From the NCBI GenBank assembly GCA_947462815.1, contig CANHQR010000033.1, positions 1 through 39,288 on the forward strand: a DNA stretch of 39,288 nucleotides, read 5' to 3'. The notes under the pieces were generated by a model. That model saw only the letters and a list, made by a program, of their open reading frames with translations, was not told the origin of the DNA and searched no databases. This document shows, piece after piece, positions 1 to 39,288 of this stretch. The position numbers were made by a program, and so were the translations under genes. How positions within the stretch are numbered: position 1 is the stretch's first letter; each line of letters opens with the position of its first letter. Source of the DNA: Pseudobdellovibrionaceae bacterium. GTDB lineage: Bacteria; Bdellovibrionota; Bdellovibrionia; Bdellovibrionales; JAMPXM01.

Positions 1-1
1 C

Positions 2-196
2 TTTAAAGGCGAAGCGCGATGCGAAGCCGCCAGTTCCTACTATGCGAGTTTGCCGCAACGTTTTGACAACGAAGCCAAGAACTTGGCGCGCATCACGGGC
101 TGGGACATCAATCAAATTCGCCAGGACATGAAGCCGCTGCAGAATGCCGACGGTATCAAGGAAGAACAAAAGAAGTGGTGGAAGAAAATCTGGTGA
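2..196 (+). CDS. C-terminal end of an unidentified protein (5' truncated by window)
   Basis: An open frame enters from the left edge and stops at TGA 194-196, giving 64 residues. The tail is rich in charged and aromatic residues and ends KKWWKKIW. It contains a short segment (ARITGWDINQIRQDM) that looks helical. I do not recognise the family and the N-terminus lies outside the window. It converges on lpdA, with only about 58 bases between the two stop codons. The reading frame is the only uninterrupted plus-strand one here, and its composition is protein-like rather than a shadow of lpdA, which ends at 255. Confidence 0.55.
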   Translation, partial: FKGEARCEAASSYYASLPQRFDNEAKNLARITGWDINQIRQDMKPLQNADGIKEEQKKWWKKIW

Positions 197-204
197 GGTC
201 TAAC

Positions 205-237
205 GATCGAGGATTGTCACGCCGACCTTCCTCGATC
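205..237. terminator. Possible bidirectional hairpin between convergent genes
   Basis: GATCGAGG at 205-212 pairs perfectly with CCTCGATC at 230-237 across a 17-base loop. It lies between two convergent stop codons, where a terminator is expected. No T tract follows on either strand, so this is a weak call. Confidence 0.25.
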
Positions 238-246
238 TCGCCTCGA

Positions 247-275
247 CAGCGCGCTCAGCCTTGACGAGCGCGCTG
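247..275 (-). terminator. GC-rich hairpin over the lpdA stop codon
   Basis: CAGCGCGCTC at 247-256 pairs with GAGCGCGCTG at 266-275, a perfect 10-bp stem with a 9-base loop. It includes the lpdA stop codon (255-257 on the minus strand). There is no T tract, so it could stabilise the 3' end of the operon mRNA rather than act as an intrinsic terminator. Confidence 0.35.
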
Positions 276-1673
276 ATCAACCGCCAAAGCGGCTTCACGC
301 ATGACTTCCGAAAGTGTCGGATGGCCATGGAAGCTTCGTGCGATGTCCTCACTGGAAGCGCCGAACTCCATCGCAACGACGGCCTCAGCAATCATGTCTG
401 AAGCACGCGGACCGACGATATGAACTCCCAAAACTCGATCCGTCTTTTGGTCGGCAAGGATCTTCACCATACCGTCCGTAGAACCTAGAGCTCGCGCGCG
501 ACCATTGGCAATGAAGGGAAACTGACCGACTTTGTAGGCGATGGCCTTCGTTTTACACTGCTCTTCTGTCAGACCGACACTGGCGAGCTCGGGCCAAGTG
601 TAGATCACCCAGGGAACCGTATCGTAGTTCACATGGCCGGCACGCCCCGCTAAGATCTCAGCGACGGCGACACCCTCTTCTTCGGCTTTATGCGCAAGCA
701 TCGGCCCACGAATCAAATCGCCAACGGCATAGATCCCCGGGATGTTCGTTTGAAAATGAGCATCAACTTCCACCACACCGCGAATATCGCGACGCACTCC
801 GACCTCATCGAGACCTAATCCCTCAGCGTAAGCTTTGCGACCGGCCGCGACCAGGACCACATCGCCTTTGAACTCAAGCTTCTTTCCCGATGCATCTTCA
901 GCCGAAACCGTCACACCATTGGCGTTCGCTTGAACCGACGACACCTTTGTGCCCAACGAAAACTTCATACCCTGCTTTTGTAATATTCGATGAAGCTGCT
1001 TGGCGATGCCTTGATCGCTCGCGCCCGCGATATTGGCTGCATACTCGATCACGGTGACTTCCGAACCGAGACGCATCCAAACAGAACCCATCTCCAAACC
1101 AATGGCCCCGCCGCCGATGACCAGCAAGTTCTTGGGAACCTTTTCCAAGGCCAAAGCTTCCGTGGAGGAGATCACTCGTTTGCCATCGAACTTCGCAAAC
1201 GGGAGTTCTACGGGAACAGAGCCCGCGGCTAAGACAATTTTCTTTGTCGAAATTGTCTCATCACCTCCAGCGTTCAACTTCACAGTCACTTCACCGGCCT
1301 TTTTGATTCGACCCGTGCCTTGGATGACAGTGATTTTGTTCTTCTTCATCAAAAAAGCGACACCGTCCGTGAGACCTTTCACCACGGCGTCTTTGCGCTT
1401 CATCATCGCCGACAAATCCAGCTCGACTTTGTTGAACTTGAGTCCATGGGCTTCGAATTCACCATGGGAGGCCATGGAGAAGTGCTCACTGGAGTCCAGC
1501 AAAGCCTTCGAAGGGATGCAGCCGACGTTCAGGCAAGTGCCCCCCAAGGTGGCGCGCTTTTCAACGATCGCGGTTTTCAAGCCGAGCTGAGCGGCGCGAA
1601 TCGCACCTGTATACCCGGCGGGCCCGCCGCCAATGAAGACCACGTCGAACTGATTTGTGTTGGACTGACTCAC
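255..1673 (-). CDS. lpdA: Dihydrolipoamide dehydrogenase (E3)
   Basis: This FAD-dependent E3 subunit reoxidises dihydrolipoyl groups with NAD+ in the 2-oxoglutarate dehydrogenase complex and possibly other 2-oxoacid complexes. The FAD-binding GGGPAG lies at residues 15-20. The redox-active disulfide is in GGTCLNVGCIPSK (C47 and C52). A second Rossmann GGGAIGLEMG for NAD follows, and the dimer-interface motif GHPTLSE, with the catalytic His and Glu, is near the C-terminus. The frame is open to 1733, but I chose GTG at 1673. It is preceded by GGAGG four bases upstream and gives 472 residues, the usual E3 length, with the canonical N-terminus (FDVVFIGGGPAG). It is the last gene of the sucA-sucB-lpdA operon, 83 bases after sucB. 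Confidence 0.96.
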   Translation of the reverse strand: MSQSNTNQFDVVFIGGGPAGYTGAIRAAQLGLKTAIVEKRATLGGTCLNVGCIPSKALLDSSEHFSMASHGEFEAHGLKFNKVELDLSAMMKRKDAVVKGLTDGVAFLMKKNKITVIQGTGRIKKAGEVTVKLNAGGDETISTKKIVLAAGSVPVELPFAKFDGKRVISSTEALALEKVPKNLLVIGGGAIGLEMGSVWMRLGSEVTVIEYAANIAGASDQGIAKQLHRILQKQGMKFSLGTKVSSVQANANGVTVSAEDASGKKLEFKGDVVLVAAGRKAYAEGLGLDEVGVRRDIRGVVEVDAHFQTNIPGIYAVGDLIRGPMLAHKAEEEGVAVAEILAGRAGHVNYDTVPWVIYTWPELASVGLTEEQCKTKAIAYKVGQFPFIANGRARALGSTDGMVKILADQKTDRVLGVHIVGPRASDMIAEAVVAMEFGASSEDIARSFHGHPTLSEVMREAALAVDQRARQG

Positions 1674-1718
1674 GATGCCTCCGCTTCGGTGCCGATCCGA
1701 CCCATCGACGGATCGACG

Positions 1719-1754
1719 GGTTAGAATCCGCACACAACTTTCACTTTTCTAACC
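1719..1754 (-). other. Inverted repeat in the sucB-lpdA spacer
   Basis: GGTTAGAA (1719-1726) and TTCTAACC (1747-1754) form a perfect 8-bp stem around a 20-base loop. A second small imperfect hairpin (CCCATCGA / TCGACGGG, about 1701-1720) abuts it on the lpdA side. In the mRNA this would sit between the sucB stop and the lpdA ribosome binding site. It could affect relative expression or mRNA processing, but no T tract makes it a terminator. Confidence 0.3.
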
Positions 1755-1756
1755 GC

Positions 1757-3028
1757 TCAAATACCCACGAGTAAGCGCGAAGGATCTTCCATGTTCTCTT
1801 TCACGCGGACCAAGAATGTGACGGACTCTTTGCCGTCGATGATGCGATGATCGTAACTCAAGGCCACGTACATCATCGGTCGAATCTGAATTTCTTTACC
1901 TTTTGGTGTACTCACGACGACCGCGCGATCTTCGATCTTGTGCAAACCCAAGATCCCCGACTGCGGAGGATTCAGAATCGGCGTCGACATCAACGACCCA
2001 TACACGCCGCCATTTGAGATCGTGAAGGTTCCGCCTGAAAGATCGTCGACGGAAATTTTGCCGTCGCGAGCTTTGCCAGCGAAGTTCTTGATCGCGAGCT
2101 CGATTTCGGCAATCGACATTTGATCGGCATGCCGGATTACGGGCACCATCAGACCCTTCTCCGTACCGACCGCAATGCCGATGTTGTAGAAGTCGTTGAA
2201 AATCAAATCTTGGCCGTCGATTTGTCCATTCACTTGCGGGATTTCCTTAAGAGCCTCGATCGCCGCTTTCACAAAGAATCCCATGAAACCAAGACCCGTC
2301 CCGTACTTTTCTTTGAACTTGTCTTTGTACTTTTCGCGAATGGCCATCACGGCCGACATGTCGATTTCATTGAAGGTCGTCAAAATGGCTGCGGTTCGCT
2401 GCGCCATCACCAATCGCTCGGCGATTTTCTTTCGAATCGTCGTCATCGGCACGCGTCGTGAGCCCACCGCAGTGGTTCGAGGCGCAGGAGGAGTCACCGG
2501 CGAGACGGTTTGCAGACCAGCGGTCGCACCCAAACCTCCGACGCCACCTTGAGTTTTGGATTGTGCGGCCAATTCGGCATCGTACTTGGTGATACGACCA
2601 TCTTTCCCTGTGCCGCGAATATCTTTCGCATTCAGAGCGTTTTCGTCCACCACCCGGCGAACAGCAGGGCTCAGCACTTGGTCGGCGGCAAAATTTGCCG
2701 CGGCAGGAACCTTCGCGGGAACTGTGGCCGCCGCGCTGACAGCCGTCGCGTCCGTGTTCTTGGTTGGCTGCTGGATCCCAGCCGTCGCCACACCTGCGGT
2801 ATCCACCATGGCAACCGTCGCACCAATCTTAACCACCGTGCCTTGGTCCACCATGGTCGTCAGCACCCCGTCGCTGGGGGCGACAACCTCGACGGAGGCT
2901 TTGTCCGTCTCGAGCAGCAAAATGATCTCATCGCGCTTGACGAACTCTCCTGACTTCTTGGTCCATTCACCAATCGTTGCCTCGGAGATCGACTCACCCA
3001 CAGCCGGAACTTTGATTTCTGTTTTCAT
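1757..3028 (-). CDS. sucB: Dihydrolipoyllysine-residue succinyltransferase (E2 of 2-oxoglutarate dehydrogenase)
   Basis: The E2 core accepts the succinyl group from E1 on its lipoyl arm and transfers it to CoA. The protein has 423 residues. The lipoyl domain spans about 1-78, with the lipoylated lysine in ETDKAS (K43). An Ala/Pro/Thr-rich linker follows, then a peripheral-subunit-binding domain at about 118-153. A second flexible linker leads to the catalytic acyltransferase domain (about 190-423), with the active-site HRIIDG motif at H394-G399. One lipoyl domain and adjacency to sucA identify it as the succinyl rather than acetyl enzyme. The ATG at 3028 has GAGGAG just upstream, overlapping the sucA stop, so translation is probably coupled to sucA (12-base gap). 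Confidence 0.96.
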
Positions 3029-3040
3029 GGCGTCATCTCC

Positions 3041-5911
3041 TCACTTCTTTCTCGAAGCGTTTGCTTGAGCACTTTTGGTCTTTGTGTTCGTCCACGAAGC
3101 GTAGGCCATCTCGACCAGGGCCTTTTGTTCCTCCTGGTGACGCTTCTCAGATCCCGTCGCAGGGCTCGCTCGCTCATCGCGACCCGCGTAGCGCACGGGA
3201 ACCTCCAACATCTCTTGGAGTCGAGGCGCGACAAAGAACCACGCGCCCATATTCTTGGGTTCTTCCTGGCACCAGACGACTTCTTCCAAATTCGGAGACG
3301 AATCGAAAATCGGCGCCAAGCGATGCTCGGGCCACGGATAGAGCTGCTCGACGCGCACGAGTGCAAAGCGAGCCGCCGACTTCGGATCCGTTTTGGCCAT
3401 TTCTTCTCGGCGTGCGAGCAAGTCGTAATAAACTTTTCCAGAGCACAAAATTACGCGCGTGACGGCCTTCGCTGAGGCCGACGAGCTGGTGGTTTCATCG
3501 GCGATGACCTCTTGGAAGCCGCCTTGCGTGAACGCCTCAATCGGCGAAACCACGCGAGGATGTCGCAACAACGACTTCGGCGACATCACGATCAGGGGTT
3601 TACGGAACTCTCGCTTCACCTGACGGCGAAGGGCGTGAAAGATCTGCGCCGGTGTGGTCATGTTGACGACTTGCATGTTGTCCTGCGCGCAGAGTTGCAA
3701 AAAGCGTTCAAGGCGTGCGGACGAATGCTCCGGGCCCTGCCCCTCGTATCCATGCGGCAAGAGCAACACCAGACCCGACATGCGCTGCCACTTTTGTTCC
3801 GCGGAACTCATGAATTGGTCGATGATGATCTGAGCACCGTTCACGAAGTCACCGAACTGCGCCTCCCAGATACTGAGGAAGGTGGGATCGGACGAAGAGT
3901 TACCGTATTCAAATCCCATGACAGCGAACTCGGAAAGGAAGGAATCGTAAACACAGAATTCCACTTCCGAGGGATTGATCGTGCGGAGAGGGTCGTACTT
4001 CTCCCCGGTCTTCACGTCATACCAAGCCGCATGCCGATGCGTGAAGGTGCCGCGAATCGCATCTTGGCCGGTGAGACGCACGGGAGTGCCTTCGTGAAGA
4101 AGTGTGCCGTAGCAAAGCATTTCCGCCATGCCCCAATCGACAGCACCATCACCCTGAAGCATCGCTCGACGCGACTCCAAAAGTTTAGCGAGTTTGGGAT
4201 GTGGATTGAAACCAGCCGGCACCGTAGTGAGAACTTCGCCCGCCTTCAATAGGATGTCTCGTTTGACCTTGGTGTTGGTGTCGGCACTGAAGTCCTCAGG
4301 TTTGGCGCGGCGTAAACCCTTCCACAGACCATCAAAAGCCAAAGGCGCCATGGCCGGAGGATTCTTCTTCGCAGCGTCGAGAATCACCTGCAACTTTTCG
4401 ATCTTTTCTTTGAAGACCTTCTCGGGCTCCTCATCGGTGATCACGCCTTCTTTCACCAGTCGCTGCGCATAGAGATCAAAAGGCGTCGGATGCTTTTTGA
4501 TTTTCTCATACATGAGGGGCTGCGTGAACGCTGGCTCGTCGCCTTCATTGTGACCGAAGCGTCGATAGCCGATCATGTTGATCACGATGTCGCGCTTGAA
4601 TTCTTGTCGGTAGCGGATCGCGATACTCATGGCGCGACAGCAGGCCTCGACATCATCGCCGTTCACATGCAACACCGGCGCCTGAATGATCTTTGAAATA
4701 TCCGACGCATACGGCGAGGATCTGGCGTTTTCCGGTTTCGTCGTGAATCCGACCTGGTTGTCCAGAACGATGTGCATCACGCCGCCCACCGTGTAGGCCG
4801 GGAGCTGAGACATCTGCAGAGTTTCGGCAACCACACCCTGGCCAGCAAAGGCCGCATCGCCATGAATGAGAACCGGAACGACCTTCTTGCGCTCCAGAGT
4901 GTCTTGTCGACGGCGCTGCTTGGCTCGTGTCATTCCGCAAACAACGGGATTTACGGCTTCTAAATGTGATGGATTGTAGGCCATCGATGCGTGAACCGGC
5001 TTTCCCGTCTTCGACTTTTTATCGGATGAGTAACCCATATGATACTTCACATCGCCATCGAAGAACTTCATGTCTGGACTTTGATAGCCTTCAAACTCCA
5101 TCAAGATCGTATCGGTGGCCTTACCCATGAAGTTGGCGAGCATATTGAGTCGACCGCGATGGGCCATACCCACGACGACCTCTTCCATGCCCAGCTCAGC
5201 TCCGACATCCACCAAAGTCTCCATCATCGGAATGAGAGAGTCTGAGCCTTCAATCGAGAATCGCTTTTTTCCGACATAACGCGTGTGCAAGAATTTTTCG
5301 AAGCTCTCTGTTTTCGCCAGCTGATCGAACACGCGGAGCTTATCGTCTTTTGAAACCACAGGTAGCGAGTAGCGCTGACCATCGCGATTCTGTTCCATCT
5401 CATTGATAAACCACTGGCGGAGCGAGGGCGTGCACTCCGAGAATTGTGCGGAAATCGTTCCGCAGTACGAAGTGCGGAGGTGGTTCAAGATGTCGCGAAG
5501 ACTCGCGTCCGGTAGACCCACCACACGACCCACTGCAAAGCGCTGTTCGAGATCCGCCTCGGTGAGACCAAAATTATGCAACTGCAGATCGGGATGGCTC
5601 TTCACACTGTCGGTCAATGGGTTGAGTTTTGCTTCATAGTGCCCGTGGTCGCGGTAAGCATGGATGAGACGAAACACGTCCATCTCTTTTTCGGAGAGAC
5701 CCGCTCCGGGTGCCGGCAAACTCTGCCCAAACTCCACGCCTTCGAAGAAGAGGCGCCAATCTTCACCGACACTCTGCGGATCGCGCTTGAAGTTTTCGTA
5801 CTGCATCTCGATGAACTCGAGATTCGGTCGATTGGCAAAGTTGAAAGGACTACGAGTCTGAGCCAATGATGAATCGGGCGCTGGATTCGTCGACGAGCTA
5901 GAATGATTCAC
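3041..5911 (-). CDS. sucA: 2-oxoglutarate dehydrogenase E1 component
   Basis: This thiamine-diphosphate-dependent E1 decarboxylates 2-oxoglutarate in the TCA cycle and passes the succinyl group to SucB. The 956 residues match the usual length of about 930. The N-terminal E2-contact segment (NLEFIEMQYENFKRDP, about 30-45) is typical. The conserved AHRGRLNML lies near residue 250, the cofactor-binding GDAAFAGQGVVAETLQMS near 350 and LDNQVGFTT near 380. The C-terminal transketolase-like region includes LLPHGYEGQGPEHSSAR. The start is GTG at 5911, with GAGGA closely upstream on the minus strand. The first 25 residues are Ser/Pro-rich and probably disordered. It is the first gene of the sucA-sucB-lpdA operon, so its promoter should lie in 5912-6100. 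Confidence 0.96.
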   Translation of the reverse strand: MNHSSSSTNPAPDSSLAQTRSPFNFANRPNLEFIEMQYENFKRDPQSVGEDWRLFFEGVEFGQSLPAPGAGLSEKEMDVFRLIHAYRDHGHYEAKLNPLTDSVKSHPDLQLHNFGLTEADLEQRFAVGRVVGLPDASLRDILNHLRTSYCGTISAQFSECTPSLRQWFINEMEQNRDGQRYSLPVVSKDDKLRVFDQLAKTESFEKFLHTRYVGKKRFSIEGSDSLIPMMETLVDVGAELGMEEVVVGMAHRGRLNMLANFMGKATDTILMEFEGYQSPDMKFFDGDVKYHMGYSSDKKSKTGKPVHASMAYNPSHLEAVNPVVCGMTRAKQRRRQDTLERKKVVPVLIHGDAAFAGQGVVAETLQMSQLPAYTVGGVMHIVLDNQVGFTTKPENARSSPYASDISKIIQAPVLHVNGDDVEACCRAMSIAIRYRQEFKRDIVINMIGYRRFGHNEGDEPAFTQPLMYEKIKKHPTPFDLYAQRLVKEGVITDEEPEKVFKEKIEKLQVILDAAKKNPPAMAPLAFDGLWKGLRRAKPEDFSADTNTKVKRDILLKAGEVLTTVPAGFNPHPKLAKLLESRRAMLQGDGAVDWGMAEMLCYGTLLHEGTPVRLTGQDAIRGTFTHRHAAWYDVKTGEKYDPLRTINPSEVEFCVYDSFLSEFAVMGFEYGNSSSDPTFLSIWEAQFGDFVNGAQIIIDQFMSSAEQKWQRMSGLVLLLPHGYEGQGPEHSSARLERFLQLCAQDNMQVVNMTTPAQIFHALRRQVKREFRKPLIVMSPKSLLRHPRVVSPIEAFTQGGFQEVIADETTSSSASAKAVTRVILCSGKVYYDLLARREEMAKTDPKSAARFALVRVEQLYPWPEHRLAPIFDSSPNLEEVVWCQEEPKNMGAWFFVAPRLQEMLEVPVRYAGRDERASPATGSEKRHQEEQKALVEMAYASWTNTKTKSAQANASRKK

Positions 5912-6122
5912 ACGTCCTCACATCTCCGCGGCTCGAGTATCTCAAGTCGCGGGAAAAAAATTTCGCGATCGGACTTCACAGCTCTGAGACTTCACGCAAG
6001 GCCGCCCGACTCAACCTTGGCGATGTTTCGCTTTGGCGATGGTCGGCGTCGAGTGAAATAAGATTCAAGTCTGCAAATCCTCTCGCTTTTTTATACTGCT
6101 TTCGGTGGCGTTTGGGCAGAGC

Positions 6123-6151
6123 TTGGACGCTGTATTTCAAAGCTTTATGCT
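6123..6151 (+). promoter_or_regulatory. Possible sigma70-type promoter
   Basis: TTGGAC at 6123-6128 and TATGCT at 6146-6151 are separated by 17 bases. Both hexamers are only partial matches to TTGACA and TATAAT. If used, it would give lgt an untranslated leader of roughly 400 bases that includes the two palindromes. Confidence 0.25.
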
Positions 6152-6188
6152 CTTAGGTCGAGCCCTTCTGAAACTTTGTGCACTCGAG

Positions 6189-6206
6189 CCGCGACTCTAG
6201 TCGCGG
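6189..6206. other. Perfect hairpin in the sucA-lgt spacer
   Basis: CCGCGAC (6189-6195) and GTCGCGG (6200-6206) pair across a TCTA tetraloop. There is no T tract on either side, so it looks like an RNA structural element or protein site rather than a terminator. Confidence 0.4.
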
Positions 6207-6221
6207 AACCACAAGCTCCAA

Positions 6222-6238
6222 ATTGGGTCTGACCCAAT
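6222..6238. repeat. 17-bp palindrome, REP-like
   Basis: ATTGGGTC at 6222-6229 and GACCCAAT at 6231-6238 are perfect inverted arms around a single central T. The core GGGTCTGACCC resembles short palindromes that flank REP-associated tyrosine transposases in other bacteria. I see only one copy in this window and no transposase, so REP assignment is inference. An operator is the alternative. Confidence 0.35.
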
Positions 6239-6566
6239 CGCTTCACTGATGAAATCTGACCTCTCACATCGGTCGGGGAACCAGTGTCTTTGGCCGAGGC
6301 TGAAACCGATCTCGGCGTCGAGCGAGAACACTCGATATCGCACTAAGATTAGGCAACACGATCTCGAGCTGGCAAAACACGAAGCTCAATTCCGAAACCG
6401 GTACGCAAATCCCCGCATTGATCATTGCCTCGCCGAGCAAGCGGCGCTACGCCTAATGACAGACTTTGACATAGTCGAGCCGAGTCCGATGGCGGCGCTA
6501 AAGTGTTCACTCCACAGGCCTGGTGCCCGAGCCATTAAGCCGACTTCTCATTTTGCGGAGGCGTCC

Positions 6567-7727
6567 TTGAACGAGCCAGCTCTCTCATCCCCCATAGCTC
6601 AACTCCCTCTCCAGGCCGCGATCGACCAAGGCGTGATCGCCCCTGAGCTTCAATCCGGCTGGGTGCATCAGCTCGACCCTTTTTTGTGGCAAATCTCCGG
6701 AGAAGTCGGGCTTCGCTGGTACGGACTCGCCTACTTGTTCGGCTTCATTTGCGGCTACTTCCTGATGCGCCTGATGGCTCGACGCGGCAAGGGCGGACTG
6801 CCTGAGCCTCTGATCGCGGACTATATTATCGCCGTCGTCCTCGGCACGATGATCGGTGGCCGTCTCGGCTACGCCCTCTTTTACAGCCGTGATCTGCTGA
6901 CGGATTTTTCTGCGAGCTTCCCGTTTTGGGGTGTGTTGAGGGTGTGGGAAGGCGGTATGGCCAGCCATGGCGGCATCATCGGGATCACCTTGGCCGGAGT
7001 TTGGTTTGCTCGAAAGCATAAACTCGATTGGATGAATCTCGGTGATTTGGCCACTCTCGGCGGGAGCATCGGAGTTGCCGCGGGACGTGTGGCGAACTTC
7101 ATCAATGGCGAACTCTATGGACGACCTGTCGAGTCCGCCGTGAGCTGGGCCGTGAAATTCCCCAGCGAGCTGTTTCTCTGGCTCAAACATGACTTGTCGA
7201 AACCACTGACCAGTCAAGATCCCGATCTCCTCCCGAGACTGGCGGAAGTCGTGAACCACGTCGGAGTTTCAGCGGAACAATGGGCGGAATGGACAGCGCG
7301 GGTGCGCTCCAGTCAAGGTGCGCGCATCGAAATTCAGAATGTCATTTATCGCATCATCGAGGGATCGCAAAACGGCAATGAGCCTTTGATTCAAGCTCTG
7401 CAACAGGTTCTCACCGCGCGCCATCCGTCTCAGCTCTATGCGAGCGTCCTCGAAGGACTGTTCACCTTCGCTGTGGCCATGATGTTCTGGCGAAAACCCC
7501 AAAAACCCGGCGTTGTCGGCGGAATTTGGATCATCACCTATGCGATTGTGCGGATCCTCGACGAGTCTTGGCGAATGCCTGATGCGCACATCGGCTTGAG
7601 CCAACTCGGCTTGAGTCGCGGACAGGAGATTTCGATCGGCATGCTCCTCGTCGGGATCGGTGTACTCATCTATGCATGGAAGCGCCCGTCTGAGAAAGTG
7701 GGCGGCTGGGCGAACTCTCAAAACTAA
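6567..7727 (+). CDS. lgt: Prolipoprotein diacylglyceryl transferase, with internal insertion
   Basis: This inner-membrane enzyme transfers diacylglycerol from phosphatidylglycerol to the lipobox cysteine of prolipoproteins. The recognisable Lgt motifs are HGG at 134-136, the signature GRVANFINGELYGR at 173-186 and RHPSQLY at 285-291. Several hydrophobic segments surround them (about 52-70, 84-106, 132-147 and C-terminal helices). I chose TTG at 6567 because GGAGG (6557-6561) sits five bases upstream; the frame is open to 6249. The product has 386 residues, about 100 more than common Lgt proteins. The excess is mostly a segment at about 200-283, between the signature and RHPSQLY, where a short periplasmic loop is usual. 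The many lipobox proteins in this window would be its substrates. Confidence 0.93.
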   Translation: MNEPALSSPIAQLPLQAAIDQGVIAPELQSGWVHQLDPFLWQISGEVGLRWYGLAYLFGFICGYFLMRLMARRGKGGLPEPLIADYIIAVVLGTMIGGRLGYALFYSRDLLTDFSASFPFWGVLRVWEGGMASHGGIIGITLAGVWFARKHKLDWMNLGDLATLGGSIGVAAGRVANFINGELYGRPVESAVSWAVKFPSELFLWLKHDLSKPLTSQDPDLLPRLAEVVNHVGVSAEQWAEWTARVRSSQGARIEIQNVIYRIIEGSQNGNEPLIQALQQVLTARHPSQLYASVLEGLFTFAVAMMFWRKPQKPGVVGGIWIITYAIVRILDESWRMPDAHIGLSQLGLSRGQEISIGMLLVGIGVLIYAWKRPSEKVGGWANSQN

Positions 7728-7746
7728 CCCGCCCTTCATTGCCTGG

Positions 7747-7809
7747 AGCCTCAAGAGCCTGGCCGGGAACCTCAAGAATCTGGCCCGGCGGCTGAAGACA
7801 TTGGCAGGC
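7747..7809 (+). repeat. Three tandem 21-bp (heptad) repeats
   Basis: Three imperfect 21-bp units occupy 7747-7767, 7768-7788 and 7789-7809. In the frame of the downstream PLD-like gene they read SLKSLAG, NLKNLAR and RLKTLAG, a clean seven-residue period. They lie between the lgt stop and the most plausible downstream start codons. They are therefore either part of a longer N-terminus of that protein or a non-coding tandem repeat. Confidence 0.6.
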
Positions 7810-7893
7810 TCCCCGAAGCCCCTAGGCCTCCGTCGACCTGGACCTGCGAACTCAGGACAGCTCGGGCTGAGGTTCGTTACACTCATCTCTACG

Positions 7894-9405
7894 GTGTCAA
7901 ATCGAAGCGCGACCTCGCGACGAAGGAATCGTCGCAATGCTCTGATGGGTTGGTCCATGGTTTGGCCGTTGCTCGGCCTTGCGCTCGCATATCTCGGTAT
8001 GGGCTGGGCAATTCGAGCTTGGAATCATTCACTTCTCGCCGATGGATCTTCAGGAGTCCAAACTGCGGCTGGGGCTGCGGCCGCGACACCCATCGCCATG
8101 CAAAGCCAGCGACCCCACGCGCTCACTTGGCTGGAGGACGAGAAACGCTCTATTCACCTTTTGATCCGACATTTAGATTTGGCGCAGTCCCGCGTCGATG
8201 TGGATTGGCATATTCGAGACTTCGATGAGCCCACGCAATTGAAACTCTACGCACTCACACAGATCGCTCAACGTGGCCTCAAAATTCAAATGCGTTTGGA
8301 TTTCGCAGATTCTATCGAACGACATCAAGAAGCACAAAAGCGGCTTTGGCTGAGCGATCTCGCGCGCGCCGGAATAGAGATTCGCGAGCCTCGCTTCCCT
8401 CGACTGCGAATCCAAGTGCGAAAGTTTTGGACACGTGCACCCGACTCGTCGGTCACCCTTCATGCACCGCGATGGCTTCAAACGCAGTGGAATCGACTCT
8501 TTCAATTTCAAGCTGGGCGAAGCATGCAGTGGATCTTCGATAACAAAAAGTGGCTCATCAGTTCCCGAGCCGACAGTCGGTCGGCGCTTTTCATCGAGGG
8601 TGAAGTGGTTCGAGGAGCCGTGGCAGGATTCACTCAAGCTTGGGTCCTCGCTTCAACGGCTCGGACTCCCTCTCACAATCCTCAGCCCACATCGTGGACG
8701 CCTGAGCAACGCCACTCCTTGCAAGCCAATTGGTCGAGGTGGGTCCGCCACGTGCGCCAGCCGCAGCTGGCTCGCGCCCTGGATGATCAACGGCGTCTTT
8801 GCAAAGATATGCTGATGGCCATCGAACCTGCCTCGACCGCCGAGGCAAAACGATTGATCCCACGCCTACTCTTCAACCAAGCTCAGCGAACGCGCACCGA
8901 GCTGCGGCTGGAGTTTCCGCATCTTTCGCTTCAAGAAGCCGGTCTTGATCTCTTTCAAGGTCTCACGCAGCGAAAGACTCCGAGTCGCGTCCTCATGAGT
9001 CCTCTCGATCGAGCCACTCATCCCGCCAGCGTCGCCCTTGGTATGAGTCGATTGCAGCATCTCTCCCTCACACAAACCCATGTGGCTTTACAGGGGCGGC
9101 AGTCCGCCTTGCCCCAACACTACCTATGGAGCAGCGACCAGCAGGTGCTGGCCTATGGAAACTTTAATCTGCGACGCCAATCTTCGCGCGCCGAACCTGA
9201 GATGATCGTGATGTGCCGACAATCCTCGGCCCTCGTGCAAGACGCACAATTGCAATTCGAAGCGCGATGGGCTCAAGCCACCACAGTTTTGCGTGCGGGA
9301 GTCACCGAAAATCAACCAGCCTGGTGGTCCAACGCCTCTTGGGAGCAGAAAGCCTTCTTGATCGGGATCTACCCGATTGCGCATTGGCTCGACGCCAACC
9401 TTTAA
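7894..9405 (+). CDS. Membrane-anchored phospholipase D-like protein lacking HKD motifs
   Basis: The 503-residue product starts with a basic segment and one hydrophobic helix (about 20-42), so it should be anchored in the inner membrane facing the periplasm. The rest has the layout of a two-domain PLD superfamily protein. IHLLIRHLDLAQSRVDVDWH resembles the first strand-helix unit. MQWIFDNKKWLISSRAD (from residue 211) and HYLWSSDQQVLAYGNFNL (from residue 409) sit where HxKxxxxD...GSxN is expected. The lysines are missing in both halves and the first histidine is also absent, so catalysis by the usual mechanism is unlikely. The family assignment rests on fold-level resemblance and is moderate. 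The start is uncertain: GTG 7894 gives a good n-region, ATG 7945 is possible, and the frame is open back to 7660 inside lgt. No clear ribosome binding site decides this. Confidence 0.6.
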   Translation: MSNRSATSRRRNRRNALMGWSMVWPLLGLALAYLGMGWAIRAWNHSLLADGSSGVQTAAGAAAATPIAMQSQRPHALTWLEDEKRSIHLLIRHLDLAQSRVDVDWHIRDFDEPTQLKLYALTQIAQRGLKIQMRLDFADSIERHQEAQKRLWLSDLARAGIEIREPRFPRLRIQVRKFWTRAPDSSVTLHAPRWLQTQWNRLFQFQAGRSMQWIFDNKKWLISSRADSRSALFIEGEVVRGAVAGFTQAWVLASTARTPSHNPQPTSWTPEQRHSLQANWSRWVRHVRQPQLARALDDQRRLCKDMLMAIEPASTAEAKRLIPRLLFNQAQRTRTELRLEFPHLSLQEAGLDLFQGLTQRKTPSRVLMSPLDRATHPASVALGMSRLQHLSLTQTHVALQGRQSALPQHYLWSSDQQVLAYGNFNLRRQSSRAEPEMIVMCRQSSALVQDAQLQFEARWAQATTVLRAGVTENQPAWWSNASWEQKAFLIGIYPIAHWLDANL

Positions 9406-9428
9406 CGACAAAGCTTTCGCTGAGTTCG

Positions 9429-10175
9429 TTAGTTAAAGCCTCGGCCTGTTAGCTTTTTCAGAGCACGAATGGCAACTTTGACCGCCTCATCATCGACGTG
9501 AGGCGCGAAGACAATCCCGAAAAAGAAGCCAAACATGGCGCGAATCGCGGCCGGCTCGAACTCGGGGAACAGCCGCTGCAGTTTGCGCACATAGGTGGCC
9601 TCGAGCGAACGGATCTCTTCACCAATCTCGGTGGGACGGTCCCGATGCGTGAGGTAGAAGTTGCAGAGATTCGGCGCCTGATTAGCAACGTCGCGCGAAA
9701 GCTTAACAGTTTCCGCCCAGCGGCCATCGCGCCACATGGCCGTCCGTTCAGGATTCGTCGCCACGATTTCTTCGCCGATCACCGAAATCGCTTCGCGAAG
9801 AATCGAAGATTTGGACCGACCAAAGTGATAATAAATGAGCGAGCGAGTGATGCCGCTTTTGCGCGAGAGATCCGACATTGTCCATTTCAGATGGCCTTTG
9901 CGAAAATCCAACTCGAGAGCCGCATTCAAGACGCGCCAAAACGTCGAGTCTCGGTCGCGCATTTTTTCGCGTTTCTTGCGTCGAGAGCCCTCGTGATCAC
10001 CTCCACCTTCTAAAACCGGCGCAGTTTCTCCGATTGAGGGCAGCGACTCTTCGATGACTCCGGCTGAACCAGCTGTTGAATCAGCAGTTGAACCAGCCAA
10101 AGAATCAGTTGACGAGTCATCCCATGAGTGCGTCACGGAATCGGCTGCTCGGTCGAACGCAAATGAAGAGCTCAT
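9429..10175 (-). CDS. TetR/AcrR-family transcriptional regulator
   Basis: The 248-residue product has a TetR-type DNA-binding domain at about 72-130. Its helix-turn-helix covers MSDLSRKSGITRSLIYYHFG (about 100-119), the family hallmark. The C-terminal ligand and dimer domain has no recognised subfamily. The first 70 residues are a Ser/Thr/Gly/Asp-rich, probably disordered extension ending in a basic cluster (RRKKREK), unusual for this family. I chose ATG 10175, which has GAGG about ten bases upstream; the frame is open to 10340, which would run through the upstream region of the divergent gene. It converges on the PLD-like gene (23-base gap). Its target is unknown; autoregulation and control of the divergent 10301 gene are the obvious guesses. 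Confidence 0.88.
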   Translation of the reverse strand: MSSSFAFDRAADSVTHSWDDSSTDSLAGSTADSTAGSAGVIEESLPSIGETAPVLEGGGDHEGSRRKKREKMRDRDSTFWRVLNAALELDFRKGHLKWTMSDLSRKSGITRSLIYYHFGRSKSSILREAISVIGEEIVATNPERTAMWRDGRWAETVKLSRDVANQAPNLCNFYLTHRDRPTEIGEEIRSLEATYVRKLQRLFPEFEPAAIRAMFGFFFGIVFAPHVDDEAVKVAIRALKKLTGRGFN

Positions 10176-10300
10176 AGGCAAATTACCTCTACACTTTGAC
10201 CTCAGTTCAAGCTGAAATCCTGAAAAAGTCGACCGAATTCGCGCACCCAGCAGATCAACTTCAAGCCCTAAGGCTTCCAAACTTCCGAGCGGAGGTGAGT

Positions 10301-10744
10301 ATGAAACCCCTTTCCATTCAAATTTTACGGGTTTGGCCAAAAGATACGAGGCTTGCTGTGATCATCGCGATCTTCGGCACCTTGAGTTTTGCGCTCGGTC
10401 CCGCCGTCGAAGCAGGCCCAGCCAAGTCGGATGCCAGCAGTTCCACAGTAATCTTGATACAAAAGCTGAAGAGTCGCCAAAAACGCTTTCTCACTTGCCG
10501 AAAGGACACGGATTGCGCCACGCTAGCCTATGGTCAAGCACCCTGCGGCGGTCCTGCCGGCTACTTGATCGTCAATACCAAAGGCTCGAAGGACTCTCAG
10601 CTCAACAAAATAGCGGAAGAAATCTCACAAGCGCAGCGCCTCGAACAGCAGCAACAAGGCCTCGCCGGAATCTGCATGTTGGCGCCCAAGCCCCAAGCCA
10701 AGTGCGCCAAGCAAGTCTGTCAGGAGGCTCAAGCTGAAATGTGA
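10301..10744 (+). CDS. Small exported six-cysteine protein
   Basis: The start ATG 10301 has GGAGG (10291-10295) five bases upstream; the frame is open from 10196. The 147-residue product has a long basic n-region, a hydrophobic core at about 18-33 and a likely signal-peptidase site near AVEA/GP (38-39). The mature part has six cysteines at 66, 72, 82, 125, 135 and 140, in the pattern C-x5-C, PCGG, GIC, C-x4-C. Three disulfides in the periplasm or outside the cell are likely. A Gln-rich helix (about 105-120) separates the two cysteine clusters. I do not recognise a named family. It is divergent from the TetR-type gene, with about 125 bases between the starts. Confidence 0.75.
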   Translation: MKPLSIQILRVWPKDTRLAVIIAIFGTLSFALGPAVEAGPAKSDASSSTVILIQKLKSRQKRFLTCRKDTDCATLAYGQAPCGGPAGYLIVNTKGSKDSQLNKIAEEISQAQRLEQQQQGLAGICMLAPKPQAKCAKQVCQEAQAEM

Positions 10745-10810
10745 GTCGATTGGCCCGGGCCGAGCGGAGTGAGAGATGGGGCAACTAAGATCTCGTTCAT
10801 CTCACTTAGC

Positions 10811-11884
10811 TTACTTGAAGCAGCTCCGAATACGGATCTCCTGCGGGTAAACCAACTCGCTGGTGCTATCCCACCAACCCGTCCGGCCCGCAAAACGACC
10901 CACACCGGCATCCGTCCATCCGGTTGGACAAGCAGAGGGATTCACGGCACCACCTCCGTTGTTAAATCCACTTTCAAGGTAGATGACGGATCTATTACCG
11001 TCACCAAGGCATTGACGCTTGAGAAGAACCTGAGGCCGCTGAATACCAGATGCAAGATCGTAGTAACCTTCGTCTCCCGCCTGCTCTGCAACGCCGAGAT
11101 CTCTCCATCCACTGGGACAGGCCGCTGGCTGCATTGGCCCAGCACCGTCATCGAGGCCTCCATATAGCAGCATAAACGGTACGCCTCCTCCTGCCGACTC
11201 CTGAATCGTTCCGTCAGGAAATTTGAATCCCCCAGAAGTCGACTGAACTACGCCCGCAACCGAAAGTTTCTCCGACGGATTCGTCATTCCTACCCCAACC
11301 TGTCCCGCCATATAAAAGATATCGTTTGGATTACCTGGAGAGATTTGCCAAACCCCATCCGAGCTCGTAGCGACTGCAATGCAAGAAGTAATGGCGCCAG
11401 TTGAATCGATCACTCCCAAAATTCGAATGTCGCGCATATAAACTCGGGGCCCCACGGGATCCCCGAGCGGTTCTAGCTGGAGGGTGAGTTTTGCACGCCC
11501 TTTTGAAGGCTCAGACGAGGAATCAGGAACGAAAGCTCCAATATGGGCCGAAACAAAGCGAAGCATGTTGTTCTGGTAGATCTGATTGGCGAGAAACATC
11601 TCGGAGCCGTCAGCTCGCACAATTCTCGTAAGATTACTTCCTGGACTAGTTACTGACTTGCCAGAAAAGTTTTGTCGGCAGGTTTCTGCTTGGCTCAGCA
11701 GATTAATGACCTCACCTTCAAACAATCTAACTGCATCACGAACTTCAACCGCACGCTGACCGCGCAGCGAAAAATTGAACATGGTGGCTAAGGCCAAAGA
11801 CAAGAAAGCGGTAAGTCCTGCAACAACAAGTACTTGAACGAGTGACTGGCCACGTTCCTGAATGAGAGGTGAATCGTTCCGCAC
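10811..11884 (-). CDS. Prepilin-like protein with tail-fibre module and duplicated C-terminal cysteine domain
   Basis: The 357-residue product begins with a type IV prepilin-like leader: ERG at 10-12 followed by QSLVQVLVVAGLTAFLSLAL. Cleavage after G12 would leave a hydrophobic helix, but position +5 is Gln instead of the usual Glu. The middle part is unrecognised. Residues around 195-236 (VGVGMTNPSEKLSVAG, GGFKFPDGTIQ) match the module common in phage tail fibres and similar surface proteins. The C-terminus holds two copies of a segment of about 52 residues (242-292 and 305-357), each with the pattern PxACPxGWxDxGVxxxAG...GxxD and a final cysteine. Start GTG 11884 follows AAGGA at a spacing of about ten. 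It is probably surface-exposed; the function is unknown. Confidence 0.8.
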   Translation of the reverse strand: MRNDSPLIQERGQSLVQVLVVAGLTAFLSLALATMFNFSLRGQRAVEVRDAVRLFEGEVINLLSQAETCRQNFSGKSVTSPGSNLTRIVRADGSEMFLANQIYQNNMLRFVSAHIGAFVPDSSSEPSKGRAKLTLQLEPLGDPVGPRVYMRDIRILGVIDSTGAITSCIAVATSSDGVWQISPGNPNDIFYMAGQVGVGMTNPSEKLSVAGVVQSTSGGFKFPDGTIQESAGGGVPFMLLYGGLDDGAGPMQPAACPSGWRDLGVAEQAGDEGYYDLASGIQRPQVLLKRQCLGDGNRSVIYLESGFNNGGGAVNPSACPTGWTDAGVGRFAGRTGWWDSTSELVYPQEIRIRSCFK

Positions 11885-12217
11885 CTAACTTTTATCCTTG
11901 GCAAGATCTGACTCTAAACATTCTGAACTGAATCACAGTCTAAAAAAATCGGATGCGTTCAAAGTTGCTAGAAACCAGCCCCAGGTCGGGTCAGCCTCAA
12001 AGATTGGCATTCAGAAAACTCCGGACTTAAAGTCCCGAACAATCAAATCTGTTTTCGATGGAAGTCGTCTCAAATCGAAGCGCTCTAATCGGATTTTGGC
12101 GATCTGAACGGTGCACTCTTGGGCTTTCATAATTGATAAGATATTCTGCAAACGGTGACTTCAACGGCCGGGCGGTCAGTCGCAAATGTGAAGTGCACAT
12201 CTGCTACTAGAGGGGCG
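11885..12217. other. Divergent intergenic region, relatively AT-rich
   Basis: About 330 bases separate the divergent prepilin-like and FecR-domain genes. A 69-codon frame starting with TTG at 11898 crosses it, but it lacks a ribosome binding site and has a low-complexity basic composition. I did not call it. A plausible plus-strand promoter lies at 12119-12147. Confidence 0.45.
12119..12147 (+). promoter_or_regulatory. Candidate promoter of the FecR-domain gene
   Basis: TTGGGC at 12119-12124 and TATTCT at 12142-12147 are separated by 17 bases in a locally AT-rich stretch. The predicted transcription start near 12154 leaves a leader of about 64 bases before ATG 12218. Confidence 0.4.
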
Positions 12218-13669
12218 ATGGTAGAATCTTCGAAAAATTTGCCGGGAGCCCGGTCGGATTATGACCTGAGTTGGCTGAGCGCCAGCATTCTGGGGATTGC
12301 CGTCGGAATGGCCCTGGGTCTTTCTTCCAAAGCGCAGTCCCAACAGGGCCCGAATCATCCGATCGCGGGATTTGTCGCGCGAATAGATGGATCTTCCGCT
12401 CAGATCCTAGCTGACCAAGCGACATGGAAATCTCTGCGCGTTAACCAGCGCTTGCTTGTTGGCGACACGATTAGAACTGGATCGGAAACCACAGTTACGG
12501 TCCGACTCAGTAATCGATCAATTTTCGAATTAGCTGCACTCTCCGAGGTCACTCTGGAGTACTTCGAGCCGAAAAGTGGCGAAGCCTTGTTAGGACTCGG
12601 GAGCGGCAAAATTCGCGCGCAAGTGATTCGGCGACCCAACAGCGAGGTCAGGTTCAAAATTCGCTCAGGCGCCGTTGTGGCTGGAGTTCGCGGGACTCAC
12701 TTCATGGTGATTCATCAAGAATCAGCTTCACATGCTTTTTCTGGTGTCATGGTTGAGAGCGGCCTCGTCGAAGTCCGTGACCCCGCAACAGGGGAACTCA
12801 TCGAAAACTTGTCCTCAGATCAAGCTTTGACCGTGGCCTCAAACACTCTTCTAACTGGAAACTATTTCCCGATTTCCGCGATCACGCCCTCAATGTGGGA
12901 CCTGCAGACAGGCGAGGATATCAACGTGACCAACTTTGGCAGTTACAAAATTGGAGTTTCGCGAGGCGTCTTTTTGCCTGGCAACTTTAGGCAATGGCGA
13001 ATCCGTCCACAAGGAGTCCGGATCAAACAGCTCAACAGAGGCTCGGTGACCCAAGAAATGGTGACTCAAAAGCTCAAGCAAGGATCAATTCGACCCGTGA
13101 ATGATTTTGCGAATGATCTGGGTGTTCCGCTGGTAAGGCCAGGAACACTACCCAACGACCCACTTCCTGCGCCAACTGATCCCAACCCTCCCTCTACGCC
13201 AATGAACAGTACTCGGCCGCGAGCCGTCGTAACTGGGAGAGCTCAAGGCTCTGAGGTCTTGACCCGTGATATTCTTGGTGGCTATGAGCCGCGCGCACTC
13301 TCTCGCGAACCCGCGAGAATCCCTTTGATCTCTGAGGATCCAGATTCGCTGATGAACACAATAGATGCTCTGCCAGCACCCTTGAACTCTTTTAGAGCTT
13401 ATCAACCCTTGCAACTTCAGGTAGTTCCGATTTTAAGCCCGCCACCGACCGCAACTCCGCGACCCACGGCGACCGCAACTCCGCGACCCACGGCGACCAC
13501 AACTCCGCGACCCACGGCGACCACAACTCCGCGACCCACGGCGACCACAACTCCGCGACCATCACCGAATATCAATACCGACGAAGCCGATGACGGACAT
13601 CATCTTGACTTTTTTGAGCGACTCATATGCCTTTTGCCGTGGATTGATCCGCCCCACTGCGGGAGGTAA
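12218..13669 (+). CDS. Exported FecR-domain protein with TPRP repeat tail
   Basis: The 483-residue product has a signal peptide or N-terminal anchor (hydrophobic about 19-36, likely end near KAQS/QQ). A FecR domain follows at about 48-215. Its recognisable segments are the VGDTIRTG motif, GLGSGKIRAQV, and FKIRSGAVVAGVRGTHFMV followed by VESGLVEV. Such free-standing FecR domains are usually periplasmic and are not limited to iron sensing; no sigma factor or TonB receptor is adjacent. The C-terminal third is Pro/Thr-rich, with a perfect eight-residue repeat (ATPRPTAT type, about 411-448), and ends in a short tail with two cysteines. ATG 12218 follows AGAGGGG closely; the frame is open from 12155 but has no ribosome binding site there. 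Confidence 0.85.
   Translation: MVESSKNLPGARSDYDLSWLSASILGIAVGMALGLSSKAQSQQGPNHPIAGFVARIDGSSAQILADQATWKSLRVNQRLLVGDTIRTGSETTVTVRLSNRSIFELAALSEVTLEYFEPKSGEALLGLGSGKIRAQVIRRPNSEVRFKIRSGAVVAGVRGTHFMVIHQESASHAFSGVMVESGLVEVRDPATGELIENLSSDQALTVASNTLLTGNYFPISAITPSMWDLQTGEDINVTNFGSYKIGVSRGVFLPGNFRQWRIRPQGVRIKQLNRGSVTQEMVTQKLKQGSIRPVNDFANDLGVPLVRPGTLPNDPLPAPTDPNPPSTPMNSTRPRAVVTGRAQGSEVLTRDILGGYEPRALSREPARIPLISEDPDSLMNTIDALPAPLNSFRAYQPLQLQVVPILSPPPTATPRPTATATPRPTATTTPRPTATTTPRPTATTTPRPSPNINTDEADDGHHLDFFERLICLLPWIDPPHCGR
13451..13560 (+). repeat. 24-bp in-frame tandem repeat, about 4.6 copies
   Basis: Units start at 13451, 13475, 13499, 13523 and 13547 (the last partial) and differ only at the first base (G or A). 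Each encodes eight residues of a Thr-Pro-Arg-Pro-Thr-Ala spacer. Near-identity at the DNA level indicates recent slippage expansion without frame loss. Confidence 0.9.
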
Positions 13670-13684
13670 ATCATTTTTTTCGGA

Positions 13685-14659
13685 CTATTGCTCCCCTAAA
13701 ATTTTCTTACGAAGAAGAAAGATCACGGGATCGACAGTACTCCAACTAATCTGCTTCGGGATTAAATCGCTCAATACGAAATGTTCTACGGGGATCACAT
13801 CAATCGTCGTCCCAATCATAAGCGCCCCTTTTGCCGACGAAAGTTGTTCAGGCGTGGCATCCTGCTCCCGAACCTTAATTCCGCAGCTTTTCGCCAACTC
13901 CATGACTCGCACCAACGTGCAGCCATCTAAGATGTTATGAGAACGAGGAACGCAAAGTGCTCCTTCATCATCAATCCATGCAAAGTTTTCGGTCGCACTT
14001 TCGGCAAGAAACCCTGAAGCATCAAGGCTGATCACAAAGTCCAGACCTCGATCTACAGCCTCTTTCTTCATTAGTACGTTAGGCAAGTAGTTGCATGATT
14101 TGATTTGTGGGAAGGGAGAGGGTTTCACAGAAATACCTGAAACCCCCACTCGACATCCTCGTTTTATCCAATCGTCTTTCATGGGCGCAAGATCGGTGAT
14201 CACACAGTAGAGCTGAGATCCCAATGTTGAGTAAGGATTCGGACTAAAATCACCTGGTCCTCGGGTCACGAAGATTCGAAGAAGGCCCATGGTCAGGCAG
14301 TCCTCGACTTCACGCAGCCCCTCCATTAACACTTCCTCTATCTGAGCCATTCGCCATGGGATATCGAGTCCGATTCGCAAGGCACTTCTTTGAAGTCGGA
14401 GTAGGTGCTCTTTCATCAAATAGGCTCGGCGTTTTTTGAATTTAATGGCTTCAAATACCGCATCACCTCGATGGAAGCCATGATCATCCATCGGCAACAT
14501 CATGAGTGCGGGATCTTTAGTCCAACCGCCAAAAAAGCTGGAATACATCCACCGCATGCTTTGGCGCGAAGCTGTCAGCTGTCGACGATTGGCTTCGACG
14601 AGATTCTCTAAACTGAAAGGCTGATAATTGAGATTCTTGAACGCAGATTCGCTGGGCAT
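13685..14659 (-). CDS. Class IV PLP-dependent aminotransferase
   Basis: The 324-residue product belongs to the fold-type IV family that includes branched-chain aminotransferase, D-amino-acid transaminase and aminodeoxychorismate lyase. DDHGFHRGDAVFEAIK (58-73) is the usual N-terminal signature. K187 in IKSCNYLPNVLMKKEA is the expected PLP lysine, and E220 in LAESATENFAWI is the conserved PLP-ring glutamate. The MIGTTIDV segment near the C-terminus is the phosphate-binding region. The substrate cannot be settled from sequence. ATG 14659 follows GAGG six bases upstream. It is divergent from uppP and convergent with the FecR-domain gene, so it appears monocistronic. Confidence 0.9.
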   Translation of the reverse strand: MPSESAFKNLNYQPFSLENLVEANRRQLTASRQSMRWMYSSFFGGWTKDPALMMLPMDDHGFHRGDAVFEAIKFKKRRAYLMKEHLLRLQRSALRIGLDIPWRMAQIEEVLMEGLREVEDCLTMGLLRIFVTRGPGDFSPNPYSTLGSQLYCVITDLAPMKDDWIKRGCRVGVSGISVKPSPFPQIKSCNYLPNVLMKKEAVDRGLDFVISLDASGFLAESATENFAWIDDEGALCVPRSHNILDGCTLVRVMELAKSCGIKVREQDATPEQLSSAKGALMIGTTIDVIPVEHFVLSDLIPKQISWSTVDPVIFLLRKKILGEQ

Positions 14660-14783
14660 GCATCACCTCGACAAGTGGACTTCAGTTGAATTTCAAGCCG
14701 ATTCATTATTTCATCAAGCTCGAAGACAACTTTGAGATCATCAAACAGACTATAAAACAGATTATCGAAGCGAGGTCGATGAG

Positions 14784-15581
14784 GTGGAGATTTGGCAGGC
14801 CATTGTTTTGGCGATCATTGAGGGTTTGACGGAGTACTTGCCGGTGAGTTCGACCGGACACATCATTCTGGGCTCCGCCGCTATGGGCATTCACGAAGAT
14901 CCCTTCGTTAAGGACTTCACCGTCATCGTCCAATTCGGTGCAATTTTATCCGTCATCGTCGCCTATCGAGAACGACTCCAACATGCCCTCAAGTCGGGCC
15001 CCACCCCATGGCTGAAACTCGGCGTTGGATTTCTTCCAGCGGGAGTGATCGGCTTTCTCCTCAAAGACCATGTCGATGCTTGGCTGGGATCCGTTGAGGT
15101 TGTCGGCTGGTCGCTGCTTCTCGGTGGCGTCTTACTGATCTTTGCGGATCGGCTCTGGGGTAAGGGCAAGGCGCAAGACGCGCTTCATCTTCCTTACGCC
15201 AAGGTTGTGGCAATTGGTCTTACGCAGTGTTTAGCACTTGTTCCCGGGGTCAGCCGATCCGGCGCCAGCATCATCGGCGGTATGGCGCTTGGACTTTCGC
15301 GAAGTACGGCCGCTGATTTTTCGTTTTTCCTCGCACTCCCGACTTTGGGCGCGGCCACGCTCTATAAGTCGATGAAGATCGCACCCACCATCACCGAAGA
15401 CCAAATCTTGCCACTTCTGTTGGGCAACTTGGTCAGCTTCATCGTGGGCCTATTGGCCATTCGTATGTTTATTCGCTTCATTGCCCAACGCGGATTCTTT
15501 TGGTTTGGAGTTTATCGAATTCTTGTCGGTTCAGCGATTTTGCTCATTCTCGCCTCTGGGTATACACTGAAGATGCAATGA
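14784..15581 (+). CDS. uppP: Undecaprenyl-diphosphatase
   Basis: This integral membrane phosphatase (BacA/UppP type) recycles undecaprenyl pyrophosphate to the monophosphate for peptidoglycan and other surface polymers; overexpression gives bacitracin resistance in other bacteria. The 265-residue product has the two hallmark motifs, EGLTEYLPVSSTGH at 13-26 and PGVSRSGASI in the second half, and multiple hydrophobic helices. The start is GTG 14784, with GAGG (14772-14775) eight bases upstream. It begins the uppP-DCC-ABC-F unit; the next gene overlaps its stop by four bases. Confidence 0.96.
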   Translation: MEIWQAIVLAIIEGLTEYLPVSSTGHIILGSAAMGIHEDPFVKDFTVIVQFGAILSVIVAYRERLQHALKSGPTPWLKLGVGFLPAGVIGFLLKDHVDAWLGSVEVVGWSLLLGGVLLIFADRLWGKGKAQDALHLPYAKVVAIGLTQCLALVPGVSRSGASIIGGMALGLSRSTAADFSFFLALPTLGAATLYKSMKIAPTITEDQILPLLLGNLVSFIVGLLAIRMFIRFIAQRGFFWFGVYRILVGSAILLILASGYTLKMQ

Positions 15582-16024
15582 CACCTGAGCCTAAAGATCG
15601 AGCCAACGACGCCATCCCTCCCCGGTCCATCGTTTACTTCGATGGCGTGTGCGGACTCTGCAATTGGAGCGTCGACTTTTTACTGAGCGCCGATCGACAT
15701 CAACGCCTCCTCTTCTCGCCCTTGCAAGGCCAGACCGCCGCCGCGCAGTTGAGCCTGGTCGATCGCGAAGACTTGCAGACTCTCGTGCTCAGCGACGCCG
15801 CCGACTCAAAGCGCACACTTTGGCGGCGATCCGATGCTGTGCTTCGCGCCCTGGAGATCTGCGGCGGCCCTCTTGCTGGGCTCGCTCGAGCTCTTCGCCT
15901 CATTCCTAAGAGTCTTCGCGATGTCGTTTACAATCTCGTGGCGCGCTATCGCTATCGCCTCTTTGGTCAAAAATCGAGCTGTCGGATACCCTCCCCGGAG
16001 GAACGACTGAGGTTTTTACCCTAG
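15578..16024 (+). CDS. DCC-family (DUF393) thiol-disulfide oxidoreductase-like protein
   Basis: The 148-residue product has the DCC signature IVYFDGVCGLCNWSVDFLL (about 18-36), with a D-x-x-C-x-x-C active-site pattern. It also has the family's C-terminal segment of short basic helices ending RYRYRLFGQK followed by a third cysteine. Members are predicted thioredoxin-like oxidoreductases; a substrate is not established. ATG 15578 overlaps the uppP stop as ATGA, so it is translationally coupled to uppP. The longer open frame from 15500 lies inside uppP and is not the start. Confidence 0.88.
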   Translation: MTPEPKDRANDAIPPRSIVYFDGVCGLCNWSVDFLLSADRHQRLLFSPLQGQTAAAQLSLVDREDLQTLVLSDAADSKRTLWRRSDAVLRALEICGGPLAGLARALRLIPKSLRDVVYNLVARYRYRLFGQKSSCRIPSPEERLRFLP

Positions 16025-16041
16025 CCGCAAGCCAGCTAAAA

Positions 16042-17685
16042 ATGTTAAGTCCCAAGGCTATGATTCAAGTCGCGGGACTCGCCAAACACTACGGCAATAA
16101 AGTTCTCTACCGAAACGGCAATTTCCAACTCAATCCCGGCGAGAAGGCCGGTTTAGTGGGCCCCAATGGTGCGGGTAAAACCACGATCTTTCGCTTGCTC
16201 ATGAGCGAAGAGCGACCCGACGAGGGGCAAGTTTCCAAGCCGGATCGCGTGACGATGGCTTATTTCTCACAAGACATCGAAGATATGCGTGGCAAGAGTG
16301 TTCTCGACGAAGTCAAATCCGCCGTTGGCGCCGCGGGTGATATTCAAAATCGTCTTCGCCAAATCGAGACTGAACTCTCAGAGCCCATGGACGACGATGT
16401 GATGGCCAAGAAGCTCGAAGAGTATGGCCAACTGCAAGGCGAGTTCGAGCGCCTCGGCGGCTATGACTTAGACTCGCGTATTGCGGAGATCCTCACAGGT
16501 CTCGGCATCCCGCCGGAAGACCACCTACGTCCTACCGAAAGCTTTTCGGGCGGTTGGAAGATGCGGATCGCCCTCGCCAAAGTTCTCGCCGTCAATCCCG
16601 ATATCCTGCTGATGGACGAGCCAACCAACCACTTGGACCTGGAAAGCATCATTTGGCTGGAACAATGGTTGATGAACTTTCCGGGCGCCCTGCTGATGAC
16701 GAGCCACGATCGAGACTTTATGAATCGCATCGTCAGCCGCATCATCGAAGTCGCGCATCAAAGCATCACCGTTTATGGTGGAAATTACGATTTCTACGAG
16801 CGCGAGCGAGCGATCCGTCGCGAACAGCTTGTCGCGGCGGCCAAACGCCAAGAGGAGATGCTCGCCAAGGAAGAAGAGTTTATTGCTCGCTTTGCAGCTC
16901 GCGCCTCACATGCTGCACAAGTGCAGTCCCGAGTCAAAAAGCTCGAAAAAATCGATCGTATCGAAGTTCCGACCGAAGAGCGCAGCATGGCCTTTGAATG
17001 GCCCGAGCCACCGCGCGGAGGCGAAGAGGTCGTCAAGTTCGAGCAGCTCGGCAAGTCTTGGAAGTCCGCAGAGGGCCCCGAGAAGTTGGTGTTTCGTGGC
17101 GCCTCGGCGTTGGTCAAACGCCTCGACCGCGTCGCGGTGGTCGGGGTGAACGGAGCCGGAAAGTCGACACTGCTCAAAATTATCGCCGGACAAACAGAAG
17201 CTTCCGAAGGACGCTGTACCGTCGGCGCGTCGATTAAGGTCGGTTATTTCTCGCAAAACTCCCTCGACGTTCTGGATCGCCAAAGCACCATCGTCGATGA
17301 GGTTCACGGCCGCATTCCCAATCAGAACTTGGGCTATGTTCGAAATCTCCTCGGTGCCTTTAGATTTTCCGGCGACGAAGTCGAAAAGAAAATTTCAGTT
17401 CTCAGTGGTGGCGAAAAGAGTCGCGTGGTGTTGGCCACGATCTTGGCACTAGCTCCGAACCTCCTTGTCCTCGACGAGCCGACCAACCACCTCGACATCC
17501 AATCTCGTGAAACTTTGCTCGATGCGATCAGGGGCTTTCCCGGAACCGTCATGATGGTGAGTCACGACCGACATTTCTTGCGAGCCATCGCCACACGCGT
17601 CTTTGAAGTCGATCGCCAAGAAATTCGTATGTACGACATGGGCTGGGACGACTACATCGCGTGGAAGGCCCGAAGCACAAAATGA
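16042..17685 (+). CDS. ABC-F family ATPase
   Basis: This is a soluble tandem ABC protein without membrane domains, of the family that acts on ribosomes (EttA, Uup, YbiT, YheS and antibiotic-resistance members). The first ABC domain has GPNGAGKTT, the signature FSGGWKMR and LLMDEPTNHLD. The second has GVNGAGKST, LSGGEKSR and LVLDEPTNHLD. A basic coiled linker (about 255-310, rich in ERER, KRQEEML and KKLEKID) lies between them. At 547 residues it resembles YbiT-like housekeeping members more than resistance types, but I cannot assign the subgroup firmly. It starts 17 bases after the DCC gene at ATG 16042, though ATG 16060 is also possible. A strong hairpin follows the stop. Confidence 0.93.
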   Translation: MLSPKAMIQVAGLAKHYGNKVLYRNGNFQLNPGEKAGLVGPNGAGKTTIFRLLMSEERPDEGQVSKPDRVTMAYFSQDIEDMRGKSVLDEVKSAVGAAGDIQNRLRQIETELSEPMDDDVMAKKLEEYGQLQGEFERLGGYDLDSRIAEILTGLGIPPEDHLRPTESFSGGWKMRIALAKVLAVNPDILLMDEPTNHLDLESIIWLEQWLMNFPGALLMTSHDRDFMNRIVSRIIEVAHQSITVYGGNYDFYERERAIRREQLVAAAKRQEEMLAKEEEFIARFAARASHAAQVQSRVKKLEKIDRIEVPTEERSMAFEWPEPPRGGEEVVKFEQLGKSWKSAEGPEKLVFRGASALVKRLDRVAVVGVNGAGKSTLLKIIAGQTEASEGRCTVGASIKVGYFSQNSLDVLDRQSTIVDEVHGRIPNQNLGYVRNLLGAFRFSGDEVEKKISVLSGGEKSRVVLATILALAPNLLVLDEPTNHLDIQSRETLLDAIRGFPGTVMMVSHDRHFLRAIATRVFEVDRQEIRMYDMGWDDYIAWKARSTK

Positions 17686-17687
17686 AA

Positions 17688-17709
17688 CAGCCCGAGTTCA
17701 CTCGGGCTG
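17688..17709. terminator. Strong bidirectional hairpin terminator
   Basis: CAGCCCGAG (17688-17696) and CTCGGGCTG (17701-17709) form a perfect 9-bp stem with a TTCA tetraloop. On the minus strand it is followed by a T-rich run (TTTCATTTT). It lies between the convergent ABC-F gene and the lipoprotein gene ending at 17765 and could serve both. Confidence 0.75.
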
Positions 17710-17764
17710 CAAAATTGAAATTGGAATGAAACTTTATCGGGCCTTGAATCGAGGCCGCTTGCGG

Positions 17765-18703
17765 TCAGCGCTTGGCCTCAACAAAACCAAGGACCGAGCT
17801 CTTATTGCGAATCTCCGCTCGCAGCACACCCTGCAACCAGGTACCGGTGATCGATAGGACATTCGCACCTGGAATTGTGCTCGGCGCTGAACCCGAGTCG
17901 CGCATCGCAATTTCGCCGGTCTGCGCGTTGTAATCGACTTTAAGTGAGTACTCGCCAATGCCCGATGGGAAGTCGAGGCGGCGATACTGCGCTTGCAACT
18001 CGGGCATCGAAACACCGGTTGAGCTCGGTCGCTCGACGATCACCAAAGAAATCTCCACGGGATAATCATTGCCTGCTGTCGCTCGGACCGTACCAACGTA
18101 CGCGCCTTCCATCGGCCGGTGGATGCGAAGCCAACGCTCGCGAAGCTCCTGCTGAGCCCCCGCTCCCGGCGCCATGGAGTCGATCGAAGTTCGGCGAGCT
18201 CGGAAGACGCCCCAAACGCCACCCTTTCGGGCGAGCTCCACCTGCATCTGCTCACCGCCCGCCTGACCGCGCAGTGACAACATCACATCCGAGCCACCCC
18301 CATTGGCGAGCGAGGTCATGACCAGACGGCCCGTGCGGTCATAATCACCCGCCAAGGTCAGCTGATCGGTTTCCGTGACCACGTCTTGGGGCAAGAAGCG
18401 CGCACGCAGTGTCGGCCGCAGTCGCGTCGACCCATCCGGATTCGCACCGTCTTGGAGGTATACGATGTAGACACTGAGTCGCGCGGCGAGGGGGCGTAAG
18501 CCTTGGCTCACCAGCTCCCCATCCCATGTGCCTTGCACCGAGCTGTACAAATCTTCAAGGGCCTTGGCGTCACGCGCTTGCTGCGCGCGAGTCTCGTCTC
18601 CAGGAGCCGAACCCGACGAACATGCAGACGTCGCCATGGTCGAAATCGCAAGCGCCATTGTGAAAAGCCAACGAGCCGGATTATATTTCAGACTCAAGTA
18701 CAT
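17765..18703 (-). CDS. Lipoprotein with two copies of a beta-rich domain
   Basis: The 312-residue product has a signal peptide ending in a lipobox (TSAC, C28), so it should be lipidated by Lgt. Two segments of about 114 residues (57-170 and 199-312) match each other in layout. Each has G-x-W/Y-x-G near its start, a strand with (S/V)xxIV, DYDRTGRL against DYNAQTGEI, and LSLRG..ELARKGGVWG against LSITG..EIRNKSSVLG. This is an internal duplication of an unrecognised, probably beta-rich domain. ATG 18703 has GAGG six bases upstream. It lies eight bases after the TolC-like gene and is the last gene of the 22743-17765 operon. The hairpin at 17688-17709 follows it. Confidence 0.82.
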   Translation of the reverse strand: MYLSLKYNPARWLFTMALAISTMATSACSSGSAPGDETRAQQARDAKALEDLYSSVQGTWDGELVSQGLRPLAARLSVYIVYLQDGANPDGSTRLRPTLRARFLPQDVVTETDQLTLAGDYDRTGRLVMTSLANGGGSDVMLSLRGQAGGEQMQVELARKGGVWGVFRARRTSIDSMAPGAGAQQELRERWLRIHRPMEGAYVGTVRATAGNDYPVEISLVIVERPSSTGVSMPELQAQYRRLDFPSGIGEYSLKVDYNAQTGEIAMRDSGSAPSTIPGANVLSITGTWLQGVLRAEIRNKSSVLGFVEAKR

Positions 18704-18711
18704 CACAGACC

Positions 18712-20268
18712 TCACTTCGTACTGGATGTGGGACGGATCAACTCATCGCGAATCGCGGCCCATTGATTCAAAGCAATTTGATAATTTCCTACGGAGCGCA
18801 CGCGCTCCAACTGCGCCACGAAAAGATCATTGTAGGAACGAATGAGCTCCACCAACGTGGTTCGGCCTTGACGATAAGCCTGCTCCAATTCACGCACGAC
18901 TCGGCCTCGCTGATTGACGATCGTGATCGAGGCAATCGCCGCATCGCGATTGGCCGCCGCATTTCGCTCGGCCGCGGCCAATTGATCCCGAGCTGCATCA
19001 CGGGCATTCTTCAACTCCATCTCGCGAAGAGTTTTTCCCGCACTCGCTTCCCCGATCTGCGCACGAAAGAGCGAAGAGTCTAAAGGCCATTCCAATTCAA
19101 CGCCCAGTGCGTAAGTCGGTGTCGAGCCGCTCCCCATCTTTGCGAAGCTTTGATCCGACTTCTCATCCACGCCTGTGGACTTCGCTTGGGCGATCAGATC
19201 CAAGCGAGGGCGCGAGAGACTTCGCGCCGACAAATAGTTGCGTTCGGCAATTTCAAAGTTCATTTGCGCGAGCCGCACGGGTCGCAGCTGATCAAGCTCA
19301 AGACCGGCCGGTTTTGGAAGCTTCGGAAGTTCCATCACTTCGGAAGCCGAAGCCTTAAACTGAATTGGCTCCTTCGGGTCAATTTGCAGCAGAGTTCGCA
19401 ACTGATCGAGGGCCGCCAAATACGAAGCGGCGGAAAGTTTCACGCGCGCATCGGCCGATTCAAACTCCGCCTCCAGTCGCGGGAGCTCTCCGGGGGCTGA
19501 CGCCCCGAAGCCGGTCTTACGCCGGACACTCGCCACCAACTGAGAGTATTTATCTCGAGCCGCTGTGTTCTCGCGAAGCTGAGTTTCCGCCACATAGGCG
19601 TTCCAAAACGCCGTCAGTGCCGACAAAATCGCCTCTTCCAAATTCTCTTGGCGCAAAAGATCCGCCTGCGTCACTTGGGTTTCGGCCGTCTGTAAAACAG
19701 CGCGATCCGACTCACCCAAGATGTTGCGCCACAGGCTTTGACGAATCGCCAAACTCACCGCATCGAGATTCGCCTCAGGTCGGCGAAGGCTTGATGTGAA
19801 TGAGGAGAGCGTAGAATTCTGATTGATCTTGTCGTACTGTAAAGTCAGCTGCGTGCCTGAAGAGAGGCTCTTCTGCGCTGAGGTGACAATCGTCCAGGTT
19901 CGGTCCTCGGGATTGCCAATGCCGCTCAACGGGAGCGCTTTGTTGATCTCGTAGGTCGGCGCAAAGCGCACCACCAAGTCATAGGGCGACCTCAGGCGCT
20001 CAGCAAGCGCGACACTTTGTTCGGCTTGAGCCTCAATCGACTTCGCCCGCGTGCTTTGCTTCAGCACGAGATCCACAACACTTTGCTGCGAGAGCTCAAG
20101 CGCCCACGAGGCTGGGGTGAAGAGCGCCGCAGCGGCGAGAAAGATCGTCATAGAGCCGCCCACGACTCGGTTCAAAAATCGAAACTCCGAACTCGCCGAC
20201 AGCTTGGCCGCCCGGCCTTGGATTTCACTCCGCTGTTGATCAAGTTGAGACACCTTAAAGTGAGCCAA
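18712..20268 (-). CDS. TolC-family outer-membrane channel protein
   Basis: The 518-residue product has the TolC-type architecture: a signal sequence ending near ASWA/LELSQQ, then two similar halves of long helices and strand pairs. Alanine- and glutamine-rich amphipathic helices (for example LAAAERNAAANRDAAIAS) and the late YRQGRTTLVELIRSYNDLF segment are typical of the family. Such proteins form periplasmic tunnels for tripartite efflux or type I secretion. No inner-membrane pump or adaptor is adjacent. TTG 20268 has GGGAGG five bases upstream and overlaps the end of the preceding gene by 14 bases; the frame also allows 20295. The stretch before the signal helix is unusually long (about 40 residues), so a start further in cannot be excluded. 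Confidence 0.88.
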   Translation of the reverse strand: MAHFKVSQLDQQRSEIQGRAAKLSASSEFRFLNRVVGGSMTIFLAAAALFTPASWALELSQQSVVDLVLKQSTRAKSIEAQAEQSVALAERLRSPYDLVVRFAPTYEINKALPLSGIGNPEDRTWTIVTSAQKSLSSGTQLTLQYDKINQNSTLSSFTSSLRRPEANLDAVSLAIRQSLWRNILGESDRAVLQTAETQVTQADLLRQENLEEAILSALTAFWNAYVAETQLRENTAARDKYSQLVASVRRKTGFGASAPGELPRLEAEFESADARVKLSAASYLAALDQLRTLLQIDPKEPIQFKASASEVMELPKLPKPAGLELDQLRPVRLAQMNFEIAERNYLSARSLSRPRLDLIAQAKSTGVDEKSDQSFAKMGSGSTPTYALGVELEWPLDSSLFRAQIGEASAGKTLREMELKNARDAARDQLAAAERNAAANRDAAIASITIVNQRGRVVRELEQAYRQGRTTLVELIRSYNDLFVAQLERVRSVGNYQIALNQWAAIRDELIRPTSSTK

Positions 20269-21232
20269 CAAGTCCTCCCGACCAGTTCCATTCATTGAGA
20301 CTCAAGCGTCCCGCTTGAGCTGTTCCGCTTACGCTTGCGCTTGCACCGACTGGACCGACATTTCGCAAATTACCCCGATAGGCCGCGCCCACCACGGCGG
20401 ACCAACGAGGATGGATCGCCCAAAGAAGATCCAAGCCGCCCACCGCAAACATCTGGTCGGCACTTCCCGCGATTTCTGAGTACCGCGACGTCTGCATCCA
20501 ACTCATACGCCCGGCACCGGCCTTGAATTGCAAGGAAAGAGCTCGCGTGGTGAGCCCCGTGGGAGGCGCATCGAGAAGATCCGTTTCAGTCTCGCTCGCA
20601 AAGGACCAAGCCCCCCACTTCACGCCAGCCCGAAGGCCTGCCTCAGCGCGAAGCGCATGCAGTTGCACATCATCGTACAAAAAGCCGATCGGCGACCGAT
20701 AATTGATCTTGGATTGCGTGTAGCCCACTCCCAAATAGGGACCCCAATTTCCAGCGTGACCCCGATCATCCAAAACCAATTCGAGATTCAAAGCCGGCAA
20801 AGGGTTTAATCGTCCATCACGGAAGTCGACTTCTTGGCCGTTACCGAGCTCCATCACCAATTCGGGCTGCCAAACCTCAGCACGAAGTCCGAGTGACCAG
20901 GCCCACCCCAACGGGCGAATCGATTTGAGTTCAGCTTGAGGAGTCACGGTCGCCACTTCCGCTTGCGGCGCCAAAGTCGCAGTTTCGGAAGCAACGGACT
21001 CGGCATCTTTCATCGATGCACGAGCCGCGCGAGACGTCTTTTGGGATTTTTTCTCAAAAGGGTCCGCGATGTGACCTGCGCCGATCGCGAGTTCACTTTG
21101 TGCTCGATCTTCCAACCCCAAACTTGCCGGTGGGGCTGGGACCGAAGCCGAGGCGAGCGTCGAGCCCAGCCATAGACTCATCCCCACCCAAGCGCTGATT
21201 TTCGAGAGGGACTTTAAGTTGGTCTTCATCAT
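20255..21232 (-). CDS. Exported protein with predicted outer-membrane beta-barrel domain
   Basis: The 325-residue product has a signal peptide (cleavage near LASA/SV, about residue 29). An Ala/Glu/Ser-rich linker covers about 30-105. The C-terminal part (about 108-325) has alternating short strands with aromatic residues, for example WAWSLGLRAEVWQPEL, PYLGVGYTQSKINY and WSAVVGAAYRGNL. This suggests a small outer-membrane barrel or related beta-fold. No named family is recognised. The start overlaps the stop of the upstream lipoprotein gene (ATGATG over TGA at 21229-21232), so translation is coupled. It lies between that lipoprotein and the TolC-like protein, and a structural or assembly role alongside TolC is possible but unproven. 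Confidence 0.78.
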   Translation of the reverse strand: MMKTNLKSLSKISAWVGMSLWLGSTLASASVPAPPASLGLEDRAQSELAIGAGHIADPFEKKSQKTSRAARASMKDAESVASETATLAPQAEVATVTPQAELKSIRPLGWAWSLGLRAEVWQPELVMELGNGQEVDFRDGRLNPLPALNLELVLDDRGHAGNWGPYLGVGYTQSKINYRSPIGFLYDDVQLHALRAEAGLRAGVKWGAWSFASETETDLLDAPPTGLTTRALSLQFKAGAGRMSWMQTSRYSEIAGSADQMFAVGGLDLLWAIHPRWSAVVGAAYRGNLRNVGPVGASASVSGTAQAGRLSLNEWNWSGGLVGSL

Positions 21233-22743
21233 GGCTCAACTCCGATGTGCATGTATCGGCAACGTTCCTGGGACATGGGAAGCACGCCCTGCGCGGTCCA
21301 TCGATACACTCTTCGACCGAAGTCCGCAGGCAAGGTCGCAAATAGCGCGCGGGGGGCCGCTTCATCATCACCCGTTACCTGCAGATCCCAAAGGCCTGGA
21401 CGACGATCAAAACTCGAATACAATTCCAGGGCCTTCACGACGTCTTGGGGATAGGACACATCTTCGACAACGCTCCACGCGATCCCGCCGCGGCCCGAAG
21501 GACCACGACGTAGCACTCTCAGCCACGCCTCGCGGACCTGAATTCTGGTCCCCATGATGTCGGTCTGAGTCGAAAAGTCCTCGCTGGCGGTTGCCGCAAA
21601 GATCTCGCCGGACGCAACATCTTTCCACATCGCGAAGGCCGATGACACTCGCCCTGGCCAACGACCCACCAATGCCTCAGCCTTGAGCTGAGACGGCTGC
21701 AGGGGCGGTACGATTAACCATTGATTTTGCGCATTCATTCCCCCGAGCTCGTGGCCCGCGCGCTGGCTGAGAAACTGCAGCGGGCGACGGAGAGCACTCA
21801 CGCTGGATCGCGACAGCTCTCGACGGGCTTTTAGGTCCAACTGCACGATGTGCGTGCGCACACGACCGCCGGCCAAATCGGAAAACAGGAACACTCCATC
21901 GCTATCACGAAGTTCCGGCCCGAAGGCATGAGCCGTCGACGAAACCCGCATCCACTCGCTTGAGTTTTGATGGTCCCAAATTCGCCAAGCTTGAATCCGG
22001 CCAGATTGCGTGATTGGGAAAATGGCAAAGCGACCTCGATCGCTTCGACCAAAGGCCCGCACCGTCGCACCTTCGTTTTCCGCCCATTGGCTGAGTTCTC
22101 CCGGCCAATTCGGCTCGTCCGCAACTTCACGAGCTTCGCCCACCCGGTAAACGAGATCGGCATCCGCCATGAAAATGCCTCTCGACTTCCCGAGGCTCGA
22201 GCCGGTGCTCATGCGCGTCGCCGCGAAGACCAAGCGAGCTTCGTTCGTCTTGACCCAACTCACCAACACAGGAGCGGTGTGGTCCTCCAATCCCAAGCGC
22301 GAACGATCCACGGGACCTCCCGGCGAACTTGGAAGTCCCAATGCCAAGGCCGCGCCAAATCCCGAAGCTCCTGCTAAAGACGAGATGGCCGTGATGTAAC
22401 TCGGGTAACGATCATCACAGAAGGCTCGATATCGCGGCAAGGGTGAGGGAGTGGCTGTCGGCGAAGGTGGGGGCTGCGTGCCGCCTTGATTGTCGGAGTC
22501 TTGCGGCTGCCCCTGATCGGAATCCGTACCCTCTTGACCCCCCTCTTGACCCAAAGGAGCCCCCGGTGAGCTCGGTGGGGGTTGAAGTTGCACTTCTTTT
22601 TGAGGCGAACAGGCCACGCCGACGCACAGCGCACCGGCGATCAAAACAAGAGCCGAAAGTCGCCCATTTTTCAGGCAGGACAGAGCCTTAAACCACGGCT
22701 TAAAAGATAGGCCTGGCATCAAACACGTTTGCACCGCGCGCAT
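21229..22743 (-). CDS. Large lipoprotein of unknown function
   Basis: The 504-residue product has a signal sequence ending in a lipobox-like VGVAC (C45). A low-complexity Pro/Gly/Gln/Asp linker (about 46-105, including PTATPSP) follows. The rest (about 106-504) is a globular domain rich in short beta segments with repeated aromatic and basic positions. This could be a beta-propeller-like fold, but I do not recognise the family. The long linker suggests the globular part stands well off the membrane. ATG 22743 follows a purine-rich GAGGGG. It is the first gene of the four-gene minus-strand operon ending at 17765. The promoter should lie in 22744-23277. Confidence 0.78.
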   Translation of the reverse strand: MRAVQTCLMPGLSFKPWFKALSCLKNGRLSALVLIAGALCVGVACSPQKEVQLQPPPSSPGAPLGQEGGQEGTDSDQGQPQDSDNQGGTQPPPSPTATPSPLPRYRAFCDDRYPSYITAISSLAGASGFGAALALGLPSSPGGPVDRSRLGLEDHTAPVLVSWVKTNEARLVFAATRMSTGSSLGKSRGIFMADADLVYRVGEAREVADEPNWPGELSQWAENEGATVRAFGRSDRGRFAIFPITQSGRIQAWRIWDHQNSSEWMRVSSTAHAFGPELRDSDGVFLFSDLAGGRVRTHIVQLDLKARRELSRSSVSALRRPLQFLSQRAGHELGGMNAQNQWLIVPPLQPSQLKAEALVGRWPGRVSSAFAMWKDVASGEIFAATASEDFSTQTDIMGTRIQVREAWLRVLRRGPSGRGGIAWSVVEDVSYPQDVVKALELYSSFDRRPGLWDLQVTGDDEAAPRALFATLPADFGRRVYRWTAQGVLPMSQERCRYMHIGVEP

Positions 22744-23277
22744 AGGGCCCCCCTCGATGGACTCAAGCCTCTCTAACTACCTCGCTCAACGCGCTTCGGC
22801 CAAGGATTTCTCAGCCCAGTTCAAGTCTTTGCGCAATTTGGCCGCCAGCTCAGCGCAGACTTGACGCCGCCTCAAATCAACCGATCGTCCCCCCCTTCTC
22901 GGCCTTCGCTCGAGGTCTCAAGATTCGGGCGTCCTTAAGATTTTTTAAAGGGCAGTTTTCAATGTGCAGTTTTCTACGGACGGTACTTTACGGAGTACTC
23001 TCGCGCAGGTCTCCCGAATCCGAGGTCTGCCGGCATCTGTAATAATTCCTCTTCACAAGGTGACAAGCGTCAGGCGGCCGATCGATCAAATTCACATGAA
23101 GGCTGCATCGAAGCCGTGAAGAGATGAATCTAACACATTCGATTCAGACGGCTTTTCCAGACGGCAATCCCAAACGACTCCAAATGACGGCCCTCCTCGA
23201 AGAGCCGACCGCGACAGTGTGTCGCGATAGGCATTGCCCAAACAAGCCCGCTCTGCGCAGACTGAGGCGACTCCAAT
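22744..23277. other. Intergenic region between divergent lipoprotein and ExoD-family genes
   Basis: About 530 bases hold no convincing gene. A 61-codon plus-strand frame at 23124-23309 overlaps the exoD-like start and lacks support. The stretch contains a T/A-rich core (22934-22949) and paired short direct repeats (22952-22994), which are candidate regulator sites. I could not assign clear -35/-10 pairs for either direction. Confidence 0.45.
22952..22994. repeat. Two pairs of short direct repeats with 14-bp period
   Basis: GCAGTTTTC occurs at 22952-22960 and again at 22966-22974. TACGGA occurs at 22975-22980 and again at 22989-22994. Both pairs repeat with a 14-bp offset, and the second pair sits within GTAC-flanked sequence. 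The spacing and intergenic position suggest a regulator binding region. Confidence 0.4.
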
Positions 23278-23979
23278 ATGACAGAGATCTCGACTCGCGC
23301 ATCCTCTGACTCGCACGCCGTGGCTTCTCTCGACGAAGACCCCTTGCGTTCAGCCGTGGAAAGACTCCGCCAAGAGATCCGCACGCGTCCGCATCTGAAT
23401 TTACAAGAATTTGTGTTGATCCTGGGTCCAGAAGGACCCGTGATCGCAGCCTTGCTCTTGTCCTTACCTTTTCTGCAACCCTTCCCGCTCATGGGCATCT
23501 CGACGCCGATGGGTTTCACCATTGCGCTCTCCGGATGGGCGATGATGACCCATCGGAAAATTTGGTTGCCTCGCTGGCTGGGCGAGGTCAAATTGCGAAG
23601 CTCGATCATCGGTCGCACGCTCGACTTCTTTGACGGTCTCGAGCGCAGATTTAAAGTTTTTTTGCGCACGGATACAGGTTTTCAGCAAAGCGGTTTTCGC
23701 CGACGCGCTGGACTCGCGATTTGCATTCACGGATTTTTGCTTGGCTTACCTTTGCCGCTGCCTTTCTCGAATACATTGCCAGCTTGGGTGGCCGTGTGGG
23801 GCGGCTTAGCGGTGTTGTTTGCAAGCCCTCGTGCGGCCTGGGCCATGCGCGCGACCGTGCTGATCAATGTCGCCTACTGGGGCGGAACGGTTTACTTGAT
23901 CGCTCGACTGGCCCATCAAATCGGAACATGGAACCCATGGGCTTTAGCCGAGGCCATCGGCCGGGGCTTGGCCTTTTGA
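23278..23979 (+). CDS. ExoD-family membrane protein
   Basis: The 233-residue product matches the exopolysaccharide-synthesis ExoD family in layout. It has a cytoplasmic N-terminus, then a conserved LILGPEGPVIAALLLSLPFL segment leading into PFPLMGISTPMG, and further hydrophobic segments at about 145-165, 170-185 and 200-220. The biochemical role of the family is not known; in Rhizobium it affects exopolysaccharide and alkali tolerance. ATG 23278 has GAGG about ten bases upstream. About 130 bases separate it from clpP. Confidence 0.85.
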   Translation: MTEISTRASSDSHAVASLDEDPLRSAVERLRQEIRTRPHLNLQEFVLILGPEGPVIAALLLSLPFLQPFPLMGISTPMGFTIALSGWAMMTHRKIWLPRWLGEVKLRSSIIGRTLDFFDGLERRFKVFLRTDTGFQQSGFRRRAGLAICIHGFLLGLPLPLPFSNTLPAWVAVWGGLAVLFASPRAAWAMRATVLINVAYWGGTVYLIARLAHQIGTWNPWALAEAIGRGLAF

Positions 23980-24110
23980 ACGGATCGAGACCCAGCACGA
24001 CCCCTCAAAGAGACCTGATTTCTCAGCCCTCCTGCACCAAGCTTGAATCCCTCGGCGAAGTCCCGCAGCATGAAGTCCGGTGGCCTGAATTCAGCTCGAG
24101 GAGTAGCCGC

Positions 24111-24803
24111 ATGCCGAATGATCTCGTTTCGCCCAATGACTTAGTTTCGATGATTCCCGTTCCGACGTCTTCACCCCAATCCGAGCCCCGCATGGATGAC
24201 GGTGATGAGCCGCAAAAGCCCAATCAAGGATCGAACAAAGAGTCCAAACTTCCTAACCCCATCGAAGTGGAGCTCTTCGAAGCACGCATTGTCATGATCT
24301 CAGCGCCCATCGAAGCTAAATTGGCTCACGCGGTGAATGCGAAGCTGTATGCCCTTGAGCGAGCCAACCCCGAAAAACCGATCTATGTGCTCATCAATTC
24401 ACCTGGCGGCGAAATTCAAAGTGGATTCTCAATCTTCGATACCATTCGTTTCATTCGCCCGCGTGTGTACACGGTCGTGACAGGTCTTGCGGCGAGCATG
24501 GGCTCCATCATTGCGCTGGCGGCCTCGCCCGAAGATCGCTTTGCGTTTCCAAATTCGAAGTTCCTTGTGCACCAGCCGCTGATCGCGGGCGGTCTGGCTG
24601 GATCAGCCACCGACATCGCGATTCACGCCAAAGACTTGATTGAGACGAAAAATAAAATTATCGACTTGTATGCAACAGAGACGAAGAAGACGCGCGAAGA
24701 TATTAAAAAAGCCATCGACCGCGACAACTGGATGTCGCCAGAAGCCGCTCGTGATTTCGGATTGATCTCAAAAATTGTATCCAAGCGAACCGAGTTGCCC
24801 TAA
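24111..24803 (+). CDS. clpP: ClpP-family serine protease with acidic N-terminal extension
   Basis: The 230-residue product is a ClpP peptidase. The oxyanion-loop motif is INSPGGEIQSG (95-105). The catalytic triad is S129 (GLAASMGS), H154 (FLVHQP) and D205 (DRDNWMSPEAA). With an unfoldase, ClpP tetradecamers degrade cytoplasmic proteins. The first 50 residues are rich in Pro, Asn, Ser, Asp and Lys and replace the short propeptide or axial loop of typical ClpP. No clpX or clpA is adjacent, so this may be an additional paralogue. ATG 24111 has GAGGAG (24098-24103) seven bases upstream; the frame is open from 23721 inside the ExoD-family gene, but nothing there resembles ClpP. A strong hairpin follows. 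Confidence 0.92.
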   Translation: MPNDLVSPNDLVSMIPVPTSSPQSEPRMDDGDEPQKPNQGSNKESKLPNPIEVELFEARIVMISAPIEAKLAHAVNAKLYALERANPEKPIYVLINSPGGEIQSGFSIFDTIRFIRPRVYTVVTGLAASMGSIIALAASPEDRFAFPNSKFLVHQPLIAGGLAGSATDIAIHAKDLIETKNKIIDLYATETKKTREDIKKAIDRDNWMSPEAARDFGLISKIVSKRTELP

Positions 24804-24825
24804 ACGGCTCGATTTGACCCTGCAC

Positions 24826-24857
24826 AATTTCATCGCGCCCTCTGGCGCGATGAAATT
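24826..24857. terminator. Long perfect hairpin between convergent genes
   Basis: AATTTCATCGCGCC (24826-24839) pairs with GGCGCGATGAAATT (24844-24857) over a CTCT tetraloop, a perfect 14-bp stem. It lies between the stops of clpP (24803) and the minus-strand gene ending at 24908. The A/T outer part can supply short T runs in either direction, so a shared terminator is likely. Confidence 0.75.
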
Positions 24858-24907
24858 CTCGTCTCAAACTGTGATTGAGGGCCACGGCAGTCCTGGGGAG
24901 ATCCTGT

Positions 24908-25897
24908 TCACCGCGTTGTTCGCTGACCCGTCTCGTTGCGATCTGCATCGCGAGTCGGATACCAGACATGGCCTTGCTCCTCACCCACCATGCGCTCAAG
25001 TCCCCGACCGACTCGACCCAAAAAAGCTTCTTCCGCAGCCAATGCACCGAGGCCCACCGCACCGGCTACACCCATACGCGCCGAGCGGACCAAACGACGC
25101 AATTGCTGGAACTGCTGAGCCGGAAGACGAGTCACTGAATAGATCCGTCCTCCGTTTCGAAGCTTCTCGTTGAGCAAGGCTTCGGCACGAGCACGATTAC
25201 CTTGCGCCTCGCCGATTGTTTCATCAAAGCGATAGATCGGTACAGGTCCGCCTCGACGAGCATCCATCGCTCGAGCCCGATAATCGGCAGCTTCGCTATC
25301 CGCCAGTGCGGCCAAAGCCATGTTGCGTGCGTAACCCGCGTGGTCCACTTCTGTGACAGTATAGGAACGAGTCTCGGTTTTACCTTCGTGATCCGTGTAC
25401 GACTCAGTCCTCGTCACTTGTCGGGGAATCAAGGACGAAGCCGCGGCCATCCTGTAGGAAGCGGCACTGCCTTCTGCCGAGCTCGCATTGGAGTCCATCA
25501 ACTGAATGTGATGCTGTCGGTTGGCCGCATCGCTCAGACGCCATTGTACTTGCACGCGATCGCCGTCGGCGACTTCACCGACGAGAGAAGATGGGCGGAT
25601 CTGATCCGCCGCTGAACCGTCCACGCTTTGCATGAGGGATCTCGTGTGAGCCTGATCGAAGTTTCGCGCCTCCCGGTAGCGACGAACCGTGTGAATGGTG
25701 ACGGCCGTGGCTCCTACTGCTGAACCCGCGGTGATCAAGCAGTCGGCCTGTCCCGCCAGACAATTGGCTCGACCATCCGCCGCTCTTTCCACGAGCGATT
25801 GTTGGGCTCGACTCAAATTGGGAAGCGCCAAATTTGAAATCATAAGAGCACTCAAGACTGACTTCATGATGAGTTGTTGACGCTGGCCTGGCTTCAT
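24908..25897 (-). CDS. Exported protein of unknown family
   Basis: The 329-residue product has a signal peptide (hydrophobic about 14-27, cleavage near SRA/QQ at 31). Two cysteines follow (NCLAGQADC), then a hydrophobic TAGSAVGATAVTI stretch. A charged, Ala/Ser-rich region comes next. Near the C-terminus, a Gly/Ala-rich GVAGAVGLGALAAEEAF segment could insert in or associate with membrane. I do not recognise the family. ATG 25897 is clear, with GGGAGG six bases upstream; the longer frame to 26089 is not needed. It is divergent from another exported unknown at 26124, which also carries a Gly/Ala-rich hydrophobic segment late in the protein. Confidence 0.75.
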   Translation of the reverse strand: MKPGQRQQLIMKSVLSALMISNLALPNLSRAQQSLVERAADGRANCLAGQADCLITAGSAVGATAVTIHTVRRYREARNFDQAHTRSLMQSVDGSAADQIRPSSLVGEVADGDRVQVQWRLSDAANRQHHIQLMDSNASSAEGSAASYRMAAASSLIPRQVTRTESYTDHEGKTETRSYTVTEVDHAGYARNMALAALADSEAADYRARAMDARRGGPVPIYRFDETIGEAQGNRARAEALLNEKLRNGGRIYSVTRLPAQQFQQLRRLVRSARMGVAGAVGLGALAAEEAFLGRVGRGLERMVGEEQGHVWYPTRDADRNETGQRTTR

Positions 25898-26123
25898 CAC
25901 ACGCCTCCCAAATAAGCGCTTTCGCCCGTTACTTTCAAAAGCTCCTGGAGATGAGAGGCAAGAGCCGTTCCAAATTGAGACGCCTCGACACCTTCTCAAA
26001 TGCGATAAAATTGACCCCATCCCTTGACGGGCACCTCTTCCCCATCCCAACACGCAAAGGTGACGATTCAGGCGCAACAACAGCGACATTCATGGCTCAA
26101 ATCACGGTCGCCGATAAGTCGGT

Positions 26124-27668
26124 ATGCTTAAAGGCGTTCGCCTTGATCCAAACATGCAGTTCGAGTGCGGGACGCGACACACGCGTTCTGCACGGCATTT
26201 TGAGAAGTTCATACTCTGGGCCGTGGCGATGTTTTTGAGCGTCGGATTCGAGCGGCCTGCATGGCCGCAACAAGAACCCTGTGTCACCTCCATGTTTGAA
26301 GCCGAGATGGGGCAAATTCAAAATCTCAGCGCGGTGATCGAACGCGATGAAGCCTCGCCATTTCGTGTGGCCTGTCATGAACCACCAGGACTGCTTCGAC
26401 AGCGACCGCCGACAGGCCTATTCCGTCGCCAAATTCCAGTGCGCGACTCACGAGGCCGGAATACTCGGGACTTTCTGAGGCGTATTCGCGAACGCGTGCA
26501 ACAAAAGATCACGGAAAATCGCAATATGCTGCGTTCTCTTGAAACTTGCCTAACGCGCTCGCGAGCTCCCGACGGTTGCGAAGACTTACACGTTTGGGCT
26601 GATCGAGAACTCCCTGCCTTTGTCGCCGAAGCCCGGCAGCACTTGGCCCTCGCACAGACCGAACACCAGGTGAATTCTTGGTTCTCCCGCCCGCATCGCG
26701 ATCTCAATTTGCAACTCTCCCCACAGGGAACTGAGAAGATGGTCCCCTGGGCGCCCCTCACCGAGACAGAACGCGAGCTCGCCCAGGAGCGCTTGCGTGG
26801 CTACAATCGCGAAATCCGCTCGGAAGTCGAGCGGCGGATGGCCGACGGTCGCCTACCTCGACCGAGAGCTTCAAGAGCGCGCGTGAGCTCCAGCAGTGCC
26901 TCCGGGCGCTTTTCCGTCGAAGCCGATCGCTTCGCCGCCGACGCCATGCTGGCACAAAGATTCACCCACGCCCAAAGTTATCATGCGATGATCTCTGAGA
27001 TTCCTTTGCTGCAATATCTTTCCTCAGCACAGCCTTCGCGCGAGGAGATTCTAGGCGCAGTCCGACGTATGCAGGACAATCTCCGCGATGAAGAGAAAAT
27101 GGCGGCCGATGCCTGGAAAGAGTTGGAATCAGCTCCCGCGGAGCGTATACCCGCATCGGCGCTGCACTTTCTTCGCTACCAAAGCTTTGTCGAGGAGGAG
27201 TTGGTGCGCGAGCCGGCAGATTGCGGACTCATCACCAGCGTGAGCCACACGCAGCTCAATCGAGATCTCGGCACAGGTCTCGCCATCGGTTTACCGATTT
27301 TGGCGGCTTCGATCTTCGCACCGCCGCTCGCCGCGTTTGGGATCGGTGCCGTCGCAGGTCTTGGTTTCGCGTATGACTCGCAGCTCGAACTCGATCGCAC
27401 GCGGACCATTGCGTTTTCTCAACTCTATGCTGACCCGGCTCAGGGTGAAACTCGCGACGTCGAAGCGGCGGGGCGCGCTCGTGATATGAACCTCGTGCTC
27501 TTGCCACTGAGTTTTGGCGGTGCCGCAGCTGCGACCCGCACCATCGCGGTCCGCATGGGTGCCGCCCAATTCGCAACCAGTTTGGAACAAATGACGCCAT
27601 CGACTCTTGCCCAAGCGGCTGCGGAACGTTTTCGCCGCATCGCTCGCGAAGCGCGTTCCCGACGATAA
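26124..27668 (+). CDS. Large exported or membrane protein of unknown family
   Basis: The 514-residue product has an N-terminal hydrophobic segment (about 29-42), probably a signal sequence ending near AWPQ/Q. A long, charged, mainly helical region (about 60-360) rich in Arg, Glu and Gln follows. A Gly/Ala/Pro-rich double hydrophobic stretch (GLAIGLPILAASIFAPPLAA followed by FGIGAVAGLGFAYD, about 380-415) comes near the end, then a basic C-terminus. It is not a family I can name. The start is uncertain, since ATG 26124 and ATG 26154 both lack good ribosome binding sites; composition supports the frame from the signal segment onward. It may be functionally linked to the divergent 24908 gene. 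Confidence 0.72.
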   Translation: MLKGVRLDPNMQFECGTRHTRSARHFEKFILWAVAMFLSVGFERPAWPQQEPCVTSMFEAEMGQIQNLSAVIERDEASPFRVACHEPPGLLRQRPPTGLFRRQIPVRDSRGRNTRDFLRRIRERVQQKITENRNMLRSLETCLTRSRAPDGCEDLHVWADRELPAFVAEARQHLALAQTEHQVNSWFSRPHRDLNLQLSPQGTEKMVPWAPLTETERELAQERLRGYNREIRSEVERRMADGRLPRPRASRARVSSSSASGRFSVEADRFAADAMLAQRFTHAQSYHAMISEIPLLQYLSSAQPSREEILGAVRRMQDNLRDEEKMAADAWKELESAPAERIPASALHFLRYQSFVEEELVREPADCGLITSVSHTQLNRDLGTGLAIGLPILAASIFAPPLAAFGIGAVAGLGFAYDSQLELDRTRTIAFSQLYADPAQGETRDVEAAGRARDMNLVLLPLSFGGAAAATRTIAVRMGAAQFATSLEQMTPSTLAQAAAERFRRIAREARSRR

Positions 27669-27705
27669 TCTTGAAGACTTCATCTGAACCGGCTTTAATC
27701 TCGAA

Positions 27706-28620
27706 ATGCTGCGCGTTTGGTATTCTGAAGATTTCACCTTGCAACTTCCCGAGGGACATCGATTCCCCATGCGGAAGTATCGTGATCTCCGCGAAGCCCT
27801 CGTCAATGCCTGTATCGTGAATGAGACAGAACTTTTTGAATCACCTGAGGCGACGCGCGACGAACTTCTTTTGGCTCATGATGCCGCGTATGTGGATGGA
27901 ATTCTTAGCGGTAGTCTACCTGAACGCGAATTGAAGCCCATCGGATTTCCTTGGTCACCCGGTCTTGTGCGACGCAGTCGACGAACTGTGGGCGGCGCTC
28001 TGGCCGCCTCACGTTGGGCCCTAGAGCATGGGATTGCCGGACAGCTGGCCGGGGGCACACACCATGCGCACCGAAATCGCGGCGGTGGATATTGTGTCTT
28101 CAATGATCAAGCCTGTGCGGCACTGCATCTGTTGCGTGAGTGTGCCGACAAAGTGCGCCGTGTGCTGATCGTCGATCTCGATGTTCACCAGGGAGATGGC
28201 ACCTCCAGCATTCTGCGAGGCCATGAACAAGTGTACATCTTGAGTTTACATGGAGAGCGAAACTACCCCTTTCGCAAAGTGGCCTCGACCGTCGATCGTG
28301 GCCTACCCGATGGCCTCACGGACATCGACTATATGAAAGTCCTGGATGAAGAACTGGATCGCGCCCTTGGCTTTCGACCTGACTTAATTTTGTATCAAGC
28401 TGGCGTGGACCCCCTGGCCTCGGATCGTTTGGGTAAACTCAGCCTCACCCATGAAGGCCTCAAACAGCGCGATCGGCGTGTCATCGGCTTCGCTCATCAA
28501 CTCAACATCCCGATTTCACTCGCCATGGGCGGAGGCTACGCCGAGCCCATCTCCGACACGGTGAGGGCCCATGTGGGGACCTATGAGGTGGTGCGGGAGT
28601 TCTGGCCCCGAATTCCCTAA
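27706..28620 (+). CDS. Histone deacetylase-fold amidohydrolase
   Basis: The 304-residue product belongs to the zinc-dependent HDAC/AcuC/acetylpolyamine amidohydrolase superfamily, of the compact HDAC11-like type. Visible active-site elements are the tandem histidines H119-H120 (GGTHHAHR), the zinc ligands D159 and H161 in DLDVHQGDGT and D235 in QAGVDPLASD, and Y278 in GGGY. The catalytic set is complete, so it should deacylate an N-acyl (possibly lysine or polyamine) substrate. HDAC11-type enzymes can remove long fatty acyl groups, which is worth noting beside a lipid locus. It lies 37 bases after the preceding gene and 120 bases before the lipid kinase gene. ATG 27706 has no clear ribosome binding site. 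Confidence 0.9.
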   Translation: MLRVWYSEDFTLQLPEGHRFPMRKYRDLREALVNACIVNETELFESPEATRDELLLAHDAAYVDGILSGSLPERELKPIGFPWSPGLVRRSRRTVGGALAASRWALEHGIAGQLAGGTHHAHRNRGGGYCVFNDQACAALHLLRECADKVRRVLIVDLDVHQGDGTSSILRGHEQVYILSLHGERNYPFRKVASTVDRGLPDGLTDIDYMKVLDEELDRALGFRPDLILYQAGVDPLASDRLGKLSLTHEGLKQRDRRVIGFAHQLNIPISLAMGGGYAEPISDTVRAHVGTYEVVREFWPRIP

Positions 28621-28704
28621 ATGGTACAACGGGATACTTCCATCCCTCTTCCAGTCCTAGGTCGCACAGGGCGGATCTTGCGCCTCTCTGGCGAATAAAC
28701 GGGC

Positions 28705-28710
28705 TATATT
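28705..28710 (+). promoter_or_regulatory. Possible -10 element upstream of the lipid kinase gene
   Basis: TATATT at 28705-28710 is a close -10 match, 31 bases before ATG 28741. The best upstream TTGCGC (28678) is 21 bases away, too far for a standard spacer, so support is weak. Confidence 0.25.
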
Positions 28711-28740
28711 GAAGGGGCTATTCGCTCTTGAAGAGGTCCT

Positions 28741-29751
28741 ATGCGCGTCGCTGTGTTTATCAATGGCAAAGCCGGAAAAGCCGATGCTCAACGCATCGAA
28801 GATGCGATTCGGCGCGCGCTCTTTCGCTGTGACACACATTTGTTTTTGCCCGAAGGCGTGAGTGAATTCCAAGAGCTGATTGTTCAGGAAAGTCAGACCG
28901 CCGACGCCATCATCGTCTGTGGCGGCGACGGCACACTGAATGTGGCCGTTCAGCCTTTGATGACAGATCCTCGTGTCACGCGCATTCCGCCGCTTCTGCC
29001 CTTGCCAATGGGCACAGCCAATGACTTAGCCAGCGAACTGGGAGTTTCGACGGTGAGGCTCGAGCGGGCGGCGCATCTCGTTCTCGAAAGCGATGCAAAG
29101 TCGATCGATGTGATCGAGGTACGAGCGGAAGGTCGATCTGTGTTCATGCTCACCAATGGCGGTTTAGGCATTGCAGCGGAGACGGCAGACTTGGCGAATC
29201 AGGTTCGACAATGGTTTGCGAATCGCGCGGAGTCGCAGGCATTAACCCAGCCTGTGTTTCGCGCCGGCCAAGATCTTGTCCGCCAGGCGGGCTCACGCAT
29301 TTACGAAATGCTCCTAGCAGGACAACTCATGAGCGGGCGGACCCGTCAATGGCTCAAAGGCTGGTGCGTGTCGATCGAACTCGAAAACGGCAAGCATATC
29401 GAAACCAGCGCTCCCTTCATCATGGTCAATAATCAGCCCGGTCTCGGTGGAAAATATGTTCCTGCTCCCCTCACATCGAACACCGACGGCACCTTCAACA
29501 TCATGCTGCTCGATTCGCCGCTCCTTCACCGCCAAGCACAAGCGCTCTTTGACATTCGCCGCGGCCGCTTACCTGATGAGGCTTACTGCCCTCGCTTCGA
29601 AACCTCAGCCGCTGTGTTCCGTTCGAAAGGCAAGGCACGCGATCTGACCTTCTTCGGCGACGGAGAAATTCTCCACAAGCAAGTTCGCGAGATTGAAGTG
29701 CGGTGCCGCAAACATGCGCTTCTGGTCATTGCGCCACAGGGTGCGCTATGA
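28741..29751 (+). CDS. Diacylglycerol/sphingosine kinase-family lipid kinase
   Basis: The 336-residue product has the DAGK catalytic-domain signature. GGDGT lies at 61-65 (ATP binding), followed by PMGTANDLA (89-97), a mid-protein NGGLGI, and the late FFGDGE that matches the conserved DGE region. YegS/DgkB-type enzymes phosphorylate diacylglycerol, sphingoid or other lipid alcohols at the inner face of the cytoplasmic membrane. Residues 150-210 are longer than in small members and the substrate cannot be assigned. GAGG lies four bases before ATG 28741. Its stop overlaps the next start (ATGA at 29748-29751), so it is translationally coupled to the SDR and through it to the acyl-reductase-like gene. 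Confidence 0.9.
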   Translation: MRVAVFINGKAGKADAQRIEDAIRRALFRCDTHLFLPEGVSEFQELIVQESQTADAIIVCGGDGTLNVAVQPLMTDPRVTRIPPLLPLPMGTANDLASELGVSTVRLERAAHLVLESDAKSIDVIEVRAEGRSVFMLTNGGLGIAAETADLANQVRQWFANRAESQALTQPVFRAGQDLVRQAGSRIYEMLLAGQLMSGRTRQWLKGWCVSIELENGKHIETSAPFIMVNNQPGLGGKYVPAPLTSNTDGTFNIMLLDSPLLHRQAQALFDIRRGRLPDEAYCPRFETSAAVFRSKGKARDLTFFGDGEILHKQVREIEVRCRKHALLVIAPQGAL

Positions 29752-30779
29752 GCTCGCTCTTGGTTACCGGAGGGACAGGCTTCCTCGGTCACTTCGTCCA
29801 ACAAGAAATTCAAAGACTCGGTCTCAAAGCCCGCTACCTCACTCGCAAACCGAGCTCGGCCCCTCAAAATCTCGTCGGCGATCTTTCGCGTTGGGACGCT
29901 GGTCTCGATCCCAACGAACTTCGCGATCAATTCTCGGGCCTGCTTCACATGGCTGGACTCTATGACCTACGTGTGGCTCGCGAAGATGCGTTTCTCGCCA
30001 ACGTGATTGGCACGCATACGGCGCTCGCTCTCGCCGAAAAATCGCGAATTCCTGTGTTTGTGCACATCTCGACGGTTGCCGCGACCATGAATCTCCCCCC
30101 GCAAGATTCTCCCATTCAGCCCGGTCAATTCAGTCCCGACGGGCCTTTTCCCGACCCCTATGCCGAAAGCAAAATTCACGCAGAAAAATTGGTCCGCTCC
30201 TGGCCCGGAGAATTTCCGAAGGTGCGATTGATCCTGCGTCCAGGAATCTTAGTCGGCGACACGCAAAATGGGCTCATTCATCGGATCGACGGTCCTTACC
30301 ACGCGCTCGATGCCTTTCGCCGATTGATTCGTGTCCTACGTGCATGGCGCGGTCCTCTGCTCCTCCCCGGTCGCGTGGAGACCCGAATTCCTCTCACGCC
30401 CGTCGATCGCGCGGCTTGGGCGATTGTGCAACTGACGCATGCGGCGCTCCTGCATGGCGAGCGCGGTCTGGCTTCGCTTTTTATCGCTCCGCCTCGTGGG
30501 CCAACAGCGCGCGAACTTTACACCAGCATTCTGCATCACCTCAGTCTCGACCTTGAAGTCCGACTAATCGACCATCAGTCCGCACCCAAATCCTTGCTGA
30601 AAACGGCCAGTGAAGTGATCGCCCACCTTCCGGGAGAGGAGCTCGAGTATCTTCTTGGACTTCCTGATCTCGATGTTTCGGCGACGACGGAGCGCCTGGG
30701 ACTCGACTGGTGCCCGGATTTTGCCAATTCCGCACCTCAGCTTTGGAGAGGCTACGATGCGTTCATACAAAATCGCTGA
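29748..30779 (+). CDS. NAD(P)-dependent extended SDR (epimerase/dehydratase-like)
   Basis: The 343-residue product has the extended-SDR cofactor motif GGTGFLG (8-14), a conserved S108/T109 (HISTVAA) and the catalytic YAESK (Y138, K142). The resemblance is to the dihydroflavonol reductase, 3-beta-hydroxysteroid dehydrogenase and fatty-acyl-reductase side of the family rather than sugar epimerases, so oxidation or reduction of a lipid-type alcohol or ketone is a reasonable guess. The C-terminal substrate domain (about 200-343) is not diagnostic. ATG 29748 overlaps the lipid kinase stop by four bases. Its own last 23 bases overlap the start of the next gene. The open frame from 29703 is within the kinase gene. 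Confidence 0.9.
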   Translation: MSSLLVTGGTGFLGHFVQQEIQRLGLKARYLTRKPSSAPQNLVGDLSRWDAGLDPNELRDQFSGLLHMAGLYDLRVAREDAFLANVIGTHTALALAEKSRIPVFVHISTVAATMNLPPQDSPIQPGQFSPDGPFPDPYAESKIHAEKLVRSWPGEFPKVRLILRPGILVGDTQNGLIHRIDGPYHALDAFRRLIRVLRAWRGPLLLPGRVETRIPLTPVDRAAWAIVQLTHAALLHGERGLASLFIAPPRGPTARELYTSILHHLSLDLEVRLIDHQSAPKSLLKTASEVIAHLPGEELEYLLGLPDLDVSATTERLGLDWCPDFANSAPQLWRGYDAFIQNR

Positions 30780-32919
30780 ACTGAGTTTCGGCTCTTCACG
30801 CTGGGATCATCTCACCCACTTTACAGCAGGTGAGGGCGAGTTTGAGCTTCAGCGCTTTGGCGTTGAGTACTCGGTCGATACACTCAAACGCATGATCGAG
30901 CGCCTCAGAGGCGAAGTCGACGCGATCTCGCTCACCAGTTTTCCATCGGAGATCCGCTTCCGAGATCGCGTTTACACCCACCGTCAAGCCCTCGACATTA
31001 TGACCACACCCACCTCGATTCCGCTCTGTAACGGCGAGCGAGTGCGCGAGCTCACAGAGATCGACGGTCTGGTTCACCTCATTCGCGAAGGCAGTATTTT
31101 TCCTCGCGACGGAATTTTCGTTCCCTTGGCACTCTTGCACATGGAAGCGGTTTCGCTGCTTCGGGAAAAGTTTGATGCACGTATCGGCTTCGGCGACGTG
31201 TTCGCAATTTTCAAGCAACCTTTGGTCGCCGAACCTTGGCCCTGGCTACTTGAACTCGCGAAGCTCGGCTTAGGCTTTGCCCAGCTTCGAGAGATGGGAG
31301 ATCTTGCACCGTCTCCCCGCACCGTGCGCGAGCAGCAAGCTTTAGAAAAACTGATCGGCGCCATGCGCGGCTATCGTTATATTTACGGCGACCCCTCTGA
31401 GATTATTTTATTTGCCATGAACGCCGAAGTCCTGGGTGGGGGCACCGACTTTGTACGTGGCAAGGAGATCATCACAACCACTTCCGATCCGCGAATGTTA
31501 GCTGAGCTCCGGCGTTTGGGTGCCTCGCACATTCATCGAATTTTCCCGGCAAGTTTTGAGGACTGGAGCCCTCGTCTCACCCACGCGAGTGCCGATGCCG
31601 TGCTTCGCCTGTTGAACGGCAAGTCCACGCCCCTTTCTCTGGAAGAGTGGCAAGATGTGCTCTCAGCACGCACGGAGATCACTCAAGAAACTAAGCGTTG
31701 GGTGATGACCGCACGTCCCAGCGTGCAAACTCGGCTCGCCGCGCGAGCCATCGGGCGCCGACGCAAACGTGCGGTCGAGCGAGAACCTGACTTTGCCTTC
31801 GTCGTTCACTCCCTATCTTACCGAGATCTCACCCGCGCTCCAGGGCTTAAGCTCATGCGCAAGTTACCCAAAAACTTACAGCCTCATCTGGAACGCGCCA
31901 CCTCGCATCTTCCCGGAATTGTTTACGGACGAGCCAGCGGTATTGTTTCCGAAGCCACCGGCCGCGAGATCACAGGACTCATCTACGGTCTCTTCGCCAC
32001 CCCGCGAGTCATGAAGGAAGATCCGCCCGAGGTCACATACGGGAAAATCGAGAAACTTTGTCATCATGCGGCCGATCACGGCGCGAAGATTATTGGCCTT
32101 GGCGCCTATACCAAAATTGTCGGAGATGCCGGAGCCACCATCAACCGCATGAGCCCCATCCCTGTTACGACGGGTAACTCGCTGAGCGCGAGCGCAACTC
32201 TTTGGGCTGTGCATGATGCTGTTCGCAAGATGCGCCTTCTTGAAGTTTCACCCCACAGCCGCCGCGTTCGCGGCACGGCAATGGTGATCGGCGCAACCGG
32301 CTCCATCGGCAAGGTTTCCGCCAAGCTCCTGGCCATGGTGTTTGAACGACTCGTACTCATCGCTCCTCGCATCGAGCGCCTCGAGGAACTGGCTCACGAA
32401 ATTCGTCAACTCGCACCCAGCTGTGAGATCCGCCTCTCCACACGGGCCAATGATTTTGCAGAAGAGTCTGATGTCATCGTCACGGCGACCAGCGCCTTCG
32501 ACCAGAAAGTTGTCGACATCCATAAACTGAAGCCTGGCGCCGTGGTTTGCGACTGTTCGCGGCCACTCGATTTCACTTTGGAGGATGCCATCGCCCGACC
32601 CGATGTCTTGTTTATCGAGTCCGGCGAGGTGGAGCTCCCGGGGGCAGAGAAACAGTTGGATTGCGACTTGGGCTTACCCGGCAAGGTCGTCTACGCGTGT
32701 CTCGGCGAAACCGCCTTGCTCGCTCTTGAAGAGCGATACGAGGCCTTCACCCTCGGCCGCGATCTCGACTGGCAGCGAGTCAAAGAAATCTACAAACTGG
32801 CCACGCGCCACGGCGTGAAACTGGCCGCCGTTCGCGGCCCGAGTGGCTTGATTTCAGATCGGGAAATTCAACTCTGCCGCGACTTAGCACTTCGTCGCCG
32901 AACTCTCACTCAGTCTTAA
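30757..32919 (+). CDS. Two-part protein: unidentified N-domain fused to acyl-ACP reductase-like domain
   Basis: The product has 720 residues. About 345-715 resembles cyanobacterial acyl-ACP reductase (COG5322-type; acyl-ACP to fatty aldehyde with NADPH). AADHGAKIIGLGAYTKIV and VTTGNSLSASATLWAV match its N-terminal substrate region. MVIGATGSIGKVSAKLLA carries the nucleotide motif G512-G518. VVYACLGETALLALEE aligns with the catalytic-cysteine segment (FACFAEA), making C648 the probable acyl-thioester cysteine. Residues 1-340 are not part of known acyl-ACP reductases and I cannot name them; they contain a short helix-rich stretch and a Gly-rich EVLGGGTDFVRG. ATG 30757 has GGAGAGG five bases upstream and overlaps the SDR gene by 23 bases. 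The product is most likely an aldehyde or a related reduced acyl intermediate. Confidence 0.82.
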   Translation: MRSYKIAELSFGSSRWDHLTHFTAGEGEFELQRFGVEYSVDTLKRMIERLRGEVDAISLTSFPSEIRFRDRVYTHRQALDIMTTPTSIPLCNGERVRELTEIDGLVHLIREGSIFPRDGIFVPLALLHMEAVSLLREKFDARIGFGDVFAIFKQPLVAEPWPWLLELAKLGLGFAQLREMGDLAPSPRTVREQQALEKLIGAMRGYRYIYGDPSEIILFAMNAEVLGGGTDFVRGKEIITTTSDPRMLAELRRLGASHIHRIFPASFEDWSPRLTHASADAVLRLLNGKSTPLSLEEWQDVLSARTEITQETKRWVMTARPSVQTRLAARAIGRRRKRAVEREPDFAFVVHSLSYRDLTRAPGLKLMRKLPKNLQPHLERATSHLPGIVYGRASGIVSEATGREITGLIYGLFATPRVMKEDPPEVTYGKIEKLCHHAADHGAKIIGLGAYTKIVGDAGATINRMSPIPVTTGNSLSASATLWAVHDAVRKMRLLEVSPHSRRVRGTAMVIGATGSIGKVSAKLLAMVFERLVLIAPRIERLEELAHEIRQLAPSCEIRLSTRANDFAEESDVIVTATSAFDQKVVDIHKLKPGAVVCDCSRPLDFTLEDAIARPDVLFIESGEVELPGAEKQLDCDLGLPGKVVYACLGETALLALEERYEAFTLGRDLDWQRVKEIYKLATRHGVKLAAVRGPSGLISDREIQLCRDLALRRRTLTQS

Positions 32920-32927
32920 GTCTGCCT

Positions 32928-34289
32928 TTAGAGGTTCGTACGGAGGAGCTGAGGAATCGACATTCGCACCAAACGTCGAATCGGCATGATACTGGCGATC
33001 AGCGTGGTGAGGGCCGGTAACATCAGCGCCTGTGCAAAGTGCGCCGGCTGAATCTCTAAGAAAATCAGAAACTGGCGGGTGATACCTGGCCCCGGTGGCA
33101 TGGGAATTCCACGCGCGAGTACGGTCGCGTTCAGTACGACAGCGACAGCGATTCCCAAGAGACCACCGAGCAATCCCAAGAGTGCACTCTCCACACTCAA
33201 GATCGCAAAGACCCGACGCCTTGATTCGCCATTGGCTCGGAGCGCGCCCACTTCGCCAGCTCGCTCAAACAGCCCCGTGGCGATTGTGTTGAAAATCCCC
33301 AGCGCCACGATGAGCAACATGATACTGCGAATGAACGAAAACTGCGCGTCCAAGAACTCCACGGCGTTACGGTAGTAGACCTTGTCTAATTCATCAAAGG
33401 GCTCAGCATCGACTTCGGGGATCGTCTCGCGAATTGCCGCCGCAACCTTCGGCCAGTCTTCAACTCCACCGGTCGCGAGCGAAAAGAGCTCGACCCTTTG
33501 CGTATCGATGAGGCTTTGGGCCGTGGGAAGTTCCATTCTGAAAAAGGTGTCATCAAATTCTTTTGAGCCTGTATGAAAGATGCCGGTCACAGCCAGTTCC
33601 ACGCCGTTGAGCTGTCCGTTGACCGTCTGAGCGAGAATCGTCAGAGGTTCTCCAACCTTCACATTGAGGGAATCTGCAAGACCCTTCCCCAATATCAATC
33701 CTGTCTTGGCATCACCGAGCGACCCAAGATCTCCGCCAGCCACGAAGTTCATGGCAGAGAAGAACTTGGATTCACGTTCACTCAACACACCTTCCCCACG
33801 TCCCGCCAGCGTGATGCCGCCTTTCATCAAGAACGCGTAAAAGCTCACCCTCGGAAAAACTTCTTGAACTTCTGGTACACGCTTGAGTCGCTCCTCGACC
33901 GTCAAATTCGGCGAGCTGGCCACTTCCGGGGCGGAGACACCCGGTGCGTCGACGGACTGACCTTGGCCCGACGTGGGCGAAGATTGAAGCGCATTCTCCA
34001 GCCAAAGTTTCCAAGGCTCCTCCACCTTCTTTTGAAGATAGCCCTTGGGGAAGACCTGTCCGTGTCCGTAACGAACGCGAATGGTATTCTCGCGATACTG
34101 ATTCATGATGCCTTCATTGAATCCTTGATAAATCAATAGCCCCGCAGCACCAAAAGCCACGGTGAAAAGACTCGCGAAGGTCCGACGCTTGTTTCTGAAC
34201 AAGCTTCGCCACGCGAGATGAATCCAAGTCGTGATGGTGACGCCCATTCGAGTTCGGCTCGTATTTGAGGACAAAGTGCGATATTCCAC
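32928..34289 (-). CDS. FtsX/LolE-type ABC transporter permease
   Basis: The 453-residue product has the MacB/FtsX/LolCE topology. One N-terminal transmembrane helix (about 38-56, after RNKRRTFASL) is followed by a large periplasmic domain (about 57-315). Three C-terminal helices (about 315-340, 365-392 and 415-437) enclose the GEVGALRANGESRRRVF coupling segment. This class extracts lipids or lipoproteins from the inner membrane, or acts mechanically from the periplasmic side, rather than moving solutes through a pore. It has no fused ATPase, so it is not MacB itself. The start is GTG 34289, directly after the ATPase stop, with GGAGGG as ribosome binding site. Only one permease is present, which suggests a homodimer. 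It converges on the acyl-reductase-like gene, with a gap of nine bases. Confidence 0.92.
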   Translation of the reverse strand: MEYRTLSSNTSRTRMGVTITTWIHLAWRSLFRNKRRTFASLFTVAFGAAGLLIYQGFNEGIMNQYRENTIRVRYGHGQVFPKGYLQKKVEEPWKLWLENALQSSPTSGQGQSVDAPGVSAPEVASSPNLTVEERLKRVPEVQEVFPRVSFYAFLMKGGITLAGRGEGVLSERESKFFSAMNFVAGGDLGSLGDAKTGLILGKGLADSLNVKVGEPLTILAQTVNGQLNGVELAVTGIFHTGSKEFDDTFFRMELPTAQSLIDTQRVELFSLATGGVEDWPKVAAAIRETIPEVDAEPFDELDKVYYRNAVEFLDAQFSFIRSIMLLIVALGIFNTIATGLFERAGEVGALRANGESRRRVFAILSVESALLGLLGGLLGIAVAVVLNATVLARGIPMPPGPGITRQFLIFLEIQPAHFAQALMLPALTTLIASIMPIRRLVRMSIPQLLRTNL

Positions 34290-35048
34290 TTAGCCCTCCC
34301 CGCCCGGAGCCGGATCTGCGCCACGGCCCTTTGAAGTAACTAAGCGCCCTTGATGTAGCATGTGAACGCTTTGAGCATAGCTGAGCAGATGATGATCGTG
34401 AGTTGAGAACACAAAACTCACACCTTCCTTTTCGCGAAGCTCCTGAAAGGCTGCAACAATGGTATCAGATGTATCTCGATCGAGATTGGCCGTCGGCTCA
34501 TCAGCCAGAATCACCTTAGGTCTCTTGGCAAGAGCGCGTGCGATCGCCACACGTTGTCGCTGACCACCGGAAAGTTCTCGCGGAAGTTTATGCGCGTGTT
34601 CGACGAGGCCCACGCGAGCCAAGGTCTCCATGCCTCGATCGCGGGATTCGGCCCGACTTAAGCCTAGCGACGGCAAGAAGTAGGTCGTATTCTCAATCAC
34701 GGTTAGGGTCGGCAGAAGAAAGAAGGCCTGGAAAACAAAGCCAAGCTCACGCAGACGCAAGTCCTCAAGCTCGCGCTCACTCAGTTGGCGAACGTCACGG
34801 CCGACAAAGTTCACGCGACCTTTTTGCGGTGGCTCCAAAAGCCCCAGAATGTTGAGGAGCGTGGTCTTGCCACTACCGCTCGGACCCACAAGACAGGTCA
34901 TAATCCCGGCTTCAACACGCAGATCTATGCCCTTGAGAACTTCAGCTCGCGCTGCACCTTCGCCATAAGCGAAGTGCAAATTCTCGGTCACAATGACCGA
35001 TTCGGACCTAGTGAGATGAGTCGAGGAGGATGCTGAGTGGGGTGTCAC
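34290..35048 (-). CDS. LolD/MacB-type ABC transporter ATP-binding protein
   Basis: The 252-residue product is a complete ABC ATPase: Walker A GPSGSGKTT (55-63), Q-loop FVFQAFFLLPTLTV, signature LSGGQRQRVAIARAL, Walker B VILADEPTANLD and switch histidine FSTHDH. The spacing and sequence belong to the LolD/MacB/FtsE class that partners FtsX-type permeases. Its stop abuts the permease start, so the two form one transporter. The start is uncertain: GTG 35048 has no clear ribosome binding site, and the first 18 residues are Ser/Thr-rich and may not be translated. It is divergent from the LolA-like gene, with under 70 bases between starts, so the two units probably share a control region. Confidence 0.93.
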   Translation of the reverse strand: MTPHSASSSTHLTRSESVIVTENLHFAYGEGAARAEVLKGIDLRVEAGIMTCLVGPSGSGKTTLLNILGLLEPPQKGRVNFVGRDVRQLSERELEDLRLRELGFVFQAFFLLPTLTVIENTTYFLPSLGLSRAESRDRGMETLARVGLVEHAHKLPRELSGGQRQRVAIARALAKRPKVILADEPTANLDRDTSDTIVAAFQELREKEGVSFVFSTHDHHLLSYAQSVHMLHQGRLVTSKGRGADPAPGGEG

Positions 35049-35114
35049 GATTTCGAAGTCTAGCCCATGCGTCGACGCTTATCCAATCAGATTGCTTCGG
35101 GTAAGCTGAGGGGC

Positions 35115-35936
35115 ATGGAAAAAATCCTCGACGGTCTTCGCAACCTGCGCCGGCCTGTTCTATTTTGTCTTCCTACAACCGGCATCGTTTTCGGCCTCTC
35201 GATCCTGGCAATTGGGGCCGGTGCAAACCCGAATTCCGCTCCCGCCACAAAGTCGGCTCAATCAGCATCTCAAAAGGCCAGCTCCTTGGCATCCATCGAT
35301 GCCGAAAAGCTCCTCGCCCGCGCCGATCAAGTTCGCAATCCCGCCGAAAGCTATGTCATGCGCGTGCAGGTCAAGACGGATTCCAGCGATCAAGAATTCG
35401 AGGTTTCACTCAAAGGCCAAGACAAAACCCTGATTGTCGCGAAGAAGCCTGCGAGCGATATCGGTCGCAATATGCTCATGCTGGATCGGCAGATCTTTGC
35501 CTATATCCCCAATCTCAAACGGACCACGGCGTTGAGTCTTCAGTACAAACTTTCAGGACAGGTCGCCAATGGCGACATAGCCCGCACGCGCTGGTCAGGC
35601 GACTACACGCCTTCCCTCGAATCCCTGGAAGGGGATCTCGCAATCCTCTTTTTAAAGGGCGCAAAGCCCAATTTGACCTATCAGAACCTACGCCTTTGGG
35701 TGAACAAGAAGAACGCGCACCCCGACCGCGCGGAGTTTCTTGGTTTGGACGGAAAGACACTCCTCAAGCGGGCTCGCTACACAGATTACAAAAGCCTCGC
35801 CGGGGCCTTGCGCCCGACTCGACTTGAGATTCAAGATCCAGCAGGAAAGACTTCGACCATTAGCATTCTCAGCATGCAGGCTCGCGAGTTCTCGGACTCT
35901 CTGTTTGCAGAATCCAACTTGGAGCGAGCAAGATGA
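35115..35936 (+). CDS. LolA-like periplasmic carrier (outer-membrane lipoprotein-sorting protein family)
   Basis: The 273-residue product has a signal peptide (hydrophobic about 20-36, cleavage near GAGA/NPN). The mature domain belongs to the LolA-like family often annotated as outer membrane lipoprotein-sorting protein. EKLLARADQVRNPAESYVMRV, then VSLKGQDKTLIVAKKPASDIGRNML, the LMLDRQIFAYIPNLKR stretch and GDIARTRWSGDYT are typical. The family's half-barrel can shield a lipid in the periplasm. ATG 35115 follows TGAGGGG closely; the frame is open to 35067 but gives an unnaturally long n-region. Its stop overlaps the next start (ATGA). The position beside an FtsX-type transporter and an outer-membrane barrel suggests a dedicated lipid shuttle. 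Confidence 0.87.
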   Translation: MEKILDGLRNLRRPVLFCLPTTGIVFGLSILAIGAGANPNSAPATKSAQSASQKASSLASIDAEKLLARADQVRNPAESYVMRVQVKTDSSDQEFEVSLKGQDKTLIVAKKPASDIGRNMLMLDRQIFAYIPNLKRTTALSLQYKLSGQVANGDIARTRWSGDYTPSLESLEGDLAILFLKGAKPNLTYQNLRLWVNKKNAHPDRAEFLGLDGKTLLKRARYTDYKSLAGALRPTRLEIQDPAGKTSTISILSMQAREFSDSLFAESNLERAR

Positions 35937-37183
35937 ACTCGAATTGGAGAGGCCGCGTTCAAAGCTCCCTCTCCGCCCAAAATCACAATCAGAATCACAA
36001 TCAGAATCACAATCAGGATCGCACTCGGGAGCTCATTCGAGATCTCGTCCCTTCACTGGCTCTGACCTTGGCGCTGACCTTGGCTCTGGCTGGCTTGCCA
36101 ACTTCAGCACAAGCCCAACTCGCCCACCGAATTGAGTATGTTCCGCGGCTTGACCATATTCAAACCTGGCGATCCGACACCCAAGCTCCAGATAACTTTG
36201 CACAACGCCTTTTCCTCAAAGGCGCATGGGATACGGCCGGCGCCATAGGCCCACATCCTTTGCGATTGCGATTTGAGGGATTTACAGAGCGAGAAACGAC
36301 GGGACGACGCGAAGACCGGGAGGAAAGCGATCTTCAAGAAGCCTGGCTGGATACGGGATTTAAAAACCTCAGCCTGCGATTCGGGCGACAGCCGATTCGC
36401 TGGAGCCAATCTTGGACACTGCCATCTGTCGACTATTTTACGGGACGCCGACTGCACCGATTATTCATCGATCCCCTACCCGAGCAGCTCTCTCACCCCG
36501 ATGCTGTCCGGATTTTGTATGCAACGAGCGAAGGTGAACTTGAGCTCGTGCGAATTTTTCGTTCGAGTCCCACTCGCCAGCCAGCTCTCCTTAGTCGCAT
36601 CGATCGGCGCGACGATCAGCAATGGGGGTTTCGCGGCAACGCCAAATTCGGCGCATTCAACTTGAGCGCCATGGCGCGAACCCTCGAGGTCAGCTCAGCT
36701 TCTCGCTCGGACGATCGAAGAAACGACTTTGGCCTGCAAGCCTCTTGGTCTTGGGATGAATTCGTACTGAAGACCGAAATGGGCGGCGGTCAAATTGAAT
36801 CCCAAACCCAGTCGCAGTTTCTGATCTTAGGTGTCGACTATTTTAAAGGTGATTGGAGTTTCACGCCGCAAGTCACTCTCTGGAGAGATCGTACACTCAC
36901 GTCAGATCGGGACGAACAACAGCTCTATCTGCCACTTCGATGGCTGAAGGAAAAGTGGTCCGCCGAGCTCGAAGGTCTTCACACCGTCGGCAAACGCGAT
37001 CACTACATCAACATCAGCATCACTCGCGAGGTCGGTACCAATTTCCTGAGTGGGCTCACCTTGACAGCCTTTTTTCAAGACTACCTGGGTGATCCCACCC
37101 GTTTGCTCGGTTTCTATGAACGTCAGACTCGCGGACAACTCTTCGGACTTCGTCTCAACTACCAAGGAGGGCTCGAGCTATGA
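35933..37183 (+). CDS. Outer-membrane beta-barrel protein with extended, repeat-containing signal peptide
   Basis: The 416-residue product has an unusual leader. A 38-residue hydrophilic n-region contains NHNQ three times (17-28). The hydrophobic LALTLALTLALAGL core follows, with a cleavage site near AQA/QL (61). The mature part reads as alternating beta strands with frequent aromatic and charged residues (SLRFGRQPIRWSQSW, FNLSAMARTLEV, FVLKTEMGGGQIE, WSFTPQVTLWRD), typical of a barrel of about 14-18 strands. It resembles outer-membrane proteins found beside LolA-like and MacB-like genes, but no named family fits. The start overlaps the LolA-like stop as ATGA and its end overlaps the DUF3419 start, so all are coupled. 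It could be the outer-membrane receiver of the lipid. Confidence 0.85.
   Translation: MNSNWRGRVQSSLSAQNHNQNHNQNHNQDRTRELIRDLVPSLALTLALTLALAGLPTSAQAQLAHRIEYVPRLDHIQTWRSDTQAPDNFAQRLFLKGAWDTAGAIGPHPLRLRFEGFTERETTGRREDREESDLQEAWLDTGFKNLSLRFGRQPIRWSQSWTLPSVDYFTGRRLHRLFIDPLPEQLSHPDAVRILYATSEGELELVRIFRSSPTRQPALLSRIDRRDDQQWGFRGNAKFGAFNLSAMARTLEVSSASRSDDRRNDFGLQASWSWDEFVLKTEMGGGQIESQTQSQFLILGVDYFKGDWSFTPQVTLWRDRTLTSDRDEQQLYLPLRWLKEKWSAELEGLHTVGKRDHYINISITREVGTNFLSGLTLTAFFQDYLGDPTRLLGFYERQTRGQLFGLRLNYQGGLEL
35981..36016 (+). repeat. Three perfect 12-bp tandem repeats in a signal peptide
   Basis: AATCACAATCAG occurs three times in a row at 35981, 35993 and 36005, encoding NHNQ each time. It is in frame in the n-region of the outer-membrane protein leader. 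A degenerate continuation follows. Confidence 0.9.
36062..36085 (+). repeat. Two 12-bp repeats in the hydrophobic core of the same signal peptide
   Basis: CTGACCTTGGCG (36062-36073) and CTGACCTTGGCT (36074-36085) encode LTLA twice. The unit length equals that of the NHNQ repeat upstream, and copy-number change would alter the length of the h-region without shifting frame. Confidence 0.7.
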
Positions 37184-38274
37184 GCCAGTACTTTGAAAAT
37201 CTCAACTATACGCTTTCCAACGAAGACACGCGGATCGAATATCGAATCTGCCGCGAAGGCTTGAGTCGTGTCTTTTGCATTGGCGGAAGTGGCGCCCGCG
37301 TACTTCCAATATTGGCGAAGCGACCTGAAACACTCGACATCGTCGATCTCTCACAAGAGCAGCTGGCTCTCATCGAGCTGCGAATCTCCGCAGCTCGACA
37401 GCTCAATCGTGATGAGTTTCTCTTCTTTCTGGGCTATCGCGGTGGCATTGCAGGCGATGGAGTCGGTGAGGACCATCGATCGACGCTGTTTGATCAGCTC
37501 GAACTTTCCGCCGCTACGCGGGCCTTTTGGTCAGATCGCGAGGCCGCGTGGCGGCCTCGCGGCTTCATACTTCTCGGCCGCTGGGAGGGCCATTTCCAGA
37601 AACTAGGGAGAGTCTTTCGAGATGTGCTAAGAATTGATAGCCGCAAGATTTTTGCAGCTCACTCCCTGGATGAGCAACGCGTCCTCTTCAAGGAGCACTT
37701 TAAACCCCTCGTCTTCAAAGCCTTCATTAAAATCGCGGCCAGTGAATTCGTGTTCAATCGCTTTTTGTATAAGGGTCATTTCTCCGGCCGTAGTGAAACA
37801 CGTACCGAAAGCCGATCGCCTTCGACCTTCATCGAAGAGGAGTTTACTCGACTCTTTCAGCAGACTTTAGTGCGAAAGAACTATTTTCTTCAGGTCTTGT
37901 TCCTTGGTGAAATCGCCCATGAGGAGGCCTTACCGTTAGAGTGCCGCGTGGATGTGTTGGACCAGGTCAAAAAGGCAAAAACGCAAATTCATTATCGAAA
38001 AGAAAATCTCCTCGATGTGATTAACAAGGACCACTTCGAGTTTCTTTCCCTCAGCGACACGATCTCCTATCTTCCCAACGAGGCCGCACACCGTTTGCTG
38101 ACCGACCTGCCATCGGCCACTCCGCCCGGAGCGCGAGCTGTGATTCGTTCATTTTTACGCCGACCGCCGACCTATGAAACTCGCGGATGGAAGCGTCTGG
38201 AGTCTGAAGAAGCTTGGGCCAAAGCTCTGGATACCACCGGAGTTTACGAGTTCGATGTATTTGAAAAGCTTTGA
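37180..38274 (+). CDS. DUF3419/BtaA-like S-adenosylmethionine:3-amino-3-carboxypropyl transferase
   Basis: The 364-residue product matches the DUF3419 family, whose characterised member BtaA transfers the 3-amino-3-carboxypropyl group of SAM to diacylglycerol in betaine-lipid synthesis. Diagnostic segments are LNYTLSNEDTRIEYRI (8-23), the SAM-binding FCIGGSGARVL (32-42) and VDLSQEQLALIELR (55-68) with an acidic residue (D56) after the strand. FLGYRGG follows, then the late FLSLSDTISYLP motif. No BtaB-like N-methyltransferase is nearby, so the product may stay unmethylated or be processed otherwise, and the acceptor need not be diacylglycerol. ATG 37180 overlaps the previous stop as ATGA. It is the only cytoplasmic enzyme in an operon of envelope proteins. 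Confidence 0.87.
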   Translation: MSQYFENLNYTLSNEDTRIEYRICREGLSRVFCIGGSGARVLPILAKRPETLDIVDLSQEQLALIELRISAARQLNRDEFLFFLGYRGGIAGDGVGEDHRSTLFDQLELSAATRAFWSDREAAWRPRGFILLGRWEGHFQKLGRVFRDVLRIDSRKIFAAHSLDEQRVLFKEHFKPLVFKAFIKIAASEFVFNRFLYKGHFSGRSETRTESRSPSTFIEEEFTRLFQQTLVRKNYFLQVLFLGEIAHEEALPLECRVDVLDQVKKAKTQIHYRKENLLDVINKDHFEFLSLSDTISYLPNEAAHRLLTDLPSATPPGARAVIRSFLRRPPTYETRGWKRLESEEAWAKALDTTGVYEFDVFEKL

Positions 38275-38288
38275 GATCGAGGTCAGAT

Positions 38289-39131
38289 TTGCGCTCTTCC
38301 ATCTCGCTCAGGGTTCAACTCATCGCCGCGGCCTCCCTCTGGGCCTTGGCGCTTAACTTCGAAGCGAAAGCCAGCGCCCAAAACCCGACACTTAATTCCC
38401 CCGCCTCCTCGCCTGCGGTGATCGACAACATGGATGCACCCGCTCGAAGCTTCTTTCCGCATCTGACCTATGATGCTCGCGCCTTGGGTTCGTGGAACTT
38501 CGCGATTCAACAGACCCCTGGGACGAATCTCAACACCACAATTTGGCTCTCAAGCCTCGTGGTCGGTGTTGGCGAGCGATTTGAAATTGGCACAGTTCCG
38601 CTGTTATGGATGACGTCCGATCACGATATGAACTTTTCTTGGAAGGCCGAGTTTTGGCGCGGTTCAGAGTTCACCTGGGCAATTCTGAACTCGGTTATGC
38701 AGTTTCATCTACGACTCCCTCCAGATGACGCCTTCGCCTCAACGACGCCCACGCTTCGTCTCGAAAGCAGCACTCTGGCGACAACTTATCGACCTATTGA
38801 TCGAGAATGGATCGCTTCAGTCTTCGGTACCGCTAGTCAGACCTATATCAACGGCGTGAACGACCTCATCCGCCTTTACACTCTTCGAACCCAGTTTGAA
38901 CATGGTCTAGATGTGCAATTTCCCGTCGGCGGAAACGGCGATCGCCTGACTCTTGGGGTTGGACGACTTCGCGAGGCCGGCGTGACAGCCTATGAAGGCT
39001 TAGAGACTCGTGCAGGCTTCACCTATTCCTGGGATTTTGGCCAAACTGCGTGGATTCAATTTCCACAGCTCGGCATCAGTCTTAATCCCGGAACTGGCAA
39101 CCTACGCTGGTTGTTGAACGCGCGATTTTAA
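38289..39131 (+). CDS. Probable outer-membrane beta-barrel protein
   Basis: The 280-residue product has a signal peptide (hydrophobic about 10-22, cleavage near ASA/QN). A short Ser/Pro/Asn linker follows, then a strand-rich domain (FEIGTVPLLWMTSDHD, MNFSWKAEFWRGSEF, QFHLRLPP, FTYSWDFGQTAWIQF) ending LLNARF. The C-terminal phenylalanine preceded by alternating hydrophobic residues is the outer-membrane beta-signal recognised by the Bam complex. I chose TTG 38289 because GAGG lies six bases upstream; TTG 38271, overlapping the previous stop, is possible but lacks a ribosome binding site. It is the last gene of the LolA-like, barrel, DUF3419 operon. Confidence 0.8.
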   Translation: MRSSISLRVQLIAAASLWALALNFEAKASAQNPTLNSPASSPAVIDNMDAPARSFFPHLTYDARALGSWNFAIQQTPGTNLNTTIWLSSLVVGVGERFEIGTVPLLWMTSDHDMNFSWKAEFWRGSEFTWAILNSVMQFHLRLPPDDAFASTTPTLRLESSTLATTYRPIDREWIASVFGTASQTYINGVNDLIRLYTLRTQFEHGLDVQFPVGGNGDRLTLGVGRLREAGVTAYEGLETRAGFTYSWDFGQTAWIQFPQLGISLNPGTGNLRWLLNARF

Positions 39132-39181
39132 CGATGAATACTGGGCCCTTTGATTGTGCTTAAGCCTCGCATTCTCGCGGC

Positions 39182-39207
39182 GAAGGCGTGGCCGAGATCT
39201 CGCCTTC
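39182..39207 (+). other. Hairpin downstream of the last gene
   Basis: GAAGGCG (39182-39188) and CGCCTTC (39201-39207) form a 7-bp stem with a 12-base loop, about 50 bases after the operon stop. No T tract follows. Confidence 0.3.
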
Positions 39208-39254
39208 AAGCGTCGAGAGCGAATTTGCTAAAAGCCTTGTGAGCTACTCTGCAT

Positions 39255-39279
39255 AAGTCCCCACCGGATAGGGGCTTTT
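39255..39279 (+). terminator. Possible intrinsic terminator at the end of the lipid-export operon
   Basis: AAGTCCCC (39255-39262) pairs with GGGGCTTT (39271-39278, one internal mismatch) around an 8-base loop and runs into TTTT (39276-39279). This is the most terminator-like element after the stop at 39131. Confidence 0.45.
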
Positions 39280-39288
39280 GGCTCGAAC

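Follow-up and report, generated by a model that had tools for sequence, protein, structure and literature searches.

A four-gene unit on the minus strand, at positions 17765–22743 of the window (the whole stretch of DNA analyzed here, 39,288 nucleotides in length), probably encodes the outer membrane (OM) half of an export machine that is uncoupled from its pumps. Its TolC-family channel, w3, would be shared by RND pumps encoded elsewhere, with w4, w2 and w1 as companions. All four open reading frames of the original prediction were found:

21229..22743, minus strand: w1, first gene of the unit, a 504-residue lipoprotein with a Pro/Gly-rich linker
20255..21232, minus strand: w2, a 325-residue OM protein with a long N-terminal stretch and a predicted 8-strand OmpX/OmpA-like barrel (AlphaFold2 and Foldseek)
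18712..20151, minus strand (ORF open to 20295): w3, a TolC-family OM channel without a lipobox (Pfam OEP)
17765..18715, minus strand: w4, a 316-residue lipoprotein with two helix-plus-8-strand barrel domains (model, alignments and hhalign)
17687..17710, minus strand: terminator-like stem-loop 3' of w4, before a convergent ABC-F gene (10 pairs and a T-rich tail; consensus match only)

Genes were called with a simple longest-ORF caller. Four-base overlaps are present at the w1/w2 and w3/w4 junctions, as expected from the earlier proposal of three tight junctions, but the third, w2/w3, is looser. These two genes overlap (by 41 bases) only if the upstream ATG of w3 is used. Since homology with most relatives begins only at residues 49–63 of w3 (28–35 in three of them), the ATG at 20151 is the likely start, which would leave a gap of about 103 bases. 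Terminator-like stems near the end of w4 are not enriched over shuffled sequence. The unit was proposed to lack a pump and an adaptor, and indeed no RND, adaptor or second OEP gene is present anywhere on the window's contig.

The assignment of w3 to the TolC family is confirmed by Pfam OEP (PF02321), which matches a single stretch, residues 340–514, above the gathering cut-off (E = 3.1e-8; 34.1 bits, cut-off 22). A search of PDB sequences with the w3 profile returned nothing at E≤0.001. While w3 itself has no lipobox, a lipobox-like string occurs in 2 of 77 w3-like proteins. For w1, w2 and w4, Pfam and NCBIfam gave no family match at E≤1, in agreement with the view that the partners are envelope proteins of no known family; an NCBIfam scan of w1–w4 and the neighbor at 24908–26089 yielded nothing useful.

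The duplicated-domain lipoprotein of the original prediction is recognizable in w4. Its Cys 32 is invariant in both sets of aligned sequences (13/13 and 45/45), the strict lipobox string is passed by 62 of 65 relatives, and its two halves align with each other (hhalign probability 99.5, E = 1.8e-22). The predicted structure consists of two helix-plus-8-strand domains (mean pLDDT 89) and contains no helical hairpin. As to a possible calycin-like barrel (lipocalin, nitrobindin, fHbp), the 50 VIA matches listed have Z-scores of 11.1–6.5, a level common for this arrangement, and mostly cover the second domain.

The AlphaFold2 model of w2 bears out a barrel-like protein, with 8 long strands and core blocks of pLDDT >90 (mean 75.7). 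Its best Foldseek matches are Ail (E = 1.9e-6), OmpA (1bxw, 1.9e-5) and OmpX (5.2e-5), with TM-scores of 0.33–0.37 by query length, since the barrel alone aligns. Thus, w2 is predicted to be an 8-strand transmembrane barrel of the OmpX/OmpA type. The large linker-bearing lipoprotein also stood up: in w1, all 7 aligned sequences (the window and six others) have the lipobox-position cysteine, with a Pro/Gly-rich stretch after it, and 6 of 9 relatives carry the strict lipobox string. The best match of w1 to PDB sequences has an E-value of 0.34, and a β-propeller fold would be only a guess.

To place the unit in context, we surveyed 72 loci with a w3 relative from 70 Bdellovibrionales genomes of 32 genera, leaving aside five w3-like loci below 280 bits (L051, L162–L165). 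The w1–w4 profiles were built partly from the tallied loci, which match by construction, and contig ends hide neighbors at several loci. On these terms, w2 lies upstream of w3 in 63/72 loci, w4 downstream in 63/72, and both are present in 58/72; the w2 count is a slight underestimate, as the ORF caller skipped the w2 of L039, which is visible by hand. Relatives of w1, whose membership was widened over four inclusion rounds (E≤1e-3) among 967 neighbor proteins, lie directly upstream in only 16 of the 72 loci (11 genera), and one more occurs in L188, outside the order. Together, w2, w3 and w4 form a conserved set.

An RND pump is located within 6 kb of w3 in 46/72 loci and 18/32 genera (two of these loci, L150 and L160, are contig-cut pieces), compared with a chance expectation of about 3%, by our own arithmetic from a density of six full-length RND genes per 3.43 Mb. 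In seven loci (L132, L144, L151, L153, L154, L155 and L158) the RND gene is inserted between w3 and w4. On an RND tree made by a quick method, and with long branches, 42 of the 46 linked pumps fall into three separate clades, A (9), B (24) and D (9); the remainder are L129, L149, L150 and L160. On the w3 tree, label A requires six changes and labels B and D five each, counting gains from and losses to "no pump seen", where some loci are cut by contig ends, and none of the three labels is monophyletic in 200 bootstrap trees; two of the B entries (L164, L165) are on long branches. Clusters pairing the same TolC gene with a pump in the absence of the lipoproteins, which the original prediction took as counterevidence, were sought and are rare. 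Five of the 46 loci with a linked RND yielded no w4 (L042, L131, L150, L157, L161), and two of these, L150 and L161, no w2 either. L150 is a 3.3-kb contig, and a separate contig of its genome, G115, carries an RND-w4 piece (L194); L161 is the second w3-like gene of G063, the other copy of which (L148) is accompanied by w2 and w4.

No RND was seen in 26/72 loci. One of these, L050 in genome G016, contains a C39-ABC exporter, an HlyD adaptor, w2, w3 and w4 in a single co-directional run. This arrangement is what would be expected if the unit were a protein secretion duct serving type I secretion, with the RND linkage secondary. We regard this as highly improbable: it is one locus of 72 against 46 with an RND, and no C39-ABC exporter is present among the 30 window proteins scanned. 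The other pump-less loci, together with the LGT, BacA, LolA-like and FtsX/ABC envelope genes of the contig, are compatible with an OM complex that has a structural or assembly function and in which the TolC-like protein has a non-transport role. This appears very unlikely, given that 18 of 32 genera have an RND gene no more than 6 kb from w3 and that other OEP channels adjoin w4 relatives (see below). A role unrelated to pumps was rejected as the main reading, as relatives place pumps beside or inside the w2-w3-w4 unit. Thus, of the two interpretations offered originally, a different role is disfavored, whereas a channel shared with pumps elsewhere is supported: w3 relatives are found next to pumps from three RND clades and, in one case, next to an ABC/HlyD system, the partner changes repeatedly on the w3 tree, and the window's own genome has these RND clades on other contigs.

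The absence of an RND at the window is shared by four of the five nearest (g5) genomes; the contigs of G010 and G012 end inside w4 or 0.1 kb past it. Our search for pumps in the window's own genome covered the RND family and identified six full-length RNDs, including those on contigs C6 (clade A), C19 (B) and C37 (D), all off the window's contig. The C6 pump has its own OEP upstream, while the C19 and C37 pumps have none adjoining. Another OEP without an RND beside it, on C46, could also serve C19 or C37. A Pfam scan of 30 window proteins revealed a single transporter pair, an FtsX/MacB_PCD permease and an ABC ATPase (32928–35048), about 10 kb from the unit. This pair more probably functions in lipoprotein sorting than in efflux, because a LolA-like gene adjoins it. 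The envelope and lipoprotein genes of the contig are LGT (6249–7727), BacA (14784–15581), and the LolA-like and FtsX/ABC genes (32928–35936).

Relatives of w4 are also found away from w3. In 21 of 27 such loci, an OEP channel is encoded on the same strand, at most two genes away; 20 of these channels score above the Pfam cut-off, and that of L204 was called by our own profile, without a Pfam match at E≤0.01. A lipobox-like string is present on 4 of the 21 channels, and the strict lipobox string on only 13 of the 21 adjoining w4 relatives. A w2-sized barrel often accompanies these loci as well. Fourteen small proteins from them, aligned together, match w2 with an hhalign probability of 96.7 (3.7 and 0.6 for two control pairs), although, taken singly, only L189 and L201 match the w2 profile; a fifteenth member of the original set, L198, was left out because we read it as superoxide dismutase-like. 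Judging from these neighborhoods, the w4 family appears to track TolC-type channels in general, beyond w3, which is a new observation.

The scarcity of adaptors raises a further possibility. Among all proteins called in 79 neighborhoods, adaptors were found at two loci only: L050, where HlyD belongs to the ABC system, and L129, where the adaptor is CusB-like and the pump is one that we read as a heavy-metal-type (CusA-type) RND, helped by its tree position and its neighbor. Alongside the clade A, B and D pumps linked to w3, no adaptor gene was detected. The window's own genome has six full-length RNDs but only two genes for adaptors, located on contigs (C5 and C25) without a full-length RND hit, and no adaptor was detected beside any of the seven RNDs of the complete genome G036. 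Together with the RND genes lying between w3 and w4, these observations could indicate adaptor-free pumps in which w4 and w2 take over the adaptor's job of opening the TolC duct and holding it to the pump. We consider this unlikely. Adaptor loss is not tied to w2 or w4, because three OEP-RND pairs of G036 without a detected adaptor (L168, L169, L172) have neither gene; as a general rule, w4 and w2 as adaptor stand-ins were rejected on these pairs. Moreover, w4 has no adaptor-family match and its model lacks the helical hairpin, and adaptors may have escaped the models used or may act in trans; adaptor-like genes do occur at two off-w3 loci (L203, and L204 beside another RND). Equally doubtful is the broader proposal of a previously undescribed Bdellovibrionota TolC module, composed of channel, small barrel and tandem-barrel lipoprotein, that is exchanged among several RND clades and an ABC exporter and is kept in paralogous copies. 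In this proposal, TolC and RND pumps would be joined with no canonical adaptor, whose function would fall to the lipoprotein and the barrel, acting from the OM side.

In the preferred reading of a shared OM half, w3 would act as a TolC-type exit duct without a lipid of its own, w4 as its lipid-anchored companion, w2 as a small barrel accompanying it in the OM, and w1 as a further lipoprotein of the set. The RND pumps of C19 and C37, and perhaps that of C6, would expel small molecules through w3. By analogy with YbjP on E. coli TolC, w4 most likely would pack on w3 near the OM, helping to insert, hold or orient it. The E. coli tolC gene is not encoded with its pump. Both cases would thus combine a non-lipidated channel, encoded apart from pump genes, with a separate lipoprotein companion outside the pump. 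YbjP, a DUF3828 lipoprotein, was described as a TolC partner in 2026 (PMC13082787; PMC13016604). According to PMC13082787, it is confined to some Enterobacterales and its role is not clear, whereas the channel-linked relatives of w4 belong to a different phylum. A YbjP/DUF3828 homology of w4 was rejected (no Pfam match at E≤1), and w4 is instead modeled as tandem 8-strand barrels. A strong need for a TolC anchor is doubtful, because these reports have YbjP dispensable for E. coli efflux under standard conditions (PMC13082787; PMC13016604) and TolC non-lipidated in most species without YbjP as well (PMC13082787).

Compared with AcrAB-TolC and MexAB-OprM, the w3 relatives share a TolC-family duct and a linked ACR_tran pump, but the unit has an extra barrel and lipoproteins, and no adaptor was detected beside the clade A, B and D pumps; unlike tripartite RND systems, neither an RND nor an MFP adaptor is on the window's contig. 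Similarity to type I secretion (ABC-HlyD-TolC) is limited to the w2-w3-w4 set of G016, which follows C39-ABC and HlyD genes, and is absent at the window. OprM and CusC also belong to the TolC family. However, these channels are lipidated (PMC13082787), whereas w3 has no lipobox and the lipid would reside on separate proteins of the unit.

A title-level literature search found no paper on a Bdellovibrio TolC or RND system and no description of w2- or w4-type partners of a TolC channel. One published study reportedly concerns a putative tetrapartite pump. An adaptor-free RND pump is not named in the passages of PMC8277102 consulted.

These results describe a lipoprotein family, separate from YbjP, that is linked genetically to TolC-family channels in a different phylum; its genes often lie next to or within RND operons, and a small barrel is the second partner. 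With no adaptor genes detected beside these RNDs, it may also be asked whether an adaptor is indispensable to all RND-TolC pumps. Gene removal is established in Bdellovibrio, where the reason that certain TolC channels are accompanied by lipoproteins can be tested.

The window spans the whole of contig C33, from an assembly of 107 contigs (96% complete) that its named relatives place in the Bdellovibrionales. The four genes of the unit follow one another on it:

21229-22743, minus strand, lipoprotein gene w1, first of the run
20255-21232, minus strand, barrel gene w2, second
18712-20151, minus strand, TolC-family channel gene w3, third (reading frame open to 20295)
17765-18715, minus strand, lipoprotein gene w4, last

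The w3 product exceeds the Pfam cut-off for outer membrane efflux proteins (OEP), and no Pfam or NCBIfam family was found for w1, w2 or w4, in agreement with the original prediction of a TolC-like protein accompanied by three envelope proteins of no known family. A cysteine at the lipobox position is invariant among the aligned relatives of w1 and of w4. The structure model of w2 is a predicted eight-stranded, OmpX/OmpA-like barrel, and that of w4 (mean pLDDT 89) contains two domains, each a helix plus eight strands, that represent a duplication (hhalign 99.5). Tight junctions had been proposed; four-base overlaps are present at w1/w2 and w3/w4, but w2 and w3 are probably separated by a gap of ∼103 bases. 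Neither an RND pump nor an adaptor is encoded on contig C33, and the sole transporter pair detected by Pfam among 30 scanned window proteins combines an FtsX/MacB_PCD permease and an ABC ATPase (32928-35048), adjoined by a LolA-like gene. The observation of a TolC-family gene lacking a pump or adaptor nearby is real and precise.

The LolA-like gene is divergent from the permease-ATPase pair (together 32928-35936) and, with LGT at 6249-7727, these genes place several lipoprotein-handling functions on the contig. An ABC-F ATPase (16042-17685; two ABC_tran domains and ABC_tran_Xtn) is convergent with w4, and a convergent ATPase of 599-629 residues is found at or near this place in Bdellovibrio-like relatives. 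ExoD-like and ClpP-like genes (23278-24803) diverge from the unit, and a ClpP relative is close to it in 9 of 11 fetched family loci (L033-L043). An ORF of 393 residues (24908-26089) has no match in Pfam or NCBIfam; a 40% relative is located near the unit in locus L037.

Relatives of w3 were detected in 89 of 140 genomes of the order (E≤1e-15), those of w4 in 71 and of w2 in 60 (both E≤0.001). A w3-like gene is present in 77 of 79 fetched neighbourhoods, scoring >280 bits in 72, which represent 70 genomes and 32 genera and exclude the window itself. Within these 72 loci, w2 is directly upstream of w3 in 63, w4 is downstream in 63, and both are present in 58. A w1 relative is upstream in 16 loci (11 genera). 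The set is repeated at three loci outside the order: L186 (w2-w3-w4), L187 (w2-w3, w4 divergent) and L188 (w2-w3-RND, w1 further downstream, w4 divergent).

Pumps of the RND type (ACR_tran) adjoin w3 relatives in genomes G002, G027, G036 and G004. An RND gene is found ≤6 kb from w3 in 46/72 loci (28 divergent upstream, 17 co-directional downstream, one convergent), and lies between w3 and w4 in seven. A tree of 54 RNDs places 42 of the 46 w3-linked pumps in three clades, A, B and D; the other four are from L129, L149 and two contig-cut pieces. Pumps of each clade occur in separate parts of the w3 tree, with none of the labels forming a single clade (200 bootstrap trees) and with six (A), five (B) and five (D) label changes, counts that include losses to "no pump seen", partly contig ends. 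In the window's own family, a D pump is present at one locus (G004) and an A pump at one (G002). The scatter of A, B and D pumps over the w3 tree indicates that one channel lineage has repeatedly been joined to different pumps.

The TM4 motif of clade D pumps is LVDN (L036, L132, L144, L151, L153-L155, L157, L158, L162), compared to VDD or IDD in the other w3-linked clades. In genome G016, an ABC exporter of the C39-peptidase kind and an HlyD adaptor adjoin the w3 relative; exporter, HlyD, w2, w3 and w4 form one co-directional run (L050:7419-15002), a type I-like secretion operon employing the w2-w3-w4 channel set.

All ten genomes tested contain a match to the adaptor model TIGR01730 (E≤0.001), above its cut-off in six. 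A profile built from 14 adaptors of these genomes, run on all fetched-neighbourhood proteins, matched only in L050 (its HlyD) and L129, where a CusB-like protein lies beside a heavy-metal-type RND. In the complete genome G036, adaptor models detected no adaptor beside any of seven full-length RNDs (L168-L173 and L047), which include three bare OEP-RND gene pairs (L168, L169, L172; channels Pfam-confirmed). Since these pairs lack w2 and w4 as well as a detected adaptor, w4 is not simply an adaptor substitute.

Run against the whole phylum, the w4 profile hit 105 of 368 genomes; many of the hits beyond the order are weak. Of the w4 loci that lie apart from w3, we fetched 29 (L166, L167, L189-L215), and w4 was recovered by the ORF caller in 27. 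In 21 of these 27, w4 has an OEP-family channel no more than two genes away and in the same orientation (exceptions: L166, L167, L194, L203, L212, L213), against a chance expectation of ∼1% per locus by simple arithmetic (six OEP loci in 3.43 Mb). The Pfam OEP cut-off is passed by 20 of the 21 channels; that of L204 has no Pfam OEP match at E≤0.01. Because only the w4 sequence was used to find these loci, the link between w4 and a channel is independent of w3. A protein of 226-259 residues is also present in 14 of the 21 loci; pooled as a profile, these proteins match w2 (hhalign 96.7, 180 columns), and singly only those of L189 and L201 do. A strict lipobox string in only 13/21 of the channel-linked w4 relatives, and one in 4/21 of the channels, speak against a uniform picture. 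Adaptor-like genes occur at L203 and L204, the latter beside another RND. Longer w4 relatives (610-875 residues; L137, L138, L139, L142, L146, L148) have two or three w4-profile matches each in the genome search, compared to two domains in the window's w4.

The window's own genome encodes six full-length RNDs (contigs C20, C19, C17, C6, C44, C37) and has OEP matches on C17, C5, C6, C33 (w3), C16 and C46. A channel adjoins the pump at C17 and C6; according to the OEP matches, none lies alongside the C19 and C37 pumps. The C6, C19 and C37 pumps belong to clades A, B and D, respectively. The clade of the C19 pump is linked to w3 in Bdellovibrio-like genomes, and that of the C37 pump in G004 and several f4 genera. 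We infer that w3 serves the C19 and C37 pumps in trans, a role for which the C46 channel is a competitor.

The original prediction had left a choice between a different role and a channel shared with pumps elsewhere. The best reading is a shared outer-membrane exit module, with putative physical contacts: w3, accompanied by a lipoprotein and a barrel of its own, would be common to RND pumps. Two reports place the lipoprotein YbjP against the periplasmic face of E. coli TolC, with the lipid inserted into the membrane, and YbjP is dispensable for efflux under standard conditions (PMC13082787, PMC13016604). By analogy, w4 would act like YbjP; the likeness lies in the proposed work as the channel's lipoprotein companion, although the two are not homologues. 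The missing pump beside w3 is largely explained by the separation of the channel from its pumps, and the remaining novelty is the companion set of w3 and its spread.

Follow-up and report, generated by a model that had tools for sequence, protein, structure and literature searches.

The window analysed here is the whole of contig C33, 39,288 bp of a 3.43-Mb genome (96% complete, 107 contigs) whose nearest named relatives are Bdellovibrionota. A first-pass annotation had picked out a run of lipid- and envelope-related genes within it, and all of these are present side by side at 28741–38274, and their families and catalytic motifs are as expected. The plus strand encodes a lipid kinase of the DAGK_cat/YegS type (28741–29751), an SDR or fatty-acyl-reductase-like oxidoreductase (29748–30779) and a fusion of an N-terminal domain with an acyl-thioester reductase domain of the AAR/PigE type (30757–32919). 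On the minus strand lie an FtsX/MacB-type ABC permease, of a single type (32928–34289), and a LolD-like ABC ATPase (34290–35048). The plus strand then resumes with a LolA-like periplasmic carrier bearing a signal peptide (35067–35936), a predicted outer-membrane beta-barrel (35933–37183) and a DUF3419 (BtaA-family) protein, a putative SAM:3-amino-3-carboxypropyl transferase (37180–38274). Two starts were reset by conservation, that of the SDR to 29748 and that of the fusion, whose listed reading frame began at 30655, to 30757. Four overlaps of 4 to 23 bases had been counted at the locus; the same-strand overlaps on the plus strand number five (4, 23, 4, 4 and 4 bases), the kinase and SDR genes sharing 4.

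A small barrel-like ORF with a TTG start (38271–39131, plus strand), which has no Pfam match, had also been assigned to the locus. We found no relative of it at the corresponding position in related loci. Its relatives, 28–33% identical, sit far off in Bdellovibrio genomes, a placement that removes it from the conserved system, and it is probably a passenger. Upstream of the cluster and outside it, positions 23721–28620 encode a ClpP-like protein (ORF 23721–24803), two hypothetical proteins and a histone-deacetylase-like protein (27706–28620), with partial synteny only inside the window's own family.

The kinase matches Pfam PF00781 at 71.9 bits (cut-off 23.6), keeps its GGDGT motif and does not reach the NCBIfam cut-offs set for YegS or the other named kinases; orthologues 40–63% identical occupy the same place in relatives. 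The SDR (NAD_binding_4/Epimerase; PF07993, 72.8 bits) retains YAESK and the glycine motif. With 166.4 bits against the curated PF11899 cut-off of 28.2, the last enzyme belongs to DUF3419, and its GSG/D/SD motifs show little or no variation across 33 orthologues. BtaA is reported to transfer an aminocarboxypropyl group to diacylglycerol, giving its homoserine ether (PMC3972451), and family membership makes the DUF3419 protein a putative aminocarboxypropyl transferase.

The fusion enzyme divides into an N-terminal domain of approximately residues 1–335, for which we found no Pfam family and no Foldseek fold match of its own, and a reductase domain of approximately residues 340–720. It had been described as an acyl-ACP-reductase-like fusion that keeps the catalytic cysteine. 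Both the fold and the cysteine bear this out: the AlphaFold model (pLDDT 87.9) matches 6jzy in Foldseek with a TM of 0.78 over residues ~340–720 (TM 0.78–0.79 for the cyanobacterial AAR fold), and Cys294 of cyanobacterial AAR aligns with fusion residue 648 (codon 32698–32700), which is invariant in 46 orthologues. PDB matches are to 4ppm (2e-30) and 6jzq (5e-12). The nearest domain, however, is the thioester reductase of PigE and not cyanobacterial AAR, from which the fusion also differs in its ~22% identity, its extra N-terminal domain and the lack of any ADO partner seen. NCBIfam scores fall under the cut-off for both PigE (166.8 against 850 bits) and AAR (TIGR04058, 46.8 against 449.7 bits), leaving fold and Cys294 as the features held in common with AAR. 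The PigE profile match covers only positions 2–338 of 837, the aminotransferase half is absent, and the protein is thus not a PigE member. Thioester reduction has been reported for PigE (PMC8341465).

In one Firmicutes locus (L105), the N-terminal and reductase parts are separate adjoining genes, so the fusion joins partners that are found together elsewhere. The two lie there (8491–11083) between dusB-like and greA/lysS-like genes; in another Firmicutes locus (L103, 9923–11059) the reductase stands alone between the same flanking genes, the location being conserved. A Bdellovibrio relative also carries an 858-aa aminotransferase-plus-AAR-like protein adjoining an 836-aa PigC-like dikinase (L037, G059:C10, 9562–14638), a possible pair of prodigiosin-type genes.

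Relatives with 40–70% identical proteins carry the same genes together. An alignment search of named genomes returned 73 loci, and a single-protein search of contigs gave no matches. Within the stretches fetched for these loci, many of which end at contig ends, the kinase was present in 65, the SDR in 68 and DUF3419 in 51. The order kinase–SDR–fusion–DUF3419 is constant in the loci found, and this core is seen in Bdellovibrio (including the B. bacteriovorus kdesi locus, L070), Bacteriovorax, Halobacteriovorax and Oligoflexales. Across 241 genomes of the phylum, with the fusion called at more than 238 bits and the tally made from the listed places, the fusion occurs in 73 and DUF3419 in 81; both occur in 71, and within 12 kb of each other in 67. 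DUF3419 is therefore present in 71 of the 73 fusion-positive genomes, and the fusion in 71 of the 81 with DUF3419 (Fisher p ~3e-47, uncorrected for phylogeny). This clustering is far from chance. The first-pass annotation had named an absence of conserved clustering among related genomes, or unrelated phylogenetic patterns among the components with no lipid difference in strains lacking them, as grounds for abandoning its proposal. Instead, two or more major lineages of the phylum have the genes clustered, and the distance patterns of kinase, SDR, reductase and DUF3419 closely match (mirror-tree r 0.78–0.96), a match for part of which shared descent alone accounts. The clustering is real and old, and we regard a single conserved biosynthetic cluster as well supported.

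The locus in the window is cut off by the contig end, and stands there without a ligase, UbiA-like, dikinase, GNAT or formyltransferase cassette. In relatives, the genes downstream of DUF3419 encode a GNAT protein, a dikinase with the domain order of Rph and PigC, a UbiA-like protein and an AMP-ligase. In the window's own genome, contig C28 (L114) carries the same four genes at bases 144–6740, in the relatives' order and orientation. The start of C28 repeats what relatives have after DUF3419, and this gene order makes C33 and C28 probable neighbours; their contig ends have no shared sequence. The dikinase retains the swivelling His. It could be labelled a PEP synthase, a label ruled out by the absence of a C-terminal PEP-binding domain and by a domain order that we take to be that of the Rph and PigC families. 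A hydrolase gene lies between formyltransferase and ligase, and a ligase-fused form of it was identified in Bdellovibrio. Olefin (Ole) synthesis, suggested by the similarity of the ligase to OleC and of the hydrolase to OleB, was rejected because the condensing OleA was not found in the cluster. With the missing enzymatic cassette restored, the locus looks like a specialised-lipid biosynthetic cluster and not a simple membrane-lipid operon. The gene types may also hint at a link to sphingolipid synthesis.

Two alternative cassettes occur, in which the ligase and UbiA-like genes are accompanied by either an acetyltransferase-type (GNAT) or a formyltransferase-type gene. Among 61 ligase-module loci, with some genomes counted twice, 25 have the GNAT gene, 29 the formyltransferase, seven neither in the stretch and none both; three Bdellovibrio loci, once extended, resolved into two of the formyltransferase type and one of the GNAT type. 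Mean ligase identity is 55% within a cassette type against 24% between types, and that of the UbiA-like protein 42% against 23%; the kinase, SDR, fusion and DUF3419 show no sharp split. A fusion tree of 57 rows shows eight changes of cassette type, even inside Bdellovibrio, and well-supported branches require five or more of these. On this tree, then, the cassettes appear to have been swapped at least five times while the core stayed conserved. In the formyltransferase, the NxHHGLLP and D-G-I motifs are intact. A natural reading, which we put forward as a possibility, is that both cassettes cap an amine, one that DUF3419 chemistry could make available. In one family of the phylum (L115–L117), DUF3419 is found with P450, ligase, UbiA-like, dikinase and GNAT genes and without the fusion, so the link between DUF3419 and the cassette is independent of the fusion.

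We propose a model, and lean towards it with measured confidence, in which a modular, vertically conserved Bdellovibrionota cluster makes and exports an acyl-derived amphiphile. A product that is acyl-derived and carries an aminocarboxypropyl group is likely, and its delivery to the outer membrane by the linked transporter is on balance probable. What we observe are the genes present, their conservation and co-occurrence, the mutual exclusion of the cassettes, the folds and the intact catalytic motifs; all substrates, the sequence of reactions and the direction of export are inferred, as follows. The AMP-ligase on C28, the acyl carrier pool, or both would provide an activated acyl thioester, which the fusion enzyme would convert to an aldehyde using its catalytic Cys and NADPH. 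The SDR and lipid kinase may reduce and phosphorylate intermediates, and the UbiA-like protein and PigC/Rph-like dikinase may join or phosphorylate building blocks. The DUF3419 enzyme would add a 3-amino-3-carboxypropyl group from SAM, and the exchangeable cassette would modify the product, the GNAT plausibly placing an acyl group, or the formyltransferase a formyl group, on the new amine. Export would begin with extraction of the product from the inner membrane by the LolD-like/FtsX transporter; the LolA-like protein would carry it, and the barrel would receive or pass it at the outer membrane.

The export set resembles LolCDE–LolA in having a LolD-like ATPase, an FtsX-fold permease and a LolA-fold carrier, but has a single permease and a barrel in place of LolB, and its scores are not those of the lipoprotein-releasing system. 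The permease (FtsX 60.9, MacB_PCD 34.7 bits; orthologues 55–70% identical in relatives) scores 98.7 on the LolCE model against a cut-off of 362; the ATPase (ABC_tran 118 bits) scores 206 on the LolD model, the best of its class, against 308; and the carrier scores 15.1 on the LolA model against 23.6. The carrier is instead a member of LolA_like (PF17131, 99.8 against 30 bits), with a phmmer match to 3buu (Nitrosomonas NE2245) at 3e-40. For the barrel, the AlphaFold model (pLDDT 74.7) has ~20 predicted strand segments and Foldseek matches to OmpC, AlgE and Occ porins at E ~1e-10; together with a signal sequence, read by eye in a region modelled at low confidence, this predicts an outer-membrane barrel. 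The ABC, FtsX and LolA-like genes and a barrel homologue adjoin the core in Bacteriovoracia too. There, a distant barrel homologue follows the LolA-like gene (hhalign 96%), and so the four-part export set recurs in both main lineages. In two close relatives (L022, 8148–8834; L023) a small NAD-binding PF13460 protein replaces the FtsX/LolD pair between the fusion and LolA-like genes.

Linkage of these genes to the core varies. In flanks of limited length, 36 of the 61 ligase-module loci are without a linked transporter, as are many Bacteriovoracia clusters, and a single system for synthesis and export is therefore not a necessity. The locus could then be two independent neighbours, an amphiphilic-metabolite cluster with a Lol-type lipoprotein export set sited within it. 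Consistent with this, the window has the ATPase and permease genes on the opposite strand, and several Bdellovibrio genomes have them apart from the core; moreover, a search of the window's own genome gave no PF03548 LolA, so that the LolA-like protein could serve lipoproteins there. Against it, LolA-like orthologues (more than 230 bits) follow the core in both lineages, and in 31 of 35 genomes they are no more than 15 kb from the fusion. Complete Bdellovibrio genomes have an ordinary LolA (PF03548) tens to hundreds of kilobases away, so the LolA-like carrier is additional in them, and the ordinary LolA is present in genomes with and without the locus. Three other LolCE-like permeases in the window genome also outscore that of the cluster. 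We therefore think independent neighbours unlikely. The earlier proposal, an unusual lipid moved to the outer membrane by a route parallel to Lol, draws support from the clustering and from the extra carrier beside ordinary LolA; that the product is a lipid, and that it arrives at the outer membrane, are inferred.

BtaA-family membership and a diacylglycerol-type kinase in the core would also suit a conventional betaine lipid (diacylglyceryl-homoserine) made by the DUF3419 enzyme for phosphate stress, with the other genes serving lipid remodelling. The SAM-pocket-like motifs are conserved as in the BtaA/BtaB pathway, but the cluster companions are unrelated to betaine lipids, and there is no methyltransferase family, and hence no BtaB N-methyltransferase, among the annotated cluster genes. 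The constant partners (thioester reductase, ligase, UbiA-like protein, PigC-like dikinase, and formyltransferase or GNAT) would be unneeded, and we found no paper tying Bdellovibrio to betaine lipids. This explanation seems to us improbable.

Peptides and small molecules, too, are exported by transporters of the FtsX/MacB type. A diffusible signal, pigment or antibiotic secreted by such an exporter and a porin-like barrel would suit a reductase nearest PigE, a dikinase (on C28 and in relatives) whose domain make-up is that of PigC, RedH and Rph, and a barrel similar to porins for export and diffusion; some clusters also contain P450, nitroreductase and exchangeable tailoring genes. It is nevertheless the least probable product, since the LolA-like carrier implies that the cargo is hydrophobic, the lipid-type kinase and the UbiA-like protein are constant members, and phylum-wide vertical conservation of the core suggests a structural role. 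Set beside the prodigiosin enzymes PigE and PigC, the cluster has neither an aminotransferase half nor pyrrole genes, and both proteins fall under the PigE and PigC cut-offs.

For an exported acyl-derived amphiphile, the reading that we prefer, the nearest precedent is the aryl polyene cluster, in which a specialised lipid has a LolA-like chaperone and an inner-membrane transporter to itself and is proposed to reach the outer membrane (PMC8253772). Our cluster has the LolA-like chaperone and the inner-membrane transporter, and would share the specialised lipid-like product. Aryl polyene clusters, however, have ketosynthases, dehydratases, ACPs, an RND transporter and a LolB-like protein, whereas here the transporter is of the LolD/FtsX type and the partner a barrel; no ketosynthases, dehydratases or ACPs were found among the Pfam-scanned cluster genes, and the locus is not an aryl polyene cluster. 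We found no paper on such a cluster in the literature searched. A Bdellovibrio transposon study (PMC6561027) mentions neither lipid nor kinase in its main text, and a predator comparison (PMC11656739) names no member of the locus in the section consulted.

It is tempting to speculate, as a tentative and more specific proposal, that the product belongs to a new class of envelope lipid specific to Bdellovibrio-like bacteria. It would have a reduced acyl chain and an aminocarboxypropyl group from SAM, with formyl on the amine in some species and another acyl group in others, according to the cassette, and would travel by its own LolD/FtsX–LolA–barrel route. If the exported amphiphile is real, predatory bacteria would have in common an envelope component that has gone unrecognised and that is served by a dedicated export line, and the envelope is central to the life of these organisms inside prey. 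The DUF3419 and LolA_like families would gain a function beyond betaine lipids and lipoprotein sorting. The genes are directly testable in the genetically tractable Bdellovibrio bacteriovorus, and the cassette switch provides a natural experiment, one that should show as a mass change between close relatives.

Follow-up and report, generated by a model that had tools for sequence, protein, structure and literature searches.

The 720-aa protein encoded at positions 30757 to 32919 (+ strand) of the contig analyzed here (CANHQR010000033.1 of a Pseudobdellovibrionaceae bacterium, 39,288 nt, hereafter "the window") is a reductase of the acyl-ACP reductase (AAR)/PigE type with a new architecture, and the advance lies in the identification of its N-terminal half and of the partnership between the two halves. 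Our favored reading, which we hold with moderate confidence, is that the protein represents, in fused form, a two-protein, cysteine-dependent, NAD(P)H-using thioester-to-aldehyde reductase, with a built-in partner that is probably non-catalytic.

Gene Structure and Distribution of the Fusion

The open reading frame begins with an ATG and has full-length relatives at 48–67% identity within the order. A longer frame of 754 aa with a TTG start is also available, but the ATG at 30757 was taken as the start because the starts of the relatives align with it. Relatives in the same order as the host genome (3.43 Mb, 96% complete), Bdellovibrionales, include members of a family other than that of the window. 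In the predicted model, the N-half consists of about 305 residues followed by a low-confidence linker of about 35 residues. We delimit, all on the + strand, an N-domain (residues 1–305, 30757..31671), a linker (residues 306–343, 31672..31785, with pLDDT about 45–56 over residues 300–340) and a C-domain (residues 344–720, 31786..32916). The N-domain of the window protein also carries a seven-residue insertion, approximately NAEVLGG (window 31420–31440, about residues 222–228), that is found in none of the close relatives aligned.

Of 240 Bdellovibrionota genomes, about 65 likewise have a frame of the size of the fusion, and this recurrence rules out an assembly or frame artefact. In the tree, the fused C-halves group together in a single clade with support 100/100, as would be expected if the fusion arose once; one member of this clade (L066) has the C-half without N. 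A first contig scan with the window protein as query returned no matches. On plasmids, the window protein found matches to its C-half only, mostly aminotransferase-AAR fusions, and a stand-alone N query found none.

The C-Terminal Half Is Related to Aldehyde-Forming Reductases

Searched as a single sequence against the PDB, the C-half matched PigE (4ppm, E = 4e-26) and AAR (6jzq/6jzu, E = 4e-8) over residues 397–690, and a profile of the enlarged C-half family raised these matches to 7e-63 and 8e-42, respectively. These values lie far above chance level. Modelled at full length, the protein has AAR as its best fold match (E = 3e-18, target TM 0.78). Cysteine C648 (32698..32700, + strand), the predicted acyl-enzyme residue, falls in the column of AAR C294, where the C294S entry 6jzz has a serine; it is kept in all 51 fusions and in 98% of the Bacillota homologues. 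The motifs named in a sequence-only reading of the same DNA, which had also called the frame at 30757–32919, were all found: HG-x5-LGAYTKI at residues 441–454, TGN, GATGSIG, and YACLGE with C648. On the + strand, GLGAYTKI (residues 447–454, 32095..32118), TGN (residues 472–474, 32170..32178) and the nucleotide-binding motif GATGSIG (residues 512–518, 32290..32310) are invariant or nearly so across 51 homologues; H441, which opens the first motif, is not conserved among them. Across both families, a glycine-rich motif of the GxxG type occurs in 98 of 99 C sequences and in none of 124 N sequences.

These results support the C-half as an AAR-like reductase that would form aldehydes, on the strength of whole-domain homology and of the aligned cysteine and nucleotide motif. 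The family assignment of the sequence-only reading thus holds in its AAR-like part, but the closest characterized relatives are PigE and TamH domains and not the cyanobacterial AAR. Both NCBIfam matches of the C-half lie below their cut-offs: the PigE model NF053554 (E = 6.7e-49) reaches 166.9 bits against 850 and aligns over profile positions 2–338 only, and the long-chain AAR equivalog TIGR04058 (E = 2.2e-12) reaches 47.0 bits against 449.7. No Aminotran_3 domain was detected in the window protein, which is therefore not a class III aminotransferase fusion of the PigE kind.

Automatic annotation suggests another identity, that of a shikimate/quinate or amino-acid dehydrogenase, since Shikimate_DH (PF01488) scores 53.5 bits against a cut-off of 24.3 on the nucleotide-binding part of a Bacillota homologue. 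In the window protein the same model stays below this gathering cut-off (20.2 bits), and it covers only the shared Rossmann part, whereas the matches over the whole domain are to PigE and AAR. The best fold matches are likewise AAR and TAD, with shikimate dehydrogenase far lower, and the invariant cysteine aligns with C294. The sequence-only reading had itself named, as a result that would overturn it, a dehydrogenase placement with no alignment of C648 to the AAR cysteine; because C648 aligns with C294, the profile test came out against that placement. We thus consider a dehydrogenase highly improbable and retain the AAR-like reductase.

The characterized relatives illustrate the chemistry to be expected. 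The acyl group in AAR is bound to C294 as a thioester and the hydride comes from NADPH (PMC7089970), PigE reduces a thioester prior to transamination (PMC8341465), and the TamH domain requires an ACP-bound substrate (PMC9594044). The N-terminal domain of PigE and the C-terminal domain of TamH (prodigiosin and tambjamine biosynthesis; NF053554) are the best sequence relatives of the C-half, with which they share the catalytic cysteine and an alignment over the whole domain, and both convert a thioester to an aldehyde (PMC8341465; PMC9594044). Their fusion partner is a class III aminotransferase, whereas that of the C-half is the N-domain, and in the alignment part of the GATGSIG motif is missing from PigE. 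PigE/TamH-like proteins with an AAR domain also occur in several Bdellovibrionota genomes, as frames of 839–953 codons (L017/L092, L090, L091, L093, and L100) that are distinct from the fusion. The cyanobacterial AAR (TIGR04058; 6jzq, 6jzu, 6jzy) has a common fold with the C-half, the C294–C648 correspondence and the nucleotide motif, and ping-pong chemistry is expected, but it has no N-domain. The host genome also lacks the partner of AAR, aldehyde-deformylating oxygenase: its absence from the window, as previously read, extends to the whole genome (96% complete), in which PF11266 had no match while the control was found in Synechococcus elongatus. For both halves, the next-best fold match after AAR is TAD (9e4s, 9e56), the terminal domain of an assembly-line protein of carmabin biosynthesis, in which a cysteine is linked to dephospho-CoA in 9e56; its sequence relation is weak.

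The N-Terminal Half Belongs to a Widespread Stand-Alone Family

Searches with the N-half, including searches with alignments, found no match in Pfam, NCBIfam, PHROGs, or PDB sequences. A stand-alone sequence of Bacillota type, used as a search probe only, gave 360 loci, from which 80 proteins were fetched. A profile built from Bdellovibrionota sequences alone matches all 80 of these stand-alone proteins over their full length (E = 1e-37 to 1e-54), and in the reverse search a mostly Bacillota profile finds the N-half of the window protein at E = 2e-16. The matches in both directions place the N-half in this family, and from these profiles we conclude that a widespread family of stand-alone proteins of about 300 aa is present here in fused form. 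The earlier statement that this half is not found in the cyanobacterial enzyme stands, but the half can no longer be called unassigned. The family occurs in Bacillota and other groups, including Eremiobacterota, and has no Pfam or NCBIfam model; we take its common database name to be "quinate 5-dehydrogenase". A search of open papers found no characterized member. Two Bdellovibrionota genomes that carry the fusion encode extra stand-alone N proteins (L049:987–1940 and L050:980–1915) with different neighbors.

Mean identity of N is 57% in Bacillota and 26% in the fusions, in which C reaches 53%, so the N-half has diverged fast once fused. The equivalents of N277 and E280 are invariant in Bacillota, and D55, D147, and P264 are kept in both phyla. 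No conserved cysteine column was found in N, and all 124 N sequences are without the glycine-rich motif. A profile-profile comparison of N with C is collinear but not significant; in that alignment, the stretch of N that appears to correspond to the cysteine helix is mostly Ser/Ala in the fusions and has an invariant Asn in Bacillota.

We also compared an AF2 model of the N-half alone (pLDDT 89, pTM 0.88) with fold libraries, as had been proposed. The top VIA-align match was AAR (6jzq; Z 11.1, 236 residues, rmsd 5.2, 9% identity). The AAR and TAD rows, at Z 9.5–11.1 (TAD, Z 10.1), extend over nearly the whole domain and come ahead of unrelated folds (Z 8–9), the best row by only 1–3, and the Foldseek TM is only about 0.4. 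On these figures the fold relation of N to C is a modest one, seen in structure. The N-half is probably, though not provably, a degenerate AAR-like fold set beside an intact AAR-like domain, as judged from predicted structures.

N and C Are Encoded by Separate, Adjacent Genes in Bacillota and Beyond

In 47 of the 80 N loci, the next downstream gene encodes a C-half homologue of about 362 aa (E down to 1e-98), and the gene order, N then C, is the same as in the fusion. A C homologue lies close by in nine further loci, and 14 of the 19 N loci without C nearby have a match elsewhere in the genome. In three loci from Eremiobacterota (L159, L170, and L178), C is located upstream of N. An independent sample of 249 Bacillota genomes gave N in 187 and C in 159, with 156 of the 159 C-genomes encoding both (Fisher p = 3e-30 for co-occurrence, with kinship not corrected for), and N directly upstream of a stand-alone C in 101 of 112 places. 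The fusion in the predatory kin of Bdellovibrio and these adjacent genes in hundreds of other bacteria point, by their sequence relationships and order, to a two-part enzyme system. Taken together, the linkage, the fusion and the lost catalytic motifs suggest that N is a non-catalytic partner.

The Bacillota pair sits between dusB and greA-lysS together with an HTH gene, and no lipid genes adjoin it. The stand-alone N, a full-length homologue of the fused N-half, is a separate protein there, in many cases with the HTH regulator upstream. This small HTH protein (about 180 aa, HTH_3 plus a C-terminal part without assignment) precedes N in 48 of the 80 loci (for example, L154:9449–9994, L191–L193, L195, L197, L199, L200, and other Bacillota loci) and may be a regulator of N. 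In one locus (L200:4040–5110) a degenerate C-half homologue (E = 1e-4) lies directly downstream of N, perhaps because C is being lost or changed there.

Some Bacillota genomes encode N only. In 29 of these 31 genomes no C was found even at E = 1e-6, and no common replacement partner was found among them, the slot of C being closed or holding other genes, while the HTH neighbor often stays with N. These genomes and the retained neighbor indicate that N may work without C and may have its own role. Furthermore, two Bacillota loci (L139:10938–13844 and L157:10818–13550) encode a TamH-like protein, in which an AAR-like domain is preceded by a class III aminotransferase, adjoining a stand-alone N, so N is not simply the enzyme that receives the aldehyde.

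N could accordingly be a second enzyme in its own right, for example one acting on the acyl group or the aldehyde, or a signaling component that senses either of these for the HTH regulator. The frequent persistence of N with the HTH gene after the loss of C is in keeping with such a role, as are the N-only genomes and the strong conservation in Bacillota, with its mean identity of 57%, the invariant N277 and E280, and D55, D147, and P264 in both phyla. On the other hand, N has neither a nucleotide motif nor a conserved cysteine, diverges rapidly once fused and, where C is present, nearly always lies beside it or in the same genome. An independent function of N is, in our view, rather unlikely, and a non-catalytic partner of the reductase remains our preferred reading.

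The Fusion Lies in a Conserved Lipid-Type Operon

Across Bdellovibrionota the fusion lies in a conserved operon of lipid type, composed of a lipid kinase, an SDR, the fusion and usually a DUF3419 gene. In the window, a YegS/DAGK-type lipid kinase (28741..29751, + strand; PF00781, E = 4.5e-20) overlaps, at an ATGA, an extended SDR of the NAD_binding_4, fatty acyl/thioester reductase-like group (29748..30779, + strand; PF07993, E = 3.2e-20; TIGR01746), which in turn overlaps the fusion by 23 nt. Both genes are upstream of the fusion in all 16 relatives with enough sequence, so the coupling to an SDR and a lipid kinase suggested from the window alone extends across the phylum. A histone-deacetylase-like protein is encoded upstream of the operon (window 27706–28620) and was seen in one close relative (L054) only.

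Downstream, a LolE-like permease and a LolD-like ATPase (32928..35048, – strand) are often beside the fusion, on a strand that varies between relatives. These are followed, on the + strand, by a LolA-like protein (35067..35936; PF17131, E = 1.9e-28) and an outer-membrane porin-like protein with weak porin hits (35933..37183), both conserved neighbors in the nearer families, and by a protein of the DUF3419, BtaA-like aminocarboxypropyl transferase family (37180..38274; PF11899, E = 1.5e-48). The DUF3419 gene is near the fusion in 14 of 16 loci and directly beside it in distant families; its product gave no useful match in the PDB. In the nearer families, these genes (window 32928–38274) accompany the fusion and resemble a dedicated set for lipid synthesis and export. 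Judging by this gene content, one may reasonably guess that the operon makes a lipid of the membrane or the surface, although the Bacillota pair has no lipid genes beside it. Nothing on the operon or on aldehyde lipids of Bdellovibrio was found in a search of open papers.

The overlapping SDR raises the question of whether the thioester is instead reduced fully to the alcohol, by the fusion alone or with the SDR, the true product being a fatty alcohol for an ether- or wax-type lipid. The assignment of this SDR to a fatty acyl/thioester reductase-like group (PF07993, TIGR01746) and its retention in 16 of 16 loci would suit such a pathway, but AAR, PigE, and TamH all stop at the aldehyde (PMC7089970; PMC8341465; PMC9594044). 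We therefore judge full reduction to be improbable, and the mechanism proposed below ends at the aldehyde.

Proposed Mechanism

In the fused enzyme, an acyl group carried on pantetheine (acyl-ACP or acyl-CoA) would first be transferred to C648 of the C-domain, forming a thioester; a hydride from NAD(P)H in the GATGSIG site would then release the aldehyde, in a ping-pong cycle as in AAR. The N-domain is most likely a non-catalytic partner for carrier docking, stabilizing or gating, and the separate N protein of Bacillota would play the same part for its separate reductase. In Bdellovibrionota, the aldehyde would probably be incorporated into a lipid whose synthesis also involves the co-transcribed SDR, the lipid kinase, and usually the DUF3419/BtaA-like transferase.

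A broader and more tentative proposal makes N an AAR-like pseudo-enzyme with a dedicated role as subunit (or a sensor of acyl groups or aldehydes) that defines a two-component thioester reductase across Bacillota, Eremiobacterota, and other groups. It might have been fused once, in the ancestor of Bdellovibrionota, where it would feed an undescribed membrane lipid together with the BtaA-like transferase and the lipid kinase.

The two-part system of N and reductase seems not to have been described, according to a search of open papers. For a family that has no Pfam or NCBIfam model and is present in 187 of 249 sampled Bacillota genomes, the results supply a specific partner and a role that can be tested. 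Biotechnology has an interest in AAR-like reductases, and an accessory subunit would add something new to the way in which they are assembled. For the predatory bacteria, the results mark a conserved operon for a probable membrane lipid not previously known.
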